A stretch of 64,000 nucleotides of DNA, from contig NZ_JAMCCX010000017.1 of NCBI RefSeq assembly GCF_024706985.1, positions 62,001 to 126,000 on the forward strand, written 5' to 3'. Below, piece after piece: positions 1 through 64,000 of this stretch. The translations under genes were made by a program, and so were the position numbers. Numbering within the stretch: the first letter of the stretch is position 1; each line of letters begins with the position of its first letter. This stretch comes from Alicyclobacillus sp. SP_1 (GTDB lineage Bacteria > Bacillota > Bacilli > Alicyclobacillales > Alicyclobacillaceae). The notes beneath the pieces are model-generated. The model was not told the DNA's origin and ran no database searches. It saw only the letters and a program-made list of their open reading frames with translations.

Positions 1-501
1 ATCGCGTTTGGGGCAGACAGCATTATCGAACTGATCGCGGGTTTTGTACTGTTATGGCGACTCGGGCTCGAAGCGCGCGGCGCAAGCCTTGAGCGCGTGC
101 AGCGTGCTGAGCGGTCGGCCGCCTGGATCGTTGGCGGCGCTCTGTTTTTATTGGCGGTCTACATTCTGGTGTCGGCGGGGCACGCCCTGTGGACGCACAG
201 TGGAGCGGATGCGAGTCTGCCCGGATTGGGGCTTTCATTAGCTTCCGGATTATTGATGCCGTTTCTCGCGTCTGCGAAAAAGCGCATCGGCGCAGAGATC
301 GGCAGTCAGGCCTTGAAGGCGGACGGCGCCTGCAGCATCGTCTGTGCGTATATGGCCTGGACGGTATTGGCTGGGGTATTGCTTACGGCATGGTTCGGAT
401 GGTGGTGGGCGGATTCAGTGGCCGCCTTGGCGCTTGTGTACTTCGTGATCAAGGAAGGGCTGGAAGCGATCCGTGAAGCGCAGGGGAAAGAGGACACCTG
501 A
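1..501 (+). CDS. cation diffusion facilitator-like transporter, 3' part
   Basis: The reading frame is open from the first base, so the gene starts outside the window. The visible 166 residues hold about four membrane segments. A GADSIIE stretch matches the metal-binding aspartate helix (TM2) of CDF cation/proton antiporters, and a WADSVAAL stretch near the end matches TM5. These proteins export divalent cations such as Zn or Co from the cytoplasm. The protein ends soon after TM5 with a short charged tail, so the usual cytoplasmic CDF C-terminal domain is lacking, as in compact members. Substrate is unknown. The neighbouring Hg and Cu genes fit a metal-efflux role. Confidence 0.7.
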   Translation: MAFGADSIIELIAGFVLLWRLGLEARGASLERVQRAERSAAWIVGGALFLLAVYILVSAGHALWTHSGADASLPGLGLSLASGLLMPFLASAKKRIGAEIGSQALKADGACSIVCAYMAWTVLAGVLLTAWFGWWWADSVAALALVYFVIKEGLEAIREAQGKEDT

Positions 502-679
502 AGCTGTCAGTAAGACAGAGCCTCGGTGAGACTCACACTGCCTTGGGGCGCTACTTTGCCGCGAATGCCACTCAGATCCATTCACTGCGAAAATATCACC
601 GAACAATCCTCATGGTGGACGGATCTCTTCATGCCACTTCATTGGCGGGATTGTATCGGGGAAATGTGACCTTGGTCTT

Positions 680-694
680 CATACTTTCTTCACA
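680..694 (+). repeat. 15-bp direct repeat, copy 1
   Basis: CATACTTTCTTCACA occurs here and again, identical, at 2461-2475. Each copy lies about 50-60 bases upstream of a short gene (756-1031 and 2522-2716). A shared upstream activating or promoter element is one possibility. The role is unknown. Confidence 0.5.
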
Positions 695-755
695 CTTTGG
701 GAGCACACTGGCAATAGTTTAACTGCTGAAACGATGCTCTGAGGGGGGACGTTTG

Positions 756-1031
756 ATGAACTGGTCGTTATTGCTGCTGTTACTATGTCCGCTGACGATG
801 GTTTTCTGCATGGGGAGTCTGTTCCGTTCTCCGAAGAAGCAGGCGCAGGTCGAGTCTTCAGTCAATGTGGTTCCTGTTTCGCAAGACGAGTTGAAGACGC
901 TGCAACTGCAGGTGGCGGATCTCATGATCGAAAATCACGAACTCAAAGCGCAGGTGCAGCGACAGCAAGCGTCCCTGGTGCACCAAGACGGGTCTGCTGA
1001 CGGGATGCATAAAGAGATTCGCATGGCGTGA
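756..1031 (+). CDS. small membrane-anchored coiled-coil protein (DUF2933-like)
   Basis: This is a 91-residue protein. The N-terminus is one hydrophobic segment rich in Leu (about residues 4-22) ending in a CMGSLF motif. After it comes a Lys-rich stretch and a probable coiled coil (about 45-75) with regular Leu, Val and Gln residues. The N-terminal pattern resembles small DUF2933 proteins found near metal-resistance genes. The ATG at 756 is preferred over the TTG at 753 because a GAGGGGGG ribosome site ends seven bases before it. The gene stands alone. Function is not known. Confidence 0.55.
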   Translation: MNWSLLLLLLCPLTMVFCMGSLFRSPKKQAQVESSVNVVPVSQDELKTLQLQVADLMIENHELKAQVQRQQASLVHQDGSADGMHKEIRMA

Positions 1032-1109
1032 TACGGGGAGGTTATTGATGCACCATGATGGTCTCCGCTTGGACACCTTCTTTTCTGTCGATGCCTAAGT
1101 GGTTGTTTC

Positions 1110-1325
1110 ATGGCGACGGTTAACATAGAGCGAATCGAAATAAACCTGGAATCGCTGAATCTTCGTGGCGCAAAGATGGACTTCCATCACGCTCGATTCA
1201 TCCTACGACAAGCCCGCTGCGTCAGACGATTTGCTGTGCATTACGATACGGGTGCATTGACACAATCTGTTGTGCTTCGCGACATCCCGATCTTCTCGGA
1301 GATCAGACCCCCGTGTAAAGGGTGA
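1110..1325 (+). CDS. doubtful 71-residue ORF
   Basis: This ATG-start frame fills the gap between two better supported genes. It has no convincing ribosome site and no recognisable domain. It is basic in its middle part and ends eight bases before the next gene. It may be noncoding leader sequence for the membrane protein gene at 1333. No similarity is recognised. Confidence 0.2.
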   Translation: MATVNIERIEINLESLNLRGAKMDFHHARFILRQARCVRRFAVHYDTGALTQSVVLRDIPIFSEIRPPCKG

Positions 1326-1332
1326 AACGAGA

Positions 1333-2487
1333 ATGAACATGGTTCCCGTCATTGATCCAGCGGTCGTGCGGACATTTCACGCCCTGCTGTTTCAGTGGAT
1401 CCTATATGTAGTTCTGGGCATCGCCTGTCTGCTGTTTGGGCGGTGGCTGTTGACGGTTCTTGGGGAGCATGATCCTGAGCCAGCCCTGTCATTCGCGGGC
1501 ATTCGCCATCCCTCGCTGGGATTGCGCCGCTTTTTGTTTCACAGGGTCGGGTCCACACCGAAGGAACGCTTGGTATTATGGTGGGGGCTGGGACTTCTCT
1601 GGATCCTCGACGGTATCTTACAGGCGCAGCCCGCCATCCCGAATAACGGGTTTGTTCAGGATGTGCTGGCCCCTGCGGTGGCGGGGCAACCAGGGTGGTT
1701 CATCTCTATACTGGGCTGGAATATTCAGTTCTGGACGGATTACCCGATTGGCGCCGATGTCTTTGCCGTATTGATCGAGATGGGGATTGGCGTCTGCCTG
1801 ATCGTTGGAATGGATCGATTTGCAGGGCGATTGGCCCTATGGACATCCATCGTATGGGGTATGGGCATCTGGATATTTGGCGAAGGCATGGGAGGCATAT
1901 TGACGGGCAGCGCCACCTGGCTCGCAGGGTCTCCGGGGTCTATCGTGTTTTACATATGGGGCGCCGTTTTTCTGCTGCTTCCTGAACTGTGGTGGGAGAA
2001 CGGACGGATCGCCAGAACGGCGCGGCAAGGCATTGGGCTGTTCTGGCTCCTGGCTGCGTTGGCCCAGGCTTGGCCCGGTGCGAGGTACTGGAGCGGCAGT
2101 TCTCTATACTCCCTCTTTTTTGCATCTGCCAACATGCCGCAACCGGCCGTCCTGGCAAGCCCTATGTACGCGATGGCCGCCGCAGTGCAGATTCATCCGT
2201 TCTTTTGGAATTTTGCGTTTGTGACTGTCATGGTGGTGCTGGGACTCGCGTATCTGTCGAACCAAATCAATCGCTGGACAGTGGGTCTGACCATGCTGTG
2301 GCTTTTCTTCACGTGGTGGATGGGGCAGGATTTCGGTGTGATGGGGGGCATCGGCACGGATCCAAACAGCGCCCCTGTCTTGGCTCTGTTAACCGTATCG
2401 GTGTGGAGAATGCGTGGGAAACGGCTTGGCATAGCGACGGGTGATTCATTGGGTGGTGCACATACTTTCTTCACATCTGCGAGGTAA
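1333..2487 (+). CDS. multi-pass membrane protein of unknown function
   Basis: This 384-residue protein has roughly nine to ten hydrophobic segments and is unusually rich in Trp and Gly. A conserved-looking FGEGMGG motif sits between membrane segments at about residue 185. An amphipathic loop with acidic residues follows TM1. The start chosen is the ATG at 1333 with an AAAGGGTG ribosome site, rather than the upstream ATG-less extension from 1270. I do not recognise the family. Architecture is compatible with a transporter or redox membrane protein such as DoxD-like proteins, but no decisive motif is seen. The downstream SHOCT gene is 34 bases away and could be cotranscribed. Confidence 0.65.
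   Translation: MNMVPVIDPAVVRTFHALLFQWILYVVLGIACLLFGRWLLTVLGEHDPEPALSFAGIRHPSLGLRRFLFHRVGSTPKERLVLWWGLGLLWILDGILQAQPAIPNNGFVQDVLAPAVAGQPGWFISILGWNIQFWTDYPIGADVFAVLIEMGIGVCLIVGMDRFAGRLALWTSIVWGMGIWIFGEGMGGILTGSATWLAGSPGSIVFYIWGAVFLLLPELWWENGRIARTARQGIGLFWLLAALAQAWPGARYWSGSSLYSLFFASANMPQPAVLASPMYAMAAAVQIHPFFWNFAFVTVMVVLGLAYLSNQINRWTVGLTMLWLFFTWWMGQDFGVMGGIGTDPNSAPVLALLTVSVWRMRGKRLGIATGDSLGGAHTFFTSAR
2461..2475 (+). repeat. 15-bp direct repeat, copy 2
   Basis: Identical to 680-694. Here it overlaps the last codons of the membrane protein gene and lies just upstream of the SHOCT gene start. Confidence 0.5.
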
Positions 2488-2521
2488 GATGTTTGTACGA
2501 CAGGCAAAGGAGCGTGGGAAT

Positions 2522-2716
2522 ATGGGATGCTGTGGCGGAGGTTTTTCGCGGAGAAATTTCACTCAGCAAGCGACGCAGCAAGCGCCGTCTGCACCGGTGC
2601 GGCAGGAGTCTTCACTGGAAGCTTTGAAAACGCGTCTGGCTCGCGGGGAGATCACGATCGACGAGTATCAGCAACTCAGGAGCGTATTGCTGCAAGATGA
2701 ACCTGCCTGGGCGTAG
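2522..2716 (+). CDS. small SHOCT-domain protein
   Basis: This is a 64-residue protein. It begins MGCCGGGF, then has a Gln/Ala-rich linker, and ends in a SHOCT domain (about residues 33-58) with the signature LARGEITIDEYQQL. SHOCT is a short helical domain, usually C-terminal, thought to mediate oligomerisation. The N-terminal Cys pair could bind metal or be modified. Start is the ATG at 2522 with AAAGGAGCG upstream. A second SHOCT protein with the same layout (MGCGSHH start) is at 29817. Both lie in this element, suggesting related roles near metal and sulfur genes. Confidence 0.7.
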   Translation: MGCCGGGFSRRNFTQQATQQAPSAPVRQESSLEALKTRLARGEITIDEYQQLRSVLLQDEPAWA

Positions 2717-2726
2717 TGGTCCTTTT

Positions 2727-2798
2727 GTTCGAAAACGCACCATGTCACCGCAACGCAGGTTCCTCTTTTGAGGGCCTGTGTTGCGGGTTTTCGCGAAC
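2727..2798. other. large imperfect hairpin between convergent genes
   Basis: The inner arms, 2748-2759 and 2775-2786, pair at 11 of 12 positions. The outer arms, 2727-2736 and 2787-2798, pair with a two-base bulge. Eleven unpaired bases lie on the left side only. It sits between the SHOCT gene end and the merA end, so a bidirectional termination role is plausible. It has no clean T-tract. Confidence 0.45.
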
Positions 2799-2895
2799 AG
2801 GGAAGTCTATTCACATCCCGATTCTGTATGATCCCAACCATCAATTGGGTGACCGCTATCTGGTGCACAACGTGCCAGGGGGCACGGTTAATGTA

Positions 2896-4560
2896 TTAAC
2901 CAGCACAGCACGAAAGCTTCGACACATCCTTATCGAACGTCAGCGTCGCCAGTTTGAGGCCTTCCGCCATCGTCAAATATGGTGCTAGCGTCGACCGGAG
3001 ATCCTCAATGGTGAGACCAAATTTAACCGCAAGGACACCGGCATAAATGACATCGCCAGCGTTTTCCGCTATCACATGGGCGCCAAGAATCTTTCGGGTG
3101 TTCGCATCTGCCACCAGTTTGAATACCCCTGTCGTTTCCCGGTTCACGAGCGCCCGTGGCACTGCATCGAGTGGCAGAACCGACGTAATTACTTCATGCC
3201 CGTTGGATTTGGCCTGTGCTTCCGTCAATCCAACGGTGGCAATGGCGGGGTTGGTAAACGTTACGCCCGGTACAACTGCGAGATCGACTTTTTGGTTCCC
3301 GCCGCCCACTGCATTCTCAGCGACGACCCATCCCTCATACGCTGCAACGTAAACAAACTGTGGCCCCATCGTCACGTCACCGGCTGCATACACATTCGGA
3401 TTCGTTGTCCGTAGATACTCATCCACCGCGACCTCGCCACGATCGCCGAGCTTTACCTGCGCTGCGGCAAGGTTCAGGGCTTCCGTGTTTGGCTTGCGGC
3501 CCGTTGCGACCAGCAGCCCTTCCGCTTCGACCACTTGCTCGCGCCCATCCACGGTGACGTAAATCCGCTTGATGTTCCCATCCTGTTCAACCCGATTGAA
3601 TGTGGCGCCTGTGATAATGTGCATGCCCTGCTCAGTCAGCGCCTGTGTGACCGTTTCAGAGATCTCCGGGTCGTACGACTTCAGTACCCGGGCACTCCGC
3701 TGCATCAGGGTCACCTCGGCGCCCAGGTTGTGGAACATCTGCCCGAGTTCCATCGCAATGTACCCGGAACCGATCACCGCAAAGCGCCTTGGGAGCTTCT
3801 TGAGTTCGAGCGCCGTTGTGCTGACAAGGTAGCCGACATCTTTGAGTCCTGGGATGTTTGGAACCGCCGGCGATGCACCCGTTGAAATCAAGAAATTCCG
3901 GGCGCTGATTGGTCGGCCATTCACTTCAACAGTTGCGGGGTCCACAAAACGAGCCTCTCCCTGAATCAAGTCAAAACCGTATTCATCAATGAGATCGATG
4001 TACTTATGTTGACGAAGTTCACCGACCAGTTCATTCTTGCGGTCGACAAGTTGACCCAAATCCACAGGCCCAGCGGATGTATTGAGGCCTTGGAACGGGT
4101 TGTGTGCCGCCAGGTGATTGATTTCACCCGCTCGGAGCATGGTCTTCGAAGGAACGCACCCGATGTTGACACAGGTGCCGCCAATCGTTCCACGCTCGAC
4201 CATGGCGACCTTCGCACCGTACGACACGGCTTGGATGGCAGCGGAGAAGGCGGAACCGCCCGAACCGATGATGAGCAGATCATAGTCGTAATTGCCGCCC
4301 TTGTTTGAGATGCTGCTCTGCCGGCGTTCGCTTAGGAGTGTGGCATCCCCTGGCTGATATCCTGTGTCCGCAATGGCCTCCTTGGCGGCATCTAAACGAT
4401 TGAGATCGGCCAACTGAAAAATGGCCTCATTCCGGCGGAAATTTACTGATATATTTTCTGCACCGACACTTTGCAGTGCGTGCGTGACATGCGCTTCACA
4501 GTCTGTGCAGGTCATGCCTCGCACGGTCAACCGAATTTGTTTTTTGCTCTGTTCCGTCAT
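2896..4560 (-). CDS. merA: mercuric reductase with N-terminal HMA domain
   Basis: Reduces Hg(II) to volatile Hg(0) with NADPH and FAD in the cytoplasm. The 554-residue protein has an N-terminal heavy-metal-associated domain with GMTCTDC (about residues 15-21). An FAD-binding motif (IIGSGGSA) follows, then the redox-active disulfide motif [13 protein letters not shown] near residue 130, a NAD(P)-binding [11 protein letters not shown] stretch, an AAGDVT FAD segment and the C-terminal dimerisation domain. It ends with the vicinal Cys pair (SCCAG) that collects Hg(II) in MerA, which separates it from dihydrolipoamide dehydrogenases. The ATG at 4560 follows GGGGTG. An alternative ATG at 4575 would add five residues. 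Last gene of the operon 6445 to 2896. Confidence 0.95.
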
Positions 4561-4580
4561 ACCGACACACCCCATTATGA

Positions 4581-5252
4581 TTAGAATCCTGCATACAACC
4601 GGATATATGGAAGCCAATAGATCACCAAATACACGCCCGTCGCCAGCGTGATGACCCCACTGAGTTTACCCATCCATAGAGCGCTTTTGCGCACCCAATC
4701 AGAAACGATGTTCTGCGAAATTGTCGCCCCCAGTGAAATCACAGTCACGACAAACCCCATTCCAAGTGCGTAGAGCAGAAAATCGACAAGTCCACTAAAC
4801 GCCCCCTGCGTACGAAACGACGACAAGACCAATACGGAAAACAGTGGCAACGTACAACCAAGGGATCCCAGCGCATAGGCGATGCCGTAGAGGAAAATCG
4901 AACGATTCGTTCCTGGCTTTCCACTCCAGTTGCCGTCAATGTGAAACGAGATTCCATTTTTACCGAATATCATTAGGATTCCCATCACCGCAAACACTGC
5001 GCCAAGAATCAAGGCGATCCACGCTGAAATTTTCCCGAGCGCCGCCGCAAAGGCTACGGAAAGAACACCTGCGAGCAGAAAGATGACCAAAAACCCGCTT
5101 GTCATCAAAAGTCCGGCCCATAGCCCGTCCCAAACTCGACGCTCTCGTCCCGCCAGCAGGTTCAAGATGTACGAAGGCAGCATGGCGACTCCGCACGGAT
5201 TAAGAGCCGCCATGATCCCGGCCCCAAGCACGACAAGAGTACCCGCGGTCAT
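4581..5252 (-). CDS. CcdA/DsbD-like thiol-disulfide membrane transporter in mer operon
   Basis: This 223-residue protein has six predicted membrane segments. It has the CcdA/DsbD-type first helix motif [12 protein letters not shown] and a second Cys in a [11 protein letters not shown] helix, the two cysteines that relay electrons across the membrane. Such proteins reduce extracytoplasmic thioredoxin-like proteins. Its start codon overlaps the stop of the thioredoxin-like gene (5249-5252), and merA follows within about 20 bases. This points to reduction of the thioredoxin-like partner or handling of mercury-thiol chemistry at the membrane. One of three complete CcdA-like genes in the window. 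Confidence 0.85.
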
Positions 5253-5788
5253 GCGAGCACCTTCTGCAAAGTCGATGCCGAGGGTGCCACTTGGTCAAGA
5301 ATCACCTTGTTGTGGTACAAGACAACTACTGTATCCAATTCGGTCACATTGAATCTCTTCACTAGCGAGTGATTCGTATCCATCACATACGGCCAAGACG
5401 CGTGGGTCGCCTTTTTAAATGCTTGGATAGTGCCCAAGTTGTCGTTCTGTGGATCTACGTCAATGGAAACCATCTGCACTCCCGGCGTATGGGCAAACTT
5501 GGTCAATTCAATCTCGGTTCCCACACAGGTGCCACAAGACGAGACCATAAAGTGGAGTACAGTTCTCCTATTTGGATCGACAGCGATAGATTTTCCTGAT
5601 ACAGAAGTGAGGACAAGTCCTGAGAGTCCTGATACATTTCGTACATTTACCTTCTCATTCACCGTGGTTCCTCGCTGTGTACTCGCTGCAACAGTTTGGG
5701 CAGAGGCAGGATGCCCCAGCGTCTTGACGGCAAAAAATCCCCCACCGAGGACAACCAGCAACAAGGCGATAAGTCCAATCCGTTTCAT
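5249..5788 (-). CDS. membrane-anchored thioredoxin-like protein in mer operon
   Basis: The 179-residue product starts MKRIGL, followed by one hydrophobic segment (about residues 4-22) that serves as signal anchor or signal peptide. A thioredoxin-like domain follows with the motif SSCGTCVGTE near residue 85, a CxxC redox pair replacing the usual CGPC. Homologues act outside the membrane and are reduced by CcdA proteins, such as the one encoded immediately downstream with overlapping codons. In this operon it occupies the place of MerP, so delivery or thiol handling of Hg(II) is an inference. The upstream extension of the frame to 5908 lacks support. Confidence 0.75.
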   Translation of the reverse strand: MKRIGLIALLLVVLGGGFFAVKTLGHPASAQTVAASTQRGTTVNEKVNVRNVSGLSGLVLTSVSGKSIAVDPNRRTVLHFMVSSCGTCVGTEIELTKFAHTPGVQMVSIDVDPQNDNLGTIQAFKKATHASWPYVMDTNHSLVKRFNVTELDTVVVLYHNKVILDQVAPSASTLQKVLA

Positions 5789-5801
5789 GCGTACACCTCC
5801 G

Positions 5802-6143
5802 TTACATTCTTGTACAACAGCGAATGTGCTCAGCGTTATCTGCAACAATCGCCTTTGCCAACTGAAGAACGGTTCGAACCCGTTCATCCGAAATCCGGTA
5901 AAGCACATACTTGCCTTCTTGCCTGGAGGTCACATACCCACACCACTTTAGACACGCAAGCTGATTGGAAATCAGGCTCTGCGAAGCACCAATCGCTTCG
6001 ACCAACTGACTCACATTCATTTCACGGTCAAGCAGCATCTCCACAATTCTCAGTCTCGTTGGGTTGGACAGCCCATGAAAAAATTTGGCGTAAATCTCGG
6101 TTTGAACAGCGGCATCACTATGGGTCACGCTCACACTCTGCAT
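5802..6143 (-). CDS. ArsR/SmtB-family repressor of mer operon
   Basis: This 113-residue winged-helix protein has the ArsR pattern (FHGLSNPTRLRIVEML, then a recognition helix SQSLISNQLACLKWCGYV). It ends with the motif HIRCCTRM. Vicinal cysteines at the C-terminus plus the Cys in the recognition-helix region are candidates for Hg(II) or other thiophilic metal sensing, in place of the MerR regulator of proteobacterial mer operons. Start is the ATG at 6143 with AAGGGAG upstream. The longer TTG start at 6161 would overlap the preceding stop. An AT-rich dyad in the promoter at 6472-6487 is a likely operator, making the operon autoregulated. Confidence 0.85.
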   Translation of the reverse strand: MQSVSVTHSDAAVQTEIYAKFFHGLSNPTRLRIVEMLLDREMNVSQLVEAIGASQSLISNQLACLKWCGYVTSRQEGKYVLYRISDERVRTVLQLAKAIVADNAEHIRCCTRM

Positions 6144-6157
6144 ATCTACTACTCCCT

Positions 6158-6445
6158 TCAATCGGCTTTCTTCGGTGATGTATCACTATTTGTAGGAACG
6201 ATACAGCAGCCATCCTCACCTGATTTACGCCCTCTCCGGGACGCAATGAACATAACGATACCCATGAGCACAACCATGCCACCAAACAACCAGAGACGGT
6301 TGGCTACCAAAAACGTCCCAGCGGCGGTGAACCCAAGGCCTGCAATCAGCAACGGCAGCCCGCAACACAGTACGGCAGCCATGGGCAACCCGAACAGCAC
6401 CCACTTGCCTGCATTCGCATCATTCATTTGATTCTTGTCCGCCAT
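6158..6445 (-). CDS. MerT-like mercury transport protein
   Basis: First gene of the mer operon, encoding 95 residues. There are two hydrophobic segments at about residues 14-37 and 44-64. The first carries a vicinal Cys pair (VLCCGLPLL), as in the first helix of MerT/MerF mercury importers. A second Cys pair (DGCCIV) lies in the cytoplasmic tail, where MerT-type proteins hand Hg(II) to MerA. The family assignment rests on these pairs and operon position. The ATG start follows an AAGGAGATG ribosome site, and the stop precedes the ArsR start by 14 bases. Confidence 0.75.
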   Translation of the reverse strand: MADKNQMNDANAGKWVLFGLPMAAVLCCGLPLLIAGLGFTAAGTFLVANRLWLFGGMVVLMGIVMFIASRRGRKSGEDGCCIVPTNSDTSPKKAD

Positions 6446-6469
6446 CTATGCTTCATCTCCTTGACCAAT

Positions 6470-6498
6470 ACATTAAAATATCTTAATTTGTTTGTCAA
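6470..6498 (-). promoter_or_regulatory. mer operon promoter with AT-rich dyad
   Basis: On the minus strand a perfect TTGACA -35 box (6493-6498) is followed after 17 bases by TAATGT (6470-6475). Between and over them lies the inverted repeat ATTAA-N6-TTAAT (6472-6487), the form of operator bound by ArsR-family repressors. Confidence 0.65.
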
Positions 6499-6578
6499 AC
6501 TGATTCTCTTGTTGGATCCTTGGAACCACAACTTCCGCCACTCCAGCATCCCACAGTCATCTCCGAAAAGGGGTGAAT

Positions 6579-6740
6579 ATGCTTTCAAGTATGACAATGG
6601 CCCTGCTGACGGGTTGCCTGATGTTCGCCAATGTGTATGCTGTGCTGTTTTGGATGGTGGATCGATTAGTCTGGAGAAAGCCGTCCATTCGAATACAGCG
6701 AGAAACATTGCGCGAACTGGAAGCGAGGGTGAAGGCGTAA
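6579..6740 (+). CDS. small membrane protein, 53 residues
   Basis: The ATG at 6579 follows a good AAAAGGGGTG ribosome site. The product has one hydrophobic segment (about residues 5-28), then a basic and amphipathic helix rich in Arg, Glu and Leu. No family is recognised. The divergent mer operon and the following 47-residue ORF are its neighbours. Single-span proteins of this kind often modulate a membrane partner, but none is evident here. Confidence 0.45.
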   Translation: MLSSMTMALLTGCLMFANVYAVLFWMVDRLVWRKPSIRIQRETLRELEARVKA

Positions 6741-6745
6741 TCGAT

Positions 6746-6889
6746 ATGGGCATTCCATTTTGTTTCTCGTCTGAATCGGAACATTGCTGCCGATTTTTCC
6801 GGTGCAAGGACACTCTGAACCGACAAGTGACGGAACTGTACCAAAGCATGGCACGGCTTGAGGAACGTCGTGATTTGACCCTGTCCTGA
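6746..6889 (+). CDS. small Cys-containing ORF, 47 residues
   Basis: Starts five bases after the previous stop, with GGTGAAGG inside the end of the preceding gene as its ribosome site, which suggests translational coupling. The product has four Cys and one His in its first 20 residues (a FCFSSESEHCCRFFRC segment), followed by a short helix. The Cys cluster could bind metal. No family is recognised. Confidence 0.35.
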   Translation: MGIPFCFSSESEHCCRFFRCKDTLNRQVTELYQSMARLEERRDLTLS

Positions 6890-7004
6890 ACGCGACTGAT
6901 TCAGAACAGCTTGTCGAATGCGCAGGACTTTTCACTTCTTCTGTCGAATCAACCCGAATCGAGAGGCGCTAAACCGTCATCAAAACGGGTTTGCCTGACA
7001 GGGG

Positions 7005-8195
7005 TTGACCATCATTCGACGGATCATCACAAGTGTGACCGCTGGTGTCGCGGCCCTTACCCTGCTTGGCGCCATCGCCGTGCAGGCGATGGCTTCCAGT
7101 GTGGCGTCAGACCGGCTGCAATTGACTCAAATTCGGCAGAGACAACATAGTAACGAACATAAAGTGGCCACTCTCTCTTCTCAAGAAACCGTTCTGGAAG
7201 CGCAACTCACCCAGTTGACCAGAACGCTGCAGCGGACCGGGCAGTCCATTGTCCGACTGCGCACGGACCTGCATGCGAAGGAGTTGGAGATTCGACGGAC
7301 AGGACAAGAGATTCGTCAAGCAGAGCACCGAGTGCGACAGTTGAATCTTCTGCTCCGAACTCGCTTGCGCATCCTATATGAAAATGGCGCCGTGAGCTAC
7401 TGGGATGTGCTCTTTAGTTCCACCAGTTTTTCCGATTTCCTCAATCGCATGACGGCGCTGTCCCTTATCGTTCAGCAGAACGACCAACTGTTTCAGCAGG
7501 CAAGGGTGCAGCGTGGTCGGTTCGTTGCCGTCGGTCGACACTTGGTAAAGGACAAGCAGTCGATGTTGGCGATGGCGGCGCAATTGGCCGCGCAGCAGCA
7601 CCAACAGGCACAGACGGTGACAAGCCGCCAGGCGATGCTCGCAGATGTGCAGATCCAAAAGCAGCAGGCATTATCCGAGTTGCAGCAGGAAAATGCCGCC
7701 GAACAAAACATTGCGGCCACCATCGCACGGGAGTTGCGCAGCGACCCCACTTTCTCGGACACCAAGAAGCTGAACCTGGGCACGGGGCCCTGGATCTGGC
7801 CGGTTCCCCGTCACTACGACATCACCTCGGGATACGGGGAACGCACGTTGTTTGGCAGCACGGATTTTCACGATGGGATCGATATTGGCGCTCCTTATGG
7901 CACTCCGATCGTGGCTGTAGCGGATGGTGTGGTGCTTTATGCCGGGTCGGCGGAGGGCTTCGGTCACTGGATCGTGCTCAAACACGCCAATGGCCTGATG
8001 ACCATTTACGGCCACATGTACGCGTCCGAACTGCTGGTTCAACCGGGTCAGGTGGTCAAGCAGGGTCAGGTCATTGCGTATGTGGGATCCGATGGGCAAT
8101 CCACAGGACCGCATCTCCACTTCACGGTGGCGACAGGGTTTAATTCTCAGGGGTTTCCAATTTCGCTGAACCCACTCCAATACGTGCACGGCTGA
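7005..8195 (+). CDS. coiled-coil M23 metallopeptidase (murein hydrolase-like)
   Basis: This 396-residue protein has an N-terminal signal or anchor segment (about residues 8-30) and a long Gln/Arg/Leu-rich coiled coil (about 35-245). It ends in an M23/LytM domain (about 275-390). The Zn ligands of active LytM enzymes are visible: HDGID (HxxxD) and HLHF near the end, with GYGERT upstream. The layout matches EnvC or Bacillus murein peptidases with a regulatory coiled coil, so it probably cuts peptide cross-links outside the membrane. The start is uncertain: the TTG at 7005 abuts a GGGG ribosome site. Confidence 0.85.
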   Translation: MTIIRRIITSVTAGVAALTLLGAIAVQAMASSVASDRLQLTQIRQRQHSNEHKVATLSSQETVLEAQLTQLTRTLQRTGQSIVRLRTDLHAKELEIRRTGQEIRQAEHRVRQLNLLLRTRLRILYENGAVSYWDVLFSSTSFSDFLNRMTALSLIVQQNDQLFQQARVQRGRFVAVGRHLVKDKQSMLAMAAQLAAQQHQQAQTVTSRQAMLADVQIQKQQALSELQQENAAEQNIAATIARELRSDPTFSDTKKLNLGTGPWIWPVPRHYDITSGYGERTLFGSTDFHDGIDIGAPYGTPIVAVADGVVLYAGSAEGFGHWIVLKHANGLMTIYGHMYASELLVQPGQVVKQGQVIAYVGSDGQSTGPHLHFTVATGFNSQGFPISLNPLQYVHG

Positions 8196-8228
8196 AAATG
8201 AAGAGCAGGCAAGTTCCACTAGCGTTCA

Positions 8229-8276
8229 TTGCCCACTACAGTTTATCGTGTCACACTACAATCTGTCGTGTATAAT
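8229..8276 (+). promoter_or_regulatory. promoter with two tandem BlaI-type operators
   Basis: Two dyads of the form ACTACA-N3-TRTCGT lie at 8235-8249 and 8255-8269, spaced 20 bases centre to centre. A perfect TATAAT -10 box follows at 8271-8276. TTGCCC at 8229-8234 directly precedes the first dyad, as it does upstream of the blaI-like gene. The dyad matches BlaI/CopY-type operators (a TACA...TGTA core). Likely controls the genes from 8430 onward. Confidence 0.7.
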
Positions 8277-8378
8277 GTGGCTATCGTCGGCGTTGTGACG
8301 GCCATTATTGGCATCCTGTTGGTCGCCAATCCGTTGATGTTGATCATCAAGTGGCTGATCGGACTCTACGGCGGGTAG
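8277..8378 (+). pseudogene. remnant of a ccdA-type gene 3' end
   Basis: In frame from the GTG at 8277, 33 codons encode the last membrane helix of a CcdA-like protein. The stretch VANPLMLIIKWLIGLYGG lines up with ATNQLTLIIRWLIGLYGG at the end of the intact ccdA at 19594-20310. There is no ribosome site, and the rest of the gene is missing. The remnant begins exactly where the BlaI-type promoter ends, so the promoter and an old ccdA end were joined by a deletion or duplication. Confidence 0.75.
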
Positions 8379-8429
8379 GTCGGCATGTGAAGGACATTTG
8401 CTTTCCAACATCATTGCAGGAGGTTTCCT

Positions 8430-9233
8430 ATGCATCAGATCTTATTTACGATCGGTTCATTTCCCGTTCGTGCGTATGGCGTCGTGGTGCTCTTCGCCAT
8501 CTTTCTTGGCGCGCAGGTGACCATCACCCTGGCGCGTTTGACAGCCAAGCGATTCGAGGAGCACATCGTTCCCCTTGTGTACTGGTGCCTGGGGGGAGCG
8601 ATCCTGGGGGCGCGGATATGGCAGGTGTTTTTCTTTACGCCGGTGTATTATGCGGCGCATCCGCTACAGGCGTTTGCCATCTGGAACGGGGGGCTCTCGA
8701 TCCAGGGCGGCGTCATTGGCGGTTTGCTGGTCGGCATCGTGTACTGTAGAGTCAAACGCGTGCCGTTCTGGGAGTTTGCCGACCTGCTCGCAGCTCCGAT
8801 TGTGCTCGGACAGGGCATCGGGCGCATCGCCTGCCTGCTGAACGGTGATGCCTTTGGCAGCCCGACCGGCGGTGATTTCGGTCTGGTCTATCCACCTGGC
8901 ACCGATGCCTACGCCACCTACGGATCGAAACCGCTATGGCCCGCCGAAGTATGGGAGGGGCAGATGGATGTGGTGATCTTTGCAATTTTGTTCTCCTTGT
9001 CGCGTCGAAAGCTGCCCCGAGGATACCAGTTTCTTCTATATAATATTCTCTATAGCGCGGGCCGATTTGGCCTCGAAATGCTGCGCGGCGACAGCCCCCG
9101 CTTTTTGTTTCACTGGACGGCGGCGCAGTGGACAAGCGTGGTGGTCATCCTACCGGCAATCGGCTTCATGATCTGGTTTGCCGTGCGTTCTCGCGGGGCG
9201 CGGATGAAGCAGACGGCCATGTCAAACGGTTGA
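8430..9233 (+). CDS. prolipoprotein diacylglyceryl transferase-like protein
   Basis: This 267-residue polytopic protein follows the Lgt pattern: about seven membrane segments, a WNGGLSIQGGVIGG loop and helix, and a GRIACLLNGDAFG segment in the place of the Lgt signature GRxGNFxNxE. It also has a late YSAGRFGLEMLRGD segment with the conserved Arg. Lgt transfers diacylglycerol from phosphatidylglycerol to the lipobox Cys of lipoproteins. Here Gln replaces the His of the E. coli-type loop, and the signature Asn and Gly are altered, so this is a divergent accessory copy. It has an AGGAGG ribosome site. The BlaI-type promoter upstream and the DUF4396 gene downstream suggest a shared operon. Confidence 0.8.
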   Translation: MHQILFTIGSFPVRAYGVVVLFAIFLGAQVTITLARLTAKRFEEHIVPLVYWCLGGAILGARIWQVFFFTPVYYAAHPLQAFAIWNGGLSIQGGVIGGLLVGIVYCRVKRVPFWEFADLLAAPIVLGQGIGRIACLLNGDAFGSPTGGDFGLVYPPGTDAYATYGSKPLWPAEVWEGQMDVVIFAILFSLSRRKLPRGYQFLLYNILYSAGRFGLEMLRGDSPRFLFHWTAAQWTSVVVILPAIGFMIWFAVRSRGARMKQTAMSNG

Positions 9234-9324
9234 TCGGACCGCTTGATGTTGTGCACACAAATGGAAGAATGCGGGGCATGCTAAGACGGAGAGAAAGACG
9301 GGCCATCCGAAAGAGGGCGTAGGA

Positions 9325-10110
9325 ATGCTGCAAACGATAGCGACGATCTGGCTTGTGTCTTCTGTGATCTGCACCATTTGGCTCGCATACGAGTTGCGGC
9401 GTCAGCCAGCAATCATGAAGATGATGAAGGTGGCGTGGCTGCTGATCACGCTCTACCTCGGGGTTGTCGGTCTGTGGTTGTATGTGGCCAGTTGCCGGGA
9501 ACCGGAGCCGGGTACGCACGATGCGTTTGTCGCGCCGATGTGGAAGCAGGCGGTTGGCTCGGTGATGCACTGTGTGGCGGGAGATGCGCTGGGAATCGTG
9601 GCGGCAGCGACGGTCACCAGTTGGCTTTCGTTGCCAATGGCGCAGGATATGGTGGTGGAATACATCGCCGGGTTTTTGGTGGGATGGCTGCTGTTTCAGA
9701 CCATCCCCATGATGCGGATGAATGGTACAACGTTTACGCAGGAACTGCGAAGCGCCTTTGTCGCAGAGTTGCTATCCCTGACGTTTATGGTGATGGGCAT
9801 GTTTCCGACGATGGCGTATCTGATGAACGTGTGGAATGTGATGTCCCCCGCCGATCCCACCTTTTGGTTTGTCATGTCGACCAGCATTTTGGTGGGTTCC
9901 CTTGTCGCCTATCCGATCAACTGGTGGATGGTGAGACGGGGGATGAAACACGGCATGGGGGGCTCCCATGTGCTCGGTCAAGGTGGAACGCAGGATCATG
10001 CGCACCATCCGTCAGACAACGGACATGATGGACACCATCAGGAGGGCTTGCCCGAACACAATGTTCATACCGTGCGCGATAAAGTCACACAACATGGGGT
10101 AAATGAGTAA
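9325..10110 (+). CDS. DUF4396-like membrane protein with His-rich tail
   Basis: This 261-residue protein has about five to six membrane segments. A conserved-looking HCVAGDALGIVAAA helix near residue 80 and a NWWMVRRGMKHGMG stretch near residue 210 are typical of DUF4396 proteins. The C-terminal 50 residues are hydrophilic with about ten His, a likely metal-binding tail. DUF4396 proteins commonly accompany copper-resistance genes; their biochemical role is unknown. The ATG at 9325 follows GGGCGTAGGA. It lies 91 bases downstream of the Lgt-like gene and upstream of csoR-copA-copZ. Confidence 0.75.
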   Translation: MLQTIATIWLVSSVICTIWLAYELRRQPAIMKMMKVAWLLITLYLGVVGLWLYVASCREPEPGTHDAFVAPMWKQAVGSVMHCVAGDALGIVAAATVTSWLSLPMAQDMVVEYIAGFLVGWLLFQTIPMMRMNGTTFTQELRSAFVAELLSLTFMVMGMFPTMAYLMNVWNVMSPADPTFWFVMSTSILVGSLVAYPINWWMVRRGMKHGMGGSHVLGQGGTQDHAHHPSDNGHDGHHQEGLPEHNVHTVRDKVTQHGVNE

Positions 10111-10157
10111 AGGGTTTATGCTGTGCATGATCTACTGCCGCCACAAAATCGCCTCGA

Positions 10158-10187
10158 TTGACAACTGGGATACGGGGGTATAGTATC
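10158..10187 (+). promoter_or_regulatory. csoR promoter and CsoR-type operator
   Basis: A perfect TTGACA (10158-10163) lies 17 bases before TAGTAT (10181-10186). Between them is a pseudo-palindrome with a G tract, GATAC-N9-GTATC (10169-10187), the form of sites bound by CsoR. Cu(I) binding to CsoR would relieve repression of csoR-copA. Confidence 0.75.
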
Positions 10188-10221
10188 AACCTAGAGAATG
10201 GTGACGAGGCGGTGATCGGGC

Positions 10222-10494
10222 ATGCATTCGTATCAAAAGGAAGCCGAGGATTTGCTGATTCGCCTGCGCAAGATTGAAGGCCAGACTCGCGGCATTCAAA
10301 AGATGATCCAGGAAGAGCGCTATTGTGTAGATATTTTGGCGCAGTTGTCCTCGATCAAGGCGGCGCTCACCCGGGTCGAACTGATCTTGCTTGAGAGCCA
10401 TACGCGGGGCTGCGTGGCGGATGCGATACGGGGAGAAGACGGCGATGAAAAAATCGAGGAACTGATGCAAGTGATTCGGGGTTACACAAAATAG
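10222..10494 (+). CDS. csoR: copper-sensing transcriptional repressor
   Basis: This 90-residue all-helical DNA-binding protein carries the CsoR Cu(I) ligands Cys (RYCVDIL), His and Cys (ESHTRGC), spaced as in Cu-type sensors. Family hallmarks are [16 protein letters not shown] at the N-terminus and a central QLSSIKAAL helix. Apo-CsoR represses and Cu(I) releases DNA. The copA start lies 17 bases downstream, and a CsoR-type operator overlaps its own promoter, so the operon is autoregulated. Confidence 0.95.
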
Positions 10495-10511
10495 CGGCAA
10501 GGAGGCGGCGC

Positions 10512-12932
10512 ATGTCGGAAGTGGCGGAAATGGTCGCAGAACGAACAGACGCTGAGATTCAGAGCGCACAACTGAATATCACGGGCATGACCTGCGCGGC
10601 GTGCGCCGCGCGGATCGAAAAGAATCTGAACAAGCTGCCCGGCGTGCAGCAGGCGAGTGTCAACTTCGCATCGGAGAAAGTGACGGTGTTCTTTGATCCG
10701 GGTGTGGCCAACCCTGAAAAATTGATCGAGACGGTTCGCAAAACGGGCTACGATGTGGCGAATGTCAAGGTGGAACTCGCGATCAGCGGCATGACGTGCG
10801 CGGCCTGTTCGGCGCGGATCGAGAAGAATTTGAACAGGGCGCCGGGCGTGGTGAAAGCCAGCGTGAACCTGGCCAGCGAAAAGGCTCTGATCGAGATCAC
10901 GCCAGGACTCGCGACGCCAGACGAATTGATCCGCATCGTCGAAAAGACCGGGTACGGCGCAACGCTGGCGGTGGATCGCACGGGTGAGGAGCGCGAGGAT
11001 CAGCGTATCGCCTATCGGAATCTGCGCATCGCCTTCTGGTCTGGCGTTGTTCTCACGCTGCCGCTTGTGGTCCAAATGTTGAGCCTGTTCATCCCCGGAT
11101 ACGGGTTCATGCTTCCGGTTTGGCTGCAAGTGATCCTCGCCACTCCGGTGCAGTTTGTCGTCGGCTGGCGCTTTTATAAAGGCGCCTATCACGCGCTGCG
11201 CGGCGGGGCGCCCAACATGGACGTATTGGTTTCACTCGGAACGTCGGCGGCGTACTTCTTCAGCCTCGCCGTCGTGGTGTTTCGCATTCCGAGCGCGCTG
11301 TACTTCGATTCGGCCGCGCTCATTACAACGCTGATCCTGATGGGCAAGTTGCTCGAGCACAAGGCCAAGGCGCAAACGTCGCAGGCGGTGAGAGCCCTGG
11401 TGAAACTGCAGCCCAAGACGGCCCGCGTCGTCCGGGACGGAACAGAGAGCGACGTCCCGGTCGAACAGGTGGTCAAGGGCGACGAGATTCTCGTTCGTCC
11501 CGGCGAAAGCGTGCCGGTCGACGGGGTTGTGCAAAGCGGAAGCACGACGGTGGACGAGTCGATGCTGACGGGCGAGAGCCTGCCAGTGTCAAAAGGCGAA
11601 GGCAGCGCGGTATTCGCGGCGACGATCAACAAAGCGGGCGCGTTTCGATTCCGCGCGACGAAAGTCGGAAAAGACACAGCTCTGGCACAGATCATCCGAA
11701 TGGTGGACGAGGCCCAGGGTTCCAAAGCGCCGATTCAGCAGTTGGCCGACAAGGTCTCTGGCATCTTTGTTCCCATCGTCCTCGGAGTGGCGGTGGTGAC
11801 GTTCCTGGCCTGGTTCTTTATCGCAGGCTTCACCCATGCCCTGATCTACGCGGTCGCGGTGCTCGTCATCGCCTGCCCGTGTTCCCTGGGGCTCGCCACG
11901 CCGACGGCGCTTATGGTCGGAACGGGAAAGGGCGCCGAACTCGGCATCCTGATCAAAGGCGGCGAGGCCTTGCAGCAGGCGCACCGGATCACGACCATCG
12001 TTCTCGACAAAACCGGAACGATCACGCAGGGGAAACCGATGGTCACGGACGTTCGTCCCTTCGGCGTGAAGGAGGAGGAGTTGCTGCAGATCGCGGCGAG
12101 TGTCGAGGCGAGTTCTGAGCACCCGCTGGGAGCGGCGATCGTGGACCATGCCCGGGTGCAGGGGATCGCTTTGGCTTCTGTGAACGACGTCAAGGCGATT
12201 CCTGGCTACGGCGTCGAGGCGAACATTGACGGAACCCAGGTTCTTATTGGGAATCGGTCGCTCATGGACCGCGAAGGGATCGATCGTTCCGAAGATTCGG
12301 TGGACGCGGCCGAATTCGAGACGCAGGGAAAGACCGCCATGTGGGTGGCGCAGGGCGGTCGCCTCCTCGGACTCGTTGCGGTGGCGGACACCGTGCGAGA
12401 AACGTCGGCGCAGGCGATCTCGGATCTGCAGGGCATGGGGATCGATGTGTACATGATCACCGGGGACAATCGTCGGACAGCGGAAGCGATCGCAAGTCAG
12501 GTGGGGCTTGCGCCGGATCGGGTACTCGCACAAGTGTTGCCTGAGCAGAAGGCCGATGAGGTGAAGAAGCTGCAACAGCAGGGAAAGGTCGTGGGCATGG
12601 TCGGCGACGGCATCAACGACGCTCCGGCGCTGGCGACGGCCGATGTGGGCTTCGCGATCGGCACGGGAACGGACGTGGCGATCGAAACTGCGGATATAGC
12701 ATTGCTTCGAGGCGATCTGGAAAGCGTCGTGCGCAGCGTACAATTGGCGAAGACCACCATGCGCAAGATCCGCCAGAATCTCGGGTGGGCATTCGGCTAC
12801 AACACACTCGGCATTCCGCTCGCCGCGTTTGGGGTGGTCAGTCCGGTCATCGCCGGGGCTGCGATGGCGCTCAGTTCGGTGAGCGTCGTCACGAATTCGC
12901 TGTTGCTGCGGCGGTTTAAGGCGGTTCGCTAA
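10512..12932 (+). CDS. copA: P1B-type Cu(I)-exporting ATPase
   Basis: Exports Cu(I) from the cytoplasm using ATP. The 806-residue protein has two N-terminal HMA domains (GMTCAAC near residues 25 and 95). Eight membrane helices follow, with the CPC metal-transport motif ([11 protein letters not shown]). The actuator loop has TGES, the phosphorylation site is DKTGT, the nucleotide domain has SEHPLG, and the hinge is GDGINDAP. Length and domain order are those of Bacillus CopA. Lies between csoR and copZ. Some internal ribosome sites are visible, but the gene is intact. Confidence 0.97.
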
Positions 12933-12933
12933 G

Positions 12934-13023
12934 GGTGATCGGTCGATATGGATCCTCTCAAGCCCGCTTCGCCAGACATTGGACGATGCCAGATGTCTGG
13001 TGATCGGTCGCCATGAATCCTCT
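12934..13023 (+). promoter_or_regulatory. direct repeats flanking a hairpin in the copA-copZ spacer
   Basis: Two 25-base copies (12934-12958 and 12999-13023) match at 22 positions. Between them is a perfect 8-bp stem, 12972-12979 with 12993-13000. The second copy ends at the copZ ribosome site. The layout suggests either an mRNA structure that adjusts copZ expression or processing, or a small duplication. Confidence 0.5.
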
Positions 13024-13040
13024 GAGGGGAGGTGATCTTG

Positions 13041-13244
13041 ATGGCTGTAGCGACGTTTGAGGTCAAGGGCATGACGTGCGGCGGCTGTGTGAACTCGGTG
13101 ACCAAAGCTCTGAAAGCCGTGCGCGGCGTGCAGGCGGCTGACGTCAGCCTGGAGAAGCAGCAAGCTGTGGTGACGTTTGCCGAAGAAGAAGCGTCTGTGG
13201 CTGATTTGAAACAGGCGGTGGAAGACGCCGGATATGACGTGTAG
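13041..13244 (+). CDS. copZ: copper chaperone
   Basis: This 67-residue single HMA domain has the Cu(I)-binding motif GMTCGGCV (about residues 10-17) and the ferredoxin-like fold pattern ending DAGYDV. CopZ carries Cu(I) to the N-terminal domains of CopA. The ATG at 13041 is chosen because of the strong GAGGGGAGGTGAT ribosome site before it; the GTG at 13032 lies inside that site. A terminator follows directly. Confidence 0.93.
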   Translation: MAVATFEVKGMTCGGCVNSVTKALKAVRGVQAADVSLEKQQAVVTFAEEEASVADLKQAVEDAGYDV

Positions 13245-13253
13245 TAAACGTTT

Positions 13254-13296
13254 GCCTCCTCCGCTTTCTATCGAGACGCGGAGGAGGCCTTTTTTA
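13254..13296 (+). terminator. rho-independent terminator after copZ
   Basis: A perfect 11-bp stem (13254-13264 with 13278-13288) is followed by a T-rich tract. It ends the csoR-copA-copZ unit and also faces the convergent SCO1-like gene. Confidence 0.9.
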
Positions 13297-13334
13297 TCCA
13301 GTCGCGATCCAGTCACAATCCATCGCAGGCGGGA

Positions 13335-14537
13335 CTATTTTGTAAGCGATTGGAGGATTTGGCGTTGAAGCGTCTTTAGCCCGATCAATCCCTGATGGTA
13401 CCACAGGATGTGACCGTGGGGCGAAACAAGCACTTGGGTTGGAATGCCTGTAATCCCATACAGATAGGCGACCTGGCCGCGACTGTCCAGCGCGATCGGG
13501 AACGGGAGCCGCTGTCCGAGAGCATAGTGAACGACATGCGCGGTGGACGGCTCCGTTTGGCGCAAGTCCACCGCCACCAGGGGCGGCAGGTTTTTGTCCC
13601 GGAGGGAAAGCGCCGAATACTGTTTGAGCGTCGGCGTTTCTTCCTGGCAATCGGGGCACCAGGTTGCGAAAAATTCCAACAGGGTCGGATGCAGGCCGTT
13701 CCCGACCGCGATCGGTTGAAGCGCCCCGCTCGGCATCACAGCCGTCAATGAAAAAGACCGCGACGATTTTCCAGACGGTCCGAGTTCCGATGGGAGATAC
13801 TCCAGTTCGCGGGCGGGAGCCAAGCGGTTCGGCGAAACCGAACCCGGCAACAGCGGCGCAATGTGATCGATTAACTGCTTGACTTCCAGGGCCAATACGG
13901 GTGTACTTCCCTGGCTGCTGTTTAGATAGAGCCAGTGTTCGCGCCCTTGGCGATCGATCACGTAGACGGCCGCAATATGCTCGACCAGCGAACCATGCAG
14001 GACTTGGGTGGCCACCATGTAGTGGCGCCAGACGGCTTCCAAGGAGTGAGCCGAGCCGGTCAAGTACTGCCATCGGTGCAACATGCCGTGGGATGCAGAC
14101 CAATCGTATACGTCTTTGACACTCGTCGCGATCGGGTTCGCATTGACCGCCACGAGTTGGACGTATTTTCGATCCGGACCGAGATCGTACATCAGGTTTT
14201 TCAAGACCACAGCGGTCAAAGGGCAAACGGTGGTGCATCGGCTGTCAATGAAGGTCAGCACGACAATCTTGCCGCGAAAGTGGTCCAAACGGACGCGCTG
14301 ACCAAATTGGTTGGTCAACGTGAAGTTTGGGGCCGGACGATGACCCAAAGAGGCGCCGGGATCCACAACGGCGTTTGTTGAATTGGCCGAGGGAACGTCC
14401 GGAGTTTGGGATGCGGGCGGCAGCGTCGGATGGAACCCTGAAACGAGGCGCCAGGCGCCATAGGCGATGCCGATCATTCCGGCGACAATGAGGACGGCGA
14501 TGCCAAGATTCGCGATTCGGGACAGTCCTTTTCGCAC
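13335..14537 (-). CDS. fused SCO1/SenC-TlpA thioredoxin-like protein
   Basis: The 400-residue protein has an N-terminal membrane anchor (about residues 8-28). A SCO1 domain (about 65-225) follows, with the Cu-binding CTTVCP motif and a downstream His in VEHIAAVYVID. A TlpA-like thioredoxin domain (about 260-400) has CPDC in FFATWCPDCQEE and a cis-Pro in GIPTQV. SCO1 proteins deliver copper to or reduce the CuA site of cytochrome oxidase; TlpA-type proteins reduce SCO1 and CuA cysteines. Fusing the two puts copper carrier and reductant on one chain. The CcdA-like gene just upstream in the same operon is the likely electron source. Confidence 0.88.
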   Translation of the reverse strand: MRKGLSRIANLGIAVLIVAGMIGIAYGAWRLVSGFHPTLPPASQTPDVPSANSTNAVVDPGASLGHRPAPNFTLTNQFGQRVRLDHFRGKIVVLTFIDSRCTTVCPLTAVVLKNLMYDLGPDRKYVQLVAVNANPIATSVKDVYDWSASHGMLHRWQYLTGSAHSLEAVWRHYMVATQVLHGSLVEHIAAVYVIDRQGREHWLYLNSSQGSTPVLALEVKQLIDHIAPLLPGSVSPNRLAPARELEYLPSELGPSGKSSRSFSLTAVMPSGALQPIAVGNGLHPTLLEFFATWCPDCQEETPTLKQYSALSLRDKNLPPLVAVDLRQTEPSTAHVVHYALGQRLPFPIALDSRGQVAYLYGITGIPTQVLVSPHGHILWYHQGLIGLKTLQRQILQSLTK

Positions 14538-14561
14538 CGTGGGCCTCCTTGATAGGATCGG

Positions 14562-15254
14562 TCAGTGGAAGATGGGTGTGGGTCCCCAGACCCAGTACCC
14601 GATCAAATACAGACTTGCCGCAGCCATGACGAGGGCGCTGATTTTTTGCATGTATGGAATCACGCTCCGGATCACTCGTTCCACCGCATACCGTGCGACG
14701 GTGGCGATGACGGAAAGGGTGATCACCACGAGACCCATTCCCAGGCCGTAAAATAAAAAAGTTATCAAGCCGCCCACAGGGCCCTGCGTGAGCCCCTGTG
14801 AAGCCACCGTAAAGAACACAGGGAGACTGCAGTTGAGGGAGGCCAACCCATATCCTACGCCGTAGACAAAAAACGATCCCGACGATCCGCGCTGAAACAC
14901 GTTTTCAAGTCCGTTCGCGAGGCCCTGGAAACGCAAACCCAGAATCAATTGGCCCCTCCATACGTAAAAGGCCATCACCAGCATGAATCCGGCAAGGAGC
15001 AACGATACGTATGGAACGATGGCGAAAAGGAGCGACCCTACGGCGCCTACAAGCAGTCCGGCAACGCCAAACAGCAGCACGAAACCAGCGGTCGTAAATA
15101 GACCGGAGCGCAGGCCGTCGAACCAAGTCAACTTGCGGCTTTTGATTCGGCCGGACAACAGATACACGAGATAAGAGGGCAACAGGGCGATGCCGCAGGG
15201 ATTGAACGCGGTGACCATACCGGCGCCCGTTGCGACAATCCACTCAAAAGGCAC
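14562..15254 (-). CDS. CcdA-like membrane thiol reductant transporter
   Basis: This 230-residue protein has six membrane segments with FNPCGIALLPSY in the first and LNCSLPVFFTV in the fourth, the paired Cys of CcdA/DsbD proteins. It would pass electrons to the SCO1-TlpA fusion encoded 24 bases downstream. The GTG start at 15254 has AAGAGGAGC upstream, and a TATAAT box lies on the minus strand at 15299-15304. It is more similar in layout to the mer-operon CcdA than to the one at 19594. Confidence 0.85.
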   Translation of the reverse strand: MPFEWIVATGAGMVTAFNPCGIALLPSYLVYLLSGRIKSRKLTWFDGLRSGLFTTAGFVLLFGVAGLLVGAVGSLLFAIVPYVSLLLAGFMLVMAFYVWRGQLILGLRFQGLANGLENVFQRGSSGSFFVYGVGYGLASLNCSLPVFFTVASQGLTQGPVGGLITFLFYGLGMGLVVITLSVIATVARYAVERVIRSVIPYMQKISALVMAAASLYLIGYWVWGPTPIFH

Positions 15255-15419
15255 AGGAAGGGCTCCTCTTGTCTTGCAAGTTCATTTTGCACCTATGTAT
15301 TATACCCGGAATTCATTCATCGGGATGTATGGGTTGTCGAGCCAATCTCAATCGTCACAGAGCCGCCCGGCTCCGGCACATCGAGCAAGCGCCGACAGGA
15401 AACGGGGTTTTTCGCAGAT

Positions 15420-16349
15420 ATGTCCTATGAGTCCAGTGTGACCGACTTCAAACAGTCGGCGACGCAAAATGTGAGAAGAGGCGCGCGGGTCTCGGGCGTT
15501 AAACATTTGACGTCGCTCGCGCGACCATCGTTCAAGGCCGCTCTTACCCATTGGCTCCGCCACTTCCTGCGCGTTCAACTGCTCGCCGCAGTGGGAACGC
15601 TCGTCGTGTTTTTCGCGACCGCCACGAGCGGCGCTTCCGATTCTGGACCGCTCCAGATGCGCGCCAGAATCATCGCGACTGACGCGCGCATGGCGGTAAA
15701 ACCGCACGCTGTTGCGGGTTCGGGTGCCAAATTCATTCGCGCACCCATTATAGACCAATTGCCTGGGCTCTATAACGGGTGCGAGGTCACAAGCCTCGCG
15801 ATGTTATTGCGCTATGAGGGCATACGGGTAACCAAAGACGAACTTGCGGGGCAGGTGCGCAAAGCCAGCATGCCTCTGGTGAGCGGTTCCGGAGGACAGA
15901 TTCTCCAGTGGGGCGACCCCAATCAAGGTTTTGTCGGCGATATGCGGGAGTTCGGATATGGCGTGTATCACGGTCCCATCGCGGCTTTACTTGACCGAGA
16001 TCTTCCCAGGCATTCGCTGGACTTGACTGGAAGTTCTTTTCGCACGGTGCTGTCGGTTTTGCAATCGGGACGCCCTCTGATCGTGTGGACGACCATCCAC
16101 TTTCGCCCAACTACCGATTGGGTGACATGGGGAAGCCCGGATGGCCCCATCCGAGCCACCATGGAGGAGCACGCGGTGCTCCTCGTCGGGTTTAACAAGA
16201 CGACAGTCTTTGTGAACGACCCATTGACTGGACAAGCGGCGCAGCCCGCATCACTCGCCGCATTTCGGGCAAGTTGGATTCAACTTGGACGGCAAGCTGT
16301 TACGGTGACGCCACCTTCCGCAGTTACTGGCGTCCGTGCACGATCATAG
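15420..16349 (+). CDS. C39-like (papain-like) secreted or membrane-anchored protein
   Basis: This 309-residue protein has a basic N-terminus, one hydrophobic segment (about residues 50-72) and an extracytoplasmic domain. The domain matches peptidase_C39-like proteins: a catalytic Cys in YNGCEVTSLAMLLRYEG (about 122), a His in EEHAVLLVG and an Asp in VNDPL near the end. Such proteins are found in Bacillus as exported Cys hydrolases of unknown substrate. A weak ribosome site leaves the exact start open. Neighbour to the BlaI-controlled genes on the same strand. Confidence 0.75.
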   Translation: MSYESSVTDFKQSATQNVRRGARVSGVKHLTSLARPSFKAALTHWLRHFLRVQLLAAVGTLVVFFATATSGASDSGPLQMRARIIATDARMAVKPHAVAGSGAKFIRAPIIDQLPGLYNGCEVTSLAMLLRYEGIRVTKDELAGQVRKASMPLVSGSGGQILQWGDPNQGFVGDMREFGYGVYHGPIAALLDRDLPRHSLDLTGSSFRTVLSVLQSGRPLIVWTTIHFRPTTDWVTWGSPDGPIRATMEEHAVLLVGFNKTTVFVNDPLTGQAAQPASLAAFRASWIQLGRQAVTVTPPSAVTGVRARS

Positions 16350-16441
16350 ACCATAAAGGCGCGGGCGGTTTCACCGCAAGCGGCAACCATGAGAAGTGGA
16401 GTTCCAAGGATTCAAGAAGGGCACGCATGGACTTCCTCACC

Positions 16442-16456
16442 ACGACATAGTGTAGT
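16442..16456. promoter_or_regulatory. BlaI-type operator upstream of a membrane protein gene
   Basis: ACGACA-N3-TGTAGT. Read on the other strand it is ACTACA-N3-TGTCGT, the same dyad found at 8255, 16973 and 20464. It lies 13 bases before the TTG start at 16469. Confidence 0.6.
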
Positions 16457-16468
16457 ACCGGGGTGATC

Positions 16469-16900
16469 TTGTTGACTTTTTTCCTGGCCATGGTTGTTTT
16501 GATGTTGGGCGTCTTCATCTTTTCAGGCGTCTTTGAGTACGGTCGGCGCGACCGCATGAGTCCGATTGCCATGCGAATGAACATGCTCTTGGCCATGTCG
16601 ATCCCATTCAGTTTAGAAATTGCGTTGGAAATGCTGACGAAAAGCAAATCGCTGTCTCTGCTGCTTGTCTTTGTCCTTGTTCCCATTAGCGTGATCCTGC
16701 GCCAAGGTGTCACGGGTCTGTTAACCTTGGCTGAGCTTATGCTGTCCAGCTTGATGAATGCAGCCATGGCGGCCATGATGCTCGGTATGCTGGAACCCGC
16801 CGTGATTGGCGTGTTGTTGTCGGGAATGATTGTGGTGTTAGGAAGCGTTGCCATTGCGATGGTCAACCAGATTGACATCAAACGAAGTGCAGACTGGTGA
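16469..16900 (+). CDS. four-helix membrane protein of unknown function
   Basis: About 143 residues with four hydrophobic segments. Met is very frequent (about 20), mainly within the helices (AMRMNMLLAM, MNAAMAAMMLGMLEP). Met-rich membrane helices can bind Cu(I), but no known motif is present. The TTG at 16469 is favoured by a GGGGTGATC ribosome site. Because of the BlaI-type dyad directly upstream, it probably belongs to the same regulon as the blaI-M56 operon that follows. Confidence 0.6.
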   Translation: MLTFFLAMVVLMLGVFIFSGVFEYGRRDRMSPIAMRMNMLLAMSIPFSLEIALEMLTKSKSLSLLLVFVLVPISVILRQGVTGLLTLAELMLSSLMNAAMAAMMLGMLEPAVIGVLLSGMIVVLGSVAIAMVNQIDIKRSADW

Positions 16901-16966
16901 GTGGAAACCGTCAAGTCCGTACGGGCCTAAATTGGCCTAAAGGAAAGGACATTCACAATTTGACAG

Positions 16967-16994
16967 TTGCCCACTACGTATTGTCGTGTATAAT
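16967..16994 (+). promoter_or_regulatory. blaI-M56 operon promoter and operator
   Basis: TTGCCC (16967-16972), then 16 bases, then a perfect TATAAT (16989-16994). The dyad ACTACG-N3-TGTCGT (16973-16987) fills the spacer, so a bound repressor would block RNA polymerase. An additional TTGACA lies at 16960-16965, too far from the -10 box for standard spacing. Confidence 0.75.
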
Positions 16995-17035
16995 GAGAAC
17001 ACGTCCTTTTGGAACGAGATGGAGGGGACAAACCG

Positions 17036-17461
17036 ATGTGGAAAAACGGGCAACCGCCGGCGTTTGGTCTGAGGGGTCACGGGTTGGAACGGGTGTTGGG
17101 GCCGCTGGAGACGGACGTGCTCGAAGTTCTGTGGAACAAAGGGAGAGGAACCGCTCGTGAGGTCGTGACTGAGTTGGAGCGCGAGCGCCCCATTGCGTTC
17201 AATACGGTCATGACCATATTGAAACGATTATGTGACAAGGGGCTGATCCTCCGATCCGATTTGGGTGTAGCCGTGTTTTCACCCTGTTTGACCAAAGAGG
17301 ATTTGTTGGCCAAGGTGTCTCGCAACGTCGCGGACAGTTTGGTGGAGGACTTTGGGGAGGCGGCTATCGTTCAGTTTGTGGACAGCGTGCAGCGCCGCGA
17401 TCCGGAATTGCTGAACGAGTTGCGCCGGGCGATCGAAGCGGTTCGTAAGGAGCGGTCGTGA
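17036..17461 (+). CDS. BlaI/MecI-family transcriptional repressor
   Basis: This 141-residue winged-helix protein matches BlaI, MecI and CopY repressors: LGPLETDVLEVLWNKGRGTAREVV at the start, then IAFNTVMTILKRLCDKGLI for the recognition helix and wing, then a dimerisation helix bundle. The CxC Cu-binding motifs of CopY are absent, so a protease-inactivated BlaI type is favoured. The ATG at 17036 follows GGAGGGG. The M56 peptidase gene starts right after the stop, the standard blaI-blaR pairing. Dyads found at four sites in the window are its likely targets. Confidence 0.9.
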   Translation: MWKNGQPPAFGLRGHGLERVLGPLETDVLEVLWNKGRGTAREVVTELERERPIAFNTVMTILKRLCDKGLILRSDLGVAVFSPCLTKEDLLAKVSRNVADSLVEDFGEAAIVQFVDSVQRRDPELLNELRRAIEAVRKERS

Positions 17462-17462
17462 T

Positions 17463-18311
17463 ATGCGCAGGCGTCGGATTGCGCGCGCGGGGGTATGGAT
17501 CCTCGCATCCTGGACTGTTGTATGCGTCCTGCTTGTGCTGTCTGCACGCCTGCCCAAGATGCACTGGCACGCCGCGTCTGTCGTGTCGTATTGCGTGACC
17601 TGGATCGCGTCACAAGCGGGAGAACGATGGGTTCGCATGATTGTGGGGGCGGCATTCTTCGTGATCAACGCCACGTGGCTGGCCTCCATGGCCGGGCAGT
17701 GGAGAAGGGCCAGACGTTTGCTAAACTCGCTTTCGCTGACGTCGCCGCCGGCGGATTTGGTGCAGTTGGCCCACGAATGTGACTTGGACCAACGCATTGG
17801 ATATTCAACGGACGGGCGTATCCTGTCGTTTACCCATGGGTTCTGGCGACCTCAAATCGTCATCACTGCGGGGCTCTGGCAGCGTCTTGACGAGGAAGAG
17901 CGTCGTGCGGTGCTGCTTCACGAACGGGCGCACGCGGCAGGTCGGCATCCACTGCGTTTGACGTGGGCCCGTGCGATGGCTCGTGCGTTGTGGTTCCTCC
18001 CTATCGTCCGCGATCTGGCGGAGCGGTATCGGGTGGAGTTGGAACTCACGGCCGATGGTTTTGCCATGGAGAGGGCGGGCCGAGAATCGCTGGCTAAGGC
18101 GCTCCTCGTGATCATCGAAGCGCAAGTTCCGGAGATTGGGCATGAGGCAGCCGCTGTGACAGGATTTGACGCGTGTATGCGCGCGCGGGTCGCCCAGTTG
18201 CGCGCGCCCGAATCGGGTGCTGGCCTGCCTCCATGGAGCGTCCGGTCGATGGGATGGTCGAGCGCAGTGATTGCGGCGTACGTGGTCGCGCTGGCGTTGT
18301 CATGCACTTGA
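17463..18311 (+). CDS. BlaR1/MecR1-like M56 family membrane peptidase, short form
   Basis: This 282-residue protein has N-terminal membrane segments and a zinc-peptidase motif HERAH (HExxH) in LLHERAHAAGRHPLRL near residue 155, with a downstream ELTADGFAM stretch as the third-ligand region. One more membrane segment lies at the C-terminus. The penicillin-binding sensor domain of BlaR1 is missing, so the signal is not a beta-lactam through that domain. In the family, activation of the M56 domain leads to loss of BlaI. The ATG is one base past the blaI stop. Confidence 0.85.
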   Translation: MRRRRIARAGVWILASWTVVCVLLVLSARLPKMHWHAASVVSYCVTWIASQAGERWVRMIVGAAFFVINATWLASMAGQWRRARRLLNSLSLTSPPADLVQLAHECDLDQRIGYSTDGRILSFTHGFWRPQIVITAGLWQRLDEEERRAVLLHERAHAAGRHPLRLTWARAMARALWFLPIVRDLAERYRVELELTADGFAMERAGRESLAKALLVIIEAQVPEIGHEAAAVTGFDACMRARVAQLRAPESGAGLPPWSVRSMGWSSAVIAAYVVALALSCT

Positions 18312-18330
18312 AGGTAGAGGTGGTTAACAG

Positions 18331-18861
18331 ATGCGGAGGGGACACGGGTTTTGGGCGATCCTGTCGGTCATGGTCTTGCTGGTTGGCGTGGCCGTTGTCA
18401 ACAACGGCGGCGCCCGCACGGCGGCGACCTTGCCGGAACCGGGATATCGCGCACCTGATTTTCGGTTGACGAGTTTCGCGGGGCAGCCGATATCCCTCTC
18501 ACAGTTTCACGGGAAGCTCGTCTTCGTGAACTTTTGGGCGTCCTGGTGTCCACCGTGTCAAGCCGAGTCGCCTGATCTCGTCAAAATGTATCAGAAATAC
18601 GGGAATCAAGTGACGTTTATCGGCGTGAACTTGACCGGCAGCGACACTGTGCGGGCGGCCCGAGGATTTATTCAATACTTCCATATCCCGTATCCGACGC
18701 TCATGGACACCCATGACGCGGTCACGAAGGAGTACGGTGTCATCGCCATCCCGACCAGCCTGTTCATCAACCGTCAGGGGATCATCGTCAGTCGCGTGAC
18801 AGGTGGGATGACGGCCGCGATCATGCAAGCGAATTTTAACAAACTGCTCGCTCAATCATGA
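18331..18861 (+). CDS. TlpA/ResA-like membrane-anchored thioredoxin
   Basis: The 176-residue product has an N-terminal signal anchor (about residues 6-24), then a TlpA-like domain with FWASWCPPCQAESPDL (CxxC near residue 73) and a cis-Pro loop IPTSLFI. These act outside the membrane as thiol-disulfide reductases, for example in cytochrome c or CuA maturation. It is the third gene of the blaI operon. The CcdA encoded two genes downstream is its likely electron donor. Confidence 0.88.
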   Translation: MRRGHGFWAILSVMVLLVGVAVVNNGGARTAATLPEPGYRAPDFRLTSFAGQPISLSQFHGKLVFVNFWASWCPPCQAESPDLVKMYQKYGNQVTFIGVNLTGSDTVRAARGFIQYFHIPYPTLMDTHDAVTKEYGVIAIPTSLFINRQGIIVSRVTGGMTAAIMQANFNKLLAQS

Positions 18862-18883
18862 GACAGTCGGGATGTGAAAGAGC

Positions 18884-19597
18884 ATGTTAGCGCTGCTTGG
18901 GGGCGTTTCCATCGGGCCGTTGACGATCCCGTACGCGTGGATCGGTCTGATTTTGGGCGGGGCGGCTGGCGGCTGGATCATGAAGCGACACATTAGACGA
19001 ATGGCTATTCCGGGTGGAGATCCGATCGTCGATCTCCTCTTCGATATCGTCGTTGCCTGGTTCCTGGGATGGAAGTTTTCTGCTTTGGTGTTGACGCCGA
19101 TTGATGCGATACGCCATCCGATCGCTTTGTTGACCTTGCCTGCTGATCCCCATGCGAAGTGGGTGGGAACTATGGCGGCGTTTTTGTACGGGGGCTACAA
19201 GTGGTGGCGGCTTAAACCGCAGGGACGCGATGTCCTGGAGGTGTGGCCGTTTGGTCTTGTGACCGGAGGCGCCGTTGCGTCGCTCTTCTGGCTCTCGCTG
19301 GGCAAACCAACCGGTCTGCCTTGGGGGATCCACGCCTTTGGAGGGGTGTTTCAACCCGTAAACTTTTACGAAGCGATCGTCTTGTGGGCGGCTCTCTTGT
19401 TCGCGTGGCGCAGCCGCCGCATGGAGAAGGGGGCTTTTCTGCTGCTGCTTTCCGGGATCGGGTCGTTGCTCGTGTCGCTGTTCGCGGTATACCAGACGGT
19501 CATTTTCGGTCTCAGCCCTTCGCAATGGGCGGCTCTCGCCGTGTCGATCCTGGGCCTGATCGGCCTGCGAAACGCCAAAGGAGGACATCCCCTGTGA
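18884..19597 (+). CDS. divergent Lgt-like membrane protein in tlpA-ccdA operon
   Basis: This 237-residue protein has about seven membrane segments. A segment FQPVNFYEAIVLWAALL resembles the HPTxxYE motif at the start of the last half of Lgt, but the GRxGNFxN signature is not present. It is best described as a remote relative of Lgt, possibly without transferase activity. It overlaps the ccdA start by four bases (19594-19597), so the two proteins are probably made together. A second, closer Lgt homologue is at 8430. Confidence 0.6.
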   Translation: MLALLGGVSIGPLTIPYAWIGLILGGAAGGWIMKRHIRRMAIPGGDPIVDLLFDIVVAWFLGWKFSALVLTPIDAIRHPIALLTLPADPHAKWVGTMAAFLYGGYKWWRLKPQGRDVLEVWPFGLVTGGAVASLFWLSLGKPTGLPWGIHAFGGVFQPVNFYEAIVLWAALLFAWRSRRMEKGAFLLLLSGIGSLLVSLFAVYQTVIFGLSPSQWAALAVSILGLIGLRNAKGGHPL

Positions 19598-20310
19598 CGG
19601 CGTCGCCTACAGTCTGGCTTGCGTTTTTGGCTGGACTCCTGTCGTTTGTCTCGCCCTGTTGTTTGCCGCTGTACCCGTCTTATATTTCGTATATTTCCGG
19701 TGTTTCGGTCGGGGCCCAAGGTGACGGCGTCGTAACCGTAGAGGTGCGGCGCCGGGCGCTGTTCCATGCGCTCTTTTTCGTGCTCGGGTTTTCCGTCATC
19801 TTCGTGGCGCTCGGTGCGTCAGCCAGTCTGGTCGGACTGCTGTTTGCCCAGTATCACACGCTCGTCAGCGAGATTGGCGGGATCATCGTCATCGTCATGG
19901 GACTGGTGCTGATGGGCGTCATCAAGCCGGATTTGTTGATGCGCGAGGTCAAATGGCATGTGCAGTCCAAACCGCGGGGGTACCTGGGCGCGTTTGTCGT
20001 CGGCGTCAGCTTCTCGGCCGGCTGGACGCCGTGTATTGGACCGATTCTCGCGTCGGTCATCACCGTCGCGGCCACCAGTCAGGTCAATGGCGCCGTTTTG
20101 ATGGCGTTCTATACGGTGGGCTTCGCCATCCCGTTTCTGATTCTGGCCTATACACTCGGATCGGTGCGCTGGTTGCAGCGTTACAGTCACAGGGTCAGCC
20201 AGATCGGCGGCGGGATCATGGTGGTGATGGGGGTTCTTCTTGCCACCAATCAGTTGACGCTGATCATCCGATGGCTGATCGGACTGTACGGCGGTTACGT
20301 GGGGCTGTAA
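19594..20310 (+). CDS. ccdA: CcdA-like thiol-disulfide transporter
   Basis: This 238-residue protein has six membrane helices with the CcdA motifs FVSPCCLPLYPSYISYISG and FSAGWTPCIGPIL, which hold the redox Cys pair of classical CcdA. It sends reducing equivalents from cytoplasmic thioredoxin to TlpA/ResA-like proteins. The GTG at 19594 overlaps the previous stop. It is the closest of the three CcdA-like genes to B. subtilis CcdA. The decayed remnant at 8277-8378 is related to its last helix. Confidence 0.9.
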   Translation: MTASPTVWLAFLAGLLSFVSPCCLPLYPSYISYISGVSVGAQGDGVVTVEVRRRALFHALFFVLGFSVIFVALGASASLVGLLFAQYHTLVSEIGGIIVIVMGLVLMGVIKPDLLMREVKWHVQSKPRGYLGAFVVGVSFSAGWTPCIGPILASVITVAATSQVNGAVLMAFYTVGFAIPFLILAYTLGSVRWLQRYSHRVSQIGGGIMVVMGVLLATNQLTLIIRWLIGLYGGYVGL

Positions 20311-20463
20311 CGAACGAGGTTAGGTCGGAATCCTAAGCAGCATGGGGCATCGAATTCGGTCTGCGATCGGATCGGATCAGGTTCGAGCCTATGGCCGCGG
20401 AGTGCTGTTACCAGATTCGGTAGACGGCGATATTTTCAGGGGTCGCGAGGTTGCGGTATTCGC

Positions 20464-20485
20464 ACTACACATTGTAGTGTACAAT
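20464..20485 (+). promoter_or_regulatory. perfect BlaI-type dyad with -10 box
   Basis: ACTACA-N3-TGTAGT (20464-20478) is a perfect palindrome. TACAAT follows at 20480-20485, the same dyad-to--10 spacing as at 8255 and 16973. The next gene on this strand is the His-rich ORF at 20594. Confidence 0.7.
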
Positions 20486-20593
20486 AAGTGCAGAAGGGTT
20501 GGTAGTCTCGGCGAATCCGTCGTCACACGTCGACAGCACTCTGGCGATGGCATGGCTACGGCGAAACCCTTTGTTGACGAGGAGGGATAGGGA

Positions 20594-20824
20594 ATGACCG
20601 ATTTGTTGCGGGATCTGTTCGGTCATCATGGAGAGCACGGGCGCGAAGAGGGGCATCATGGTCGTGAGGGGCATGAACACGGCCATGAGCGCCACGGTGC
20701 CATTCATGATCAGGAGAGCCATCACGGACATCACGAGCGCGAGGGTCATCACGCACAGGGTGAACATCACGTAAGCGATCATCATGAGGAGCAGAGAGGG
20801 CGCATTTGGCGGCCGCACGACTAA
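20594..20824 (+). CDS. His-rich small protein
   Basis: The 76-residue product has about 22 His, with Glu and Gly in repeats such as GHHGREGHEHGHERH. No hydrophobic segment is present, so it would be cytoplasmic. The composition fits metal storage or buffering (Ni, Zn, Cu). A GAGGAGGGATAGGG ribosome site precedes the ATG, and a BlaI-type promoter lies about 110 bases upstream. The opposite strand is also open, but its product is a Met/Leu-rich shadow without a ribosome site. pspA follows after 184 bases. Confidence 0.65.
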   Translation: MTDLLRDLFGHHGEHGREEGHHGREGHEHGHERHGAIHDQESHHGHHEREGHHAQGEHHVSDHHEEQRGRIWRPHD

Positions 20825-21008
20825 GGCATGCAGGGCTTTCGCAAGCGCCCTGGACGACGACGGGAGCGGGTTCGGCGCAGTGGCGCGCGGAGGCATAATT
20901 TTCAGGTGATTGGTTTGCATGCTGATCGTTTGGTTCATCATAATCTCCTCATACTCGCACGATATCCTGAGTGGGGAATTCGATCACAACCCTGGGAGGG
21001 GACACGAT

Positions 21009-21689
21009 ATGTCCATGCTGGCAAGATTGAAAGATCTGGTTCGCGCCAATCTGAACGATGTCATCAGTAAAGCGGAAGATCCGGAAAAGAGTTTGAATCT
21101 GTACATTGAAGACGCGACCGAACACTTGCGTGGGTTCGCCGTCGAAGTCAACCGGTTTGAAGCGAACCGGATGCTCACCGAGAAGCAGCTTCACACCTGT
21201 GAGGCCGCCATGGCGGACTGGCATGGGAAGGCCAAGATGGCCATACAACAGGGGCATGAAGATTTGGCGCGCAAGGCGCTTGAGCAGGAGGAGAAGGAAA
21301 AAACTCGCCAGGAACATTTAAAGCAGGAATTGGCGGAGGCAGAGGCCAGTTCGTTGCAGATGAAGGAGCAATATCAACTCCTGGAGAGCAAAGTGGGCGA
21401 GGCCAAGGAGCGCCGCGATGATCTCATCCGCCGCAATCGCGCCGCGAGTGCGCAAAAGGGGGCGGCTGAAGCGATTTCGGGAATCGGGGCGGAAGATCCA
21501 TTATCTAAATTTGACCGCATGGAAGAAAAAGTGGAGCGGCGCGAGGCGGAGGCGCAAGCGGCGCATACCAGTATGACGGCCTCTCTGTCGTACGAAATGG
21601 ACCAATTGAAAAAGACCCAGTCGCAGGCCCATGTCGACGACGCACTGGCCAAGCTGAAGGAAGAATTGAATTCGGAGTCCAGGTCGTAA
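21009..21689 (+). CDS. PspA/IM30-family membrane-stress protein
   Basis: This 226-residue protein is almost wholly helical coiled coil. It has the IM30 start pattern SMLARLKDLVRANLNDVISKAEDP, then a central heptad region and QTHV-type C-terminal helices. PspA and LiaH proteins form ESCRT-III-like assemblies that support damaged membranes. The ATG at 21009 has a GGGAGGGG ribosome site; the frame's extension to 20910 is not supported. It lies between the His-rich gene and the unknown gene at 21806, and may share the BlaI-type promoter. Confidence 0.88.
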   Translation: MSMLARLKDLVRANLNDVISKAEDPEKSLNLYIEDATEHLRGFAVEVNRFEANRMLTEKQLHTCEAAMADWHGKAKMAIQQGHEDLARKALEQEEKEKTRQEHLKQELAEAEASSLQMKEQYQLLESKVGEAKERRDDLIRRNRAASAQKGAAEAISGIGAEDPLSKFDRMEEKVERREAEAQAAHTSMTASLSYEMDQLKKTQSQAHVDDALAKLKEELNSESRS

Positions 21690-21805
21690 TAAGCCACTGC
21701 GGATGAGCAGTACCCGGAACCATTCGCTGGGCATTACCGTTTCCGGGAAGGCTCTCGATAACGGTCATCCGGTCTCTGGTTCCGGGATGAAGGAGGACGA
21801 GTGAG

Positions 21806-22894
21806 ATGGGATTGTTCAATCGGATGAAAGAGGTGCTCTCTGGGGAGCACCTCTGCCCTCCTGAGGATTTGGCGGCCTATCGCAGGCTTGGCGAAGAAGT
21901 GTACGGGGTCGAAGTGGAACTGGCCGATTGCCAGGTTCCACGCGCGCGAGCCTTGCTGCGCGCGGCCAAAGGGTTTCAGGTCATGGCCGACGCCTTGTTA
22001 CAGGACGCGTTTTCGAGCGAGGGCCATGAGGTCGCTTCGGTTCCGATGATCACGCATGCACTGGCCGAAACATGGTACGGACGTATCCCGGACTTATTGA
22101 TCGGCGCAAAGCAAGAAGCGATGTTTGCGGGCGCCGCCAAAACGGCGTTCCCTGCCCGTTTGGGAGAGAGGACAGAATCGCGGGTGCCATGCCCGATACA
22201 ACATTTGGCGGGCATGCGTCGTGCCGCAGACGCGATCGAAGCCTTGTTGGGCGAAGGATTGGAGCGCGCTCGCCTTGATCCCGAAGCGCACAAAGAGGCA
22301 CTCCTTCTCTATGTGGGGGTGAACACAAACAGGCAGACGGCAGACGCGATCGTAGGATCGATCGCGAATGGCCAGCACGTTCCGGCCAAGACCCATGAAG
22401 AAGCGGAGAAGGCCTACTGGGCGGCGCTGTCGGATGGTCTGGTGGTCGCCCAGGCGCTGGATGACCCTCTTGCACTGCGGTCGACCGAACCGGTTCGGGG
22501 CGCGCGTACAATCCGATTCGAACCGGTGGATGTCTGGAAGGTAACGTCGAACACGGCCAAGGCGGACATCCGCCGCTCGGGAGAATGGGAGGAAGCAGAG
22601 CGTGACCTGGCCGAACTTTGGAACGGACATCGGATCACGGACGAAGAACGCGAATACGAACAGTCGGTGAATCGGTTAACGGCCCAAGGCGTGATTCGGG
22701 AAAACGGGTATTGGTACTGCTGCCCGTTTCAATCGGTGTACAAGGTGATCGACAGCACAATCCGTATCCTGGGCCAGCCGATTCCGTCGGGGCATGTCTT
22801 TGTTTGGGACTATGGCGAAGACGGCGCACCGGGACGGTTGGTTACCCGCGCCTCATTTCGCGCCGCGGATTCTCGGCATTATTGTGAAGAGTAG
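21806..22894 (+). CDS. unrecognised 362-residue protein, paralogue A
   Basis: I do not recognise this family. It has no signal peptide or membrane segments. Starts with a basic helix, then CPPEDLAAYRRLGEEVYGVEVEL (read as C-P-P-x2-L-x2-YRR-x-GE). A helical region follows with AETWYGRIPDLL and EAMFAGA, and the C-terminal third has SGEWEEAERDL, GYWYCCPFQSVYKV and a beta-rich end with PGRLVTRAS. A paralogue with all these blocks is at 28623-29732. The spacing after pspA is 116 bases, with a GAAGGAGGACGAG ribosome site. A role together with PspA in membrane stress is inference only. Confidence 0.75.
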   Translation: MGLFNRMKEVLSGEHLCPPEDLAAYRRLGEEVYGVEVELADCQVPRARALLRAAKGFQVMADALLQDAFSSEGHEVASVPMITHALAETWYGRIPDLLIGAKQEAMFAGAAKTAFPARLGERTESRVPCPIQHLAGMRRAADAIEALLGEGLERARLDPEAHKEALLLYVGVNTNRQTADAIVGSIANGQHVPAKTHEEAEKAYWAALSDGLVVAQALDDPLALRSTEPVRGARTIRFEPVDVWKVTSNTAKADIRRSGEWEEAERDLAELWNGHRITDEEREYEQSVNRLTAQGVIRENGYWYCCPFQSVYKVIDSTIRILGQPIPSGHVFVWDYGEDGAPGRLVTRASFRAADSRHYCEE

Positions 22895-23174
22895 ACTCGA
22901 TTGGATCCTGTCAGACACCCGAACCGGAGAGTGTAGGTGGGAGAGGAACTACACGTCCAACACGTCGTCTCGGATTTCCTGTTTGACGCGTTGATCTGCT
23001 TCACGGTTGCTGATAGCAAAAATGTACAGGTGAATGGCATGCGCGGGGATGGGGGTGCTCTCGGTTTGAGAGTGAGCGTGTGTGGCGAAGAGTCCGTTAA
23101 TATCGTGCGCGCAGTGGAGCAGTGGTCGCGGGGCGGACGTACATGCGAATGGCCGCGAGCGAGTGGCGAGAAAT
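22895..23174. other. intergenic region without recognised feature
   Basis: Between the paralogue A gene and the terminator hairpin. Several short frames exist on both strands, but none has a ribosome site plus a recognisable product. Confidence 0.4.
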
Positions 23175-23206
23175 CGGCGGCTCCGCCTGACTTCACGGAG
23201 CCGCCG
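23175..23206 (-). terminator. GC-rich hairpin after the YeeE/TsuA-like gene
   Basis: A perfect 11-bp stem (23175-23185 with 23196-23206). On the minus strand it is followed by a short GATTTCTC tract. Likely terminator for the transporter gene, possibly for both convergent genes. Confidence 0.65.
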
Positions 23207-23225
23207 TTCCCTGCATGGCGATCGG

Positions 23226-24467
23226 TCAATTCGTGTGTGCAAACAAAGGGCGCAGCTTGACGCCAATCGCACTCCCAAAGAGGGCGGAAATAAACCAAAG
23301 CCAGCCATGTAAACTGAACGAGGCAATGCCGGAAAAATACGATCCGATGTTGCAACCAAAAGCGATGCGCGCCCCGTAGCCCATGAAGATGCCTCCGAGA
23401 ACAACCGCAACCAGCATGCGGGTCGGAAAGCGGCGCAGATAGGGTTTGGGGAGACGTCCGGCGAGCGAAGCGGCGAGTAGCGCGCCAACGATCACACCGA
23501 GGTCAAGAACGGTCGTCGCGTCGTGAAAAATGCTGTGGTGCAAAGCGCTGGAATTTGCGGAGATTTGCCAATAGCCCCAATGGGCAATGGGCAGGCCGAT
23601 CCCTTGCGCGATTTTCGCGCCCCAGAGGGCAAAGGCAAAGGTCACGCCCCACGGTTTGCCGGACAACAGGAGAACGAGAACATTGCCAACGGCGAGTAGG
23701 ACGCCGCCTGCGATGAGGGACCAGGGCCCCTTCACGATCGCCCGCCAATCGAAGCGTCCACGTTTTTGAATGATCGGAATGACAGAGCCGTTTCGAAGGC
23801 GCTCGACGAGCAAGGCCAGGCCAAAAACCGCCGTTAACATCACCAGTTCGAGCGCAAGCCCTTCGGCGGGTCCGAAGACTTTAAGGAGTGAAATGGGTTG
23901 AAAATGCGGCGTCTTCATCCACCAGGGGAAGTTGAGGCTGCCGAGAACGGATCCGAGGACAAACCCGATGAGCGTCAAGATTCCTCGGACATCTCCGCCC
24001 CCGGTGTGATAGAGGGTTCCGGATGCGCAACCATCCCCGAGTTGCATGCCCATGCCAAAGAGAAAAGAACCTGCGAGCACGGACATCCCGACTGGGAATA
24101 CGTATCCCGAAACGCTGTGACCGAACCAGTGGCCGTGCAACAAAACAGGCAGAAAAAGGATATTCGCAATTAAAAAGGTGATCATCTGCGCGCGGATCCC
24201 CGCGCCCCGCCCGTAGACGAGAAAGTTTCGCCAAGCCGTCGTGAAGCCGAAGTGCGCGTGATATAGGGCGAGTCCCAGCACGCCGGCGATCAGGTACAGA
24301 AGCGCTTGAGTCAGAGACTCTGTGTTTGCGAGAAACCCTGCGCCGACGAGAAAGAGCGCACACGAGAAGGTCACCCAACCACGCTGGGATCTTGCCTTCC
24401 AAGCTGCCGGGGAAGTCCGCGTAACGGGCGCCTCCAGCGAAAGAATATCCACGTCTGGGACAGACAT
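23226..24467 (-). CDS. YeeE/YedE (TsuA)-family sulfur-compound transporter
   Basis: This 413-residue protein has about ten or more membrane segments in two halves. The family Cys motifs are visible: GDGCASGTLYHTGGG in the first half and FGCNIGSYFSGIASFSLHGW in the second. In TsuA proteins these cysteines line the path for thiosulfate uptake. The ATG at 24467 is chosen for its GGAGGGTTTTTT ribosome site, eight codons inside the longest frame. Divergent from an ArsR-family regulator with an AT-rich dyad between them. Supplies reduced sulfur for the rhodanese and cysteine-desulfurase genes nearby, by inference. Confidence 0.88.
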   Translation of the reverse strand: MSVPDVDILSLEAPVTRTSPAAWKARSQRGWVTFSCALFLVGAGFLANTESLTQALLYLIAGVLGLALYHAHFGFTTAWRNFLVYGRGAGIRAQMITFLIANILFLPVLLHGHWFGHSVSGYVFPVGMSVLAGSFLFGMGMQLGDGCASGTLYHTGGGDVRGILTLIGFVLGSVLGSLNFPWWMKTPHFQPISLLKVFGPAEGLALELVMLTAVFGLALLVERLRNGSVIPIIQKRGRFDWRAIVKGPWSLIAGGVLLAVGNVLVLLLSGKPWGVTFAFALWGAKIAQGIGLPIAHWGYWQISANSSALHHSIFHDATTVLDLGVIVGALLAASLAGRLPKPYLRRFPTRMLVAVVLGGIFMGYGARIAFGCNIGSYFSGIASFSLHGWLWFISALFGSAIGVKLRPLFAHTN

Positions 24468-24509
24468 AAAAAACCCTCCTTTTATTTTCATTCAACAGCC
24501 GCCGCCCAT

Positions 24510-24537
24510 ATTCCGAGTATTTAAATAGGAATATAAT
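24510..24537. promoter_or_regulatory. AT-rich dyad between TsuA-like and ArsR-like genes
   Basis: TATTTAAATA (24518-24527) flanked by ATTCC and GGAAT arms, followed on the plus strand by TATAAT (24532-24537). Typical placement for an ArsR-family operator controlling both divergent genes. Confidence 0.5.
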
Positions 24538-24758
24538 ACATTATGGTAGGATTTATTTTACGAGTGGAATAATAGATTGTCAATACGGAGTTGCCGCTCG
24601 CGCTGTTTGCCGGCACATTTCCCACGGACAGTGTCACCTGGAATGGATGCCTCACTCGTGCGAAAACGACGGAACTGTGCTGATAACGGCGGGGGTGTTG
24701 ACGGACCAGTTGACCACAGGATCAACGGCTTGACGAATGGCGCAAGCAGGCTTGCCGC

Positions 24759-25085
24759 TTGCTGGCGGATGAGAATCGCCTGCGCATCCTGCTTTCACTG
24801 GAGGGCGGACAAAAATCCGTGTCCAGTATCATCGAGGCAACACAGTTGTCGCAAACATTAGTATCGTATCACCTGCGCACGTTGCGCGATGAAGGGTTGG
24901 TCAAGACCGAACGCAGGGGGCCGTTCGTTTTATACAGCTTGACGCATGAAGATTTGCCGGCATGGGTATCTGGCGCCAGTCGCTTTGTACTCATGGGAGA
25001 GAAGAGTAAGGACAGTCAGCACGGGGTTGTGGCGGTTAAGGACTGTTGTACACCGGGGAAATCGGTGACTCCGGAACCAAAATGA
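24759..25085 (+). CDS. ArsR-family regulator with unclear start
   Basis: Winged-helix repressor: LADENRLRILLSLEGG, then the recognition helix LSQTLVSYHLRTLRDEGLV and wing TERRGPFVLYSL. A C-terminal DCCTPGK motif offers a vicinal Cys pair for metal, persulfide or thiol sensing. The TTG at 24759 gives 108 residues but cuts the usual first helix. Codons 24714-24758 encode fitting residues (LDEWRKQACRL) in the same frame without a start codon, and a stop lies at 24711. A small indel upstream or an unusual start is possible. The next gene begins 13 bases after its stop. Confidence 0.7.
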   Translation: MLADENRLRILLSLEGGQKSVSSIIEATQLSQTLVSYHLRTLRDEGLVKTERRGPFVLYSLTHEDLPAWVSGASRFVLMGEKSKDSQHGVVAVKDCCTPGKSVTPEPK

Positions 25086-25098
25086 GGAGGCCAGCAAA

Positions 25099-25536
25099 AT
25101 GATAGACAGGATGAAACAGCGCATGGGCATGATGAAGCAGATGATAGGTCAAGGAGGCGGTCAGGCGTCCATGGACGGGACGGGCGGCATGATGCAGATG
25201 TGCCGTACCATGACCGACTCGGTGGCGAAGTCGGCCGACATGGCGGGATTTGCTACCGACGAGATCCGTGGACTGTTTCAAGACTGGTTGAATCAGGTGG
25301 AGGCCAAAGTGCTGGCGTATCTTTCGGAAAATGGCGGCCAAATTGACGTGGCAGGCATCGCAGGGCGACTGTCCATCAGTGAAAAGAGCGCACGACACAT
25401 CGTCGGGTCGTTGTTCCAGAGAGGAGCCCTAGACTTGGGGCAGGTTCACGGAACAACATCACAAGTTCAGGAAGCGTCTGGACAAGACGACGCGAATTCA
25501 GAGAAGGCTGAAGCCACTGACACGAAAGATGAATGA
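25099..25536 (+). CDS. hypothetical protein with helix-turn-helix-like C-terminal half
   Basis: The 145-residue product starts with a Met-rich basic segment (MKQRMGMMKQMIGQ, then GGMMQMC). The region at about residues 75-115 reads like a winged helix (VLAYLSENGGQIDVAGIAGRLSISEKSARHIVGSL), and the tail is acidic. An AATGAGGAGG ribosome site and the close ArsR-like gene upstream suggest one operon. The family is not recognised. A Met/Cys cluster could bind Cu or Hg. Confidence 0.6.
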   Translation: MIDRMKQRMGMMKQMIGQGGGQASMDGTGGMMQMCRTMTDSVAKSADMAGFATDEIRGLFQDWLNQVEAKVLAYLSENGGQIDVAGIAGRLSISEKSARHIVGSLFQRGALDLGQVHGTTSQVQEASGQDDANSEKAEATDTKDE

Positions 25537-25547
25537 ACCTGAGGCCA

Positions 25548-25709
25548 ATGATTATCCATTTCGGTGAAACGGAAACCGAACAGCTACCCACGCCCATTCC
25601 GACGGAAGAGGTGCGGGTATTTCTTTGTCCACATTCATGTGGCGTTTGACCCAATCAGATCCAGGTCGATGAGATTGAGTTGGCCATTCGGGGAACGGGG
25701 TACGATTAA
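25548..25709 (+). pseudogene. short ORF with in-frame TGA, possible broken gene
   Basis: From the ATG at 25548 the frame encodes 33 residues ending CPHSCGV and a TGA (25647-25649). It then continues in the same frame for 19 codons (NQIQVDEIELAIRGTGYD) to TAA at 25709. The two parts read as one small domain. A nonsense mutation is the simplest explanation; the 33-residue peptide could also be a real small protein. No family is named with confidence. Confidence 0.35.
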
Positions 25710-25805
25710 ACGGTCAGGTTCCATGTAGAAGAGAGGGTCGCGCCTATGACCGAGCTAAGATTCCAGCAGGTGTATAGATCAACAGCAGGATGCCTCTTTG
25801 ACTGA

Positions 25806-26414
25806 TCAACTGCTGTTACCCACTTTTTGGTGCCAAGCGTTCACACCATCGGCAAGATAGCGAACATCCAATCCCTGCGAACGCATCTTGGCAGCGCCGT
25901 TTGCTCCACGGTAGACGCCTGCACAAAATGCGACGTACTTCTGACTGCGATCCCATGTGTCGTCGACTGTCTCAAGCTGTGGCAACGGAATGTTTCGGGA
26001 GTCAGGAATACGGTTGCGTGCCCACTCTTCCTGACTGCAAACGTCAACGAGTGTCGGCTGCTGATGCAAAATTTCCTCTACATCCACTTCTTCTACCGTA
26101 AGCACTGGGTACCCGGCATGTTTCCAGTGCGGAAATTCTACATAGCCAACCACGCTTCCCCCCACCTCGTGTACGGCAGATATGACTTCGTCGGAAATAC
26201 CCGAATGGGTTGCGACCAAGACGACAGCGCGCGGTCTTGGCCAAACCTTACGGAGATTGACAAGAAAGTGTGGTTCCGATTCTGGCAAGTTCATGGCGTA
26301 CGGGATGAATCCCGCCAAAAAATCTGAAACCGGACGGAGATTGAGGAGATCCAATGGGCGCGTCTCCACAATCATGGTTGCCAACTCTGCGACGAGTATC
26401 CGCTTTAGGATCAA
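25806..26414 (-). CDS. tandem rhodanese-domain protein
   Basis: This 202-residue protein has two rhodanese-like halves. The first (about residues 5-105) has the fold pattern but VATHSG in the active-site loop and no Cys. The second (about 115-200) has the persulfide-forming Cys in AFCAGVYRGANGAA. Tandem rhodaneses with an inactive first half are known as thiosulfate:cyanide sulfurtransferases. The TTG at 26414 is chosen for its GAAGGGAGA ribosome site. Longer starts to 26474 lack one. Divergent from the MFS gene. Confidence 0.82.
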   Translation of the reverse strand: MILKRILVAELATMIVETRPLDLLNLRPVSDFLAGFIPYAMNLPESEPHFLVNLRKVWPRPRAVVLVATHSGISDEVISAVHEVGGSVVGYVEFPHWKHAGYPVLTVEEVDVEEILHQQPTLVDVCSQEEWARNRIPDSRNIPLPQLETVDDTWDRSQKYVAFCAGVYRGANGAAKMRSQGLDVRYLADGVNAWHQKVGNSS

Positions 26415-26611
26415 GATGATTTCTCCCTTCGATGACGGAACGTCCATGCTTGATTCAGATCTGCGACAGTCCATAAGATGGGATCAACCAGAAGCGGAGT
26501 GCCGCCGTTGACAACGGGCCCGCTTGCCGATACTATACATTTATAAATCCACACATGCGGATATTAGGATTGTACACAAATTGTGTGCTGGAATCAAGGG
26601 GAGGGAACGTC

Positions 26612-27940
26612 TTGGCGAACGCGGCGCAGCAGGTGAAACAGGTGGGGATCCGCCCGAATCTACAGCAGTTCTTGTGGTTCGTGTTTAGTACCATACTCGT
26701 CGGAATGACCGTTGGACTCGAACGCACAGTCGTTCCCTTGCTTGGGAAAGACGTGTATCACGTGACTTCCACGACGCTCATCTTTGCGTTTATCGTCGCG
26801 TTCGGTCTGACAAAGGCGATCTTAAATCTGGTCGCCGGCCACTTCTCCGACGCCGTGGGTCGGCGCCCCGTACTGATCATGGGGTGGCTGTTCGGCATCC
26901 CGATGATGGCGCTCCTTTTATTTGTGCATACGTGGCCCGCCGTGATTCTGGCGAACGTCTTTCTGGGCGCCAATCAAGCGTTCGCCTGGACGATGACGAT
27001 CACCAAGCAGTTGGACCTGGTAGGTTCCAAGGAGCGAGGCATTGCGATGGGCATCAATGAGGCGACGGGGTATATCGGCGTCTCGATCTCGACGGTCCTC
27101 ACGGGGGTCATCGCCGCGCGCTTTGGTCTGTTGCAGGCTCCCTTTGTGTACGGGGCGGCTGTCCTGCTGGTTGGTATCGGCGCCAGCGTGCTGGCTATCC
27201 GTGAGACGCGCGGGCACGTGTTGCAGGAAGTAAAAACGAAGGCATCGGGGCAGACCACATTGAGAGACATGCCGCGTGAGAAGAGTACGCGCGAGCGTGA
27301 GAATATAGGGAAGATCTTTTGGATCACGACGGTCGGGAATCCGACTTTGTCGTCGATCAGTCAGGCGGGTCTTGTGAACAAACTGGCTGACACACTGGTG
27401 TGGGCGATGCTGCCGCTGTACCTGGCGAATTTACGCGCATCAATCGTCGATATCGGATGGATCGGAGGCATGTACACCATGGTGTGGGGATTTGCCCAGT
27501 TTGGAACCGGTATACTGTCAGACAAGATTGGGCGAAAGCCGCCCATCGTGACGGGCATGGGGCTGCTTGGCGCGGGTATCCTTGCATTTGGGCTCGGGCA
27601 TGCGTTTGTCTGGTGGATGGTCACGGCAGGCATCATGGGACTGGGTATGGCCCTGCTCTATCCGAACCTCAATGCCGCCGTGGCTGACGTGGCGCCGCCG
27701 AAAATACGGGGCGGCGTGCTCGGCGTGTATCGCCTGTGGCGCGACGGGGGATATGCGGTCGGCGGTCTGCTGCTTGGCGTCACGAGTCGCTCGATAGGCA
27801 TGCTGCACAGTCTGTATCTGATCGGCGTTATTGTTATGATTTCGATGGTGGTCCTTCTGTTTCGCATGCAGGAGACCCATCCGCGGCTACGAAAGACGGT
27901 GGCCATGGATGAGGGGGAGGGACCGGTTCCGAGTGCGTGA
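26612..27940 (+). CDS. major facilitator superfamily transporter
   Basis: This 442-residue protein has twelve predicted membrane segments and the MFS loop motif between helices 2 and 3 (GHFSDAVGRRPVL), repeated as GILSDKIGRKPPI between 8 and 9. The central loop contains basic residues. The substrate is unknown. The TTG at 26612 is preferred because of AAGGGGAGGGAACG just upstream. An ArsR-like gene follows after 91 bases, so this may be an ArsR-controlled efflux pump. Confidence 0.85.
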   Translation: MANAAQQVKQVGIRPNLQQFLWFVFSTILVGMTVGLERTVVPLLGKDVYHVTSTTLIFAFIVAFGLTKAILNLVAGHFSDAVGRRPVLIMGWLFGIPMMALLLFVHTWPAVILANVFLGANQAFAWTMTITKQLDLVGSKERGIAMGINEATGYIGVSISTVLTGVIAARFGLLQAPFVYGAAVLLVGIGASVLAIRETRGHVLQEVKTKASGQTTLRDMPREKSTRERENIGKIFWITTVGNPTLSSISQAGLVNKLADTLVWAMLPLYLANLRASIVDIGWIGGMYTMVWGFAQFGTGILSDKIGRKPPIVTGMGLLGAGILAFGLGHAFVWWMVTAGIMGLGMALLYPNLNAAVADVAPPKIRGGVLGVYRLWRDGGYAVGGLLLGVTSRSIGMLHSLYLIGVIVMISMVVLLFRMQETHPRLRKTVAMDEGEGPVPSA

Positions 27941-28031
27941 TTGACTTAATTTGCTGCCGAGTGGCACAATCCGTGCATCGGAATCCGCAACGGTCAGGAA
28001 TGCGCGAGCGGTAGCATACGGAGGAATGATC

Positions 28032-28394
28032 ATGGCAACGACGAACCCAACACGCGGCGATGCGGTTCGAACCGACATCGATTGGGCGTATAAGGCGCTG
28101 GCTGATCCCATTCGCCGATCGCTGCTGGAGGCGCTTGGAAAGAAGCAGTATTTCTGTCGCGTGGATGGTGAGAAGGTGAACGGGGTCTGTGTTCAGGACC
28201 TCAGCAGCTTGTTGCAGTTGCCGCAGTCAACCGTCTCCAGGCATCTGGCTGTTTTACGTCAGGCCGGCCTCGTGGGGCATCGGCAAAAGGGAATCTGGCA
28301 TTACTATTTCTGTAATATCGATCGGATTCGGGCGGTGCAGCGGTGGCTTGACTCTCTCGTAACGGAGGAGGAATCGGGCGCGGACATTCGGTAG
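28032..28394 (+). CDS. ArsR-family regulator with Cys-containing insert
   Basis: The 120-residue winged-helix protein begins with the ArsR pattern YKALADPIRRSLLEAL and has the recognition helix PQSTVSRHLAVLRQAGLV and wing HRQKGIWHYYF. An unusual insert between the first helices, YFCRVDGEKVNGVC, holds two Cys that could sense metal or oxidants. The ATG at 28032 has GGAGGA seven bases before it. Likely regulates the MFS gene upstream or itself. Confidence 0.8.
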   Translation: MATTNPTRGDAVRTDIDWAYKALADPIRRSLLEALGKKQYFCRVDGEKVNGVCVQDLSSLLQLPQSTVSRHLAVLRQAGLVGHRQKGIWHYYFCNIDRIRAVQRWLDSLVTEEESGADIR

Positions 28395-28622
28395 TCGGGG
28401 GCACTCTTTCTACGCGTGACCGAAGCTCCTCCTTGACGTCCATTCAGACTAGCGGTTGTAACAAACCGCCAGATACCCCGCTGCGGCCCCGGGCTCTTCT
28501 TCGCTGCGCTGGCGCAGCGTTGCCTATCATACTCTGATGCGGCAAAGGGAGGTTGTTGTGGCGATGATTTCGGCATCAAGGCGGGCGCTCCTTTTGTCGA
28601 AAACAACCGACAGAACACCGTC

Positions 28623-29732
28623 TCAATCCTCGGGAGCGCGACCGGGAGTGCCATAGCGTCGCGATGGGGCTGGTTGCAAGGACGCACGGACGACCAGGCG
28701 GCCAGTTTCTGCCGTCTCGCCGTACATCCACAAAAAGGACTGCCCTTCCGGAATGGTTTCTCCCAAAATGACAACCGGGTCGCGAAGGACGGTGTAGGCG
28801 CTTTGAAACGGTGGGTCGTGCCAGTACCCGGCTTCACGGATCCGGCCTTCGGAGAGCAGGCGTCTGACCGTTGTCGCAAATTCCCGCTCCTCTTGTGCGG
28901 TGGATCGTCCGGCCCAAAACGCGCGCAGCGCCTCTTCGGCTTTTTGCCACTCGCCCGACTGACGGATCTGACGACGCGCGCGGTCGGAGGTCACGCGCCA
29001 CAAATCTGCGGATGGCGGACTGGATCGGGATGGCGGGGAACCGGCGGGTCCCGTCGCGGTTTGCAGAGCGGGATCCTCCAGCCACTGGGCGATCAGCAGG
29101 TAAGAAGTCAGCGCGACACCGTAGGAACGCACGGCTTTTTCCTGAAGGTCCGCAGGGAGCGTCGCGGTGCTGCGGAGGGCTCGCACGACGGCGTCCGCCT
29201 CCTCGTGCCGGGTTCGTCCGTCCTCGTAGCGCAAGATCGCCACACGGTAGCGATCAGGCTCAAAGCGCGCTAGGTTGATCTTTGGCTTGACGCGTTCGTG
29301 CAGTTCTCGCGCCGTCTTGGCGAGGCTCTGCAGATGGTCTGCGGGACACGCGGACGGCGTCTCAAGCAAATAGACCGAACGTACGGGTATACCTGCGCCG
29401 GATGCGCCGGCGAACGCGGCCTCTTTTCTCGCCGCAGCGAGCAGAGGGGGGATCCGGTCGTACCACGCCTCGGCCTGTTTGTGCGTCACGGCTGCGATGG
29501 GGCGCTTTTCTCCGCCATTGATCGCGAAGGCCTCCGTCAAGAGCGCGTCCGCGATGGCCTGGAGACTGCGCGCGGCGGCAAGGATGGAACGGATGCGCGG
29601 GCTGGTCGTTCCGGAGAGTTCCACTTCTGCGGTGTAGACGGATTCCCCGATCCGGCGGTATCCTTCAAGGTGTGCGGGTGGACATACAGCTCGGCCGGAC
29701 AGGCCGGAGCGATCGCGATGGAAAATCAACAT
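28623..29732 (-). CDS. unrecognised 369-residue protein, paralogue B
   Basis: Paralogue of the 21806-22894 product. It shares CPPxxLxxYRRxGE, AExWYxRIPxLL, EAxFAGA, the SGEW-x-AE block, the GYW-x3-PFQSxY block and GRLVxRAS near the end, about 35-40% identical by eye. It lacks the Cys pair of the GYWYCC motif (GYWHDP here). No membrane segment. The ATG at 29732 has CGGAG upstream. Divergent from a SHOCT gene 85 bases away. Function unknown. Two copies in one element suggest a specific role in its cargo. Confidence 0.75.
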   Translation of the reverse strand: MLIFHRDRSGLSGRAVCPPAHLEGYRRIGESVYTAEVELSGTTSPRIRSILAAARSLQAIADALLTEAFAINGGEKRPIAAVTHKQAEAWYDRIPPLLAAARKEAAFAGASGAGIPVRSVYLLETPSACPADHLQSLAKTARELHERVKPKINLARFEPDRYRVAILRYEDGRTRHEEADAVVRALRSTATLPADLQEKAVRSYGVALTSYLLIAQWLEDPALQTATGPAGSPPSRSSPPSADLWRVTSDRARRQIRQSGEWQKAEEALRAFWAGRSTAQEEREFATTVRRLLSEGRIREAGYWHDPPFQSAYTVLRDPVVILGETIPEGQSFLWMYGETAETGRLVVRASLQPAPSRRYGTPGRAPED

Positions 29733-29816
29733 GTATTCTCCGTTCGAATGCTGCTTCGTATTTAGGATAACATGCAATGGGTGTACAATGAAAGCAGGAA
29801 AGAGGAGGGATCCATC

Positions 29817-30038
29817 ATGGGATGCGGTTCCCATCACATGCACAGTCATAGCCGTCAAAGTCAACCGTACAGCGTGGAGCAGCCACGCGATTCCTGGCGC
29901 GAGATCTTGAAAGAACGATTGGCGCGCGGCGAGATCACAACGGAAGAGTATCGCAGAATGGTCCAGGTGCTGCGGGGCGATTCGCCGCCCGGATCCCTGG
30001 GCGACGAGATGGATGATCTGGGTCCCGTTCAGTTGTAG
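29817..30038 (+). CDS. SHOCT-domain protein with His/Cys N-terminus
   Basis: The 73-residue product starts MGCGSHHMHSHSRQ, a possible metal-binding head. A SHOCT domain follows (about residues 27-50, LARGEITTEEYRRM) and an acidic tail. Paralogue of the 2522 protein. The AGAGGAGGGA ribosome site supports the ATG at 29817, and TACAAT at 29784-29789 is a possible -10 box. Divergently placed to paralogue B of the unknown family. Confidence 0.7.
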   Translation: MGCGSHHMHSHSRQSQPYSVEQPRDSWREILKERLARGEITTEEYRRMVQVLRGDSPPGSLGDEMDDLGPVQL

Positions 30039-30089
30039 ACCGCGGGGATCCCGTCGGGCCTTCGTCACTTCCATCGACCGGTCAAAAAG

Positions 30090-30126
30090 GACGTCTGAAT
30101 ACGGCAAACTGTCGTATTCAGACGTC
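30090..30126. terminator. long perfect hairpin, probable terminator
   Basis: A perfect 14-bp stem (30090-30103 with 30113-30126). On the plus strand TTATCGTTT follows; on the minus strand a CTTTTTGAC tract follows. It probably insulates the SHOCT gene from the sulfur operon. Confidence 0.75.
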
Positions 30127-30185
30127 TTATCGTTTCCGTTCTTATATCTGTAGATATCTGTTGGCAACTTCGTCAGCGATGGCTC

Positions 30186-30242
30186 TTGACAGTTCTCTTG
30201 TGACGGAGTATATCTTGATGTAATGAATCTATTGATCAATAG
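30186..30242 (+). promoter_or_regulatory. promoter and palindromic operator of sulfur operon
   Basis: TTGACA (30186-30191), 17 bases, TATATC (30209-30214). Downstream lies the perfect 14-base palindrome CTATTGATCAATAG (30229-30242), ten bases before the ribosome site of the ArsR-rhodanese gene. It is likely bound by that protein. Confidence 0.65.
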
Positions 30243-30259
30243 AATAATGGAGGAATTCG

Positions 30260-30937
30260 ATGCCGGATCGCGATCGCGCTTTTAAGGACGCCATTTATGA
30301 GCAAATTGCGCGCGTGGGTCGGGCCGTTGACCATCCGCGGCGTCTTGAGCTCTTGGATTTGCTCTGTCAAGGTCCGATGACGGTCGAACAGCTCGTCGCG
30401 AAGAGCGCCATGCCGATGGGAAGCGCCTCGCAGCATCTGCAGCATCTTCGCGAAACGCGACTGGTCCGGGCAGAGCGGCGCGGAAGTTACATGGTGTACC
30501 AGTTGGCGGACGAGGCGGTCTGCGCGTTTTTTATCGCGCTGCGAACGTTGGCGGAGAACCGCTATGCGGAAATTCGCTCGATTACCGAAGCGTTTCTTCA
30601 CGATCGCCAGGAGTTGGAGGCGATGGACACCGCCACGCTTCGAGATCGCATGTCCACTCAGCCGATTGTCCTGCTTGATGTGCGCCCGCAAGAAGAGTAC
30701 GCGAACGGCCACTGGCCCGGGGCGTGGTCGGTTCCCTTGAATGGGCTCGCCGACCGCTTGGCCGATCTTCCACAGGATCAGACCATCGTGGCGTATTGTC
30801 GGGGACCCTACTGTGTTCTTGCGCTCCACGCGGTCGAACTCCTGCGTGAGCGCGGCTTTCACGCCGTGCGATTGACAGACGGAGTGAGCGAGTGGCGCGC
30901 GCGGGGAGACATCGTTGCGCAAGGGGCGGAATCCTGA
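30260..30937 (+). CDS. ArsR-family regulator fused to rhodanese domain
   Basis: This 225-residue protein has an N-terminal winged helix (about residues 10-95; DHPRRLELLDLL and MGSASQHLQHLRETRLV) joined to a rhodanese domain (about 120-220). The rhodanese Cys lies in AYCRGPYCV and the fold in LLDVRPQEEYANGHWPGA. In such fusions the rhodanese part senses or carries sulfane sulfur, which would tune repression of sulfide or persulfide genes. The genes downstream (cysteine desulfurase, DsrE, SQR-like) fit exactly. The ATG at 30260 follows ATGGAGGAATTCG. Confidence 0.88.
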   Translation: MPDRDRAFKDAIYEQIARVGRAVDHPRRLELLDLLCQGPMTVEQLVAKSAMPMGSASQHLQHLRETRLVRAERRGSYMVYQLADEAVCAFFIALRTLAENRYAEIRSITEAFLHDRQELEAMDTATLRDRMSTQPIVLLDVRPQEEYANGHWPGAWSVPLNGLADRLADLPQDQTIVAYCRGPYCVLALHAVELLRERGFHAVRLTDGVSEWRARGDIVAQGAES

Positions 30938-31001
30938 TCGACGGAATCGCCTTCAATCCAGAGCCGTACGAGAGGATTATGCAAGGTCATGAAAGGACGA
31001 T

Positions 31002-32144
31002 GTGCGCGTGATCTATTTGGATTACAACGCCACCACGCCGGTAGCTCCTGAGGTGGTGGCCGCGATGGCGGACTATTGGACGGAGAAGTTCTATAACCCA
31101 TCTTCCCCCTATCCGGAGGCTGACGCGGTGTGTACGGCCCTAGAGACAGCCCGATTGGATCTGTCTACACTGCTTGAAGCCGAGCCGGACACACTTGTAT
31201 TTACGAGTGGGGGCACGGAAAGCAACAATTGGCTGCTCCGGTCTGTGACTGGCGCACGGAGACAGAACCGCCCTCGCGTGATTGCATCTGCGATTGAGCA
31301 TCCCGCGGTGGCTCAGACGCTGGAGGCTCTGAAAGACGACGGTGCAGAAGTGGTGATTGTGCCTGTGGATGAGCGCGGGTTGGTGCGCCTGGACGTGTTG
31401 GAGGAAGTCCTGGATGAACGGACCGCGCTCGTCAGCGTGATGTTGGCCAACAACGAGATCGGCACGCTCCAACCCGTGACGGAGATCGCCCGTTTGGCGC
31501 ACGCAGCGGGGGCATGGGTACATACGGACGCCGCTCAGGCGATTGGAAAGGTGCCCGTCCATGTGCGGGACCTTGATGTCGATTTCCTGACGGTGGTTGG
31601 CCACAAGTTCTATGGCCCCAAAGGGATTGGCGCCCTCTATATCCGACGGGGACAGTCCCTGAGACCGTTGCTGGCGGGGGGCGGGCAGGAGAGGGGGCGT
31701 CGCGGCGGCACGGAAAACGTGCCCGCCATCGTCGGTTTGGGTGCGGCCGCCCGCCTCGCGGTCGCGTGGTTGGGGAGCGAAGGTCCCGCTAGGCAAGCTC
31801 GTCTGCGGGATCAGTTCGAAGCCGTCCTGCGTCGGCAGATTCCCGACTGTCGTGTATTTGGCCAAGATGCGCCGCGGGTGCCGAATACCTCTGCCTTCTC
31901 ACTGCCCGGCTGGACCGGCCGCGCTCTCCTCGCGGCATGCCCCACCATCCGGGCCGCAACCGGTTCGGCGTGTCACAGCGAGGATGAAACCGGATCTCCC
32001 ACCCTGCGGGCCATGGGTGTGCAAGAGGCCGTCGTTCGAGGGCTGGTGCGTGTGAGCTTGGGCCGTGAAACAACGCCGGAAGCCATCGGTCAGGCTGCAG
32101 CGGCGTTGGTTCAAGCGGCTGAGTCGGGGAAAGCATTCCGCTAG
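31002..32144 (+). CDS. cysteine desulfurase (IscS/NifS type)
   Basis: PLP enzyme that takes sulfur from Cys as a persulfide. The 380-residue protein has YLDYNATTPV at the start, SGGTESNN, the PLP-Lys in VVGHKFYGPKGIGALY (near residue 205), a RRGGTENVPAIVGLG block and the catalytic loop Cys in ATGSACHSED near 325. The GTG at 31002 follows AAAGGACGA. The ATG frame starting two bases earlier closes at once. In this operon it may feed sulfur to DsrE or rhodanese partners rather than serve Fe-S assembly, by inference. Confidence 0.92.
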   Translation: MRVIYLDYNATTPVAPEVVAAMADYWTEKFYNPSSPYPEADAVCTALETARLDLSTLLEAEPDTLVFTSGGTESNNWLLRSVTGARRQNRPRVIASAIEHPAVAQTLEALKDDGAEVVIVPVDERGLVRLDVLEEVLDERTALVSVMLANNEIGTLQPVTEIARLAHAAGAWVHTDAAQAIGKVPVHVRDLDVDFLTVVGHKFYGPKGIGALYIRRGQSLRPLLAGGGQERGRRGGTENVPAIVGLGAAARLAVAWLGSEGPARQARLRDQFEAVLRRQIPDCRVFGQDAPRVPNTSAFSLPGWTGRALLAACPTIRAATGSACHSEDETGSPTLRAMGVQEAVVRGLVRVSLGRETTPEAIGQAAAALVQAAESGKAFR

Positions 32145-32184
32145 CCCGCCGTCCTGTTGTCTGAATTGAAAGGAGTGTGCGCAG

Positions 32185-32534
32185 ATGCAAGTACTGTTCA
32201 TTGTCAACGACCCGCCTTACGGCACGGAACGGGCCTACAACGCGCTCCGTCACGCCAACGCGCTTGGCAAACGCCCCGACGTGTCCGTGAAAATCTTCTT
32301 CATGGCTGACGCCGTCCAATGTGCGCGGCGAGGTCAACAGACCCAAACGGCTACTACAATCTGGAACGCATGATCGCCATCGCCGTGCGCCAAGTCGCGG
32401 AACTCGGCGCCTGCGGAACGTGCATGGACGCCCGCGCTTTGGCGGAGACAGACTTGATCGCGGGGGTTCATCGAAGTTCCATGGAGGAACTGTCTGACTG
32501 GACCGTCTGGGCGGATCGGGTCATCGTGTATTAG
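32185..32534 (+). pseudogene. DsrE-family protein, frameshifted
   Basis: The first frame (from ATG 32185) encodes VLFIVNDPPYGTERAYNALR and continues to VQCARRGQQT near 32343. The family's next residues (PNGYYNLERM) are found one frame over and continue to the stop at 32534, including the GACGTCMDAR Cys motif. One missing C in an ACCCAAA run explains it. The slip site does not fit a programmed -1 heptamer in the zero frame. If repaired, it would be a 116-residue sulfur-carrier protein as in other sulfide operons. A sequencing error is possible. Confidence 0.8.
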
Positions 32535-32555
32535 GTCCAAGAAAGGGAGGATACC

Positions 32556-33704
32556 ATGCGTCAAGTGCTCATTTGCGGCGCCGGCGTGGGCGGATTGGCC
32601 GCCGCGCATCGTCTTCGCCGGCTGCTCCCGGCATCCGACCGGATCGTGGTGTTTGACCAGAGTCCGGTGCATACGTTTTGGCCGTCGCTTCTGTGGATGA
32701 TGACAGGCGCCCGCCAAGCGGATCAGGTTGTGCGGCCTCTTTCCGCCCTTCGGGAGCGCGGCGTCACGGTCGAATCGAGCGCGGTCACGGCCATTGACGC
32801 CGAGTCTTTGACCGTGACGGCGGGGGATCGGCGATGGACCGGCGACGCCCTTATCCTGGCCCTTGGGGCGGACTTGGATCCCGAGCGCATTCCGGGCCTG
32901 GTTGAGGGCGGGGACAACTTTTATACGGTGGCTGGGGCGGAACAGGTGCACCGGCGCCTCGCCGAGTTAGAACGCGGTCGCGTGGTGGTTCTGGTGAGTC
33001 GAATGCCCTTCAAGTGTCCGGCTGCGCCGTACGAGGCCGCGATGTTGATCGACGGTTACCTTCGCAAACGGCGACGGCGCGAGGCGGTCGACATCGCTGT
33101 CTGGGTCGCTGAACCTGCGCCCATGGGGGTTGCAGGTCCGAGCGTCAGCCAAGGCGTGATCAACGCGCTCACCGAACGCGGCATCGACTATCATCCCCAT
33201 GAGACGGTCATCGGGGTTGATCCGACCACAAAGCGGCTGAAGTTCCAATCCGGGCAGACGGTGGACTATGACCTCCTTGCCTACGTTCCGCCCCATCGGG
33301 TTCCGTCGGTTGTCGAGGCGGCGGGATTGGCTTCAGAAAGCGGTTGGATTGCCGTAAATCGGCACACGCTCGAAACCTCGGTTCCCAACGTGTTTGCGAT
33401 TGGCGACGTGACCGGCATCCCTCTTGCCCTTGGCAAACCGCTCCCCAAGGCGGGGGTTTTCGCTCACGCCCAGGGAGAGATCGTAGCCAAAATTCTTGCC
33501 CATCGCCTGGCGGGTCGGGAAGAATCGGCTTCGTTCACTGGAGAGGGCGAATGTTTTATTGAAATGGGGCGGGGAGTGGCTGGATTTGCGCGCGGAAACT
33601 TTTACGCGGAGCCTGAGCCGCAGGTGCGAACCTATCGTTCGGGTCGCCACTGGCACGGGGCCAAGGTGCTGTTTGAACGTCACTGGTGGCAGCAATGGTG
33701 GTAA
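32556..33704 (+). CDS. sulfide:quinone oxidoreductase-like flavoprotein
   Basis: This 382-residue FAD protein starts with the dinucleotide motif ICGAGVGGLAAAHRL. A Cys lies in MPFKCPAAPYEAA (near residue 152), one of the SQR/FCSD redox Cys positions, and the second FAD block is FAIGDVTGIPL with a following PKAGVFAHAQG. SQR enzymes are monotopic and oxidise sulfide to sulfane sulfur, passing electrons to quinone. The expected second redox Cys near the C-terminal third is not obvious, so it could be a related FCSD-like or NDH-like member. AAAGGGAGG ribosome site. Last gene of the sulfur operon, followed by a terminator. Confidence 0.85.
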   Translation: MRQVLICGAGVGGLAAAHRLRRLLPASDRIVVFDQSPVHTFWPSLLWMMTGARQADQVVRPLSALRERGVTVESSAVTAIDAESLTVTAGDRRWTGDALILALGADLDPERIPGLVEGGDNFYTVAGAEQVHRRLAELERGRVVVLVSRMPFKCPAAPYEAAMLIDGYLRKRRRREAVDIAVWVAEPAPMGVAGPSVSQGVINALTERGIDYHPHETVIGVDPTTKRLKFQSGQTVDYDLLAYVPPHRVPSVVEAAGLASESGWIAVNRHTLETSVPNVFAIGDVTGIPLALGKPLPKAGVFAHAQGEIVAKILAHRLAGREESASFTGEGECFIEMGRGVAGFARGNFYAEPEPQVRTYRSGRHWHGAKVLFERHWWQQWW

Positions 33705-33735
33705 CACGTCTGGCATTTGAATTCGTAGCCGCTCG

Positions 33736-33765
33736 CTCTCTCAAGTTGGAGAGAGGGCGGTTTTT
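33736..33765 (+). terminator. rho-independent terminator after sulfur operon
   Basis: Stem CTCTCTC (33736-33742) with GAGAGAG (33749-33755), followed by GGCGG and then TTTTTCTTATTTTTT. Confidence 0.8.
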
Positions 33766-34004
33766 CTTATTTTTTGGAGCGGGAATCTTGGCAAATGGCT
33801 GACGTGTGCGGTAGGATGACTTCATGCTGGGCGCATAGAAATGTTTGGCTAGACAGGGATGAACCGAATGGTTGAGGGCCATGTCATCATTTTTGGCGAC
33901 GGATAACCGGGATGACGGTGGCTTATAGGCTTTTGAAATCCAGTGAGATACAAGGGATTCCTCAGGACTTGTGAAATCTCATACGCAACGTGGGAGAGTG
34001 ATGC

Positions 34005-34760
34005 GTGGTGAGCGACAGGCGTGCAGCGATTGTTACTGGCGGCGGAAGCGGGATTGGACTGGCCATCGCCAGCAAGTTGGCGCATCATGGCGTGGGGGTC
34101 ACCATTTTGGGGCGCCGGGAATCTGCACTCGCCGAAGCGGCGAGTTCGATTGGGAACGGGGCTGAGTGGATCCGGGCGGATGTGGGGAGCCGGAAAGACG
34201 TGCAATCGGCGGTACAAACTGTGGTTGAGCGCGTGGGGCGCATCGACATTCTGATCAACAATGCGGGCTTTGGACGCACCATCACGACGATGACCCCCAT
34301 AGACGAGGCCGAGGCCGATTGGGATGAGGTGCAGAACGCGAATTTGAAGGGCGCGTTTCTGATGACCATGGCTGTGGCACCCCATTTGAGCAGACCGGGT
34401 GGTCGGATCGTCAATATCAGCTCGATCGCGGCGCACACGGGGGGCAGCGGTGCGGGCTCCTTGGCCTATGCGGCCGCCAAGGCCGGGGTGCTGGGGCTAA
34501 CATTCGCCTTCGCGCGAGAATTGAGCGGCGAAGGCATCACGGTGAATGCCATTGCACCGGGGCTCATTGCGGACACCCAGTTCTTCGGGGGTGGACTGAC
34601 CGAAGAACGGTTGCATCGCGCGGTATCCCAGATTCCCGCCGGTCGTGCCGGGCGTGTGGAGGACATCGCCAGTGCGGTCTGGTATCTGGTTTCCCCTGAG
34701 GCGTCCTATGTCACCGGAGAGGTACTCGGTGTCAATGGGGGTTGGCTTTTTGGGCGCTAG
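34005..34760 (+). CDS. short-chain dehydrogenase/reductase (FabG-like)
   Basis: This 251-residue Rossmann enzyme has TGGGSGIG (cofactor), NNAG, a catalytic Ser in VNISSIAA, the YAAAK motif, and the terminal VTGEVLGVNGGW. Uses NAD(P)H to reduce or oxidise a hydroxyl substrate; closest by pattern to 3-oxoacyl-ACP reductase-like SDRs. The GTG at 34005 follows GGGAGAG. The TAG stop is directly followed, in frame, by a transposase remnant. No pathway partner is nearby. Confidence 0.85.
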   Translation: MVSDRRAAIVTGGGSGIGLAIASKLAHHGVGVTILGRRESALAEAASSIGNGAEWIRADVGSRKDVQSAVQTVVERVGRIDILINNAGFGRTITTMTPIDEAEADWDEVQNANLKGAFLMTMAVAPHLSRPGGRIVNISSIAAHTGGSGAGSLAYAAAKAGVLGLTFAFARELSGEGITVNAIAPGLIADTQFFGGGLTEERLHRAVSQIPAGRAGRVEDIASAVWYLVSPEASYVTGEVLGVNGGWLFGR

Positions 34761-34763
34761 CGT

Positions 34764-34892
34764 GATCTGGGGCATGTCCTGACGGACAGTTGGTATTCCA
34801 ACAGGGCCTTGATGGATGCCTGGAACGCGAGAGGGTTTCAGGTGATTGCTGCGTTTAAAGTCAATCGAATGATCTACGTTCTTACTGAGTGA
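34764..34892 (+). mobile_element. transposase remnant (DDE type)
   Basis: About 40 codons with the pattern TDSWYSNRALMDAW, then GFQVIAAFKVNRMIY, typical for the C-terminal catalytic part of IS701/IS4-like transposases. No start and no other part of the element is present. Confidence 0.6.
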
Positions 34893-34939
34893 AAACTGAC
34901 AGCCTAGGATCTGCAGATTCACGACTCACTATACGTATG

Positions 34940-34970
34940 TGTAAATTTGCTTTGCGAACGCAAATTTACA
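34940..34970. repeat. AT-rich inverted repeat
   Basis: Perfect 11-bp arms TGTAAATTTGC and GCAAATTTACA with a nine-base loop. It may be a terminator for the minus-strand ORF beside it, or an IS end. Confidence 0.5.
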
Positions 34971-34974
34971 AGAG

Positions 34975-35133
34975 TCAAGTTAAAATAATCATGTCGTACC
35001 ACATCATGAGTTGCTTGTAAGAAAACGATTCGGCTGTAATCAGATATTTTTTCAGTTCCTCAACACTGAAGAACCCATCGACAACAATCTTTTTGCCTCC
35101 AGCACGCCCGACATAAAAGGACTGCGATAACAA
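34975..35133 (-). CDS. possible small ORF or gene fragment
   Basis: 52 codons from a TTG on the minus strand. The product reads FYVGRAGGKKIVVDGFFSVEEL, then a Lys/Tyr-rich helix. It looks protein-like but no family is recognised and the start lacks a ribosome site. It may be an end fragment of a gene lost at the transposase remnant. Confidence 0.25.
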   Translation of the reverse strand: MLSQSFYVGRAGGKKIVVDGFFSVEELKKYLITAESFSYKQLMMWYDMIILT

Positions 35134-35223
35134 GCCACGAGACAGTTATAATATCGCGTGGCTCAGTTTTTGTGCTGTACACTCTTGTCGTCTCTCTTTT
35201 CAAAATCATGTAAAGCTCTTCAG

Positions 35224-36945
35224 TTACACAGTGCCCGTATTTGAAGACGACATTTGCTCCACATGAATATACCGTTTGCCACGGAATGCAGATATCAGTG
35301 CCGCTACGAGTGACATGATAAGAGAAACCGTAAACGCCAGATTGAGACCATGCATAAATGAGGGGCCGATGAGTGATGGAAAGAACTTATGACCGATGAC
35401 ATAGTTCACTTGGGATACTGGCATCTGCTGCAGTACCCCAAATTGCTGCAGCAGGTTCTGCAGGGGATTGTATCCCAACAGCGCAGCGAATAGGGATGAT
35501 GTCGGCGGTAACTGAGACACCTTGATGGCTCCTGCGAGCGGTACACCGTGTTGTGTCAGTCCGGTTTGCATGGCCTGAGGCAACTTTTGCGCGAGTCCAG
35601 TGATCATGATAGAGAAAAATAGCCCCATGCTTAGCATCGAGCCGGCGTTCGTAAATGTGGAGCGCATGCCAGAGCCGACGCCACGGTACTCCGCGGGTAA
35701 CGCGTTCATAATGGCTGCGCTGTTCGGCGATGCAAACAGCCCCATGCCGACGCCGATGACGAATAAGTAGATCCAAAACAGCCAGTGATTAAAATCCATA
35801 GGCAAGGTGGTCAATAAGTAGAATCCCAGGGCTGTGACAATCATTCCCACAGTGGCAAAGGTCCGTGCGCCAAAGCGATCGGAGAGAAAGCCGCTGATGG
35901 GGCCTGCCACAAAGAAGCCAATCATCTGCGGTATTGTGTACAACCCTGCAATCAATGGTGTGTTCGCATAGGAAACTCCGTGCAGCGGAAGGTAGATACC
36001 CTGCAGCCAGATAATGAGCATAAACTGAAGTCCGCCGCGAGCCAATGATGCGAGGAGCCCACTCAGATTACCGGCGGTAAATGGCCAGATTTTAAACAGT
36101 TTCATATTGAACAGCGGCTGTTCGGTGAACATCTCGATCACGACAAACAGCCCCAGTACAATCACGCCGCCAATCAATCCGGTCAGGACCCACGGATCGC
36201 TCCACCCCATGCTGTGTCCCTTGTAGGGCATGATTCCGTACGTCAAGCCGAGCATGATGCCCAGCAGGCCGATGGTTAATGTGATGTTGCCCCAAATGTC
36301 CAGGCGTTGTTTAACCGGCCGCTTGACCACTTCCTTTAATGCTACGTATGCCCACAAGGTCCCAGCTAAACCGACTGGCACGTTGACTAGGAAGATCCAG
36401 CGCCAATGACCGGTTGCAGCCAACGCGCCACCAACCAACAGACCGATGATCCCGCCGCCGATTGCAGCTGCCTGATTCAATCCGAGTGCGAGACCCCGTT
36501 GGTTCTCTGGGAATGCATCGGTCAAAATGGCTGCGCTATTTGAGAACAAAAAGCCACCACCAATACCCTGCACGATGCGAAAGATGATGAGTTCAACTTC
36601 TCCAGCCGTACCTTTACTCCATGTGAGTGAGGCAAGCACCGAGCCAATAGTAAAGATCAGAAACCCGAGATTATAGAGGCGTACCCGTCCAAACATGTCT
36701 GACAGCCGACCAAACAATACCAACAACACTGTTGTAGCAACGTTAAAGCCCAACAAAACCCAAAGTAATAGTCCGGTTTGGTTGCCCGCCAACGGATTGA
36801 CCTTTAATCCATTAAAAATCACTGGGAGAGCAATAATGAGAATGGATTGATTGATGGTTGCCATCAAAACGCCGAGCGTTGTGTTGGAGAGAGCAATCCA
36901 TTTGTAGTGTGGACCGTGTACTGTACCTGATAAAGCTACTGTCAC
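35224..36945 (-). CDS. DHA2-type MFS multidrug exporter
   Basis: This 573-residue protein has 14 predicted membrane segments, the length and layout of EmrB/QacA proton-drug antiporters. Family patterns include LMATINQSILIIALP (motif D region), GRLSDMFGRVRLY (motif A), and GIGGGFLFSNSAAILTDAFP (motif C region). Start is the GTG at 36945, because AAAGGGGGAGATC lies just upstream. The MerR gene lies 16 bases upstream in the same orientation, so the two form an operon. Base composition is more AT-rich than neighbouring genes, suggesting a separate origin. Confidence 0.88.
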   Translation of the reverse strand: MTVALSGTVHGPHYKWIALSNTTLGVLMATINQSILIIALPVIFNGLKVNPLAGNQTGLLLWVLLGFNVATTVLLVLFGRLSDMFGRVRLYNLGFLIFTIGSVLASLTWSKGTAGEVELIIFRIVQGIGGGFLFSNSAAILTDAFPENQRGLALGLNQAAAIGGGIIGLLVGGALAATGHWRWIFLVNVPVGLAGTLWAYVALKEVVKRPVKQRLDIWGNITLTIGLLGIMLGLTYGIMPYKGHSMGWSDPWVLTGLIGGVIVLGLFVVIEMFTEQPLFNMKLFKIWPFTAGNLSGLLASLARGGLQFMLIIWLQGIYLPLHGVSYANTPLIAGLYTIPQMIGFFVAGPISGFLSDRFGARTFATVGMIVTALGFYLLTTLPMDFNHWLFWIYLFVIGVGMGLFASPNSAAIMNALPAEYRGVGSGMRSTFTNAGSMLSMGLFFSIMITGLAQKLPQAMQTGLTQHGVPLAGAIKVSQLPPTSSLFAALLGYNPLQNLLQQFGVLQQMPVSQVNYVIGHKFFPSLIGPSFMHGLNLAFTVSLIMSLVAALISAFRGKRYIHVEQMSSSNTGTV

Positions 36946-36961
36946 TGTCGATCTCCCCCTT

Positions 36962-37453
36962 TTACTTTTTCTCCATTTCGTCAAGAAATCGTATAGAGCG
37001 TTCCATTCGCTCTTGGTACATATCGCGCATCATCACTACGTTTTCAATTTTTGTATTCATTTTGCCAATCAAGTTGCGAAGAACATCGATGTACCGCTCG
37101 ACTGCCAACTTTTGTGTATCAGGGCTCTGGCCATTCTCGTGAAATGTCCGTCGTAATTCTTTCAGAGACTCCTCCGCAGCCATAATTTCCTGAATTTCTT
37201 GAAGAGAGATACCTAAATGGTCTTTCAGCCGGAGGATTTGCTTAAGGAGATCCATCGTGTTCTGATCATATAAACGATGCCCACCACTGGTTCTCGATGT
37301 GGGAGAAATTAGACCCACTTCCTCATAGTAGCGAAGCGTTCTCGGCGTAATACCCAGTTGTCGTGAGACCGCATCAACGGTCAAAGCGTTCATCTCATTA
37401 TCCGTCAAATGGATACACCCACTTTGTACAGAGTTGCGGTTTGCATCTAACAT
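36962..37453 (-). CDS. MerR-family regulator
   Basis: The 163-residue protein has an N-terminal MerR helix-turn-helix (about residues 22-90; AVSRQLGITPRTLRYYEEVGLI and GGHRLYD). A long coiled coil and helical C-terminal region follow without a Cys metal site, as in drug-responsive MerR proteins. It probably controls its own operon with the DHA2 exporter. The start is uncertain: the ATG at 37453 gives a 20-residue extension before the domain, while the ATG at 37393 is closer to the family norm, and neither has a strong ribosome site. Confidence 0.85.
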   Translation of the reverse strand: MLDANRNSVQSGCIHLTDNEMNALTVDAVSRQLGITPRTLRYYEEVGLISPTSRTSGGHRLYDQNTMDLLKQILRLKDHLGISLQEIQEIMAAEESLKELRRTFHENGQSPDTQKLAVERYIDVLRNLIGKMNTKIENVVMMRDMYQERMERSIRFLDEMEKK

Positions 37454-37456
37454 ACG

Positions 37457-37485
37457 ATACTATATAAACATATAGTTAACGTCAA
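37457..37485 (-). promoter_or_regulatory. merR-exporter promoter with palindrome
   Basis: On the minus strand TTGACG (37480-37485), 17 bases, TAGTAT (37457-37462). The inverted repeat ACTATAT-N4-ATATAGT (37459-37476) lies in the spacer, as in MerR-controlled promoters. Confidence 0.6.
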
Positions 37486-37537
37486 CGTACATTTGCAATT
37501 TGCATTTACAAGACCTCGGGAGGTGAACCAAAGCTGT

Positions 37538-38290
37538 TTGCGGCTTTGGGAAAACGTGAAGATCGCGGATGGAGTCGAGATGCTTGAACTTGAAATGAAC
37601 ATGATGGGCCATAAAAACACGATCAATCCGACACTTCTCTATGATGACCACCGTTCTGTTCTGGTGGATGTCGGAATGCCGGGTCAACTGGAGGCCATCC
37701 AAGCCGCCATGGAAAAGGCGGGAGTGCCGTTGGAGCGCATTGACGCGGTGATTTTCACACACCAGGACATCGATCATATCGGTGGCATGCAAGATTTGTT
37801 GAAAGCCCTGGGCAAGCCGATTGAAGTCTATGCACACGCCGAAGACAAGCCATATATCGAAGGTGACAAGGAACCGATCAAGATGACCCGTGAGCGCGTA
37901 GTTCAGATGCTTGAACGCATGCCGGAGGGTGTGCGCAAACAGGCTAAGGCCATCTTCCTTAGTCAACCGACTGCCAAGGTGACGAAAACGGTGTCTGATG
38001 GCGAAATCCTTCCGTTTTTCGGCGGTGTTCAAGTCATCTTTACGCCGGGTCATACCCCAGGTCACATCAGCCTATATCACCAAGCCACTAAGATACTCAT
38101 CACCGGAGATGCGACGGTCAGTCAGGACGGGAAAATTCTCGGCCCTAACCCGCAGGCCACGCCGGACATGCCGATGGCTCTTGAGTCGCAGAAGAAATTC
38201 ACTTCACTCGATATTTCTAAGGTGATCTGTTATCACGGTGGACTCTGTCAAGATCGTGTCAACGTGCAGTTTCGTGAACTAACCAAGTAA
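37538..38290 (+). CDS. metallo-beta-lactamase-fold hydrolase
   Basis: About 250 residues. Metal site motif THQDIDHIGG (HxHxDH variant with Q for the second His), then a His in FTPGHTPGHIS, Asp in ITGDA and a last His in CYHGG. This matches MBL-fold hydrolases of the glyoxalase-II-like group. Gln in the second position is unusual and may alter metal binding. The TTG at 37538 is favoured by GGAGGTGA; the ATG at 37580 is an alternative. The isochorismatase-like gene follows after 34 bases. Confidence 0.8.
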   Translation: MRLWENVKIADGVEMLELEMNMMGHKNTINPTLLYDDHRSVLVDVGMPGQLEAIQAAMEKAGVPLERIDAVIFTHQDIDHIGGMQDLLKALGKPIEVYAHAEDKPYIEGDKEPIKMTRERVVQMLERMPEGVRKQAKAIFLSQPTAKVTKTVSDGEILPFFGGVQVIFTPGHTPGHISLYHQATKILITGDATVSQDGKILGPNPQATPDMPMALESQKKFTSLDISKVICYHGGLCQDRVNVQFRELTK

Positions 38291-38324
38291 TGGTTCATTT
38301 AAAATGCACAGGAGGTATGAGCAG

Positions 38325-38891
38325 ATGCATTCGAAAAATGCAGCGCTCTTAGTAATGGACGTTCAAAATGGCATCGTCTCGCGTTATGCAGTAAATCCGG
38401 AAGTCATGGCTCCCTTTCAGAATGCGGTCAGCGTAGCCCGCCAGGAAGGCATTCCCGTCATCTTTGTCCGCGTTGCATTCCGTACAGGCTATCCGGAAGT
38501 CAGCGCAAGAAACAAGTCGTTTTCCGCCATTGCACAGAATCGGAATGCTATGACCGCATCCGAACCGTCCACGCAAATCCACGATTCCGTCGCCCCTCGA
38601 CCAGATGAGCCCGTTGTCACGAAACTCCGCGTCAGTGCATTTACCGGTAGCGATCTCGAAGTCATTCTTCGATCCCGACAAATCAACACACTTATCCTCA
38701 CTGGCATCGCGACGAGCGGCGTGGTCCTGTCAACTTTGCGCGAGGCCGCAGATAAGGATTATGGCCTGGTCGTGCTATCCGACGCTTGCTTGGATGCCGA
38801 TGCGGAAGTGCATCGCGTTTTGCTGGAAAAGGTGTTTCCGCGTCAGGCCGATGTGTTGACAGTGGGCGACTGGATCGCGACGCTGCGTTGA
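38325..38891 (+). CDS. isochorismatase-like cysteine hydrolase
   Basis: This 188-residue protein starts with LLVMDVQNGIV (catalytic Asp). The Lys lies in VVTKLRVSAF (near residue 102) and the region of the catalytic Cys reads LTGIATSGVVLSTLREA, where Ser stands at the usual Cys position (family pattern TGxxTxxCV). A loss of the nucleophile would make it non-hydrolytic, or this branch differs. The ATG at 38325 follows CAGGAGG. Probably cotranscribed with the MBL gene. Confidence 0.8.
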   Translation: MHSKNAALLVMDVQNGIVSRYAVNPEVMAPFQNAVSVARQEGIPVIFVRVAFRTGYPEVSARNKSFSAIAQNRNAMTASEPSTQIHDSVAPRPDEPVVTKLRVSAFTGSDLEVILRSRQINTLILTGIATSGVVLSTLREAADKDYGLVVLSDACLDADAEVHRVLLEKVFPRQADVLTVGDWIATLR

Positions 38892-38924
38892 ACTGGGTGT
38901 CCGGTTGGCTCATTGAGGTGTGGG

Positions 38925-39303
38925 AGCGGGTGTTGGCGTCTGATCCTGGCGGCCGGCTCTGCGGCCATCGGCGTGGCCACTACCGTTGGGCGTGGAGTAT
39001 GCGTTCGCGTCCGTGATGTACGCGGGCGGCAAGGGCATTGTGGTCTCCATGCTGCTGAGCGCCGTCATCACGATGATGGGCTTGACGGCACTGGCGGGCA
39101 CCAGGGTGTGGCCGAAGGTGCAGATCGCGGCCTTTTTTCCGGTCGCCATTGGCGCGGGCATGGTCGCTGGTGCTGCAGTGAGCGGTCATACGGATCTCAT
39201 GCTTGGGGGATCTGTCCTCGTCATGTTTGCAACGGTGGCGGTGCGCCGATTCGGCATTCCGTATTTCTTCTACGGATTCATGGGGTGGAGGTTCTTGATG
39301 TGA
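38925..39303 (+). pseudogene. FUSC-like membrane transporter fragment
   Basis: An N-terminal part in one frame (RLILAAGSAAIGVATTV) continues in another frame from 38986 (VEYAFASVMYAGGKG through FFYGFMGW). This matches the N-terminal membrane domain of FUSC/aromatic-acid exporter-like proteins. At about 39290 it is cut by an IS110-like transposase remnant on the other strand. A frameshift near 38983 and the missing rest show it is dead. Confidence 0.65.
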
Positions 39304-39569
39304 GCGGCGTTGGCCAGAGTGAGGGTGCAGGTGGCTTCCAGCACGTTGAAGACCAGTTTCCAGTACACGCCGGTGCTTTCCATGGCGATCTCGGTACACC
39401 CGAGTTCCGCCACCCAGTCCGAGAGCTCCAACAATCCGAACAGCACGGTGGGGAACTCTCGCATGAACATCTGTGGTTTCTCTTTCAGTGATCCCTTGAG
39501 AACGCAGGCGACGACGTTGGCCTGGTGAACGTCCAGGCCGGCACAGCATTCCCGGATGCACCTTTTCAT
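39270..39569 (-). mobile_element. IS110-family transposase, truncated
   Basis: From the ATG at 39569 the product has the IS110 RuvC-like start CCAGLDVHQANVVACVL and then TEIAMESTGVYWKLVFNVLE (DEDD motif residues). It stops matching at NAAHIKN, where the sequence enters the FUSC-like gene. Only about 90 codons of 350-400 are present, so it is inactive. Confidence 0.8.
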
Positions 39570-40060
39570 CCTTTCCAAGCAGGGCACAGCTGCCTGACCC
39601 AAGGAAATTTGATGGATGTCCTCGTGGTGACAATAATTTGTGCTCAAGGCAGCTGTGGCTAGTTTAGGGCATGGGGTCGCACCCCATAAAGGAAACAACC
39701 TTCCTGTCCTGCTTGGTCTCATGATCGCTTATGGACCCCAGTAAACTACCCAGCGGTATTTTCATCATAATCTCGTGTCCCGCCAGGGGCATGGGGGTTT
39801 AGGGCCAAACGTTTCAGTTCATCATGCAAGATAAAGATACCGATGGAGGGACATGATACGGGGATATGGCCATCCTCTCTATGCGACGGCCCTGTTCTGT
39901 TGTATTCGACGCAGTGAACTAAATCCAGATTCCTGTCGTCCGTACTGTGAAATAACTCTATATATGTAGCAGTAAAGGGTATCCCCATTCGCCGCGGGGA
40001 AGGATATGCTCTCATGATGGACTGCAGGTTGTTGGCTGAGACGACAGGGGTGATCCCTTC
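39570..40060. other. intergenic region; IS110 upstream end and decayed ORF
   Basis: 39570-39740 is probably the outer part of the IS110-like element. On the minus strand 39746-40016 is open (about 90 codons; pattern IPFTATYIELF, VSCPSIGIFIL), with no ribosome site and no recognised family. It extends into the ECF sigma gene on the other strand and may be noncoding or a remnant. Confidence 0.35.
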
Positions 40061-40594
40061 TTGGATGACGATGACGTGCATCTGGTGCATCGCGCCAAAC
40101 GCGGAGACACCGATGCCTTTGAAGCCATCGTTCGAAACTACCAAAACTTTGCGTACCGCACGGCGTATGGGGTGACGCAGAACCATGTGGACGCTAAAGA
40201 TGTTGTGCAAGAATCTTTTGTGAAGGTGTTTGTATCCCTTCACACCCTGAAGGAGGAACGGACATTCCCGACCTGGTTGGCCAGGATCATCGTGCGCACG
40301 GGCGTCGACTGGTTGGCTATCCACCGACGAGCGCGTGACGTACACATGGATTTGACAAATATTCCGTCAAATCAGAGAGAATCCCAGTCAGTGGATACAC
40401 GCATTGATGTGCAACGAGGCTTGGCGCTTCTGAGTATGGAGCACAGAACGGCCCTCCTATTGCGGGATGTGCAGGGGTTTGCCTACGAAGACATCGCCAA
40501 AATCCTGGACATTCCCATTGGAACCGTCCGGTCGCGCATTCACAATGCGCGCCAGCAGTTGCGAAGGACGCTATTGGGAACGGAAGGAGGATAA
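40061..40594 (+). CDS. ECF-type RNA polymerase sigma factor
   Basis: This 177-residue protein has sigma-2 (about residues 10-75; RNYQNFAYRTAYGVTQNHVDAKDVVQESFVKVF) and sigma-4 (about 118-170; GFAYEDIAKILDIPIGTVRSRIHNAR). The TTG at 40061 has GGGGTGATC upstream. The anti-sigma factor gene follows five bases after its stop. Probably activates envelope genes, since its operon also holds a membrane protein and the next genes are PAP2 and DedA phosphatase/flippase-type genes. Confidence 0.9.
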   Translation: MDDDDVHLVHRAKRGDTDAFEAIVRNYQNFAYRTAYGVTQNHVDAKDVVQESFVKVFVSLHTLKEERTFPTWLARIIVRTGVDWLAIHRRARDVHMDLTNIPSNQRESQSVDTRIDVQRGLALLSMEHRTALLLRDVQGFAYEDIAKILDIPIGTVRSRIHNARQQLRRTLLGTEGG

Positions 40595-40598
40595 CAGA

Positions 40599-41102
40599 AT
40601 GGATTGTGCCAAGATAGAGGCCAGTCTGTCCGCCTATATGGATGCAGAATTATCATCCGACGAAACGCATTTGATCGAGGCCCATCTGGCAAGTTGTGTA
40701 TCGTGTCAGGCACGGTTGGATGTGTGGAAATTCGTGGCTTATGCCGTACGAGGAACCTATGAAGAAATCCGTGCACCGGAAGACATGCTGGCACAGGTCA
40801 TGAGCCATGTTTCTTCTGCAAGGCAAGGCGGTCAGATCGGGCGTGTCGCCCGCCTTCTGGCTATCGTTTTGTGTGCCTTTGGGGTGGTGGGTGTTGCGGT
40901 GACCCTGTCTTCCATTGGGCTGGTCCTGTGGCCCTTCTTTCATCTGCTGCTTCCGTTGTTGGGAGGCCTGTACGGATTCAGAAGCATGATCAGCACGGGC
41001 TGGATCGTGGCGGGCGGTATCGTCTCCCTTAGTTTGGCGACGCTTTGGTTGCGCCTGATGAACCGGGTACTCAAAAGCGTAAGGAATGAGGTTGTGATAT
41101 GA
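40599..41102 (+). CDS. zinc-finger anti-sigma factor, membrane bound
   Basis: 167 residues. The cytoplasmic N-terminus has the ZAS motif His-x3-Cys-x2-Cys in EAHLASCVSCQARL, typical for anti-ECF factors. Three hydrophobic segments follow (about 80-105, 110-130, 135-155). The ATG at 40599 has GGAAGGAGGATAAC upstream. Its stop overlaps the start of the next gene (41099-41102). Confidence 0.85.
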   Translation: MDCAKIEASLSAYMDAELSSDETHLIEAHLASCVSCQARLDVWKFVAYAVRGTYEEIRAPEDMLAQVMSHVSSARQGGQIGRVARLLAIVLCAFGVVGVAVTLSSIGLVLWPFFHLLLPLLGGLYGFRSMISTGWIVAGGIVSLSLATLWLRLMNRVLKSVRNEVVI

Positions 41103-41971
41103 GGCGCTGGACCCCATTTCTGGCAGGCCTGCTGATGACGTTCCTGATCGGCATTGCGTCCTTGGCGAATACCCCGGCCGCTCATGCGGCATTTAAAGAC
41201 AGCATCCTGTCTGTGAACCCGGTTGTGGTCAATCGCGGGGAGGCCATCAAGGATGTGGCGGTGATCGGACACAATGTCGTGATCTCCGGCGATGTCTACG
41301 AGGCGCTCCTTGTAGTAAACGGGAATGTGCGTCTGACTCCGACCGCCCGGGTGGGCGTACTGGTCGATTTCGGCGGCACCGTGGAGACGGCGCCCGGCGC
41401 GCAGGTCCATGCAGAGTACACGGTTTCGTGGGGGTCTCCGTTTTGGAACAGTGTCCTCTTGGGAAGCGGCTTGGTCCTCTTGGTCTGGGCCTTCCGGATG
41501 GCGTTCAGCGCCGCACTGCTGGCCGTTCCTCTGCTCTTGTCCATCGTGTTGGGGAAATGGTTGGACCGACCGGCTGACGTGATCGCACAGTCCGTTCGAC
41601 GGACAGGCGCAGTCGGACTGCTGACGGCATTGGGAACCCTGGCCGTTTCGGGAGTTCTGGCCATCACGATTCTGGGACTGCCGGTCAGCGCCATCCTTCT
41701 GTTGTGTTACGGAATCCTGGGCTTGGCGGGATGGTCCACAGTCTCCTTATGGCTAGGACGCATCTTGGCGCATGCGTTCTCTTACGGGGACAGACCGCGA
41801 TGGCTTCAGTGCATCATGGGGGCCGCTGTATTAATGGCCTTCATCAGTGTACCGACGGCGGGCGTGCTGCTCTTTCTCTTATCTTGGCTGGTCGGCACGG
41901 GGGCGGTGACCATCGTGCTGTGGCAATGGTTCGAAAGCCGAAGGGAACGGCGTTCCAGAAAGTCCTCATAG
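41099..41971 (+). CDS. bactofilin-like/polytopic membrane protein in ECF operon
   Basis: The 290-residue protein has a signal peptide (about residues 1-30, ending AAHAA). A beta-rich stretch resembling the polymer-forming (bactofilin-like) repeat follows (about 38-105; VAVIGHNVVISGDVYEALLVVNGNVRLTPTARV), then four to five membrane helices. Similar proteins are common third genes of ECF/anti-sigma operons in Firmicutes, with unknown role. Translationally coupled to the anti-sigma gene by overlap. Confidence 0.75.
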   Translation: MRRWTPFLAGLLMTFLIGIASLANTPAAHAAFKDSILSVNPVVVNRGEAIKDVAVIGHNVVISGDVYEALLVVNGNVRLTPTARVGVLVDFGGTVETAPGAQVHAEYTVSWGSPFWNSVLLGSGLVLLVWAFRMAFSAALLAVPLLLSIVLGKWLDRPADVIAQSVRRTGAVGLLTALGTLAVSGVLAITILGLPVSAILLLCYGILGLAGWSTVSLWLGRILAHAFSYGDRPRWLQCIMGAAVLMAFISVPTAGVLLFLLSWLVGTGAVTIVLWQWFESRRERRSRKSS

Positions 41972-42027
41972 AGCAAGGGAATGCAGTCGCCGGCCTTATA
42001 ACGAGCGGCGGAACGGTCAGAACGGAA

Positions 42028-42621
42028 TCAGGATTGTGGCTTGAATCGGCATACCTTCATAGCGAACACGGTGAGTGGGAAAAGATAGTGAGAAGATCGC
42101 CACATCAAACGGCCCGAAACGGTTCCGATTACGAAACCGGCGAGCACATCCGTCGGCCAGCGCATCCTGACGTACCCGCGCCAACAGGACCAGGATCGCC
42201 ACGGCTGTGAACGAGGATTGGATCCACCGACAGTTGGTTCCCCACGACGCGGCGGCGAAAGCGAAACTGCCAGAAGCATGGTCGCTGGGAATGAGGCGCC
42301 TACGGGGTGCGAGATCAACTGAGTCTAGGTTCCCTTTCGTAATACGACATACGGGCGTGGGCGGAACCAAATGTGGGAAATGGCCACGTTCACGAAAAGT
42401 GCCAACATGCCTGCGAACCCCACGACGATGAGTGCGTGCCGATGCCTGGTGTCCATTTTGGGCAGGGTGAACCAAGCGACGAGATAGAGGACTACGTAGA
42501 TTTCCAAGGCGTATTTCGCGAAGAACATCAACACGGCATCCAACAAGGGGTGATGGCCGGCCAGTCCGTTAATGGCATGATACGTCTGTATGTCAAAGTG
42601 GGAGAACGTTAGATGCGCCAT
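42028..42621 (-). pseudogene. PAP2-family phosphatase, frameshifted
   Basis: The first 98 codons (42325-42621) encode the N-terminal membrane part through HIWFRPRPYVVL and then a stop. The continuation SDHASGSFAFA is in a second frame and MRWPTDVLAGFVIGTV in a third. The intact homologue at 46253-46855 shows the original order. At least two frameshifts and a stop make this copy dead. Its start overlaps the end of the upstream membrane protein gene. Confidence 0.85.
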
Positions 42622-43049
42622 GCCGGCGATCGCCAGGATCTGTGCGAGGAGACCGGCGAAAAGAAGAGGTAAAGACGCGTTCGAGTCCGCGAAGACGTGC
42701 GGCGCCGAATCATGGCCAGGATGCGCTTAATCGTGGCCTTCACCCACAGCAGACCGGACAGAACGACCCATACGATGCTCAATAGCCATAGGACGAGCCA
42801 CCAAAATCCGACATGCGGAGCGGTCGCGCCATGCGGGAACAGGTGCGCGGCGAGGATGTGTAGAATCCTGTTCACCTCGAACAGCCCGGAGAACAGGGCA
42901 ACGGCTTTCAGCACGAGGGAAACCCTGTCCACGGGTCGAATCAGGATCCGGATGAGGCTCTGTTTCAGACCTCGAAGGAGTTTCAGGATCGTGGTTTGCG
43001 CATCAATGTAGACATGTTCCAACGCGAAGGGAAGAAGACGTTTCCACAT
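42609..43049 (-). CDS. small membrane protein upstream of PAP2 copy 1
   Basis: The 146-residue protein has three hydrophobic segments at about residues 48-70, 78-105 and 120-146, separated by basic loops (RRTSSRTRTR). The ATG at 43049 follows CCAGGAGGTCGAT. The gene overlaps the start of the PAP2 pseudogene. No family is recognised. Confidence 0.6.
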   Translation of the reverse strand: MWKRLLPFALEHVYIDAQTTILKLLRGLKQSLIRILIRPVDRVSLVLKAVALFSGLFEVNRILHILAAHLFPHGATAPHVGFWWLVLWLLSIVWVVLSGLLWVKATIKRILAMIRRRTSSRTRTRLYLFFSPVSSHRSWRSPAWRI

Positions 43050-43208
43050 ATCGACCTCCTGGTTGGCTCTAGTATTGGCGGTGGGCTCATGGTTACATCG
43101 GTAAGGAGGACGAGGATCAGAAATAAGCTCAGGGAGATTGGCTGAACTTTTTTCGCTGCGCCGGCGTCCGTGTTCTGGCAAGTATCTCGAGGTGCAGGAA
43201 GCGATTTC

Positions 43209-43799
43209 GTGCATTTGCATATCCAGCAGACAATTCATCACTACGGCTACTTTGGCGTGTTTTCCATTCTGCTGCTCGAAATGGTGGGCATTCCGTTTCC
43301 CGCCGAAACCACGCTGACGATCTCCGGTATCGAATGGACCCAAGGGGTCTTCCAACTTGTCCCACTTCTCGTGGCGGCGGCCACAGGCAACTCGATCGGC
43401 TCCATCATTGCCTATTGGATCGGACGGCTTCTGGGGCGACCTGTCATCGTTCGGTGGGGAAAGTACGTGGGCATCACGAGCGAACGGCTGGATAAGGCCA
43501 ACGGAGTGTTCCATAAGTATGAGGCGACGGTGGTGTTGTTTTCGAAATTCATCGCGGGCATTCGCGTTTTGGTGCCCTATTTGGCGGGCATCAACCGGAT
43601 GTCGTTTGGTCTTTTCGCGCTCTATACGACGATCAGCGCCGTGGTCTGGTCGGTCCTCTTTATCCTTCTGGGCCGGTATCTGGGGATCGAATGGTCGCGG
43701 TACCATCAGGTGCTGCACCAATACATGGTCCCGGGGATCATCGTTCTGGTCCTGCTTCTTGGCTTGATCGTGTATTGGCGCAAACGGCGCCAGAAGTAG
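43209..43799 (+). CDS. DedA-family membrane protein
   Basis: About 196 residues. The SNARE-assoc/DedA pattern is clear: LLEMVGIPFPAETTLTISG at the start, a G-N-x2-G segment (AATGNSIGSIIAYWIGRLLG), then FSKFIAGIRVLVPYLAGINRM and a C-terminal helix. DedA proteins such as UptA move undecaprenyl phosphate back across the membrane. The GTG at 43209 is favoured by GCAGGAAGCG. It lies divergent to the PAP2 pseudogene operon; PAP2 and DedA proteins act on the same lipid carrier. Confidence 0.88.
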   Translation: MHLHIQQTIHHYGYFGVFSILLLEMVGIPFPAETTLTISGIEWTQGVFQLVPLLVAAATGNSIGSIIAYWIGRLLGRPVIVRWGKYVGITSERLDKANGVFHKYEATVVLFSKFIAGIRVLVPYLAGINRMSFGLFALYTTISAVVWSVLFILLGRYLGIEWSRYHQVLHQYMVPGIIVLVLLLGLIVYWRKRRQK

Positions 43800-43814
43800 G
43801 GAAGGGCTGACGTT

Positions 43815-44069
43815 TTACCGCTTGAGCATTCGATCTTCGCCAAGCGTCTGGATCAGTTGGGATACCCGGCGGGCGAGTTCGTCGAGCACGTTCTCATCGC
43901 TCACTCGGCTTTTTCCCAAAGCGCCGCGACGGATGTAGGCGGAAACATGCACCCGTCCCTTTCTCTTTCGCACGGTTGTGACGGTATATAGTCTGCCATG
44001 CAGGTATACCGTCACCGGAAACGCCAAGCGGTTATGCCTAATGTTTACGATCGGGTTCACCGCGCACAC
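43815..44069 (-). CDS. hypothetical 84-residue protein
   Basis: A small basic protein with a beta-rich first half (VTVYLHGRLYTVTTVRKRKGRVHVSAYI) and a helical end. GTG start after AAAGAAAGCGG. Convergent with the DedA gene. Family not recognised. Confidence 0.45.
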   Translation of the reverse strand: MCAVNPIVNIRHNRLAFPVTVYLHGRLYTVTTVRKRKGRVHVSAYIRRGALGKSRVSDENVLDELARRVSQLIQTLGEDRMLKR

Positions 44070-44140
44070 CCGCTTTCTTTAAGGATAATACCGACCATGC
44101 CGAAACATCCTCGTGGCTTTGACCTCGCACGCACCGCTAT

Positions 44141-44157
44141 CCCTTGACTTCACTCAC
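44141..44157 (+). repeat. 17-bp direct repeat flanking IS3 element, left copy
   Basis: CCCTTGACTTCACTCAC. A copy with one change is at 45608-45624 on the other side of the IS3 element. It may be part of the element's ends or a target relic. Confidence 0.4.
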
Positions 44158-44293
44158 GGCCAACGAGTGGCGGTGACGGCAGAACCTTTCGAACTAACCT
44201 TCCACTGATCGTCACATGGAGCAGTATCATTTTAGTTGAGTCAACAAACTCGTAATTCTGGAAAGAATGATAAAAAAGGAAGAAGGAATCCAG

Positions 44294-44581
44294 ATGCGAG
44301 TGTACGACAAAGAATTCAAAGAAGAAGCAATAAAATTGTCTTATGAAATCGGGCCAACAGCGGCCTCCGAACAACTGGGGGTTCCGTCCACAACGCTGTA
44401 CACATGGCGGAGCCAAAGCAAGAAGCATGGATCCTTGGCATTTGTAGGGAGTGGCCACCAGCGTATCGATCCGAAAACCGCCGAGTTGAAGGGGTTGGAA
44501 AAAAAGATCAAGGAATTGGAATCCGCCAATGATATCCTGAAAAAAGCGTTAGCTTTTTTCGCAGAGAGCCAAAAGAGGTAG
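44294..44581 (+). CDS. IS3-family transposase OrfA
   Basis: The 95-residue protein has a helix-turn-helix (EEAIKLSYEIGPTAASEQLGV, then TTLYTWRSQ) and a leucine-zipper helix (LKGLEKKIKELESANDILKKAL). The ATG at 44294 has AGAAGGAAT upstream. The codons near its end contain T-TTT-TTC in the zero frame (44554-44560), a classical -1 slip site. Slipping joins OrfA to OrfB and gives the full transposase. Confidence 0.9.
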   Translation: MRVYDKEFKEEAIKLSYEIGPTAASEQLGVPSTTLYTWRSQSKKHGSLAFVGSGHQRIDPKTAELKGLEKKIKELESANDILKKALAFFAESQKR

Positions 44582-44592
44582 CTGCACGAGAC

Positions 44593-45480
44593 TTGTTTCG
44601 TTTTATAGGGATTCAAAAGGAAAAAGACGCCACCAAGCACAGCGTGAAGGAAATGTGTAAGGTTTTGCAGGTCAGCGAAGCTGGCTACTATCGCTGGCGG
44701 CGTACTCAAAACAGGCCCTATAAATACGATGATCTTTTGGCGAAGATCCGTCAGATTCGTGCAGAAAACAAAGACTATGGAGCATACCGAATTTACTTGG
44801 CCTTGCAACTGTTCCACGGCTATATCGGTACCTATAATGTCGTCCGGAGACTTTGCAAAACCCATCAACTGATGCTGAAGAAGAACCATCATGCCCAGGG
44901 AACGACCAAGGCTGATCCTGCTGCACAAGCGAGCGAAAATCTGATTAAGCAGGATTTCACTGCCACGGCCCCCAATCAAAAGTGGCTGGGGGATATCACG
45001 GAGATCCCCACGGCGGAGGGCAAGCTGTATGTCAGCGCCGTATTGGATTGTTATGATGGCGCAATTGTAGGATTTAAGATGGCGGATCACATGAGAGCCG
45101 AACTCTGTGTCGCGTCATTCACCTTGGCTGTCCAAAAGCATCAAGCCTTTGGCATGACGTTTCACAGTGATCGAGGAAGCCAGTTTACCAGCAAGGTGTA
45201 CCGAGAAACCTTGGCCAGGTATGGTGCGGTGCAAAGTATGAGCCATACCGGAAGATGCTACGACAACGCCAGAATGGAGTCTTTTTTTGCCACGCTGAAA
45301 AAAGAGTGCATTTACAAGGTCAAAACAGAAACATTGAAGATGGAGGTGGTCAAAAGCATGGTTTTCCGGTTTATCGAAATTCACTATAATCGGAAACGAA
45401 TTTACACAACCAACGATGGTTATCCACCTTTGATGAAACGTCGTCAGTATTACCGAGACCAGCTATCCGAGGTGGTATAA
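44593..45480 (+). CDS. IS3-family transposase OrfB
   Basis: The 295-residue protein has an HTH_21 region (VSEAGYYRWRR), then the DDE integrase core: Asp in WLGDITEIPT, Asp in FHSDRGSQFTS and Glu in NARMESFFATLKKE. Its frame is open upstream through the OrfA end, so it is made mainly as an OrfAB fusion by -1 frameshifting at 44554-44560. Complete, so the element may still move. Confidence 0.92.
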   Translation: MFRFIGIQKEKDATKHSVKEMCKVLQVSEAGYYRWRRTQNRPYKYDDLLAKIRQIRAENKDYGAYRIYLALQLFHGYIGTYNVVRRLCKTHQLMLKKNHHAQGTTKADPAAQASENLIKQDFTATAPNQKWLGDITEIPTAEGKLYVSAVLDCYDGAIVGFKMADHMRAELCVASFTLAVQKHQAFGMTFHSDRGSQFTSKVYRETLARYGAVQSMSHTGRCYDNARMESFFATLKKECIYKVKTETLKMEVVKSMVFRFIEIHYNRKRIYTTNDGYPPLMKRRQYYRDQLSEVV

Positions 45481-45569
45481 AAAGCGGGTAGCTAAGTTCT
45501 TGCTCCCAACATCTGTCGCAAGACCGTTTTTCATTTTGTTTAGGAATTCATTCGTCAAGGTCAGGTCGT

Positions 45570-45597
45570 ATTTTCCAGAAAAGTACGTCTGGAAAAT
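45570..45597. repeat. inverted repeat downstream of IS3 OrfB
   Basis: Perfect 10-bp arms ATTTTCCAGA and TCTGGAAAAT, eight-base loop. Possible terminator or subterminal IS sequence. Confidence 0.5.
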
Positions 45598-45607
45598 CTC
45601 CACCTTT

Positions 45608-45624
45608 CCCTTGACTTCACCCAC
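45608..45624 (+). repeat. 17-bp direct repeat flanking IS3 element, right copy
   Basis: Matches 44141-44157 at 16 of 17 positions. Confidence 0.4.
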
Positions 45625-45697
45625 CACCCCTAGGCGTAGCCATAGACCGGTATTACGAGTTTCGGGGCTAAACTAAATTTGACAATTCCAACAGCTG

Positions 45698-46260
45698 TTA
45701 CGAGTCCAACCGCCACCCGTACGGCATCCAACTCCCATTGAATACTCCCTCAAAGACGAGCACCGTCGCCAGATAGTACGGTAGGATGGACACTCCGGCC
45801 GTCCACATGTAGGGAATCCACGTGAAGGGGGGACATGGCAAGCGCGTAATTGACCACAATCCCAGGGATGAGCAACAGACGAATCAGAAGAATGCGCCAA
45901 GCTCCGTGTCCGATGACCCATTGTACGCGGACGAACATGGGGGCGCGATCCACCAAAAACCGGCCTAACCGGCGGGCTATGACAAACGTCATGGCTGTCT
46001 CGAGCAGACACCCAGTGATTGCATATCCCAATCCCCACCAGACGTCGTACACCTTCAAACACGCGAGAACGAAGCCTTCGGACGGTAAGGGGGTCATGCA
46101 AAGGAACGCGACCAGAACGATCCATACATACGCCTATCGGGCCCATATTCTGAATGAAGACAGACAGGGTTCCTTGTCGATCCACGACAAGAAAAGCTGC
46201 AGCTACGACTGAAGCAACAAGCAGGGCTGAAATCCATCTCGCCCCTTCATGGCTACACAT
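45698..46260 (-). pseudogene. VTT/DedA-like membrane protein, frameshifted
   Basis: The start (ATG 46260) encodes a membrane helix (ALLVASVVAAAFLVV). The main part (PLPSEGFVLACLKVYDVWWG through IPGIVVNYALAMS) is in a second frame and the end (VSILPYYLATVLVFEGVF) in a third. This order matches TVP38/DedA (VTT) proteins. Its ATG overlaps the stop of the PAP2 gene, so the two were one operon. At least two frameshifts. Confidence 0.7.
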
Positions 46261-46855
46261 CCCGAACCGTGTCCGTCTGTCGGCCACCATATCGGAAGAG
46301 CCGGAGTCCGATTTTCGTGATCCAACGTACATACTTTTCAAACCGCCAGGCGATCATGCTGGAGAACAAACCGACCACAACGCCCGCCACGACATCTGTC
46401 GGCCAGTGCAGTCCCACATATACCCGAGCAATGGCCACTAGTATAGCCAGTGCCATAAAACTGCGCCGAATCCAGATGGGTCCCCTCCGATACACGCCGA
46501 AGGCAAAGGCAAAACTGCCGGATGCGTGATCACTCGGAAACGAGGCGTCGTTCGAATGGGCAATCAACTGGTGAAATGTCCCGTTTGGCAAGACGGCAAA
46601 CGGCCTCGGTCGAAACCAGATGTGCGAAATGACCACGTTCACGACCAGGGCCAAGATACCTGCTAATACAGAGACGATGAGCCCGTGGCGTATTTTGGAG
46701 TCCTCACGTGGTAATGTGAACCAAGCCACTATAAAGAGCGCCGCATACAAAAAGGGAGCATCCTTGGCCAACACGATCATGATCGCATCGAGGATCGCCA
46801 CATGACCAGACAGATTGTTTACAAAATGATATAGTACTACATCAAAGCTATTCAT
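46253..46855 (-). CDS. PAP2-family phosphatase (BcrC-like)
   Basis: The 200-residue protein has five to six membrane helices. The phosphatase motifs are present: FRPRP (end of motif 1), FPSDHASGS (motif 2, PSxH) and ARVYVGLHWPTDVVAG (motif 3). Similar proteins dephosphorylate undecaprenyl pyrophosphate outside the membrane, recycling the cell-wall lipid carrier. The ATG at 46855 follows AGAGGAACG. Intact homologue of the dead copy at 42028; its VTT partner is dead. Confidence 0.88.
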   Translation of the reverse strand: MNSFDVVLYHFVNNLSGHVAILDAIMIVLAKDAPFLYAALFIVAWFTLPREDSKIRHGLIVSVLAGILALVVNVVISHIWFRPRPFAVLPNGTFHQLIAHSNDASFPSDHASGSFAFAFGVYRRGPIWIRRSFMALAILVAIARVYVGLHWPTDVVAGVVVGLFSSMIAWRFEKYVRWITKIGLRLFRYGGRQTDTVRDV

Positions 46856-46987
46856 TTGCTCGTTCCTCTCCGCCAGTTATATCGCATGACGAAAACCCTG
46901 TGCTTTCGTGCACGCGCACTTACTGACGACAGTAGGATCTCAAAAGTTCACGATGCGCGTCTAAGCTCATTCATCGTCTGGAAGCGG

Positions 46988-47362
46988 TTATCTTGTAATG
47001 ACATCTTCCCGGCGTGGCCCGACGGAGATTAGGCGAATGGGGACTCCGATCACCTATTCGATCCACTCTACATAGCGTCTAGCTGCTTCAGGAAGCTCCG
47101 CATAGGCGCATACCGTCGAAACGTCAGTCTTCCACCCTGGCATGGTCTTCAAGACAGGGGTGGCCGCGTCCAACTTCGCCGTCACGGGAAATTCGGTCGT
47201 GGGTTCCCCCTTGACCCGATAGGCGACACAGATGGGGACCTCAGCCAGATAGCCCAGCACATCCAGATTGGTCAGCGCCACCTCCGTGGCTCCTTGCACT
47301 TGGCAACCATAGCGAGTGGCCACGGCGTCAAACCGGCCCACGCGTCTCGGCCGCCCGGTCAT
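46988..47362 (-). pseudogene. purA: adenylosuccinate synthetase 3' fragment
   Basis: The translation reads TGRPRRVGRFDAV, LTNLDVLGYLAEVPICVAY, MPGWKTDVSTVCAYAELP and ARRYVEWIE. This is the conserved C-terminal third of PurA, including the GTP-binding and IMP-site region. A TAG at 47054-47056 interrupts it, after which the usual PurA end (ISVGPRREDVI) continues in the same frame to 46988. The first two thirds are missing. A dead copy; a functional purA must lie elsewhere. Confidence 0.88.
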
Positions 47363-47450
47363 ACGGCGACGAGGCGGCAAAGGCGACTGCGGTGGTAAAA
47401 CCCACGCTCAGCGCTACCACCGTTGCGATCCCGAGCAACGTTTTATTCAT
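47328..47450 (-). pseudogene. truncated secreted-protein gene start
   Basis: From the ATG at 47450, preceded by GAGGAGGATGAG, a typical signal peptide is encoded (KTLLGIATVVALSVGFTTA, then AFAA). After about 32 codons the gene runs into the purA fragment in another frame and stops. The 5' end of an exported protein gene was joined to purA by a deletion. Confidence 0.6.
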
Positions 47451-48272
47451 AAAGTACTCATCCTCCTCGAAATTAGTTCCCTGCACCTAACCATTCGGCA
47501 CAAGGAACTTGTTTTTATACTTCACCTTATAAGACCGCCGATGCGCCAAAAAAGTTGCATCCCACATGTGCAAAAATACGAGAGTGCAACCAGAGTTCCC
47601 GCCGCGTCTGAAGCAAGAGACGGGCACAGGAGTATCCTTGGCACGCCGCGCCTTATGCATTTTTAAGTTAAGGAAACAGCGATAACCCCGGACATACGAG
47701 AAGTCAACGCATGATGGCCATATGTCAGCGAGTTCATTGAGAGTTCATTCTTCCGGCACGCCGAGCAGCATTCGCGCTGCAAAAACCGCGAATCGGCGCA
47801 ACTCCTCACCGCCCGCCTCCGTAGTTTAGGCCACCCATAGAAATAGGAGGTTCCATCTGTCCTTCGGTACCAGTGCCTTCAACTGCTCCTTGATGTCGTC
47901 TTTGATCTCTTCCGACTGAATCATGGGTGTTCAGTCAGCATCATAGAAATCTTCGACCAGCTTCTCCGCCAACAATGTCAACGCTACATCGCCCGTCAGC
48001 ATCCCCGCCCTCCATCCGCGTTGCGTCTGAGAATACCTCTCCCAGCTTGACGTCAGCAAGTCCAATTGCAATTCTTGTTGTGGCACCGTCATGGCACCCT
48101 GGCATGGTTTCCCGTAGGTAACATGAGACTGTACGATGCTGCAGCAGGGTGGCGACTCGAATCGCCGCCCTTTGCGTTTTCCAGCAGCGTCACACCATGC
48201 CCAGTTTCACGTCGCTTATCCCGGCGTCCACCTGATTGAATCTCCGTCCCCCGTATCCGATTTGCCGCTTGA
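47451..48272. other. decayed intergenic region
   Basis: No convincing gene. Short minus-strand frames encode protein-like stretches (DDIKEQLKALVPKDRWNLLFLW near 47830-47926, and ADVKLGEV near 48050). The DVKLG block recurs near 48200, which suggests a duplicated remnant. All lack starts or are cut by stops. Confidence 0.4.
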
Positions 48273-48705
48273 TGGCTATACCTTTACACGATGCTGACTG
48301 TCGACCAGCTTTGCGCCTTGCTGCACGATCAGCCGGACAGCATGTACCAGACTCTCGGCAAGATGAGAAAGAGGGACTGGGTACAACCCATGCGCCTGGC
48401 CTTTCTGCGCCGCAACGTGAAAGGGTGGGTGCTGACCAAAGAGGGACTTCCGTTTGCGTTTGGACTGACGAAGGAAACCCGTGCAGGACTCCTTCGGCAG
48501 CAGGGCAACCTGCCGGACGATTCCAGCCATTTGGGCCGTCTCCGAACTCCACATGGAAACGGACGGCATTTTGCAAGCGGTTTGGAACGGACCATGGGAA
48601 CACCGGGAATCGTTGAGGGACTGTCCGAACATCGACTGCGACACATACCGTGACATGGTGCCACTTGGGAGGCAGACCCGTCTTCCCCTGTTTGTAAGAG
48701 GATGA
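48273..48705 (+). pseudogene. replication-relaxation/winged-helix-like remnant
   Basis: The frame from 48273 encodes a winged-helix-like segment (MLTVDQLCALLHDQPDSMYQTLGKMR, then a strand pattern WVLTKEGLPFAFGL). The later part seems to continue in another frame up to 48705. The pattern recalls replication-relaxation proteins of conjugative or plasmid elements. Assignment is weak. The frame change and odd C-terminal composition suggest decay. Confidence 0.3.
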
Positions 48706-49045
48706 ACGACTTCTTATCGTGAATCTGCGAATTCGCTGCAAATCAATTCACTGGCAACCAATTTGCTTGCTGCCCCCTTGACGCGCACACTTGCCTCACG
48801 TTCGCGTTCAATGCCTCAGTCCTACCCTACGCATCAATGTCCTGATCGCGCCACGTGCGCGCAAGGGGCGCGACACGGCCCGTCTTCCTACGGGAAGAAA
48901 ATACGCCTGCGGCGATATTTCGGGAAAGCCCATCCAGACGGATCGACATCGTCGACAGCGGCCGAGACGTGATGGGGATGGCCGTAGCATGCACCCCGGA
49001 GTGCGCCCCCGATTGCAAAAATAGAATCGTGTCAAAGTTCCCCGC
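48706..49045. other. intergenic region with nothing recognised
   Basis: Overlapping short frames on both strands, none with a ribosome site plus a recognisable product. Confidence 0.35.
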
Positions 49046-49070
49046 CACCCCCTCGAAGGAAGGGGTGTTT
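49046..49070 (+). terminator. possible terminator upstream of the recombinase gene
   Basis: CACCCCCT (49046-49053) pairs with AGGGGTG (49061-49067) with one bulged C, followed by TTTTCGTT. It would shield the recombinase promoter from upstream transcription. Confidence 0.5.
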
Positions 49071-49210
49071 TCGTTGTCTCCGTGTCGCGGGAGGAGGAAT
49101 CGGCCATGGTACGAGACATCGCGCCGCATTTTGACAAGCAGGTTCCGTATATAGATGTACCGATGAGGGGGCGCAGCGCCATGCATGTCAAAATTATCGA
49201 AGGCGAATGG

Positions 49211-49239
49211 GCTGACAAACGGCGGGCGGCTTGCTATAG
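49211..49239 (+). promoter_or_regulatory. sigma-A-like promoter of the recombinase gene
   Basis: CTGACA (49211-49216), 17 bases, TATAGT (49234-49239), about 50 bases before the recombinase start. B. subtilis spoIVCA uses the mother-cell factor sigma-E; no good sigma-E pair was found by eye here. Confidence 0.45.
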
Positions 49240-49289
49240 TTATCTACGAATCTTGTATATGCGAAGGCAGGCGCAAGGAGGTGCCGACC

Positions 49290-50795
49290 ATGCCGACGGC
49301 GATCTATGTGCGGGTGTCGACGGAGGATCAGGCGAAACACGGGTACAGCATCCCGGATCAGATTCGACAATGCCGGACGAAGGCCGGTGAGACGGACATC
49401 TGGGAGTACGTGGACGAGGGGGTGTCGGGCGAGTTTCTGGATCGCCCAGCCCTGTTACGGTTGCGACAGGATGTGCACGACGGACTGATTGATACGGTGG
49501 TGTGCTACGATCCGGACCGGCTGTCGCGCAAACTGGCCCATTCGCTCCTGGTGGCCGAGGAGATCGAGAAGCGGGCGCGGCTTGTGTTTGTCAACGGCGA
49601 ATTTGCGAAGACTCCGGAAGGGATGCTGTTCTACCAGATGCGCGGCGCAGTGGCGGAATTTGAAAAGGCGAAGATCACCGAGCGCATGGCGAGCGGACGG
49701 CGGCAGAAGGCGCGTCAGGGCAAGGTGGTGCGCGACTTTCAAATCTATGGGTATCGCTATGACAAGGAGACGGCGCAGTTGCGTGTGCACGAAGAGGAGG
49801 CGGCGGTCGTTCGTCTCATCTTTGATCTGTTCACCAAGCCGAGCGCGGCGGCGCAGGGAATCAACGGCATTGCGAACCATTTGACGCGCCAGGGCATCCC
49901 GACCAAGAAGCATGTGGGCGTCTGGCATCGGCAGGTGGTGCGCCAGATCCTTCACAATCCGGCGTACATCGGCGAACTATACCAAAATCGGTGGAACGCG
50001 GAGGGAATGCTCGGTAATCCGTTTCGTAACGAGGACGAGAAGATTCACCTGAAGGCGCGCCCGCGTTCCGAATGGATATACACGCCATGCCCGGCGATTG
50101 TGGAGGAAGCGCAGTGGCGCTACGCCCAGCAGTTGCTCACGACATCAAGACGAAGGTGGGCGGGTCAGTCTCGACATGAGTACTTGCTGTCGGGGTTGGT
50201 GCGTTGCGCAGACTGCGGCAACACGATGACCGGACGGCGGGCGAAGAACTGGGGGCGCTTCGTGTACGAATACACGTGTGTGAAAAACACGGCGGGAGCC
50301 AAGCACAAAGGGTGCGGACATCGCTTGATCTGCGAGGATCTGGATGGACAGATCTGGCAGCAGATGCAGGCATGGCTGACCGCGCCGGAGGAGCTGGCTA
50401 CGGCGATCAACGAGGAGCCTTTGCAAACGCCGTACGAACAGGACGAGTGGGAGCGGGTGTGCCGGGACATCGAACGCAATGAGCGGGGGCAACAGCGTCT
50501 CTTGGCGTTGGTGACCGAGGAGGACGGTCTCGATCTGGGCGACATTCGGGACAAGCTCAAGGAGCTCAAAGCGCATCGTGCGCAAGGGGAGGCCCGGAAG
50601 GTGGAACTGGAAACGATTCTTGCGGCGCAGGCAGAGCGAGACGGGAGCCGACAGACCGTGCAAGAAGCGGTCGAACATTATCTGGCGGTGCATCCTGAAG
50701 AACTGACCGAGGGGCAGAGGCGGGAGATCCTGCGGATGGTGGTGCGCGAGATCCGGGTGTACAAAGACGGGCGGGTCGACGTGTTCACCTTTTGA
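49290..50795 (+). CDS. spoIVCA: large serine recombinase, sigK element excisionase
   Basis: The 501-residue protein (B. subtilis SpoIVCA has 500) has a resolvase domain (about residues 1-150) with the catalytic Ser in AIYVRVSTEDQA and Arg residues in YDPDRLSRKL. The recombinase domain follows (GIANHLTRQGIPTKK and WHRQVVRQILHNPAYIG), then a zinc-ribbon-like domain (CADCGNTMTG with later Cys), and a C-terminal coiled coil. Many blocks match remembered SpoIVCA sequence closely. It would excise the element to rebuild sigK in the mother cell. The ATG at 49290 follows AAGGAGGTG. Here it points the same way as, and adjoins, the 3' half of sigK. Confidence 0.93.
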   Translation: MPTAIYVRVSTEDQAKHGYSIPDQIRQCRTKAGETDIWEYVDEGVSGEFLDRPALLRLRQDVHDGLIDTVVCYDPDRLSRKLAHSLLVAEEIEKRARLVFVNGEFAKTPEGMLFYQMRGAVAEFEKAKITERMASGRRQKARQGKVVRDFQIYGYRYDKETAQLRVHEEEAAVVRLIFDLFTKPSAAAQGINGIANHLTRQGIPTKKHVGVWHRQVVRQILHNPAYIGELYQNRWNAEGMLGNPFRNEDEKIHLKARPRSEWIYTPCPAIVEEAQWRYAQQLLTTSRRRWAGQSRHEYLLSGLVRCADCGNTMTGRRAKNWGRFVYEYTCVKNTAGAKHKGCGHRLICEDLDGQIWQQMQAWLTAPEELATAINEEPLQTPYEQDEWERVCRDIERNERGQQRLLALVTEEDGLDLGDIRDKLKELKAHRAQGEARKVELETILAAQAERDGSRQTVQEAVEHYLAVHPEELTEGQRREILRMVVREIRVYKDGRVDVFTF

Positions 50796-50867
50796 CGGTG
50801 GACGCATAGGCTAGCCATCGTGAAGATCCTGCTTAATATATGGGATTATTAACCGCTACCATTAGAC

Positions 50868-50885
50868 ATTTATATAGAAATCCTA
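50868..50885 (+). other. right attachment junction of the sigK element
   Basis: The sigma-K frame is open upstream only to a TAA at 50850. The residues PLPLDIYI do not match sigma-K, while EILMHLR from 50877 does. In B. subtilis the exchange lies in the codons for ENE just before ILMHLR. The crossover here should be at about 50,874-50,880. The sequence of the left junction is needed to define the shared core. Confidence 0.65.
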
Positions 50886-51257
50886 ATGCATCTGCGTTCA
50901 TCCAAAAAGCACCGAAAAGACGTGTATCTATCGGATCGAATCGGTGTGGACAAAGATGGGAACGAATTGACGATTGCCGACTTGCTTGGGTCGGACCCGG
51001 ATGCTGTGGAAGACATGGTTGACCTTTCGTGGGAAAAGCAAAAAGTTTTCGAGCTGATGCCAAGTCTTCCCGAGCGAGAACGGGAGGTCCTCTGTAAGCG
51101 GTATGGACTCCCCGAAGGGGAAGAGAGAACACAGCGCGAAATTGCCAAAGAGTTGGGGATTTCGCGCTCTTACGTGTCACGCATTGAGCACCGCGCACTG
51201 ACGACGCTTTACCAACACATGCATGGTGGCACCACGAATTCGGCTATGCTAGAGTAG
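50877..51257 (+). CDS. sigK: sigma-K, C-terminal half (split gene)
   Basis: About 126 residues correspond to sigma-K from the region 2 end through region 4: EILMHLR, then KDVYLSDRIGVDKDGNEL, LPEREREVLCKRYGL, and the helix-turn-helix TQREIAKELGISRSYVSRIE. Sigma-K directs late mother-cell transcription in sporulation. The N-terminal half with the start codon, pro-sequence and core-binding region 2 is not here. The ATG at 50886 has no ribosome site, so this part is not made alone. Excision of the upstream element would restore the full gene. Confidence 0.92.
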   Translation, partial: EILMHLRSSKKHRKDVYLSDRIGVDKDGNELTIADLLGSDPDAVEDMVDLSWEKQKVFELMPSLPEREREVLCKRYGLPEGEERTQREIAKELGISRSYVSRIEHRALTTLYQHMHGGTTNSAMLE

Positions 51258-51326
51258 GGAGCGACTCGTACGCTTGAAACAGTACAGGTTTTGTAGAGAG
51301 GAGAGTCTGCTGAAACCAGCACTCCG

Positions 51327-51872
51327 ATGACTCAGTGGCTAAAAAACTATTTGCCGGACGAATACGTTTCGTCCGTTTACGATCTTTCCCTGGACGAGCT
51401 CTGGCGGCAAGGGCGCCGGCTTCTCCTTTTTGACTTGGACAATACTTTGGTTCCTTGGAATCATGGAGAGGTTTCGGAAGAGCTCATGAACTGGTTGGAC
51501 TTGGCGCGTGAGCGTGGTTTCTTTGTGTGTATTTTATCGAACAACCGAGGGACGCGCGTCCGGCAGTTTGCGGAACGCATTGGCAGCGACTATATCGCCG
51601 AAGCGAGGAAACCCAAAGACATTGCATTTCTACAGGCAATGGAACGATTTCAATGTACACCTGAGATGACGGTTATGATTGGAGACCAATTGTTTACGGA
51701 TGTCCGCGGTGGAAATCGCGTGGGTGCTCGAACGGTTCTCGTTCTTCCGATTTCTCGGAGGGAATGGTGGGGAACACGATGGAATCGGCGCGCGGAGCGC
51801 GTCATTCTCTATTGGTTGCGGCGTCGATACGCGCTTCGCACACCGAATCGAAGGGAGAAGACGAGGAATTGA
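51327..51872 (+). CDS. yqeG: YqeG-family HAD phosphatase
   Basis: 181 residues, HAD superfamily IIIA: motif I LFDLDNTLVPW, motif II ILSNN, the Lys in ARKPKD and motif IV VMIGDQLFTDV. Bacillus YqeG precedes yqeH in the same operon as here; the physiological substrate is not settled. Its stop overlaps the TTG start of yqeH. The ATG at 51327 lacks a close ribosome site (GAGGAGAG is about 20 bases upstream). Confidence 0.9.
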   Translation: MTQWLKNYLPDEYVSSVYDLSLDELWRQGRRLLLFDLDNTLVPWNHGEVSEELMNWLDLARERGFFVCILSNNRGTRVRQFAERIGSDYIAEARKPKDIAFLQAMERFQCTPEMTVMIGDQLFTDVRGGNRVGARTVLVLPISRREWWGTRWNRRAERVILYWLRRRYALRTPNRREKTRN

Positions 51873-53104
51873 GACAATGTCAGGGATGCGGAGCAGTGTT
51901 GCAGACGGTCGATAGCACTCAACCCGGATATGTGGTGCAAAGCGCGCTCAGTAGAGACCATCCACTCTGTCGGCGCTGTTTTCGAATTCGCCACTACGGC
52001 GACTTTGGAGAGGTTTCGGTGAGCCCCGAAGAATACCGGGCGGAAGTTGCGAAAATCAGGGAGAAGCCGGGGCGTGTCATTTATGTGTTGGATGTGTTTG
52101 ACTTGGCCGGGTCGATTCTTTCAGACATTGCACCGTACTTTGAAGGCAGTGCCGTCGATGTTGTTGTGAACAAAATTGACTTGCTACCTCGCGAGGTTAA
52201 AGTTCATCGATTGGAGACGTGGATTCGCCAGACCGTACAAGCATCTGGGGTTAAGGTTGCTCGAGTTTTTTTTGTGTCGGCACAGAGTGGTCAAGGAGTG
52301 GACGCATGGAAAGCCGCCCTCACACAGGTGACAGAGGAGTTTGTGTATGCTGTCGGTGCTGCGAATGTTGGCAAATCGACGTTGCTCAATCGCCTAGTTC
52401 CGGGCGACCTAGGAGGGACTTCTGAAACGTTTACGATGTCTCGCCTGCCTGGCACCACGCTGCGGATGGTCGGGCAGTCCATTCAACTCGCTGGAAAGAC
52501 AAAAATTTTATTTGATACACCAGGACTGGTTCGCAAAGAGCGCATTTCCGAACGTCTTTGCCCCAATTGTCTGGCGCAAACTGTTCCGCGTGCACGAATC
52601 CGGCCTCGCGTATTTCAACTCCGTCCAGAGCAGACGCTCTTCTTAGGGGGCTTGTGTCGGTTCGATTTCGAACACGGAAAACCGCAATCGGTCGTACTCT
52701 ATGTCAGTAACGAGCTGCCCATTCATCGAACAAAATTGGAGCGGGCAGATGACATCTTGACGACTCGACAGCAGGAGGTGTTGAAAATCCCCTGCCGTTC
52801 GTGCCAAATGAGAGCACTTGCCAGTCAGCCACACGCCTTTGCTTCGGTTGGAATTCCAGCTGTGAAAGGGGCTCTGCGGATTGGGCGCAGAGGGTCCGAT
52901 TTAGTCTTGCCTGGGCTTGGGTGGATATGTCTTTCCGGGGACGATGTGGTGGGTCGCTTGTGGACACCACAAGGAATTGTTCCATCGGAGAGGCGACGCC
53001 TGATTGGCGATGTCAGTCGCCCATTCAGCACTGCGAAAACGCGTAGAAGGATTCTTTCTACGTCTCGGACGGTTGCAGAGCGGCCCCGTTGGTCAGGGAG
53101 ATGA
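51869..53104 (+). CDS. yqeH: circularly permuted ribosome-biogenesis GTPase
   Basis: 411 residues. N-terminal zinc finger (CQGCGAVLQ and LCRRCFRIRHYGD), then G motifs in permuted order: G4 NKID, G5 SAQ, then G1 GAANVGKSTLLNRL, G2/G3 TMSRLPGTT and DTPGL. YqeH assists 30S assembly. The TTG at 51869 overlaps the yqeG stop, with GACGAGG upstream. Confidence 0.93.
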   Translation: MRQCQGCGAVLQTVDSTQPGYVVQSALSRDHPLCRRCFRIRHYGDFGEVSVSPEEYRAEVAKIREKPGRVIYVLDVFDLAGSILSDIAPYFEGSAVDVVVNKIDLLPREVKVHRLETWIRQTVQASGVKVARVFFVSAQSGQGVDAWKAALTQVTEEFVYAVGAANVGKSTLLNRLVPGDLGGTSETFTMSRLPGTTLRMVGQSIQLAGKTKILFDTPGLVRKERISERLCPNCLAQTVPRARIRPRVFQLRPEQTLFLGGLCRFDFEHGKPQSVVLYVSNELPIHRTKLERADDILTTRQQEVLKIPCRSCQMRALASQPHAFASVGIPAVKGALRIGRRGSDLVLPGLGWICLSGDDVVGRLWTPQGIVPSERRRLIGDVSRPFSTAKTRRRILSTSRTVAERPRWSGR

Positions 53105-53109
53105 AGAGC

Positions 53110-54027
53110 GTGGGGAAGGACCAGACGTCAAAACTATGCTGCGGTTTGCTCGGTTGGCCTGTGTCGCACTCTGCCTCTCCTGCCATGATGTCGAAGGCTT
53201 TTGACGTGTTGGCCATGGAAGCGGTGTACGTCCCTTTCGCCGTTGCTCCCAATCGCCTTTCGGACGCGGTTCGGGGACTATCCGCATTGGGGGTCGTCGG
53301 TGTTAACGTCACCATTCCGCACAAAGAGGCGGTGTTTGCACTCGTGGCTCGGCGCACGGAGGTGGCTGAGCTTGCCCGAGCCGTCAATACCGTGCTCTTT
53401 CATCCGGACGGAGCGATTGGTCACAACACCGACGTGGTCGGGTGGTGGGACTCGGTGAGGACTTTGCTTGACAAACGCCCCCATCCACGCATGCTCATAC
53501 TGGGTGCCGGAGGTGCGGCCGCCGCCGTTGTGGCGGCCCTTTGCACTTATCATCCTGAGGCGACCGTCGTTTTGACATCGAGATCGACCGAACGTTGTCA
53601 ACAGCTGATGAAACGCTTTGAAGACCGCATCAGGGTGACGGATGTTCCATGGACAGAGCGGACGAGTGCTGCAGCGCATGCGGACATGGTGGTCAACACC
53701 ACACCACTTGGCATGTGGCCAGAGAGCGATGCATCGCCGCTCCCGGAGACGTTCGTCTGGTCGGACGAACAGATTGTCCAAGACATTGTCTACCGCCCGA
53801 TGCAGACGCGTCTCTTGCAACAGGCGGCGGCATCGCGAGCGACTGTTTTGGACGGAGTTGGAATGCTCGCTGGACAGGGCGCGGCATCGTTAAAGTTTTG
53901 GTTTGACGTGGATGCTCCCGTCAAAGAGATGGAAGTTGCCGTTCGCGATTTCATCATGCGTGCTGACCTGCGTGCTGAATCGGGTGCTCGTGGCGGTGTC
54001 CCCGCAGATGAAACGCCGCCCGTGTGA
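53110..54027 (+). CDS. aroE: shikimate dehydrogenase
   Basis: About 305 residues. Reduces 3-dehydroshikimate with NADPH in aromatic amino acid synthesis. Motifs: LGWPVSHSASPAMM (substrate), NVTIPHKE with catalytic Lys, NTD, GAGGAAAAV (NADP), VNTTPLGM and GMLAGQGA. The GTG at 53110 has AGGGAG nine bases upstream; the ATG at 53101 is an alternative. Confidence 0.93.
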   Translation: MGKDQTSKLCCGLLGWPVSHSASPAMMSKAFDVLAMEAVYVPFAVAPNRLSDAVRGLSALGVVGVNVTIPHKEAVFALVARRTEVAELARAVNTVLFHPDGAIGHNTDVVGWWDSVRTLLDKRPHPRMLILGAGGAAAAVVAALCTYHPEATVVLTSRSTERCQQLMKRFEDRIRVTDVPWTERTSAAAHADMVVNTTPLGMWPESDASPLPETFVWSDEQIVQDIVYRPMQTRLLQQAAASRATVLDGVGMLAGQGAASLKFWFDVDAPVKEMEVAVRDFIMRADLRAESGARGGVPADETPPV

Positions 54028-54056
54028 TATACTTTGACAAAAAGAGGACGATGACC

Positions 54057-54353
54057 ATGCTATCAAACCAACAACGGCGCTACTTGAGAATATTGGCCCA
54101 GGCGACAAAGCCTGTCGTGAACATAGGCAAGAGCGGGATCAGCGGAAATTTACTTGAACAAGTAGAATTGGCTCTAGAAGCGCATGAGTTGGTCAAAATT
54201 TCTGTGCTGGAGACGAGTCCCATGCCGCGCGATGACGCAGCAAAGGCGGTGTCGGAAGTGACGGGAGCCGAGATTGTGCAGTGTATTGGGCGCGCCGTCG
54301 TGCTCTATCGGCCTTCGGAGTCGCACAAGACGATTGAGTTGCCAGTTCCGTGA
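54057..54353 (+). CDS. yhbY: CRM-domain RNA-binding protein
   Basis: 98 residues, single CRM domain: LSNQQRRYLRILAQ, the VNIGKSGISGNLLEQV loop (GxxG type) and GAEIVQCIGRAVVLYR. YhbY binds pre-ribosomal subunits. The ATG at 54057 is best placed relative to AAAGAGG. Its stop overlaps the nadD GTG start. Confidence 0.92.
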   Translation: MLSNQQRRYLRILAQATKPVVNIGKSGISGNLLEQVELALEAHELVKISVLETSPMPRDDAAKAVSEVTGAEIVQCIGRAVVLYRPSESHKTIELPVP

Positions 54354-54952
54354 GCGGCCAAACGGTGGTCTTGTTTGGAGGTACATTCGACCCTCCCCAT
54401 CTTGGTCATTTACTGATGGCTACGCTGGCGCACGAGCAGTGCGATGCGCCCGTCTGGCTTTCACCGGCTCCGCTGCCGCCGCACAAGTTGGAACTGTCGC
54501 CGCTACCATTTTCCTGGCGTCTCGAGATGTTGCGGGAACTCGTCAAGGGACAGTCGGGGCTTGAAGTTCAGGCGTTGGAGTTACAGTTGCCACGTCCGTC
54601 CTACACAGTCGATACCCTGCGCTATTGCCGTGAGAATTTTCCACAATATCGCTTTCTATTCCTGATGGGAGCCGACAGTTTGCACACGCTACCCAGTTGG
54701 AAAGGGTCGGAGGAAATGGCGGAGCAGACTGAATTTGTCGTGGCGGCTCGGTCCGGGTATCCGTTTGAGCAAACGGTCAGACAATGTCGGAAGGCATTGC
54801 CGCAAGTGCGCGTGAAGTTGTTGGAAATGCCACTCGTGGACATCTCCTCGTCCTGGATTCGAGGTCGGTTGAGTCGCGGGCAATCTCTGTGCGGACTCGT
54901 TCCACCTGCTGTCGAAAAATTATTGCGGCAAGCAGTTCAAGCGAATTCCTGA
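54350..54952 (+). CDS. nadD: nicotinate-nucleotide adenylyltransferase
   Basis: 200 residues. Makes NaAD from NaMN and ATP in NAD synthesis. Nucleotidyltransferase motif GGTFDPPHLGHL near the start and ISSSWIRGRL (the ISSTxIR class) near the end; also LMGADSLHTLPSW. GTG start overlapping the yhbY stop. Confidence 0.94.
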   Translation: MSGQTVVLFGGTFDPPHLGHLLMATLAHEQCDAPVWLSPAPLPPHKLELSPLPFSWRLEMLRELVKGQSGLEVQALELQLPRPSYTVDTLRYCRENFPQYRFLFLMGADSLHTLPSWKGSEEMAEQTEFVVAARSGYPFEQTVRQCRKALPQVRVKLLEMPLVDISSSWIRGRLSRGQSLCGLVPPAVEKLLRQAVQANS

Positions 54953-54979
54953 AGGCATAGAGGGAGAGGAGACCGAGAC

Positions 54980-55549
54980 TTGGAACTAGAGCAGACCTTG
55001 GCGAGAGATGCAGAGATTGCGCTCAGCAAAGACCGATTTTCGCATGTGCAAGGTGTTGTTGAGACTGCCGAACAGTTGGCTTCGCTGCATGGGGTAGACC
55101 GGGTGTCCGCCCGCCTCGCGGCATGGCTTCATGACTTGGCACGCGAGTGGCCGGAAGCTAAACTGGAGATGGAGGCAGAAAAAATAGATGTTCCTAAGGG
55201 ATTTGGTGCAATTCCCACGCTTTTGCACGGCCCGGTTGCAGCACATTTGGGAAGAACGGTGTACGATATAGGCGATGCCGATATTCTTCATGCTGTCACA
55301 TATCACACCACCGGAAGCCTCGGCATGGGGATGTTGGATAAAGTGCTTTTCTTGGCGGACACGATAGAACCCGGACGCCGGTTTCCCGAAGTAACGGCGA
55401 TTCGGGAATTGAGTCAAGTCAGCTTAGATGATGCGATGTTGTTGGCGTTGGACAGTTCTCTGAAATATTTACTCGCGGTCAAGAAACAGATATTTCCTCT
55501 GACCGTGATGGTTCGGAATGAATATCTGGAGAAAGTACAAAAAGCGTAG
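54980..55549 (+). CDS. yqeK: HD-domain Ap4A hydrolase
   Basis: 189 residues. HD domain with AWLHDLAREWP (HD), LLHGPVAAHLG (His) and HAVTYHTTG. YqeK-family enzymes split Ap4A symmetrically. TTG start with GGGAGAGGAG upstream. Stands between nadD and rsfS as in Bacillus. Confidence 0.92.
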   Translation: MELEQTLARDAEIALSKDRFSHVQGVVETAEQLASLHGVDRVSARLAAWLHDLAREWPEAKLEMEAEKIDVPKGFGAIPTLLHGPVAAHLGRTVYDIGDADILHAVTYHTTGSLGMGMLDKVLFLADTIEPGRRFPEVTAIRELSQVSLDDAMLLALDSSLKYLLAVKKQIFPLTVMVRNEYLEKVQKA

Positions 55550-55575
55550 GTTACAGAACGAAAAGGAGAGTGGCG

Positions 55576-55932
55576 ATGACTCGCTCAATAGCAGAACTGG
55601 CGGTGGAAGCGGCGAATGCGGCGTCTGACAAAAAGGCAAAAGATATTCTTGTCTTGGACATTCGTGATTTGACGCCAATGGCGGACTATTTCGTCATCTG
55701 CTCTGCGACTTCAGGTACACAGGTGGAAGCGGTGGCTCGCTCGGTTCGAGAGAGAATGAGCGAACTCGGCGCGCACTGCAAAGGTGTGGAAGGAGTGGCG
55801 GAAGCTCGCTGGGTTCTCATGGACTTCGGCGATATCGTCGTTCATATTTTTCGGCCAGAAGAGCGCGAGTTTTATCATTTAGAGCGCCTATGGGGAGATG
55901 CGGAGCAAGTACCCTTTGAGGCGCAAGCCTGA
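55576..55932 (+). CDS. rsfS: ribosomal silencing factor
   Basis: 118 residues. RsfS/Iojap family: DILVLDIRDLTPMADYFVICSATS, GVEGVAEARWVLMDFGDIVVHIF and the REFYHLERLWGDA end. It binds L14 on the 50S subunit and blocks joining of 30S. The ATG at 55576 has AAAGGAGAG upstream. Confidence 0.95.
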   Translation: MTRSIAELAVEAANAASDKKAKDILVLDIRDLTPMADYFVICSATSGTQVEAVARSVRERMSELGAHCKGVEGVAEARWVLMDFGDIVVHIFRPEEREFYHLERLWGDAEQVPFEAQA

Positions 55933-55936
55933 AGTC

Positions 55937-56764
55937 ATGACAGAAGATGGTAACAATCGGTTGATTCATGAGCCCTATGCAGAATTGGCGGCAGTATACG
56001 ATGAAATGCTTCCAGATGAAGAGTTTTACGCACAGTGGTTGGCTTTGTTGAGAGCAGAGTGGCATTCAACTCAGCCAGCCTCGGTGGTCGATCTCGGTTG
56101 TGGCACGGGGGTACTTGCCGTCGCCATGGCCCAGGCTGGCTGGTCAGTGATCGGCGTGGATGGGTCGGAAGCGATGTTGGCAGTGGCGAGTGAGCGGGCG
56201 ATTGAGGAGCGAGCAACCGTTTCCTTGAGATGTATGGACTTGCGGAGCTTTCATTTGTCCAGTCCGGTTGAGGTGGCTGTTTGCACACGGGACGTTTTGA
56301 ATTATTTGCTGACGGAATCGGACTTAGAATGCGTCGTTCGACGGGTACACGATGCACTGGTACCTGGTGGGAAATTTTTCTTTGATGTTTTAGGCCCGAA
56401 GCGGGTTCGGCAACTTGCCGATGGGGTCTGGCATGTGGTGACAGATGCCACAGTGTTACTGCATCTCACGGAAGTAACGGAAGTAGCGGGTGAGTGCGGA
56501 CGGCCCATCATTTCTCACGACATTACCTGTTTCTCGAAAGTCGATGATGGCTATTATGAGCGTTTTGATGAGTGTCATCTTCAGAGATTCTATACGGCGT
56601 CAGTCCTCGCGTCCGTCCTGCTTCGTCAGGGATTTCAAGTGGCGGCTGTTTACAGTGATTTTCACAAACACAATGCGGTTCTGGGGGCAGAACGAACGAC
56701 CTTGGACTCCGTTGACTTTGACGATGCAGACCGCATGATTTTTGTCTGGGAGCGATTGGGCTGA
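55937..56764 (+). CDS. yqeM: SAM-dependent methyltransferase
   Basis: 275 residues, class I methyltransferase: VVDLGCGTGVLAVAMAQAGW (SAM loop), a DGS acidic loop and VCTRDVLNYLLTE. B. subtilis has yqeM at this position. Substrate unknown. The ATG at 55937 lies four bases after the rsfS stop. Confidence 0.88.
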   Translation: MTEDGNNRLIHEPYAELAAVYDEMLPDEEFYAQWLALLRAEWHSTQPASVVDLGCGTGVLAVAMAQAGWSVIGVDGSEAMLAVASERAIEERATVSLRCMDLRSFHLSSPVEVAVCTRDVLNYLLTESDLECVVRRVHDALVPGGKFFFDVLGPKRVRQLADGVWHVVTDATVLLHLTEVTEVAGECGRPIISHDITCFSKVDDGYYERFDECHLQRFYTASVLASVLLRQGFQVAAVYSDFHKHNAVLGAERTTLDSVDFDDADRMIFVWERLG

Positions 56765-56904
56765 CGCGGATTCCGTATCTCATCGCCAGGAGTTGTTTCT
56801 CTTTGTGAATGTGGTACAAGAATCAATAAGACTGTCTGCATGCGAAACAGGCGCAAAACATCAGCTAGAGAAATCTCTCTCATACGGACTGGGAGGGATT
56901 TTTT

Positions 56905-57747
56905 ATGTGGAACGGCGAAGATTCATCGGAAGTTGGACAAAGTCGGCAGTGGTCGAAAGTGGAGTGGGGTTTTGAGGACTCTGTCCGGGAAGAAGCTATC
57001 GAGCGGGCTTCTCTGCTTCATGTGACAGACAATGCTGTCGATGGTGGACTGGAGGACACTGTTCGTGCGCGCCAAACGGGGGTGTTTCGGTGGGCCATGC
57101 TGACTGCGTGTGTTTCGCTGATTCTGTTTTTTGGTATGTTGACTTTGAAGGCTTTTGCAATACCGCACTCTCACATGGCAGTAGCTGTCGCGCCAGTTGC
57201 CACGTCCCCTGCGCCGTCTCTTCAAGTCGATGTGGGAGGAGACGTTCATAAACCAGGGGTGTACACACTTCAGGGAGACGCGCGTGTCGAGGATGCCGTC
57301 CGGGCAGCGGGGGGCTTCCTACATGCGGCGGACATGGAGGGGGTCAATTTAGCACAGCCATTGATGGATGGCCAAGAAGTGTTCATTCCTCGGATGTCAG
57401 CGACGGCAGTGCCAGCGGTGGCTAATCGAGGCGCTGGCACTCTCGTCACTTCGCCCAGTGGTCTGTCGACTGCGTCGTCTTCTAGTTTAGGAAATTCCAG
57501 TACGCACCATCAAGGCAGACGACTCGCGAAATCTAAAAAAACTCCACTTGGCTTGAAAATTGATCTCAATACGGCAGACGCAGCAACGCTTCAAACGTTG
57601 CCCAAAATTGGTCCGGGCCGAGCTCGCGAAATTTTAGCCTACCGACAGTACCATGGCAGTTTTCACTCCGTTTCTGATTTGCGAAACATTCGAGGCATTG
57701 GACCGAAAATTTTTGCTGACATTGCTCCGTATTGTGTGGTTCAGTGA
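56905..57747 (+). CDS. comEA: competence DNA receptor
   Basis: 280 residues. A long cytoplasmic N-terminal part (about 1-60), one membrane helix (about 62-88), an SLBB domain (about 108-165; VDVGGDVHKPGVYTL), a Ser/Thr linker, and the helix-hairpin-helix domain at the end (KIDLNTADAATLQTLPKIGPGRA, then IRGIGPKIFADIAPYC). It binds double-stranded DNA outside the membrane for uptake. The N-terminal cytoplasmic part is longer than in B. subtilis ComEA (205 residues). GGGAGGG ribosome site. Confidence 0.92.
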   Translation: MWNGEDSSEVGQSRQWSKVEWGFEDSVREEAIERASLLHVTDNAVDGGLEDTVRARQTGVFRWAMLTACVSLILFFGMLTLKAFAIPHSHMAVAVAPVATSPAPSLQVDVGGDVHKPGVYTLQGDARVEDAVRAAGGFLHAADMEGVNLAQPLMDGQEVFIPRMSATAVPAVANRGAGTLVTSPSGLSTASSSSLGNSSTHHQGRRLAKSKKTPLGLKIDLNTADAATLQTLPKIGPGRAREILAYRQYHGSFHSVSDLRNIRGIGPKIFADIAPYCVVQ

Positions 57748-59357
57748 ACACTCTTCGCATGGGGCAATGGCTGTGGGCGGCCAGTTCTTCTTGGACACCG
57801 CGACGTTCTGTTGTGGCCCTCTGGCTCTCGACTTGCGCCATCGAAACAGGGAGCATGGTGGCACGTGCTCGCGGTAGCATGATGTGGCTGTCGATATGCG
57901 TCGCAACAAGTTTGTCTTTGACTGGGCTTCTTCTGTACCGGCAAAGATTTCGTAAACCATTGGTCTGTCTATCGCTGATGTCCATGGCCGTTGCCTCTCC
58001 TTACGGCTGGATGCGCGAAGCCGCGCATCCAGCCTACGTCCCCGCTCCCATGGAGCAACGCGTCCCGCTTGTAGCCTCGGTGACGACGACGGAGGTAAAA
58101 GGGGATTGGGAAATTGTCTTTTTGACGGTTGAGGCCGTAGAGACGCCGTTTGGGAATCGCCAGTGTCGTGCTTCTGCTGTATGGGTTCCTGGTCCACGGG
58201 ACCGACTGCCGTATCATCGTGGGGAAGTCCTCCACCTCAGCGGATTTTTCGTACCAGATACGTCAAGTAAGCCAGGGACTCTGTGGATGCGCTGGTTATC
58301 CCCTGAGGTAAAATTTATCGGTATCTTGAAGTCTTCGCAGGTTACCTCGGCCAATGTGTCACTCCTTATGCAGAAACGGCTTTCCAATTCTCTATCCTCC
58401 GTGGCACCGTCTGGGAAGCGCAGTGAAACATCCCTGCTCACTGCACTTTTGGTTGGAGATGCGGAGTCGGACGAGGCCGTCAAGCGCCTTTTTCTGGAGG
58501 CCGGTATTCTACACGTCATCACCGCGAATGGAACGAATTTAATGCTCCTTCTCGAGGTCCTGCACCGGCTTGAGTCGCCGTTTTATCGCGTTGTGCCGAA
58601 GTGGAATCAGCGACGTACACCCGTGATTTTACTGATTGTAGGCGGTTATGTCGTTCTCTGTGGCGGGACGGTTTCTATCGTTCGCGCGGCGGTGATGGCT
58701 GTCCATCGTCTGCTCGGAGACATCTGTGGACGGCGACCGCGGGCCCATGCATCCTTGGCGGTTGCCGCATGGACGATGGCTGTGGCGGTTCCGTCGCGCG
58801 CACTCTCGGCGACTGCGATTCTCTCGTTTGTAGCGGTTGCAGCGGTACTGCAGGCCGTACCACGTGCAGGTCAGCGGGATCGCCATCGACCATGGTGGGT
58901 CCGAGTTTTTCGTCGATTGGTATGGCTGGCACGGGTGACGGTGATAGTAGAGTTGTACGTGGAGCCTCTGACGGTTGCACTGTTTGCGCAGTGGACACCC
59001 TATGCGGCACTGACGAATTGGCTCGCCGACCCGACACTCATTCTTCTCATCGGTCCTTTGTTGGTCTTTGCGGGCTTGGCTGCGCTTGTGCCAGTTCTGC
59101 CCTTCGTCAAAGTGCCAGCACAGATGCTGGGAATGGCTCTGACGGCGGTGGTTGGCGGTCTCGTGCGCGTGTTAAAAATAGTCGTTGCCTGGCCGCACGC
59201 TCTCGTCGTGCTTCATCCGCCTAATTTGGCCTGGTTTATTCTCTACTACGGGGTCCTGAGCGGTGTTCCTCCGTTGTTTCGTGCGCGTGCCCAGATCTTT
59301 TCAAAACGTTCTTGGCGCCGCTTACGCGCCTTCTTGAGCCTTCCTCTAACGCACTGA
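57744..59357 (+). CDS. comEC: ComEC-like DNA channel, short form
   Basis: 537 residues. N-terminal membrane helices, an OB-fold-like part (about 100-180) and the competence domain (about 225-500; LLTALLVGDAESDEAVKRLFLEAGILHVITANGTN). The usual AISGLH block is replaced by ITANGTN. The protein ends after the competence domain, so the metallo-beta-lactamase-like nuclease domain of longer ComEC proteins is missing. The GTG overlaps the comEA stop. No comEB gene is present between them. Confidence 0.85.
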   Translation: MNTLRMGQWLWAASSSWTPRRSVVALWLSTCAIETGSMVARARGSMMWLSICVATSLSLTGLLLYRQRFRKPLVCLSLMSMAVASPYGWMREAAHPAYVPAPMEQRVPLVASVTTTEVKGDWEIVFLTVEAVETPFGNRQCRASAVWVPGPRDRLPYHRGEVLHLSGFFVPDTSSKPGTLWMRWLSPEVKFIGILKSSQVTSANVSLLMQKRLSNSLSSVAPSGKRSETSLLTALLVGDAESDEAVKRLFLEAGILHVITANGTNLMLLLEVLHRLESPFYRVVPKWNQRRTPVILLIVGGYVVLCGGTVSIVRAAVMAVHRLLGDICGRRPRAHASLAVAAWTMAVAVPSRALSATAILSFVAVAAVLQAVPRAGQRDRHRPWWVRVFRRLVWLARVTVIVELYVEPLTVALFAQWTPYAALTNWLADPTLILLIGPLLVFAGLAALVPVLPFVKVPAQMLGMALTAVVGGLVRVLKIVVAWPHALVVLHPPNLAWFILYYGVLSGVPPLFRARAQIFSKRSWRRLRAFLSLPLTH

Positions 59358-59534
59358 GCCGTGTCTCTGGAAGGGAGAAGTCATGACGGAAATGTGGTAT
59401 GATGGTGCTTGGTTGATGTGAAGGATTTCACAACCGAGCGGGATTGTCGCGACCCAATAGGAGCGGCGGACAGAGAGTGCCGGGACGCTCTAGAGCTGGC
59501 GGGCGAGCATACTGAAATGAAGGGGACTTGAATC

Positions 59535-60722
59535 ATGGCGAAACTGGTGGTGCTTGGCGGCGGCTATGCTGGCATGATGGCGGCGTCGCATTTGGAACAG
59601 TTGGGGGACGAGTTTACACTGGTCAATGCCAATGACTATCACTATTTGACGACTTTATTGCACGAGGCAGCTGGCGGGCGCAGCGGTCCATCCAATTACT
59701 CCATCCCAATCTCCGACATTTTGACGAAGCGGACTTCGCATTTGGTGGTGGACAAGGTCACCCACATTGACCGCGAGAAGAAGAAAGTCACGCTCGAAGG
59801 TGGGGAGTTGGATTACGACTACTTGGTCGTAGCCATCGGCTGGGTGCCTGAATACTTCGGCATACCAGGTTTGGCAGAACACAGCTTGGGGATTCGGGAT
59901 TTGGACACAGCTGCAGGTATTCGCAGTCACATCGAAGCGCAGTTTGCAGAGTACAAGAAGTCCGAGGACTTGCGGCATCTCCGGATTGTGGTCGGCGGGG
60001 CAGGCCTCACTGGCATCGAATTAATGGGCGAATTGATGGAGTTTTTGCCGAAACTCTGTTCACAACTGGATATTGATTTTTCTTTGGTCGATGTGCAGTG
60101 CATCGAGGCTATGCCGTCGATTCTTCCTCAAGTACCTGAATCGTTGCGAGGTGTGGCCGCCAATACCTTAACGTCAAAAGGAGCTAAGCTACGCATCGGC
60201 ACAAAAATTCTCAAAGTGGAAGCTGGAGTCGTACATTTAGATGGGGCGGATCCGGTCGAGGCAGGAACCATCATTTGGACTGGTGGAGTGCGCGCCAATC
60301 CACTGCTGTCAGAGTTGGGCTTTACCTGTGACCGTCGCGGTCGTGCTAAAGTCAATCCGTTTCTACAGTCTGTGGACGATGAGAGAGTCTTTGTGGGTGG
60401 AGACAGCGCATGGTGTGATGACGAAGCGGGTCGGCCTTTGCCTCCGACAGCTCAGGTTGCCTCCCAGATGGGTGCGTTGATTGGTCATAACTTGCATGTG
60501 TTGGCGCGCGGCATGGCTACCGAGATGAAACCGTTCCACGCCTCCTTGAAAGGTACGCTTGCGTCGCTGGGACGTGATACGGGCGTTGGCGATATGGGCG
60601 GTATTCCAGTTCGGGGAATGGTGGCAAGCATCGCCAAGGAAGCAACAAAGGTCAAGTATCTGTGGGAACTGGGCGGGCTTCGTCTGACGGCGGATAAAAC
60701 TAAACAAGTTGTACAAATGTAA
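59535..60722 (+). CDS. ndh: type II NADH dehydrogenase
   Basis: 395 residues. Single-subunit NADH:quinone oxidoreductase on the inner membrane face. FAD motif VVLGGGYAGMMAA, NADH motif VVGGAGLTGIELMGEL, quinone-site-region motif TAQVASQMG and GGDSA for FAD. Complete. It lies between comEC and holA, where other Firmicutes have no ndh, with its own upstream spacer of 177 bases. Confidence 0.9.
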   Translation: MAKLVVLGGGYAGMMAASHLEQLGDEFTLVNANDYHYLTTLLHEAAGGRSGPSNYSIPISDILTKRTSHLVVDKVTHIDREKKKVTLEGGELDYDYLVVAIGWVPEYFGIPGLAEHSLGIRDLDTAAGIRSHIEAQFAEYKKSEDLRHLRIVVGGAGLTGIELMGELMEFLPKLCSQLDIDFSLVDVQCIEAMPSILPQVPESLRGVAANTLTSKGAKLRIGTKILKVEAGVVHLDGADPVEAGTIIWTGGVRANPLLSELGFTCDRRGRAKVNPFLQSVDDERVFVGGDSAWCDDEAGRPLPPTAQVASQMGALIGHNLHVLARGMATEMKPFHASLKGTLASLGRDTGVGDMGGIPVRGMVASIAKEATKVKYLWELGGLRLTADKTKQVVQM

Positions 60723-60834
60723 GCACAGTCTGTGTTGCCTTGTGCAGACTGTTTGATGTGTCTGCAGACGATGTTGGCTTGTTTCTAGAGTAGCCGGGTT
60801 TGTGCGGTCTCCTAGATGGACGGGAGGGGCAGCA

Positions 60835-61854
60835 GTGACTGTGATGGACGCACTGGCTCGCCTGCAGGCGGGCAAACACGACCCGATTTATACTCTCCTT
60901 GGAACTGACGGAGCAGTGCTCAACTATTTTGTGAGTAGGGTAGTTCAGGCGGCTCCAGGCGGAGGAGCCGCTTTGAGACAAGATGTTTATTTCGATGAAG
61001 GTGGTGTAGAAGAAGCGCTCTACACCGCCTTTTCGCCGTCCCTTTTCGGGGATCACACGGTCGTGTTTTTAAGACGAGTTCCACTCCAGTCCTCGAGTGG
61101 CAAAGGCAAGTGGGACAGTACCTCGTTAGAAGACTACGTTGAAAACCCATCGACTTGCGCCACTCTGGTTCTGCAGGTGGATGCGGAAAAGTTGGACGAA
61201 CGAAAGAAACTGACGAAGCTCCTCAAAAAGTATCCGATATTGACGTGCAATGTAGAAGGAACGGAAGACCGTCTGTCCGTTGCAAAGGTTATACATCCTG
61301 AACTGATTCAAGCGTTCACGGAAGCGGCTGTGGTAGAGTTGGCCAAGAGGTGTACGTCGGTGACCGCTCTCTTGAACGAAGCTGAGAAGCTTCGCACGCG
61401 AATGGCTGGCGCCACGGTTGACGATGCGGTCGTTCGAGAGATGGTTGTCGATTTACCGGAAGATGGGGTTTTTGACTTTGTGCAGCGAGTGCTGCACGGA
61501 GAAGTCGGACGGGCGCTTTCGACACGATTGGATTTAATACAATCCGGTACTGATGACATGGTGTTGCTCGCTATGCTGGCACGACATTTTCGATTGATGT
61601 GGCACGCGAAGCAATCCGGGGCAGGAAAAGAGGAGGCGAAGGCTCTCAGCGTGCATCCGTATGCGTTGAAGCGAGCGGCCGAAGATGCGTCGGCATGGCC
61701 ATCGGGACTTATGGAAAAGGCGCTGATTCTCTGCGCAGATACGGAATTTCGAGTCAAGTCTGGACGTTGGCACGGAGAACATGCTCTTGAGTGGCTGATA
61801 GCCTGTCTCGGAACTTTGAAAAGGAGTAGTTCGCGGCGCAACCGGGCACAGTAA
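60835..61854 (+). CDS. holA: DNA polymerase III delta subunit
   Basis: 339 residues. Clamp-loader subunit. Family pattern: DPIYTLLGTDGAVLNYFV, FGDHTVVFLRRV, then a helical C-terminal domain (LLAMLARHFRLMWHAKQ, HPYALKRAAEDA). The GTG at 60835 has GGGAGGGGC upstream. Same position relative to rpsT and gpr as in Bacillus. Confidence 0.9.
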   Translation: MTVMDALARLQAGKHDPIYTLLGTDGAVLNYFVSRVVQAAPGGGAALRQDVYFDEGGVEEALYTAFSPSLFGDHTVVFLRRVPLQSSSGKGKWDSTSLEDYVENPSTCATLVLQVDAEKLDERKKLTKLLKKYPILTCNVEGTEDRLSVAKVIHPELIQAFTEAAVVELAKRCTSVTALLNEAEKLRTRMAGATVDDAVVREMVVDLPEDGVFDFVQRVLHGEVGRALSTRLDLIQSGTDDMVLLAMLARHFRLMWHAKQSGAGKEEAKALSVHPYALKRAAEDASAWPSGLMEKALILCADTEFRVKSGRWHGEHALEWLIACLGTLKRSSSRRNRAQ

Positions 61855-61925
61855 CGTCGACGGTGAGCGTGTCGGCGAGTTGTGGTTTCGCCTGGCCTTG
61901 GGCGGGAGCTGGCTCATTGCATAGA

Positions 61926-61958
61926 AAAAAGCGACCCGTCAAAAGGTCGCTTTTTCTA
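61926..61958. terminator. bidirectional terminator between holA and rpsT
   Basis: AAAAAGCGACC (61926-61936) and GGTCGCTTTTT (61945-61955) form a perfect 11-bp stem with A and T tracts on both sides; it serves both convergent genes. Confidence 0.9.
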
Positions 61959-61970
61959 TGTCATGAAGAG

Positions 61971-62246
61971 CTACGCCAATTCCTTCTCCATTGCGTTAAA
62001 CTTTCGAGTTAGACGCGATTTCTTGCGGCTGGCAGCATTTCGATGAATGATACCTTTTGTCGCCGCTTTATCCAATGCTCGCGTGGCGATGCGTAGCGCT
62101 TGACGAGCCTCATCGACGTTGTTTTGTGACAAAGTCACTTCAAACTTCTTCAAGGTCGTGCGAAGGGCGGAACGCAACGATGCATTGCGTAATGTGCGCC
62201 GTTGGGTGACGTGCACGCGCTTCTCGGCAGATTTAATATTCGGCAC
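61971..62246 (-). CDS. rpsT: 30S ribosomal protein S20
   Basis: 91 residues, basic and helical: PNIKSAEKRVHVTQRRTLRN at the start and KGIIHRNAASRKKSRLTRKF near the end. The GTG at 62246 has GGAGGTG upstream; the longer frame to 62342 is not supported. Divergent from gpr. Confidence 0.96.
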   Translation of the reverse strand: MPNIKSAEKRVHVTQRRTLRNASLRSALRTTLKKFEVTLSQNNVDEARQALRIATRALDKAATKGIIHRNAASRKKSRLTRKFNAMEKELA

Positions 62247-62335
62247 AATTTCACCTCCTTCGCCATTTCCATCCGTACAGACAGACGACAGCATACCACA
62301 GGTATACGCCTGGTGCAACCAAAGGAGGACGTGCC

Positions 62336-63379
62336 GTGTCAAAAGCAGAACATGCCTGGTCCAAGCTCCGCAAAGTGGAATTGTCCCCTCTACGTCAGCG
62401 AGGGCGTCAGAGTGCGCGAACCGATTTGGCCATTGAAGCCAGGGAGTTGATGCAGTCGCCGCTCGGTGCCAATTCGGGGATTGTCGAGTCGTTTGAAGAT
62501 TTGGATGACATCCGTGTGAGCCGAGTCTTTGTCAAGACCAAAGTCGCCGAGCGAAAAATCGGGAAGAAGAAAGGACACTACGTCACACTTGAGGTGCCTG
62601 GACTGCGCCAGCGCAATCCAGATCTGCAGGAACGAGTCGCAGAGGTGTTTGCGAAAGAGTTTGAGAGTCTCCTCAAGTTGCCAAGTGATGCATCCGTATT
62701 GGTTGTTGGCCTCGGCAATTCGCAAGTGACCCCAGATTCGCTTGGCCCGCATGTCATTCAAAATCTTTTTGTCACCAGACACTTGTTCACCTATATGCCG
62801 GAAATTTTAGGGGACGGGAAAGGGTACAGGGTCGTTAGCGCGATAGCTCCAGGGGTTCTTGGTGTGACTGGCATGGAAACGAGCGAGATTGTCCAAGGAA
62901 TTGTCGATAAAGTTAGGCCAGATGCCGTGGTCGTCGTTGATGCCTTGGCTGCCCGTTCGCTGTCTCGACTCAATTCAACAATACAACTGGCTGATTCTGG
63001 AATTCAGCCAGGGGCGGGAGTTGGCAATCGCCGTCGAGCAATTACTGCGGAGACACTCGGTGTTCCCGTGCTCGCCGTCGGCATTCCGACCGTCGTAGAG
63101 GCGGCGACCATCGCATTGGATACGATGGACCGCGTAACGCGAACGTATCATGAATTGCTTCCCGGGAAGGGACCGCACAACATACTCAAACCGTGGACAT
63201 CAGAAGATAAAGGAAAGATGGTGCGTGAGGTATTGACGCCGCTTGGAGACAATCTGATGGTGACTCCCAAAGAAATCGATGAATTTATGGACGATATGGC
63301 GACGGTCGTTGCTAAAGGTCTAAACGTTGCGCTGCATCCGGCCATGACCTTGGCCGATGCAGCCATGTTGACACATTAA
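62336..63379 (+). CDS. gpr: spore germination protease
   Basis: 347 residues. GPR endopeptidase degrades small acid-soluble spore proteins on germination. Pattern: RTDLAIEARE at the start (propeptide region, similar to its own cleavage site), VVGLGNSQVTPDSLGP, IAPGVLGVTGMETSEIV, DALAARSLSRLNSTIQLADSGI and PGAGVGNRR. GTG start with AAAGGAGGACGTG upstream. Confirms a spore former. Confidence 0.95.
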   Translation: MSKAEHAWSKLRKVELSPLRQRGRQSARTDLAIEARELMQSPLGANSGIVESFEDLDDIRVSRVFVKTKVAERKIGKKKGHYVTLEVPGLRQRNPDLQERVAEVFAKEFESLLKLPSDASVLVVGLGNSQVTPDSLGPHVIQNLFVTRHLFTYMPEILGDGKGYRVVSAIAPGVLGVTGMETSEIVQGIVDKVRPDAVVVVDALAARSLSRLNSTIQLADSGIQPGAGVGNRRRAITAETLGVPVLAVGIPTVVEAATIALDTMDRVTRTYHELLPGKGPHNILKPWTSEDKGKMVREVLTPLGDNLMVTPKEIDEFMDDMATVVAKGLNVALHPAMTLADAAMLTH

Positions 63380-63381
63380 TT

Positions 63382-63999
63382 TCAGAAGTTGCTAAGGTTT
63401 GCAGCCCGCTGCATGACGCTCGTTACGTAGTTCTCTGTCTGCGGATATGGAGGAATTCCACCGTACTTGGAGATGGACGCGGGGCCGGCATTGTAGGCAG
63501 CCAGTGCAAGGCGAGTATTGCCACCAAACTGGCTCAAGAGGTTTGCTAAATAATGCGTGCCAGCATCAATGTTTTGAGTCGGGTTGAACGGGTCGCTGAC
63601 GCCGTATGTCGCGGCTGTGGTCGGCATGAGTTGCATGAGTCCCATCGCGCCTGCTGGAGAAACGGCGGATGGATTCATTCCTGATTCCTGCTCCATGACT
63701 GCCTGAATGAGTGAGACGGGTACCCCGTACTTCTCTGAAGCTGCAGTGATGGCGTCCTGATACGGACTGGGTAGCGTACCTTGATACGGCATCGCGCCTT
63801 CATTAGATAGGTCGCCTAATGCCCCGTTAGCCAGGCCGAGGTCTTCTGCTGTGAGCGGTTCGGATGGGAACTGTCCCGCAGGGGAAACACCCAGCTCACC
63901 GCTTGAGTATTTTGGAGAAATTGGTAGGCTTCCATTGGCAGCGGTGAAGGGCGACATGGCTTGGGACGACAGGTTGGACATGCTCTCGTTGTCTCCCAT
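63382..63999 (-). CDS. lytic transglycosylase, reaching the window edge
   Basis: 205 residues visible. A Ser/Pro/Gly-rich N-terminal part, then an SLT domain (about 85-205) with catalytic Glu in AVMEQESGMNPSAVSPAGAMGLMQLMP and AAYNAGPASISKYGG. It cuts glycan strands of peptidoglycan. The frame is open to the edge, and the ATG at 63999 has no visible context, so the gene may extend beyond. Convergent with gpr. Confidence 0.85.
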   Translation of the reverse strand: MGDNESMSNLSSQAMSPFTAANGSLPISPKYSSGELGVSPAGQFPSEPLTAEDLGLANGALGDLSNEGAMPYQGTLPSPYQDAITAASEKYGVPVSLIQAVMEQESGMNPSAVSPAGAMGLMQLMPTTAATYGVSDPFNPTQNIDAGTHYLANLLSQFGGNTRLALAAYNAGPASISKYGGIPPYPQTENYVTSVMQRAANLSNF

Positions 64000-64000
64000 C

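Follow-up and report, generated by a model that had tools for sequence, protein, structure and literature searches.

The split sigK locus

The window analysed here, a stretch of 64,000 nucleotides of the genome of Alicyclobacillus sp. SP_1 (G000; 3.40 Mb in 105 contigs, completeness 99.98, contamination 0.47), corresponds to positions 62001-126000 of contig C17, window position 1 being C17:62001. The following features are considered:

1..50876, no strand: the portion of the intervening element that falls in the window (the whole comprises C50:169,647-173,180, an IS, and C17:77-112,876)
2896..4617, minus strand: cargo, mercury(II) reductase MerA (TIGR02053, 635.2 bits, cut-off 454.45)
10512..12932, plus strand: cargo, copper-type P-type ATPase with two HMA stretches (TIGR01511, 629 bits, cut-off 397; HMA)
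49181..49390, plus strand: candidate skr-like directionality factor, 69 aa when the ATG at 49181 is taken as the start (conserved open frame, skr-like overlap)
49290..50795, plus strand: large serine recombinase of the SpoIVCA type, 501 aa (Pfam Resolvase, Recombinase and Zn_ribbon_recom; sigK-linked relatives)
50862..50878, plus strand: element side of attR, from the arm TTAGACATT (50862-50870) up to the proposed crossover GA (50877-50878), from junction comparison
50877..51257, plus strand: 3' half of sigK (canonical copy, sigK-A), starting with EILMHLR (TIGR02846 positions 111-226)
51327..51872, plus strand: chromosomal flank, a yqeG-like HAD phosphatase that also lies beside sigK in G001 (comparison with G001)

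In a profile search, the frame at 50877-51257 matched positions 111-226 of the SigK model TIGR02846 (1.1e-42). It begins 81 bases after the end of the recombinase gene, and an in-frame TAA lies upstream at 50850. The first-pass annotation had described a 501-residue SpoIVCA-type recombinase, a sigma-K frame starting at EILMHLR right behind it and a stop at 50850, and all three readings, together with their coordinates, were correct. It had also suggested looking for a 5' half of sigK in the chromosome to the left of the window. Such a half exists, but on contig C50 (169311-169646) and not upstream on C17, so that the idea of a sigK without a 5' half can be discarded. This piece sits 3.6 kb short of the end of C50, matches TIGR02846 positions 2-116 (C50:169320-169661 in the search of G000) and opens with VTGLFALLAFLLRDVSIFVSHVKNNNFPQPL, which we take to resemble the start of pro-sigma-K. 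The same search returned 14 matches in G000, other sigma factors and weak ones included, among them a SigE-like match at C28 and, at C39:9320-9967, an intact gene of the SigK family that scored 306.8 bits, above the TIGR02846 cut-off. An intact sigK elsewhere combined with a missing 5' half had been named beforehand as evidence against a split; the intact gene is there, but so is the 5' half.

In G001, a genome of the same genus, alaS, ruvX, mltG, sigK, yqeG, aroE, nadD, yqeK and rsfS form an unbroken stretch of about 10 kb. In G000, alaS, ruvX and mltG precede the 5' half on C50, and the remaining genes of the operon follow the 3' half on C17. The two sigK pieces flank the element in direct orientation. 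The first-pass annotation had equated the break with that of the B. subtilis gene, and in named Bacillaceae loci the halves of sigK end and start at the same place as in G000. G015 was considered as a further split sigK and rejected, since each of its two pieces reaches a contig end and the profile ranges that they cover overlap.

The sequence is ATTGAAAAC-GA-CATATC at the left junction and TTATATA-GA-AATCCTAATG at the right. On sequence, recombination at the common GA yields CIENEILMHLR with the sigK frame intact, and G001 sigK has identical residues at this position. The proposal that sigK is split by a skin-like element, made from the window only, is thus supported for CIEN/EILM by the 5' half, the G001 operon, the frame-restoring att sites and the relatives of the recombinase that lie beside sigK.

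The symmetry of the circle junction (attP) was scored in G000, G036, G016, G042 and G037. With the centre placed at the common GA, which was picked for restoring the frame, and with shuffle figures that carry no correction for that pick, the G000 junction is palindromic, its arms agreeing at 15/20 positions, a value that 0 of 20,000 shuffles reached. The arms of G036 and G016 also agreed at 15/20 each (0/20,000 shuffles), those of G042 more weakly at 12/20 (60/20,000), and in G037 the symmetry fails (6/20; 6,918/20,000).

Extent and content of the intervening element

Contig C50 stops just within an IS end and C17 starts within the opposite end. An identical 12-bp target duplication lies outside both of these ends, the remaining five copies of the left IS end having different flanks. 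When C50 and C17 are joined at the IS target site, a single reading frame with an apparent signal peptide at its start continues across the join. Moreover, all seven matching stretches found in five other genomes (G021, G003 with two, G049 with two, G037 and G051) are collinear across it; two pairs among them have identical scores and so seem to be the same element present in two genomes. Judged from the IS flanks and these relatives, C50 and C17 are linked, which gives an element of about 116.3 kb (about 3.5 kb on C50 and 112.8 kb on C17), not counting the IS. One conjugation gene is interrupted by the IS in G000, and transfer may have been lost because of this.

The element encodes a VirB4-type conjugation ATPase (AAA_10, 6.2e-51), for which TcpF is the nearest named model (3e-48, 164 bits, below the cut-off of 1100), a coupling-protein-type match that is above cut-off and covers 34 residues (TrwB_AAD_bind, 4.3e-8) and a relaxase-like protein with a Replic_Relax domain (1.3e-16). 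A transglycosylase, two DNA methylases, a T2SSE/TadA-type ATPase and a weak T2SSF match were found as well. A Pfam search of a possible relaxase remnant at 48291-48653 gave no useful match. In-frame stops in relatives of VirB4 were examined as signs of decay and dismissed, since in the two alignments read, G049 C35 and as much of G037 C8 as was in view, they precede the likely true start. Besides MerA and the copper-type ATPase, the element carries sulphur-transport and metallo-beta-lactamase/rhodanese proteins, and NifS-like and sulfide-quinone-reductase-like proteins that fall below the cut-offs of the named models. No tRNA genes were found in C17:1-62000 or in the window.

With a minimum length of 70 aa, 132 candidate ORFs were counted in C17:1-112900, and those of C50 come on top. 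In the 20 proteins from this set that were scanned with PHROGs there was no capsid, portal or terminase, and the only matches to head, tail or lysis families were the transglycosylase and an M23 peptidase. A prophage content is unsupported by these 20 proteins, and the element appears to be conjugation-type rather than prophage-like in the proteins tested. When two 19.9-kb pieces of the window were compared with four genomes of the same family, the matches listed beyond sigK and its flank were scattered and reached at most about 1.4 kb. An IS3-like transposase pair (HTH_Tnp_1 and rve) lies at window positions 44267-45480, near the right end of the element, and a remnant of another large serine recombinase lies within the element at C17:19820-20164.

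The recombination unit and its relatives

The small ORF at 49181-49390 overlaps the start of the recombinase gene by 101 nt in a frame shifted by one. At 21 loci, defined by a recombinase at least 45% identical with its N-terminus in view, this frame extended upstream without a stop for 100 nt or more in all 21, compared with 3/21 for the other frame. The upstream peptides of 17 loci, four near-identical ones being left out, gave a mean pairwise score of 42.7 versus 19.7 and 21.7 for the other two frames. No match to the small ORF was obtained in Pfam (E up to 1) or PHROGs (E up to 1e-5). There is good evidence in these comparisons that it is a conserved gene. According to PMC6957869, the skr gene of B. 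subtilis, which codes for a 64-aa protein needed for rebuilding sigK, shares 101 nt with spoIVCA in a frame shifted by +1; by analogy the small ORF is probably a recombination directionality factor. A promoter scan with a sigma-E consensus brought out no clear sigma-E promoter: the best site of the G000 locus scored 11/15 and was equalled in 36/500 shuffles, and between 31 and 499 of 500 shuffles did as well at the remaining 20 loci.

Matches to the recombinase at 1e-60 were obtained in 13 of the 59 genomes of the order. All nine genomes with a recombinase at least 49% identical, G000 included, have it next to a sigK piece, versus none of the four at 36-40% identity within 1.5-kb flanks. Likewise, 24 of 26 named loci with a related recombinase have a sigK piece in their flanks (about 8 kb away in L127), a count in which the contigs of G042 and G046 appear a second time; in the two lacking it the recombinase is only 26-27% identical. 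The recombinase of G021 adjoins a short sigK piece with a stop, and in G041 the recombinase adjoins the 5' half and not the 3' half.

The closest recombinases, 97% identical in G042 and 96% in G046 (a fragment at a contig end), belong to another family of the order and likewise lie in sigK; no 5' half was found among the sigK profile matches of G046. Near the recombinase, the DNA of G000 is 93-94% identical to that of G042 and G046, and the rest of the flanks is mosaic, the stretch common to G000 and G042 covering about 2 kb round the recombinase among the matches listed. A sequence of about 40 bases at window positions 48891-48930 marks the edge of this shared stretch; it is present once in the window, and very many copies, as a lower bound from the matches listed, occur in G042, G045 and G046. 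The recombination unit appears to have moved between families, since it is nearly identical in G000 and G042, yet the sigK genes of these two genomes are far apart in the sigK tree.

The rest of the element has different relatives. The backbones of the seven stretches in G021, G003, G049, G037 and G051 are collinear with that of G000, with DNA pieces 65-82% identical. None of the seven contains sigK, the backbone end being out of view in two. It is visible in the other five, from three genomes (G021, G003 and G049), and there a different recombinase of about 500 aa is encoded, which is 25-27% identical to the sigK recombinase of G000 and 79-82% identical to a protein on contig C45 of G000. In G000, about 430 bp separate the start of the backbone from the 5' junction in sigK, and it is at this same backbone end that the related islands carry their own recombinase. 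Because the same backbone has an unrelated recombinase in three other genomes, the integration unit has probably been swapped, and the conjugative element would now use a sigK-specific one.

Copies of sigK and interpretation of the element

The intact gene on C39 is a second SigK-type copy, sigK-B (L025, C39:9275-10027), which among the matches listed occurs in many genomes of the order beside the canonical sigK and sigE. The sigK tree, built from 40 sequences, places the joined gene of G000 with the canonical copy of G001 (100/100) and the C39 gene with the second copy of G001 (100/99), in a sigK-B clade of both families. The joining of the two families in this clade brings long branches together and is possibly false, according to a warning of the program. 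The tree left out 14 intact loci in which the motif missed the frame, the intact copies of G042 and G046 among them.

Either copy can be interrupted. SigK-B is the split one in G016 and G037. In G036 the canonical gene is split by 105 kb, with GAGA common to both junctions and a recombinase 51% identical to that of G000. The second sigK of G036 (L122, G036:C1:1650500-1660000) has a break close to profile position 140, filled by about 4.4 kb at whose end lies a 533-aa ORF that looks like one more serine recombinase; this sigK copy also lacks its N-terminal part. In G021, sigK-B is in three pieces (L113-L115, G021:C1:1064000-1144000), one of them inverted beside the recombinase, possibly through nested insertions and an inversion. 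Short sigK-like frames of 178-200 aa, covering profile positions 65/66-225, were seen among the matches listed for four genomes of genus g5 (G005, G020, G030 and G032); these are either truncated or split near codon 64.

Both halves of sigK-A are open in G000, and the joined gene is 82% identical to that of G001 at the amino acid level. Between the same genomes, sigK-B is 84% identical and five neighbouring genes, compared codon by codon, 50-63%, and tblastn gave 69% for alaS, 69% for rsfS and 58% for yqeK. For sigK-A, pN was 0.137 and pS 0.864, with synonymous sites saturated. The sigK-A branch is 0.35 in G000 and 0.16 in G001, and relative-rate tests gave a chi2 of 5.56 with one of five outgroups and 0.20-1.19 with the other four; G000 sigK-A may evolve somewhat faster than that of G001. 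Taken together, sigK-A looks to be under constraint, and excision is likely to be functional. The first-pass annotation had held that the host would have to excise the element to make sigma-K. This is not established; since an intact paralog lies elsewhere in G000 and could carry the host without excision, excision need not be essential.

We consider it quite probable that sigK-A is interrupted at CIEN/EILM by a conjugative-type island of about 116 kb that has a SpoIVCA-type unit obtained by exchange and is excised during development. The island would enter the canonical sigK by site-specific recombination through this unit, its backbone having acquired sigK targeting when the integration unit was swapped. 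With the small ORF acting as directionality factor, the recombinase would cut the island out in the mother cell and rebuild sigK, and the island would stay in the spore genome.

The interruption might instead be plain damage, with sigK-B sufficing, no developmental excision and sigK-A decaying. The intact sigK-B, whose counterparts were listed for many relatives, the longer G000 branch of sigK-A and the broken sigK-B of G021, with a stop beside such a recombinase, speak for this. However, both halves of sigK-A are open and conserved, with an identity to G001 above that of neighbouring genes, the recombinase and the candidate factor are open, the att sites are well formed and joining restores the CIENEILMHLR context, so we regard plain damage as rather unlikely. 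An artefact of assembly or contamination could be suspected given 105 contigs and halves on separate ones, but the joined halves group with the sigK-A of G001, att symmetry extends across the contigs, the flanking genes match G001 on both sides and the completeness and contamination values speak against it as well; such an origin is extremely improbable.

Another alternative is that a small skin-like element may have been in sigK first and the conjugative island entered it later, the two not forming one mobile unit. Other sigK elements of the order measure just 4.7 and 6.2 kb, the part listed as shared with G042 is about 2 kb round the recombinase, and a remnant of another serine recombinase lies inside the island. 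Against such a two-step origin, the shared backbone comes to within about 430 bp of the 5' junction of sigK, and it does so at the end that holds the recombinase of the related islands; in the circular form the sigK unit therefore occupies the integrase position. We thus hold this alternative to be doubtful, if deserving of attention, and prefer the single island with an exchanged unit. The broader claim, towards which we lean only slightly, is that a conjugative element naturally traded its unit for a sigK-specific one, tying a metal-resistance island to spore development, and that the duplicated sigK offers two landing sites for diverse elements (a 105-kb prophage, elements of 5-6 kb and the 116-kb conjugative-type one). 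If true, it would couple metal-resistance cargo to a developmental switch, and with its two sigK copies the order is a natural setting for testing if excision has to be obligatory.

The best-known elements splitting sigK are prophages or prophage remnants. The element of G000 is a sigK-intervening element in structure, and its content differs from that of the well-known phage-like ones. It resembles the skin element of B. subtilis (spoIVCA, skr) in the split sigK, the large serine recombinase and the small ORF overlapping by 101 nt (PMC6957869). Unlike skin, a 48-kb prophage-like region (PMC13141910), it is about 116 kb long, carries conjugation-type and metal-resistance genes and coexists with an intact sigK paralog elsewhere. 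The latter article also describes the Alicyclobacillus phage MMB025, a 105-kb prophage in sigK with the short core TCTC. The G000 element shares the location in sigK and a short core with MMB025, but MMB025 is an infectious phage, whereas the G000 element shows no phage structural genes in the 20 of 132 candidate ORFs scanned. From its size, target gene and core, the 105-kb sigK element of G036 is probably the MMB025 prophage or one near it. By its description in PMC5595907, the gin element of Bacillus cereus ATCC10987 is comparable in splitting a sporulation gene and not being prophage-like; its target, gerE, differs. The conjugative-type islands of G021, G003, G049, G037 and G051 share the backbone with the G000 element, but none of their seven stretches contains sigK. 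In the open-access literature surveyed, to the extent that its texts were available, we found no report of a natural conjugative element in sigK. Finally, Suzuki et al. (PMC6957869) engineered exchanges of integration units among phage SPbeta, skin and ICEBs1 and showed that such units function in phages and ICEs foreign to them. The case of G000 is similar, except that theirs was engineered and this one looks natural; if true, it would represent in nature the kind of unit exchange, from one type of mobile element to another, that they showed by engineering.
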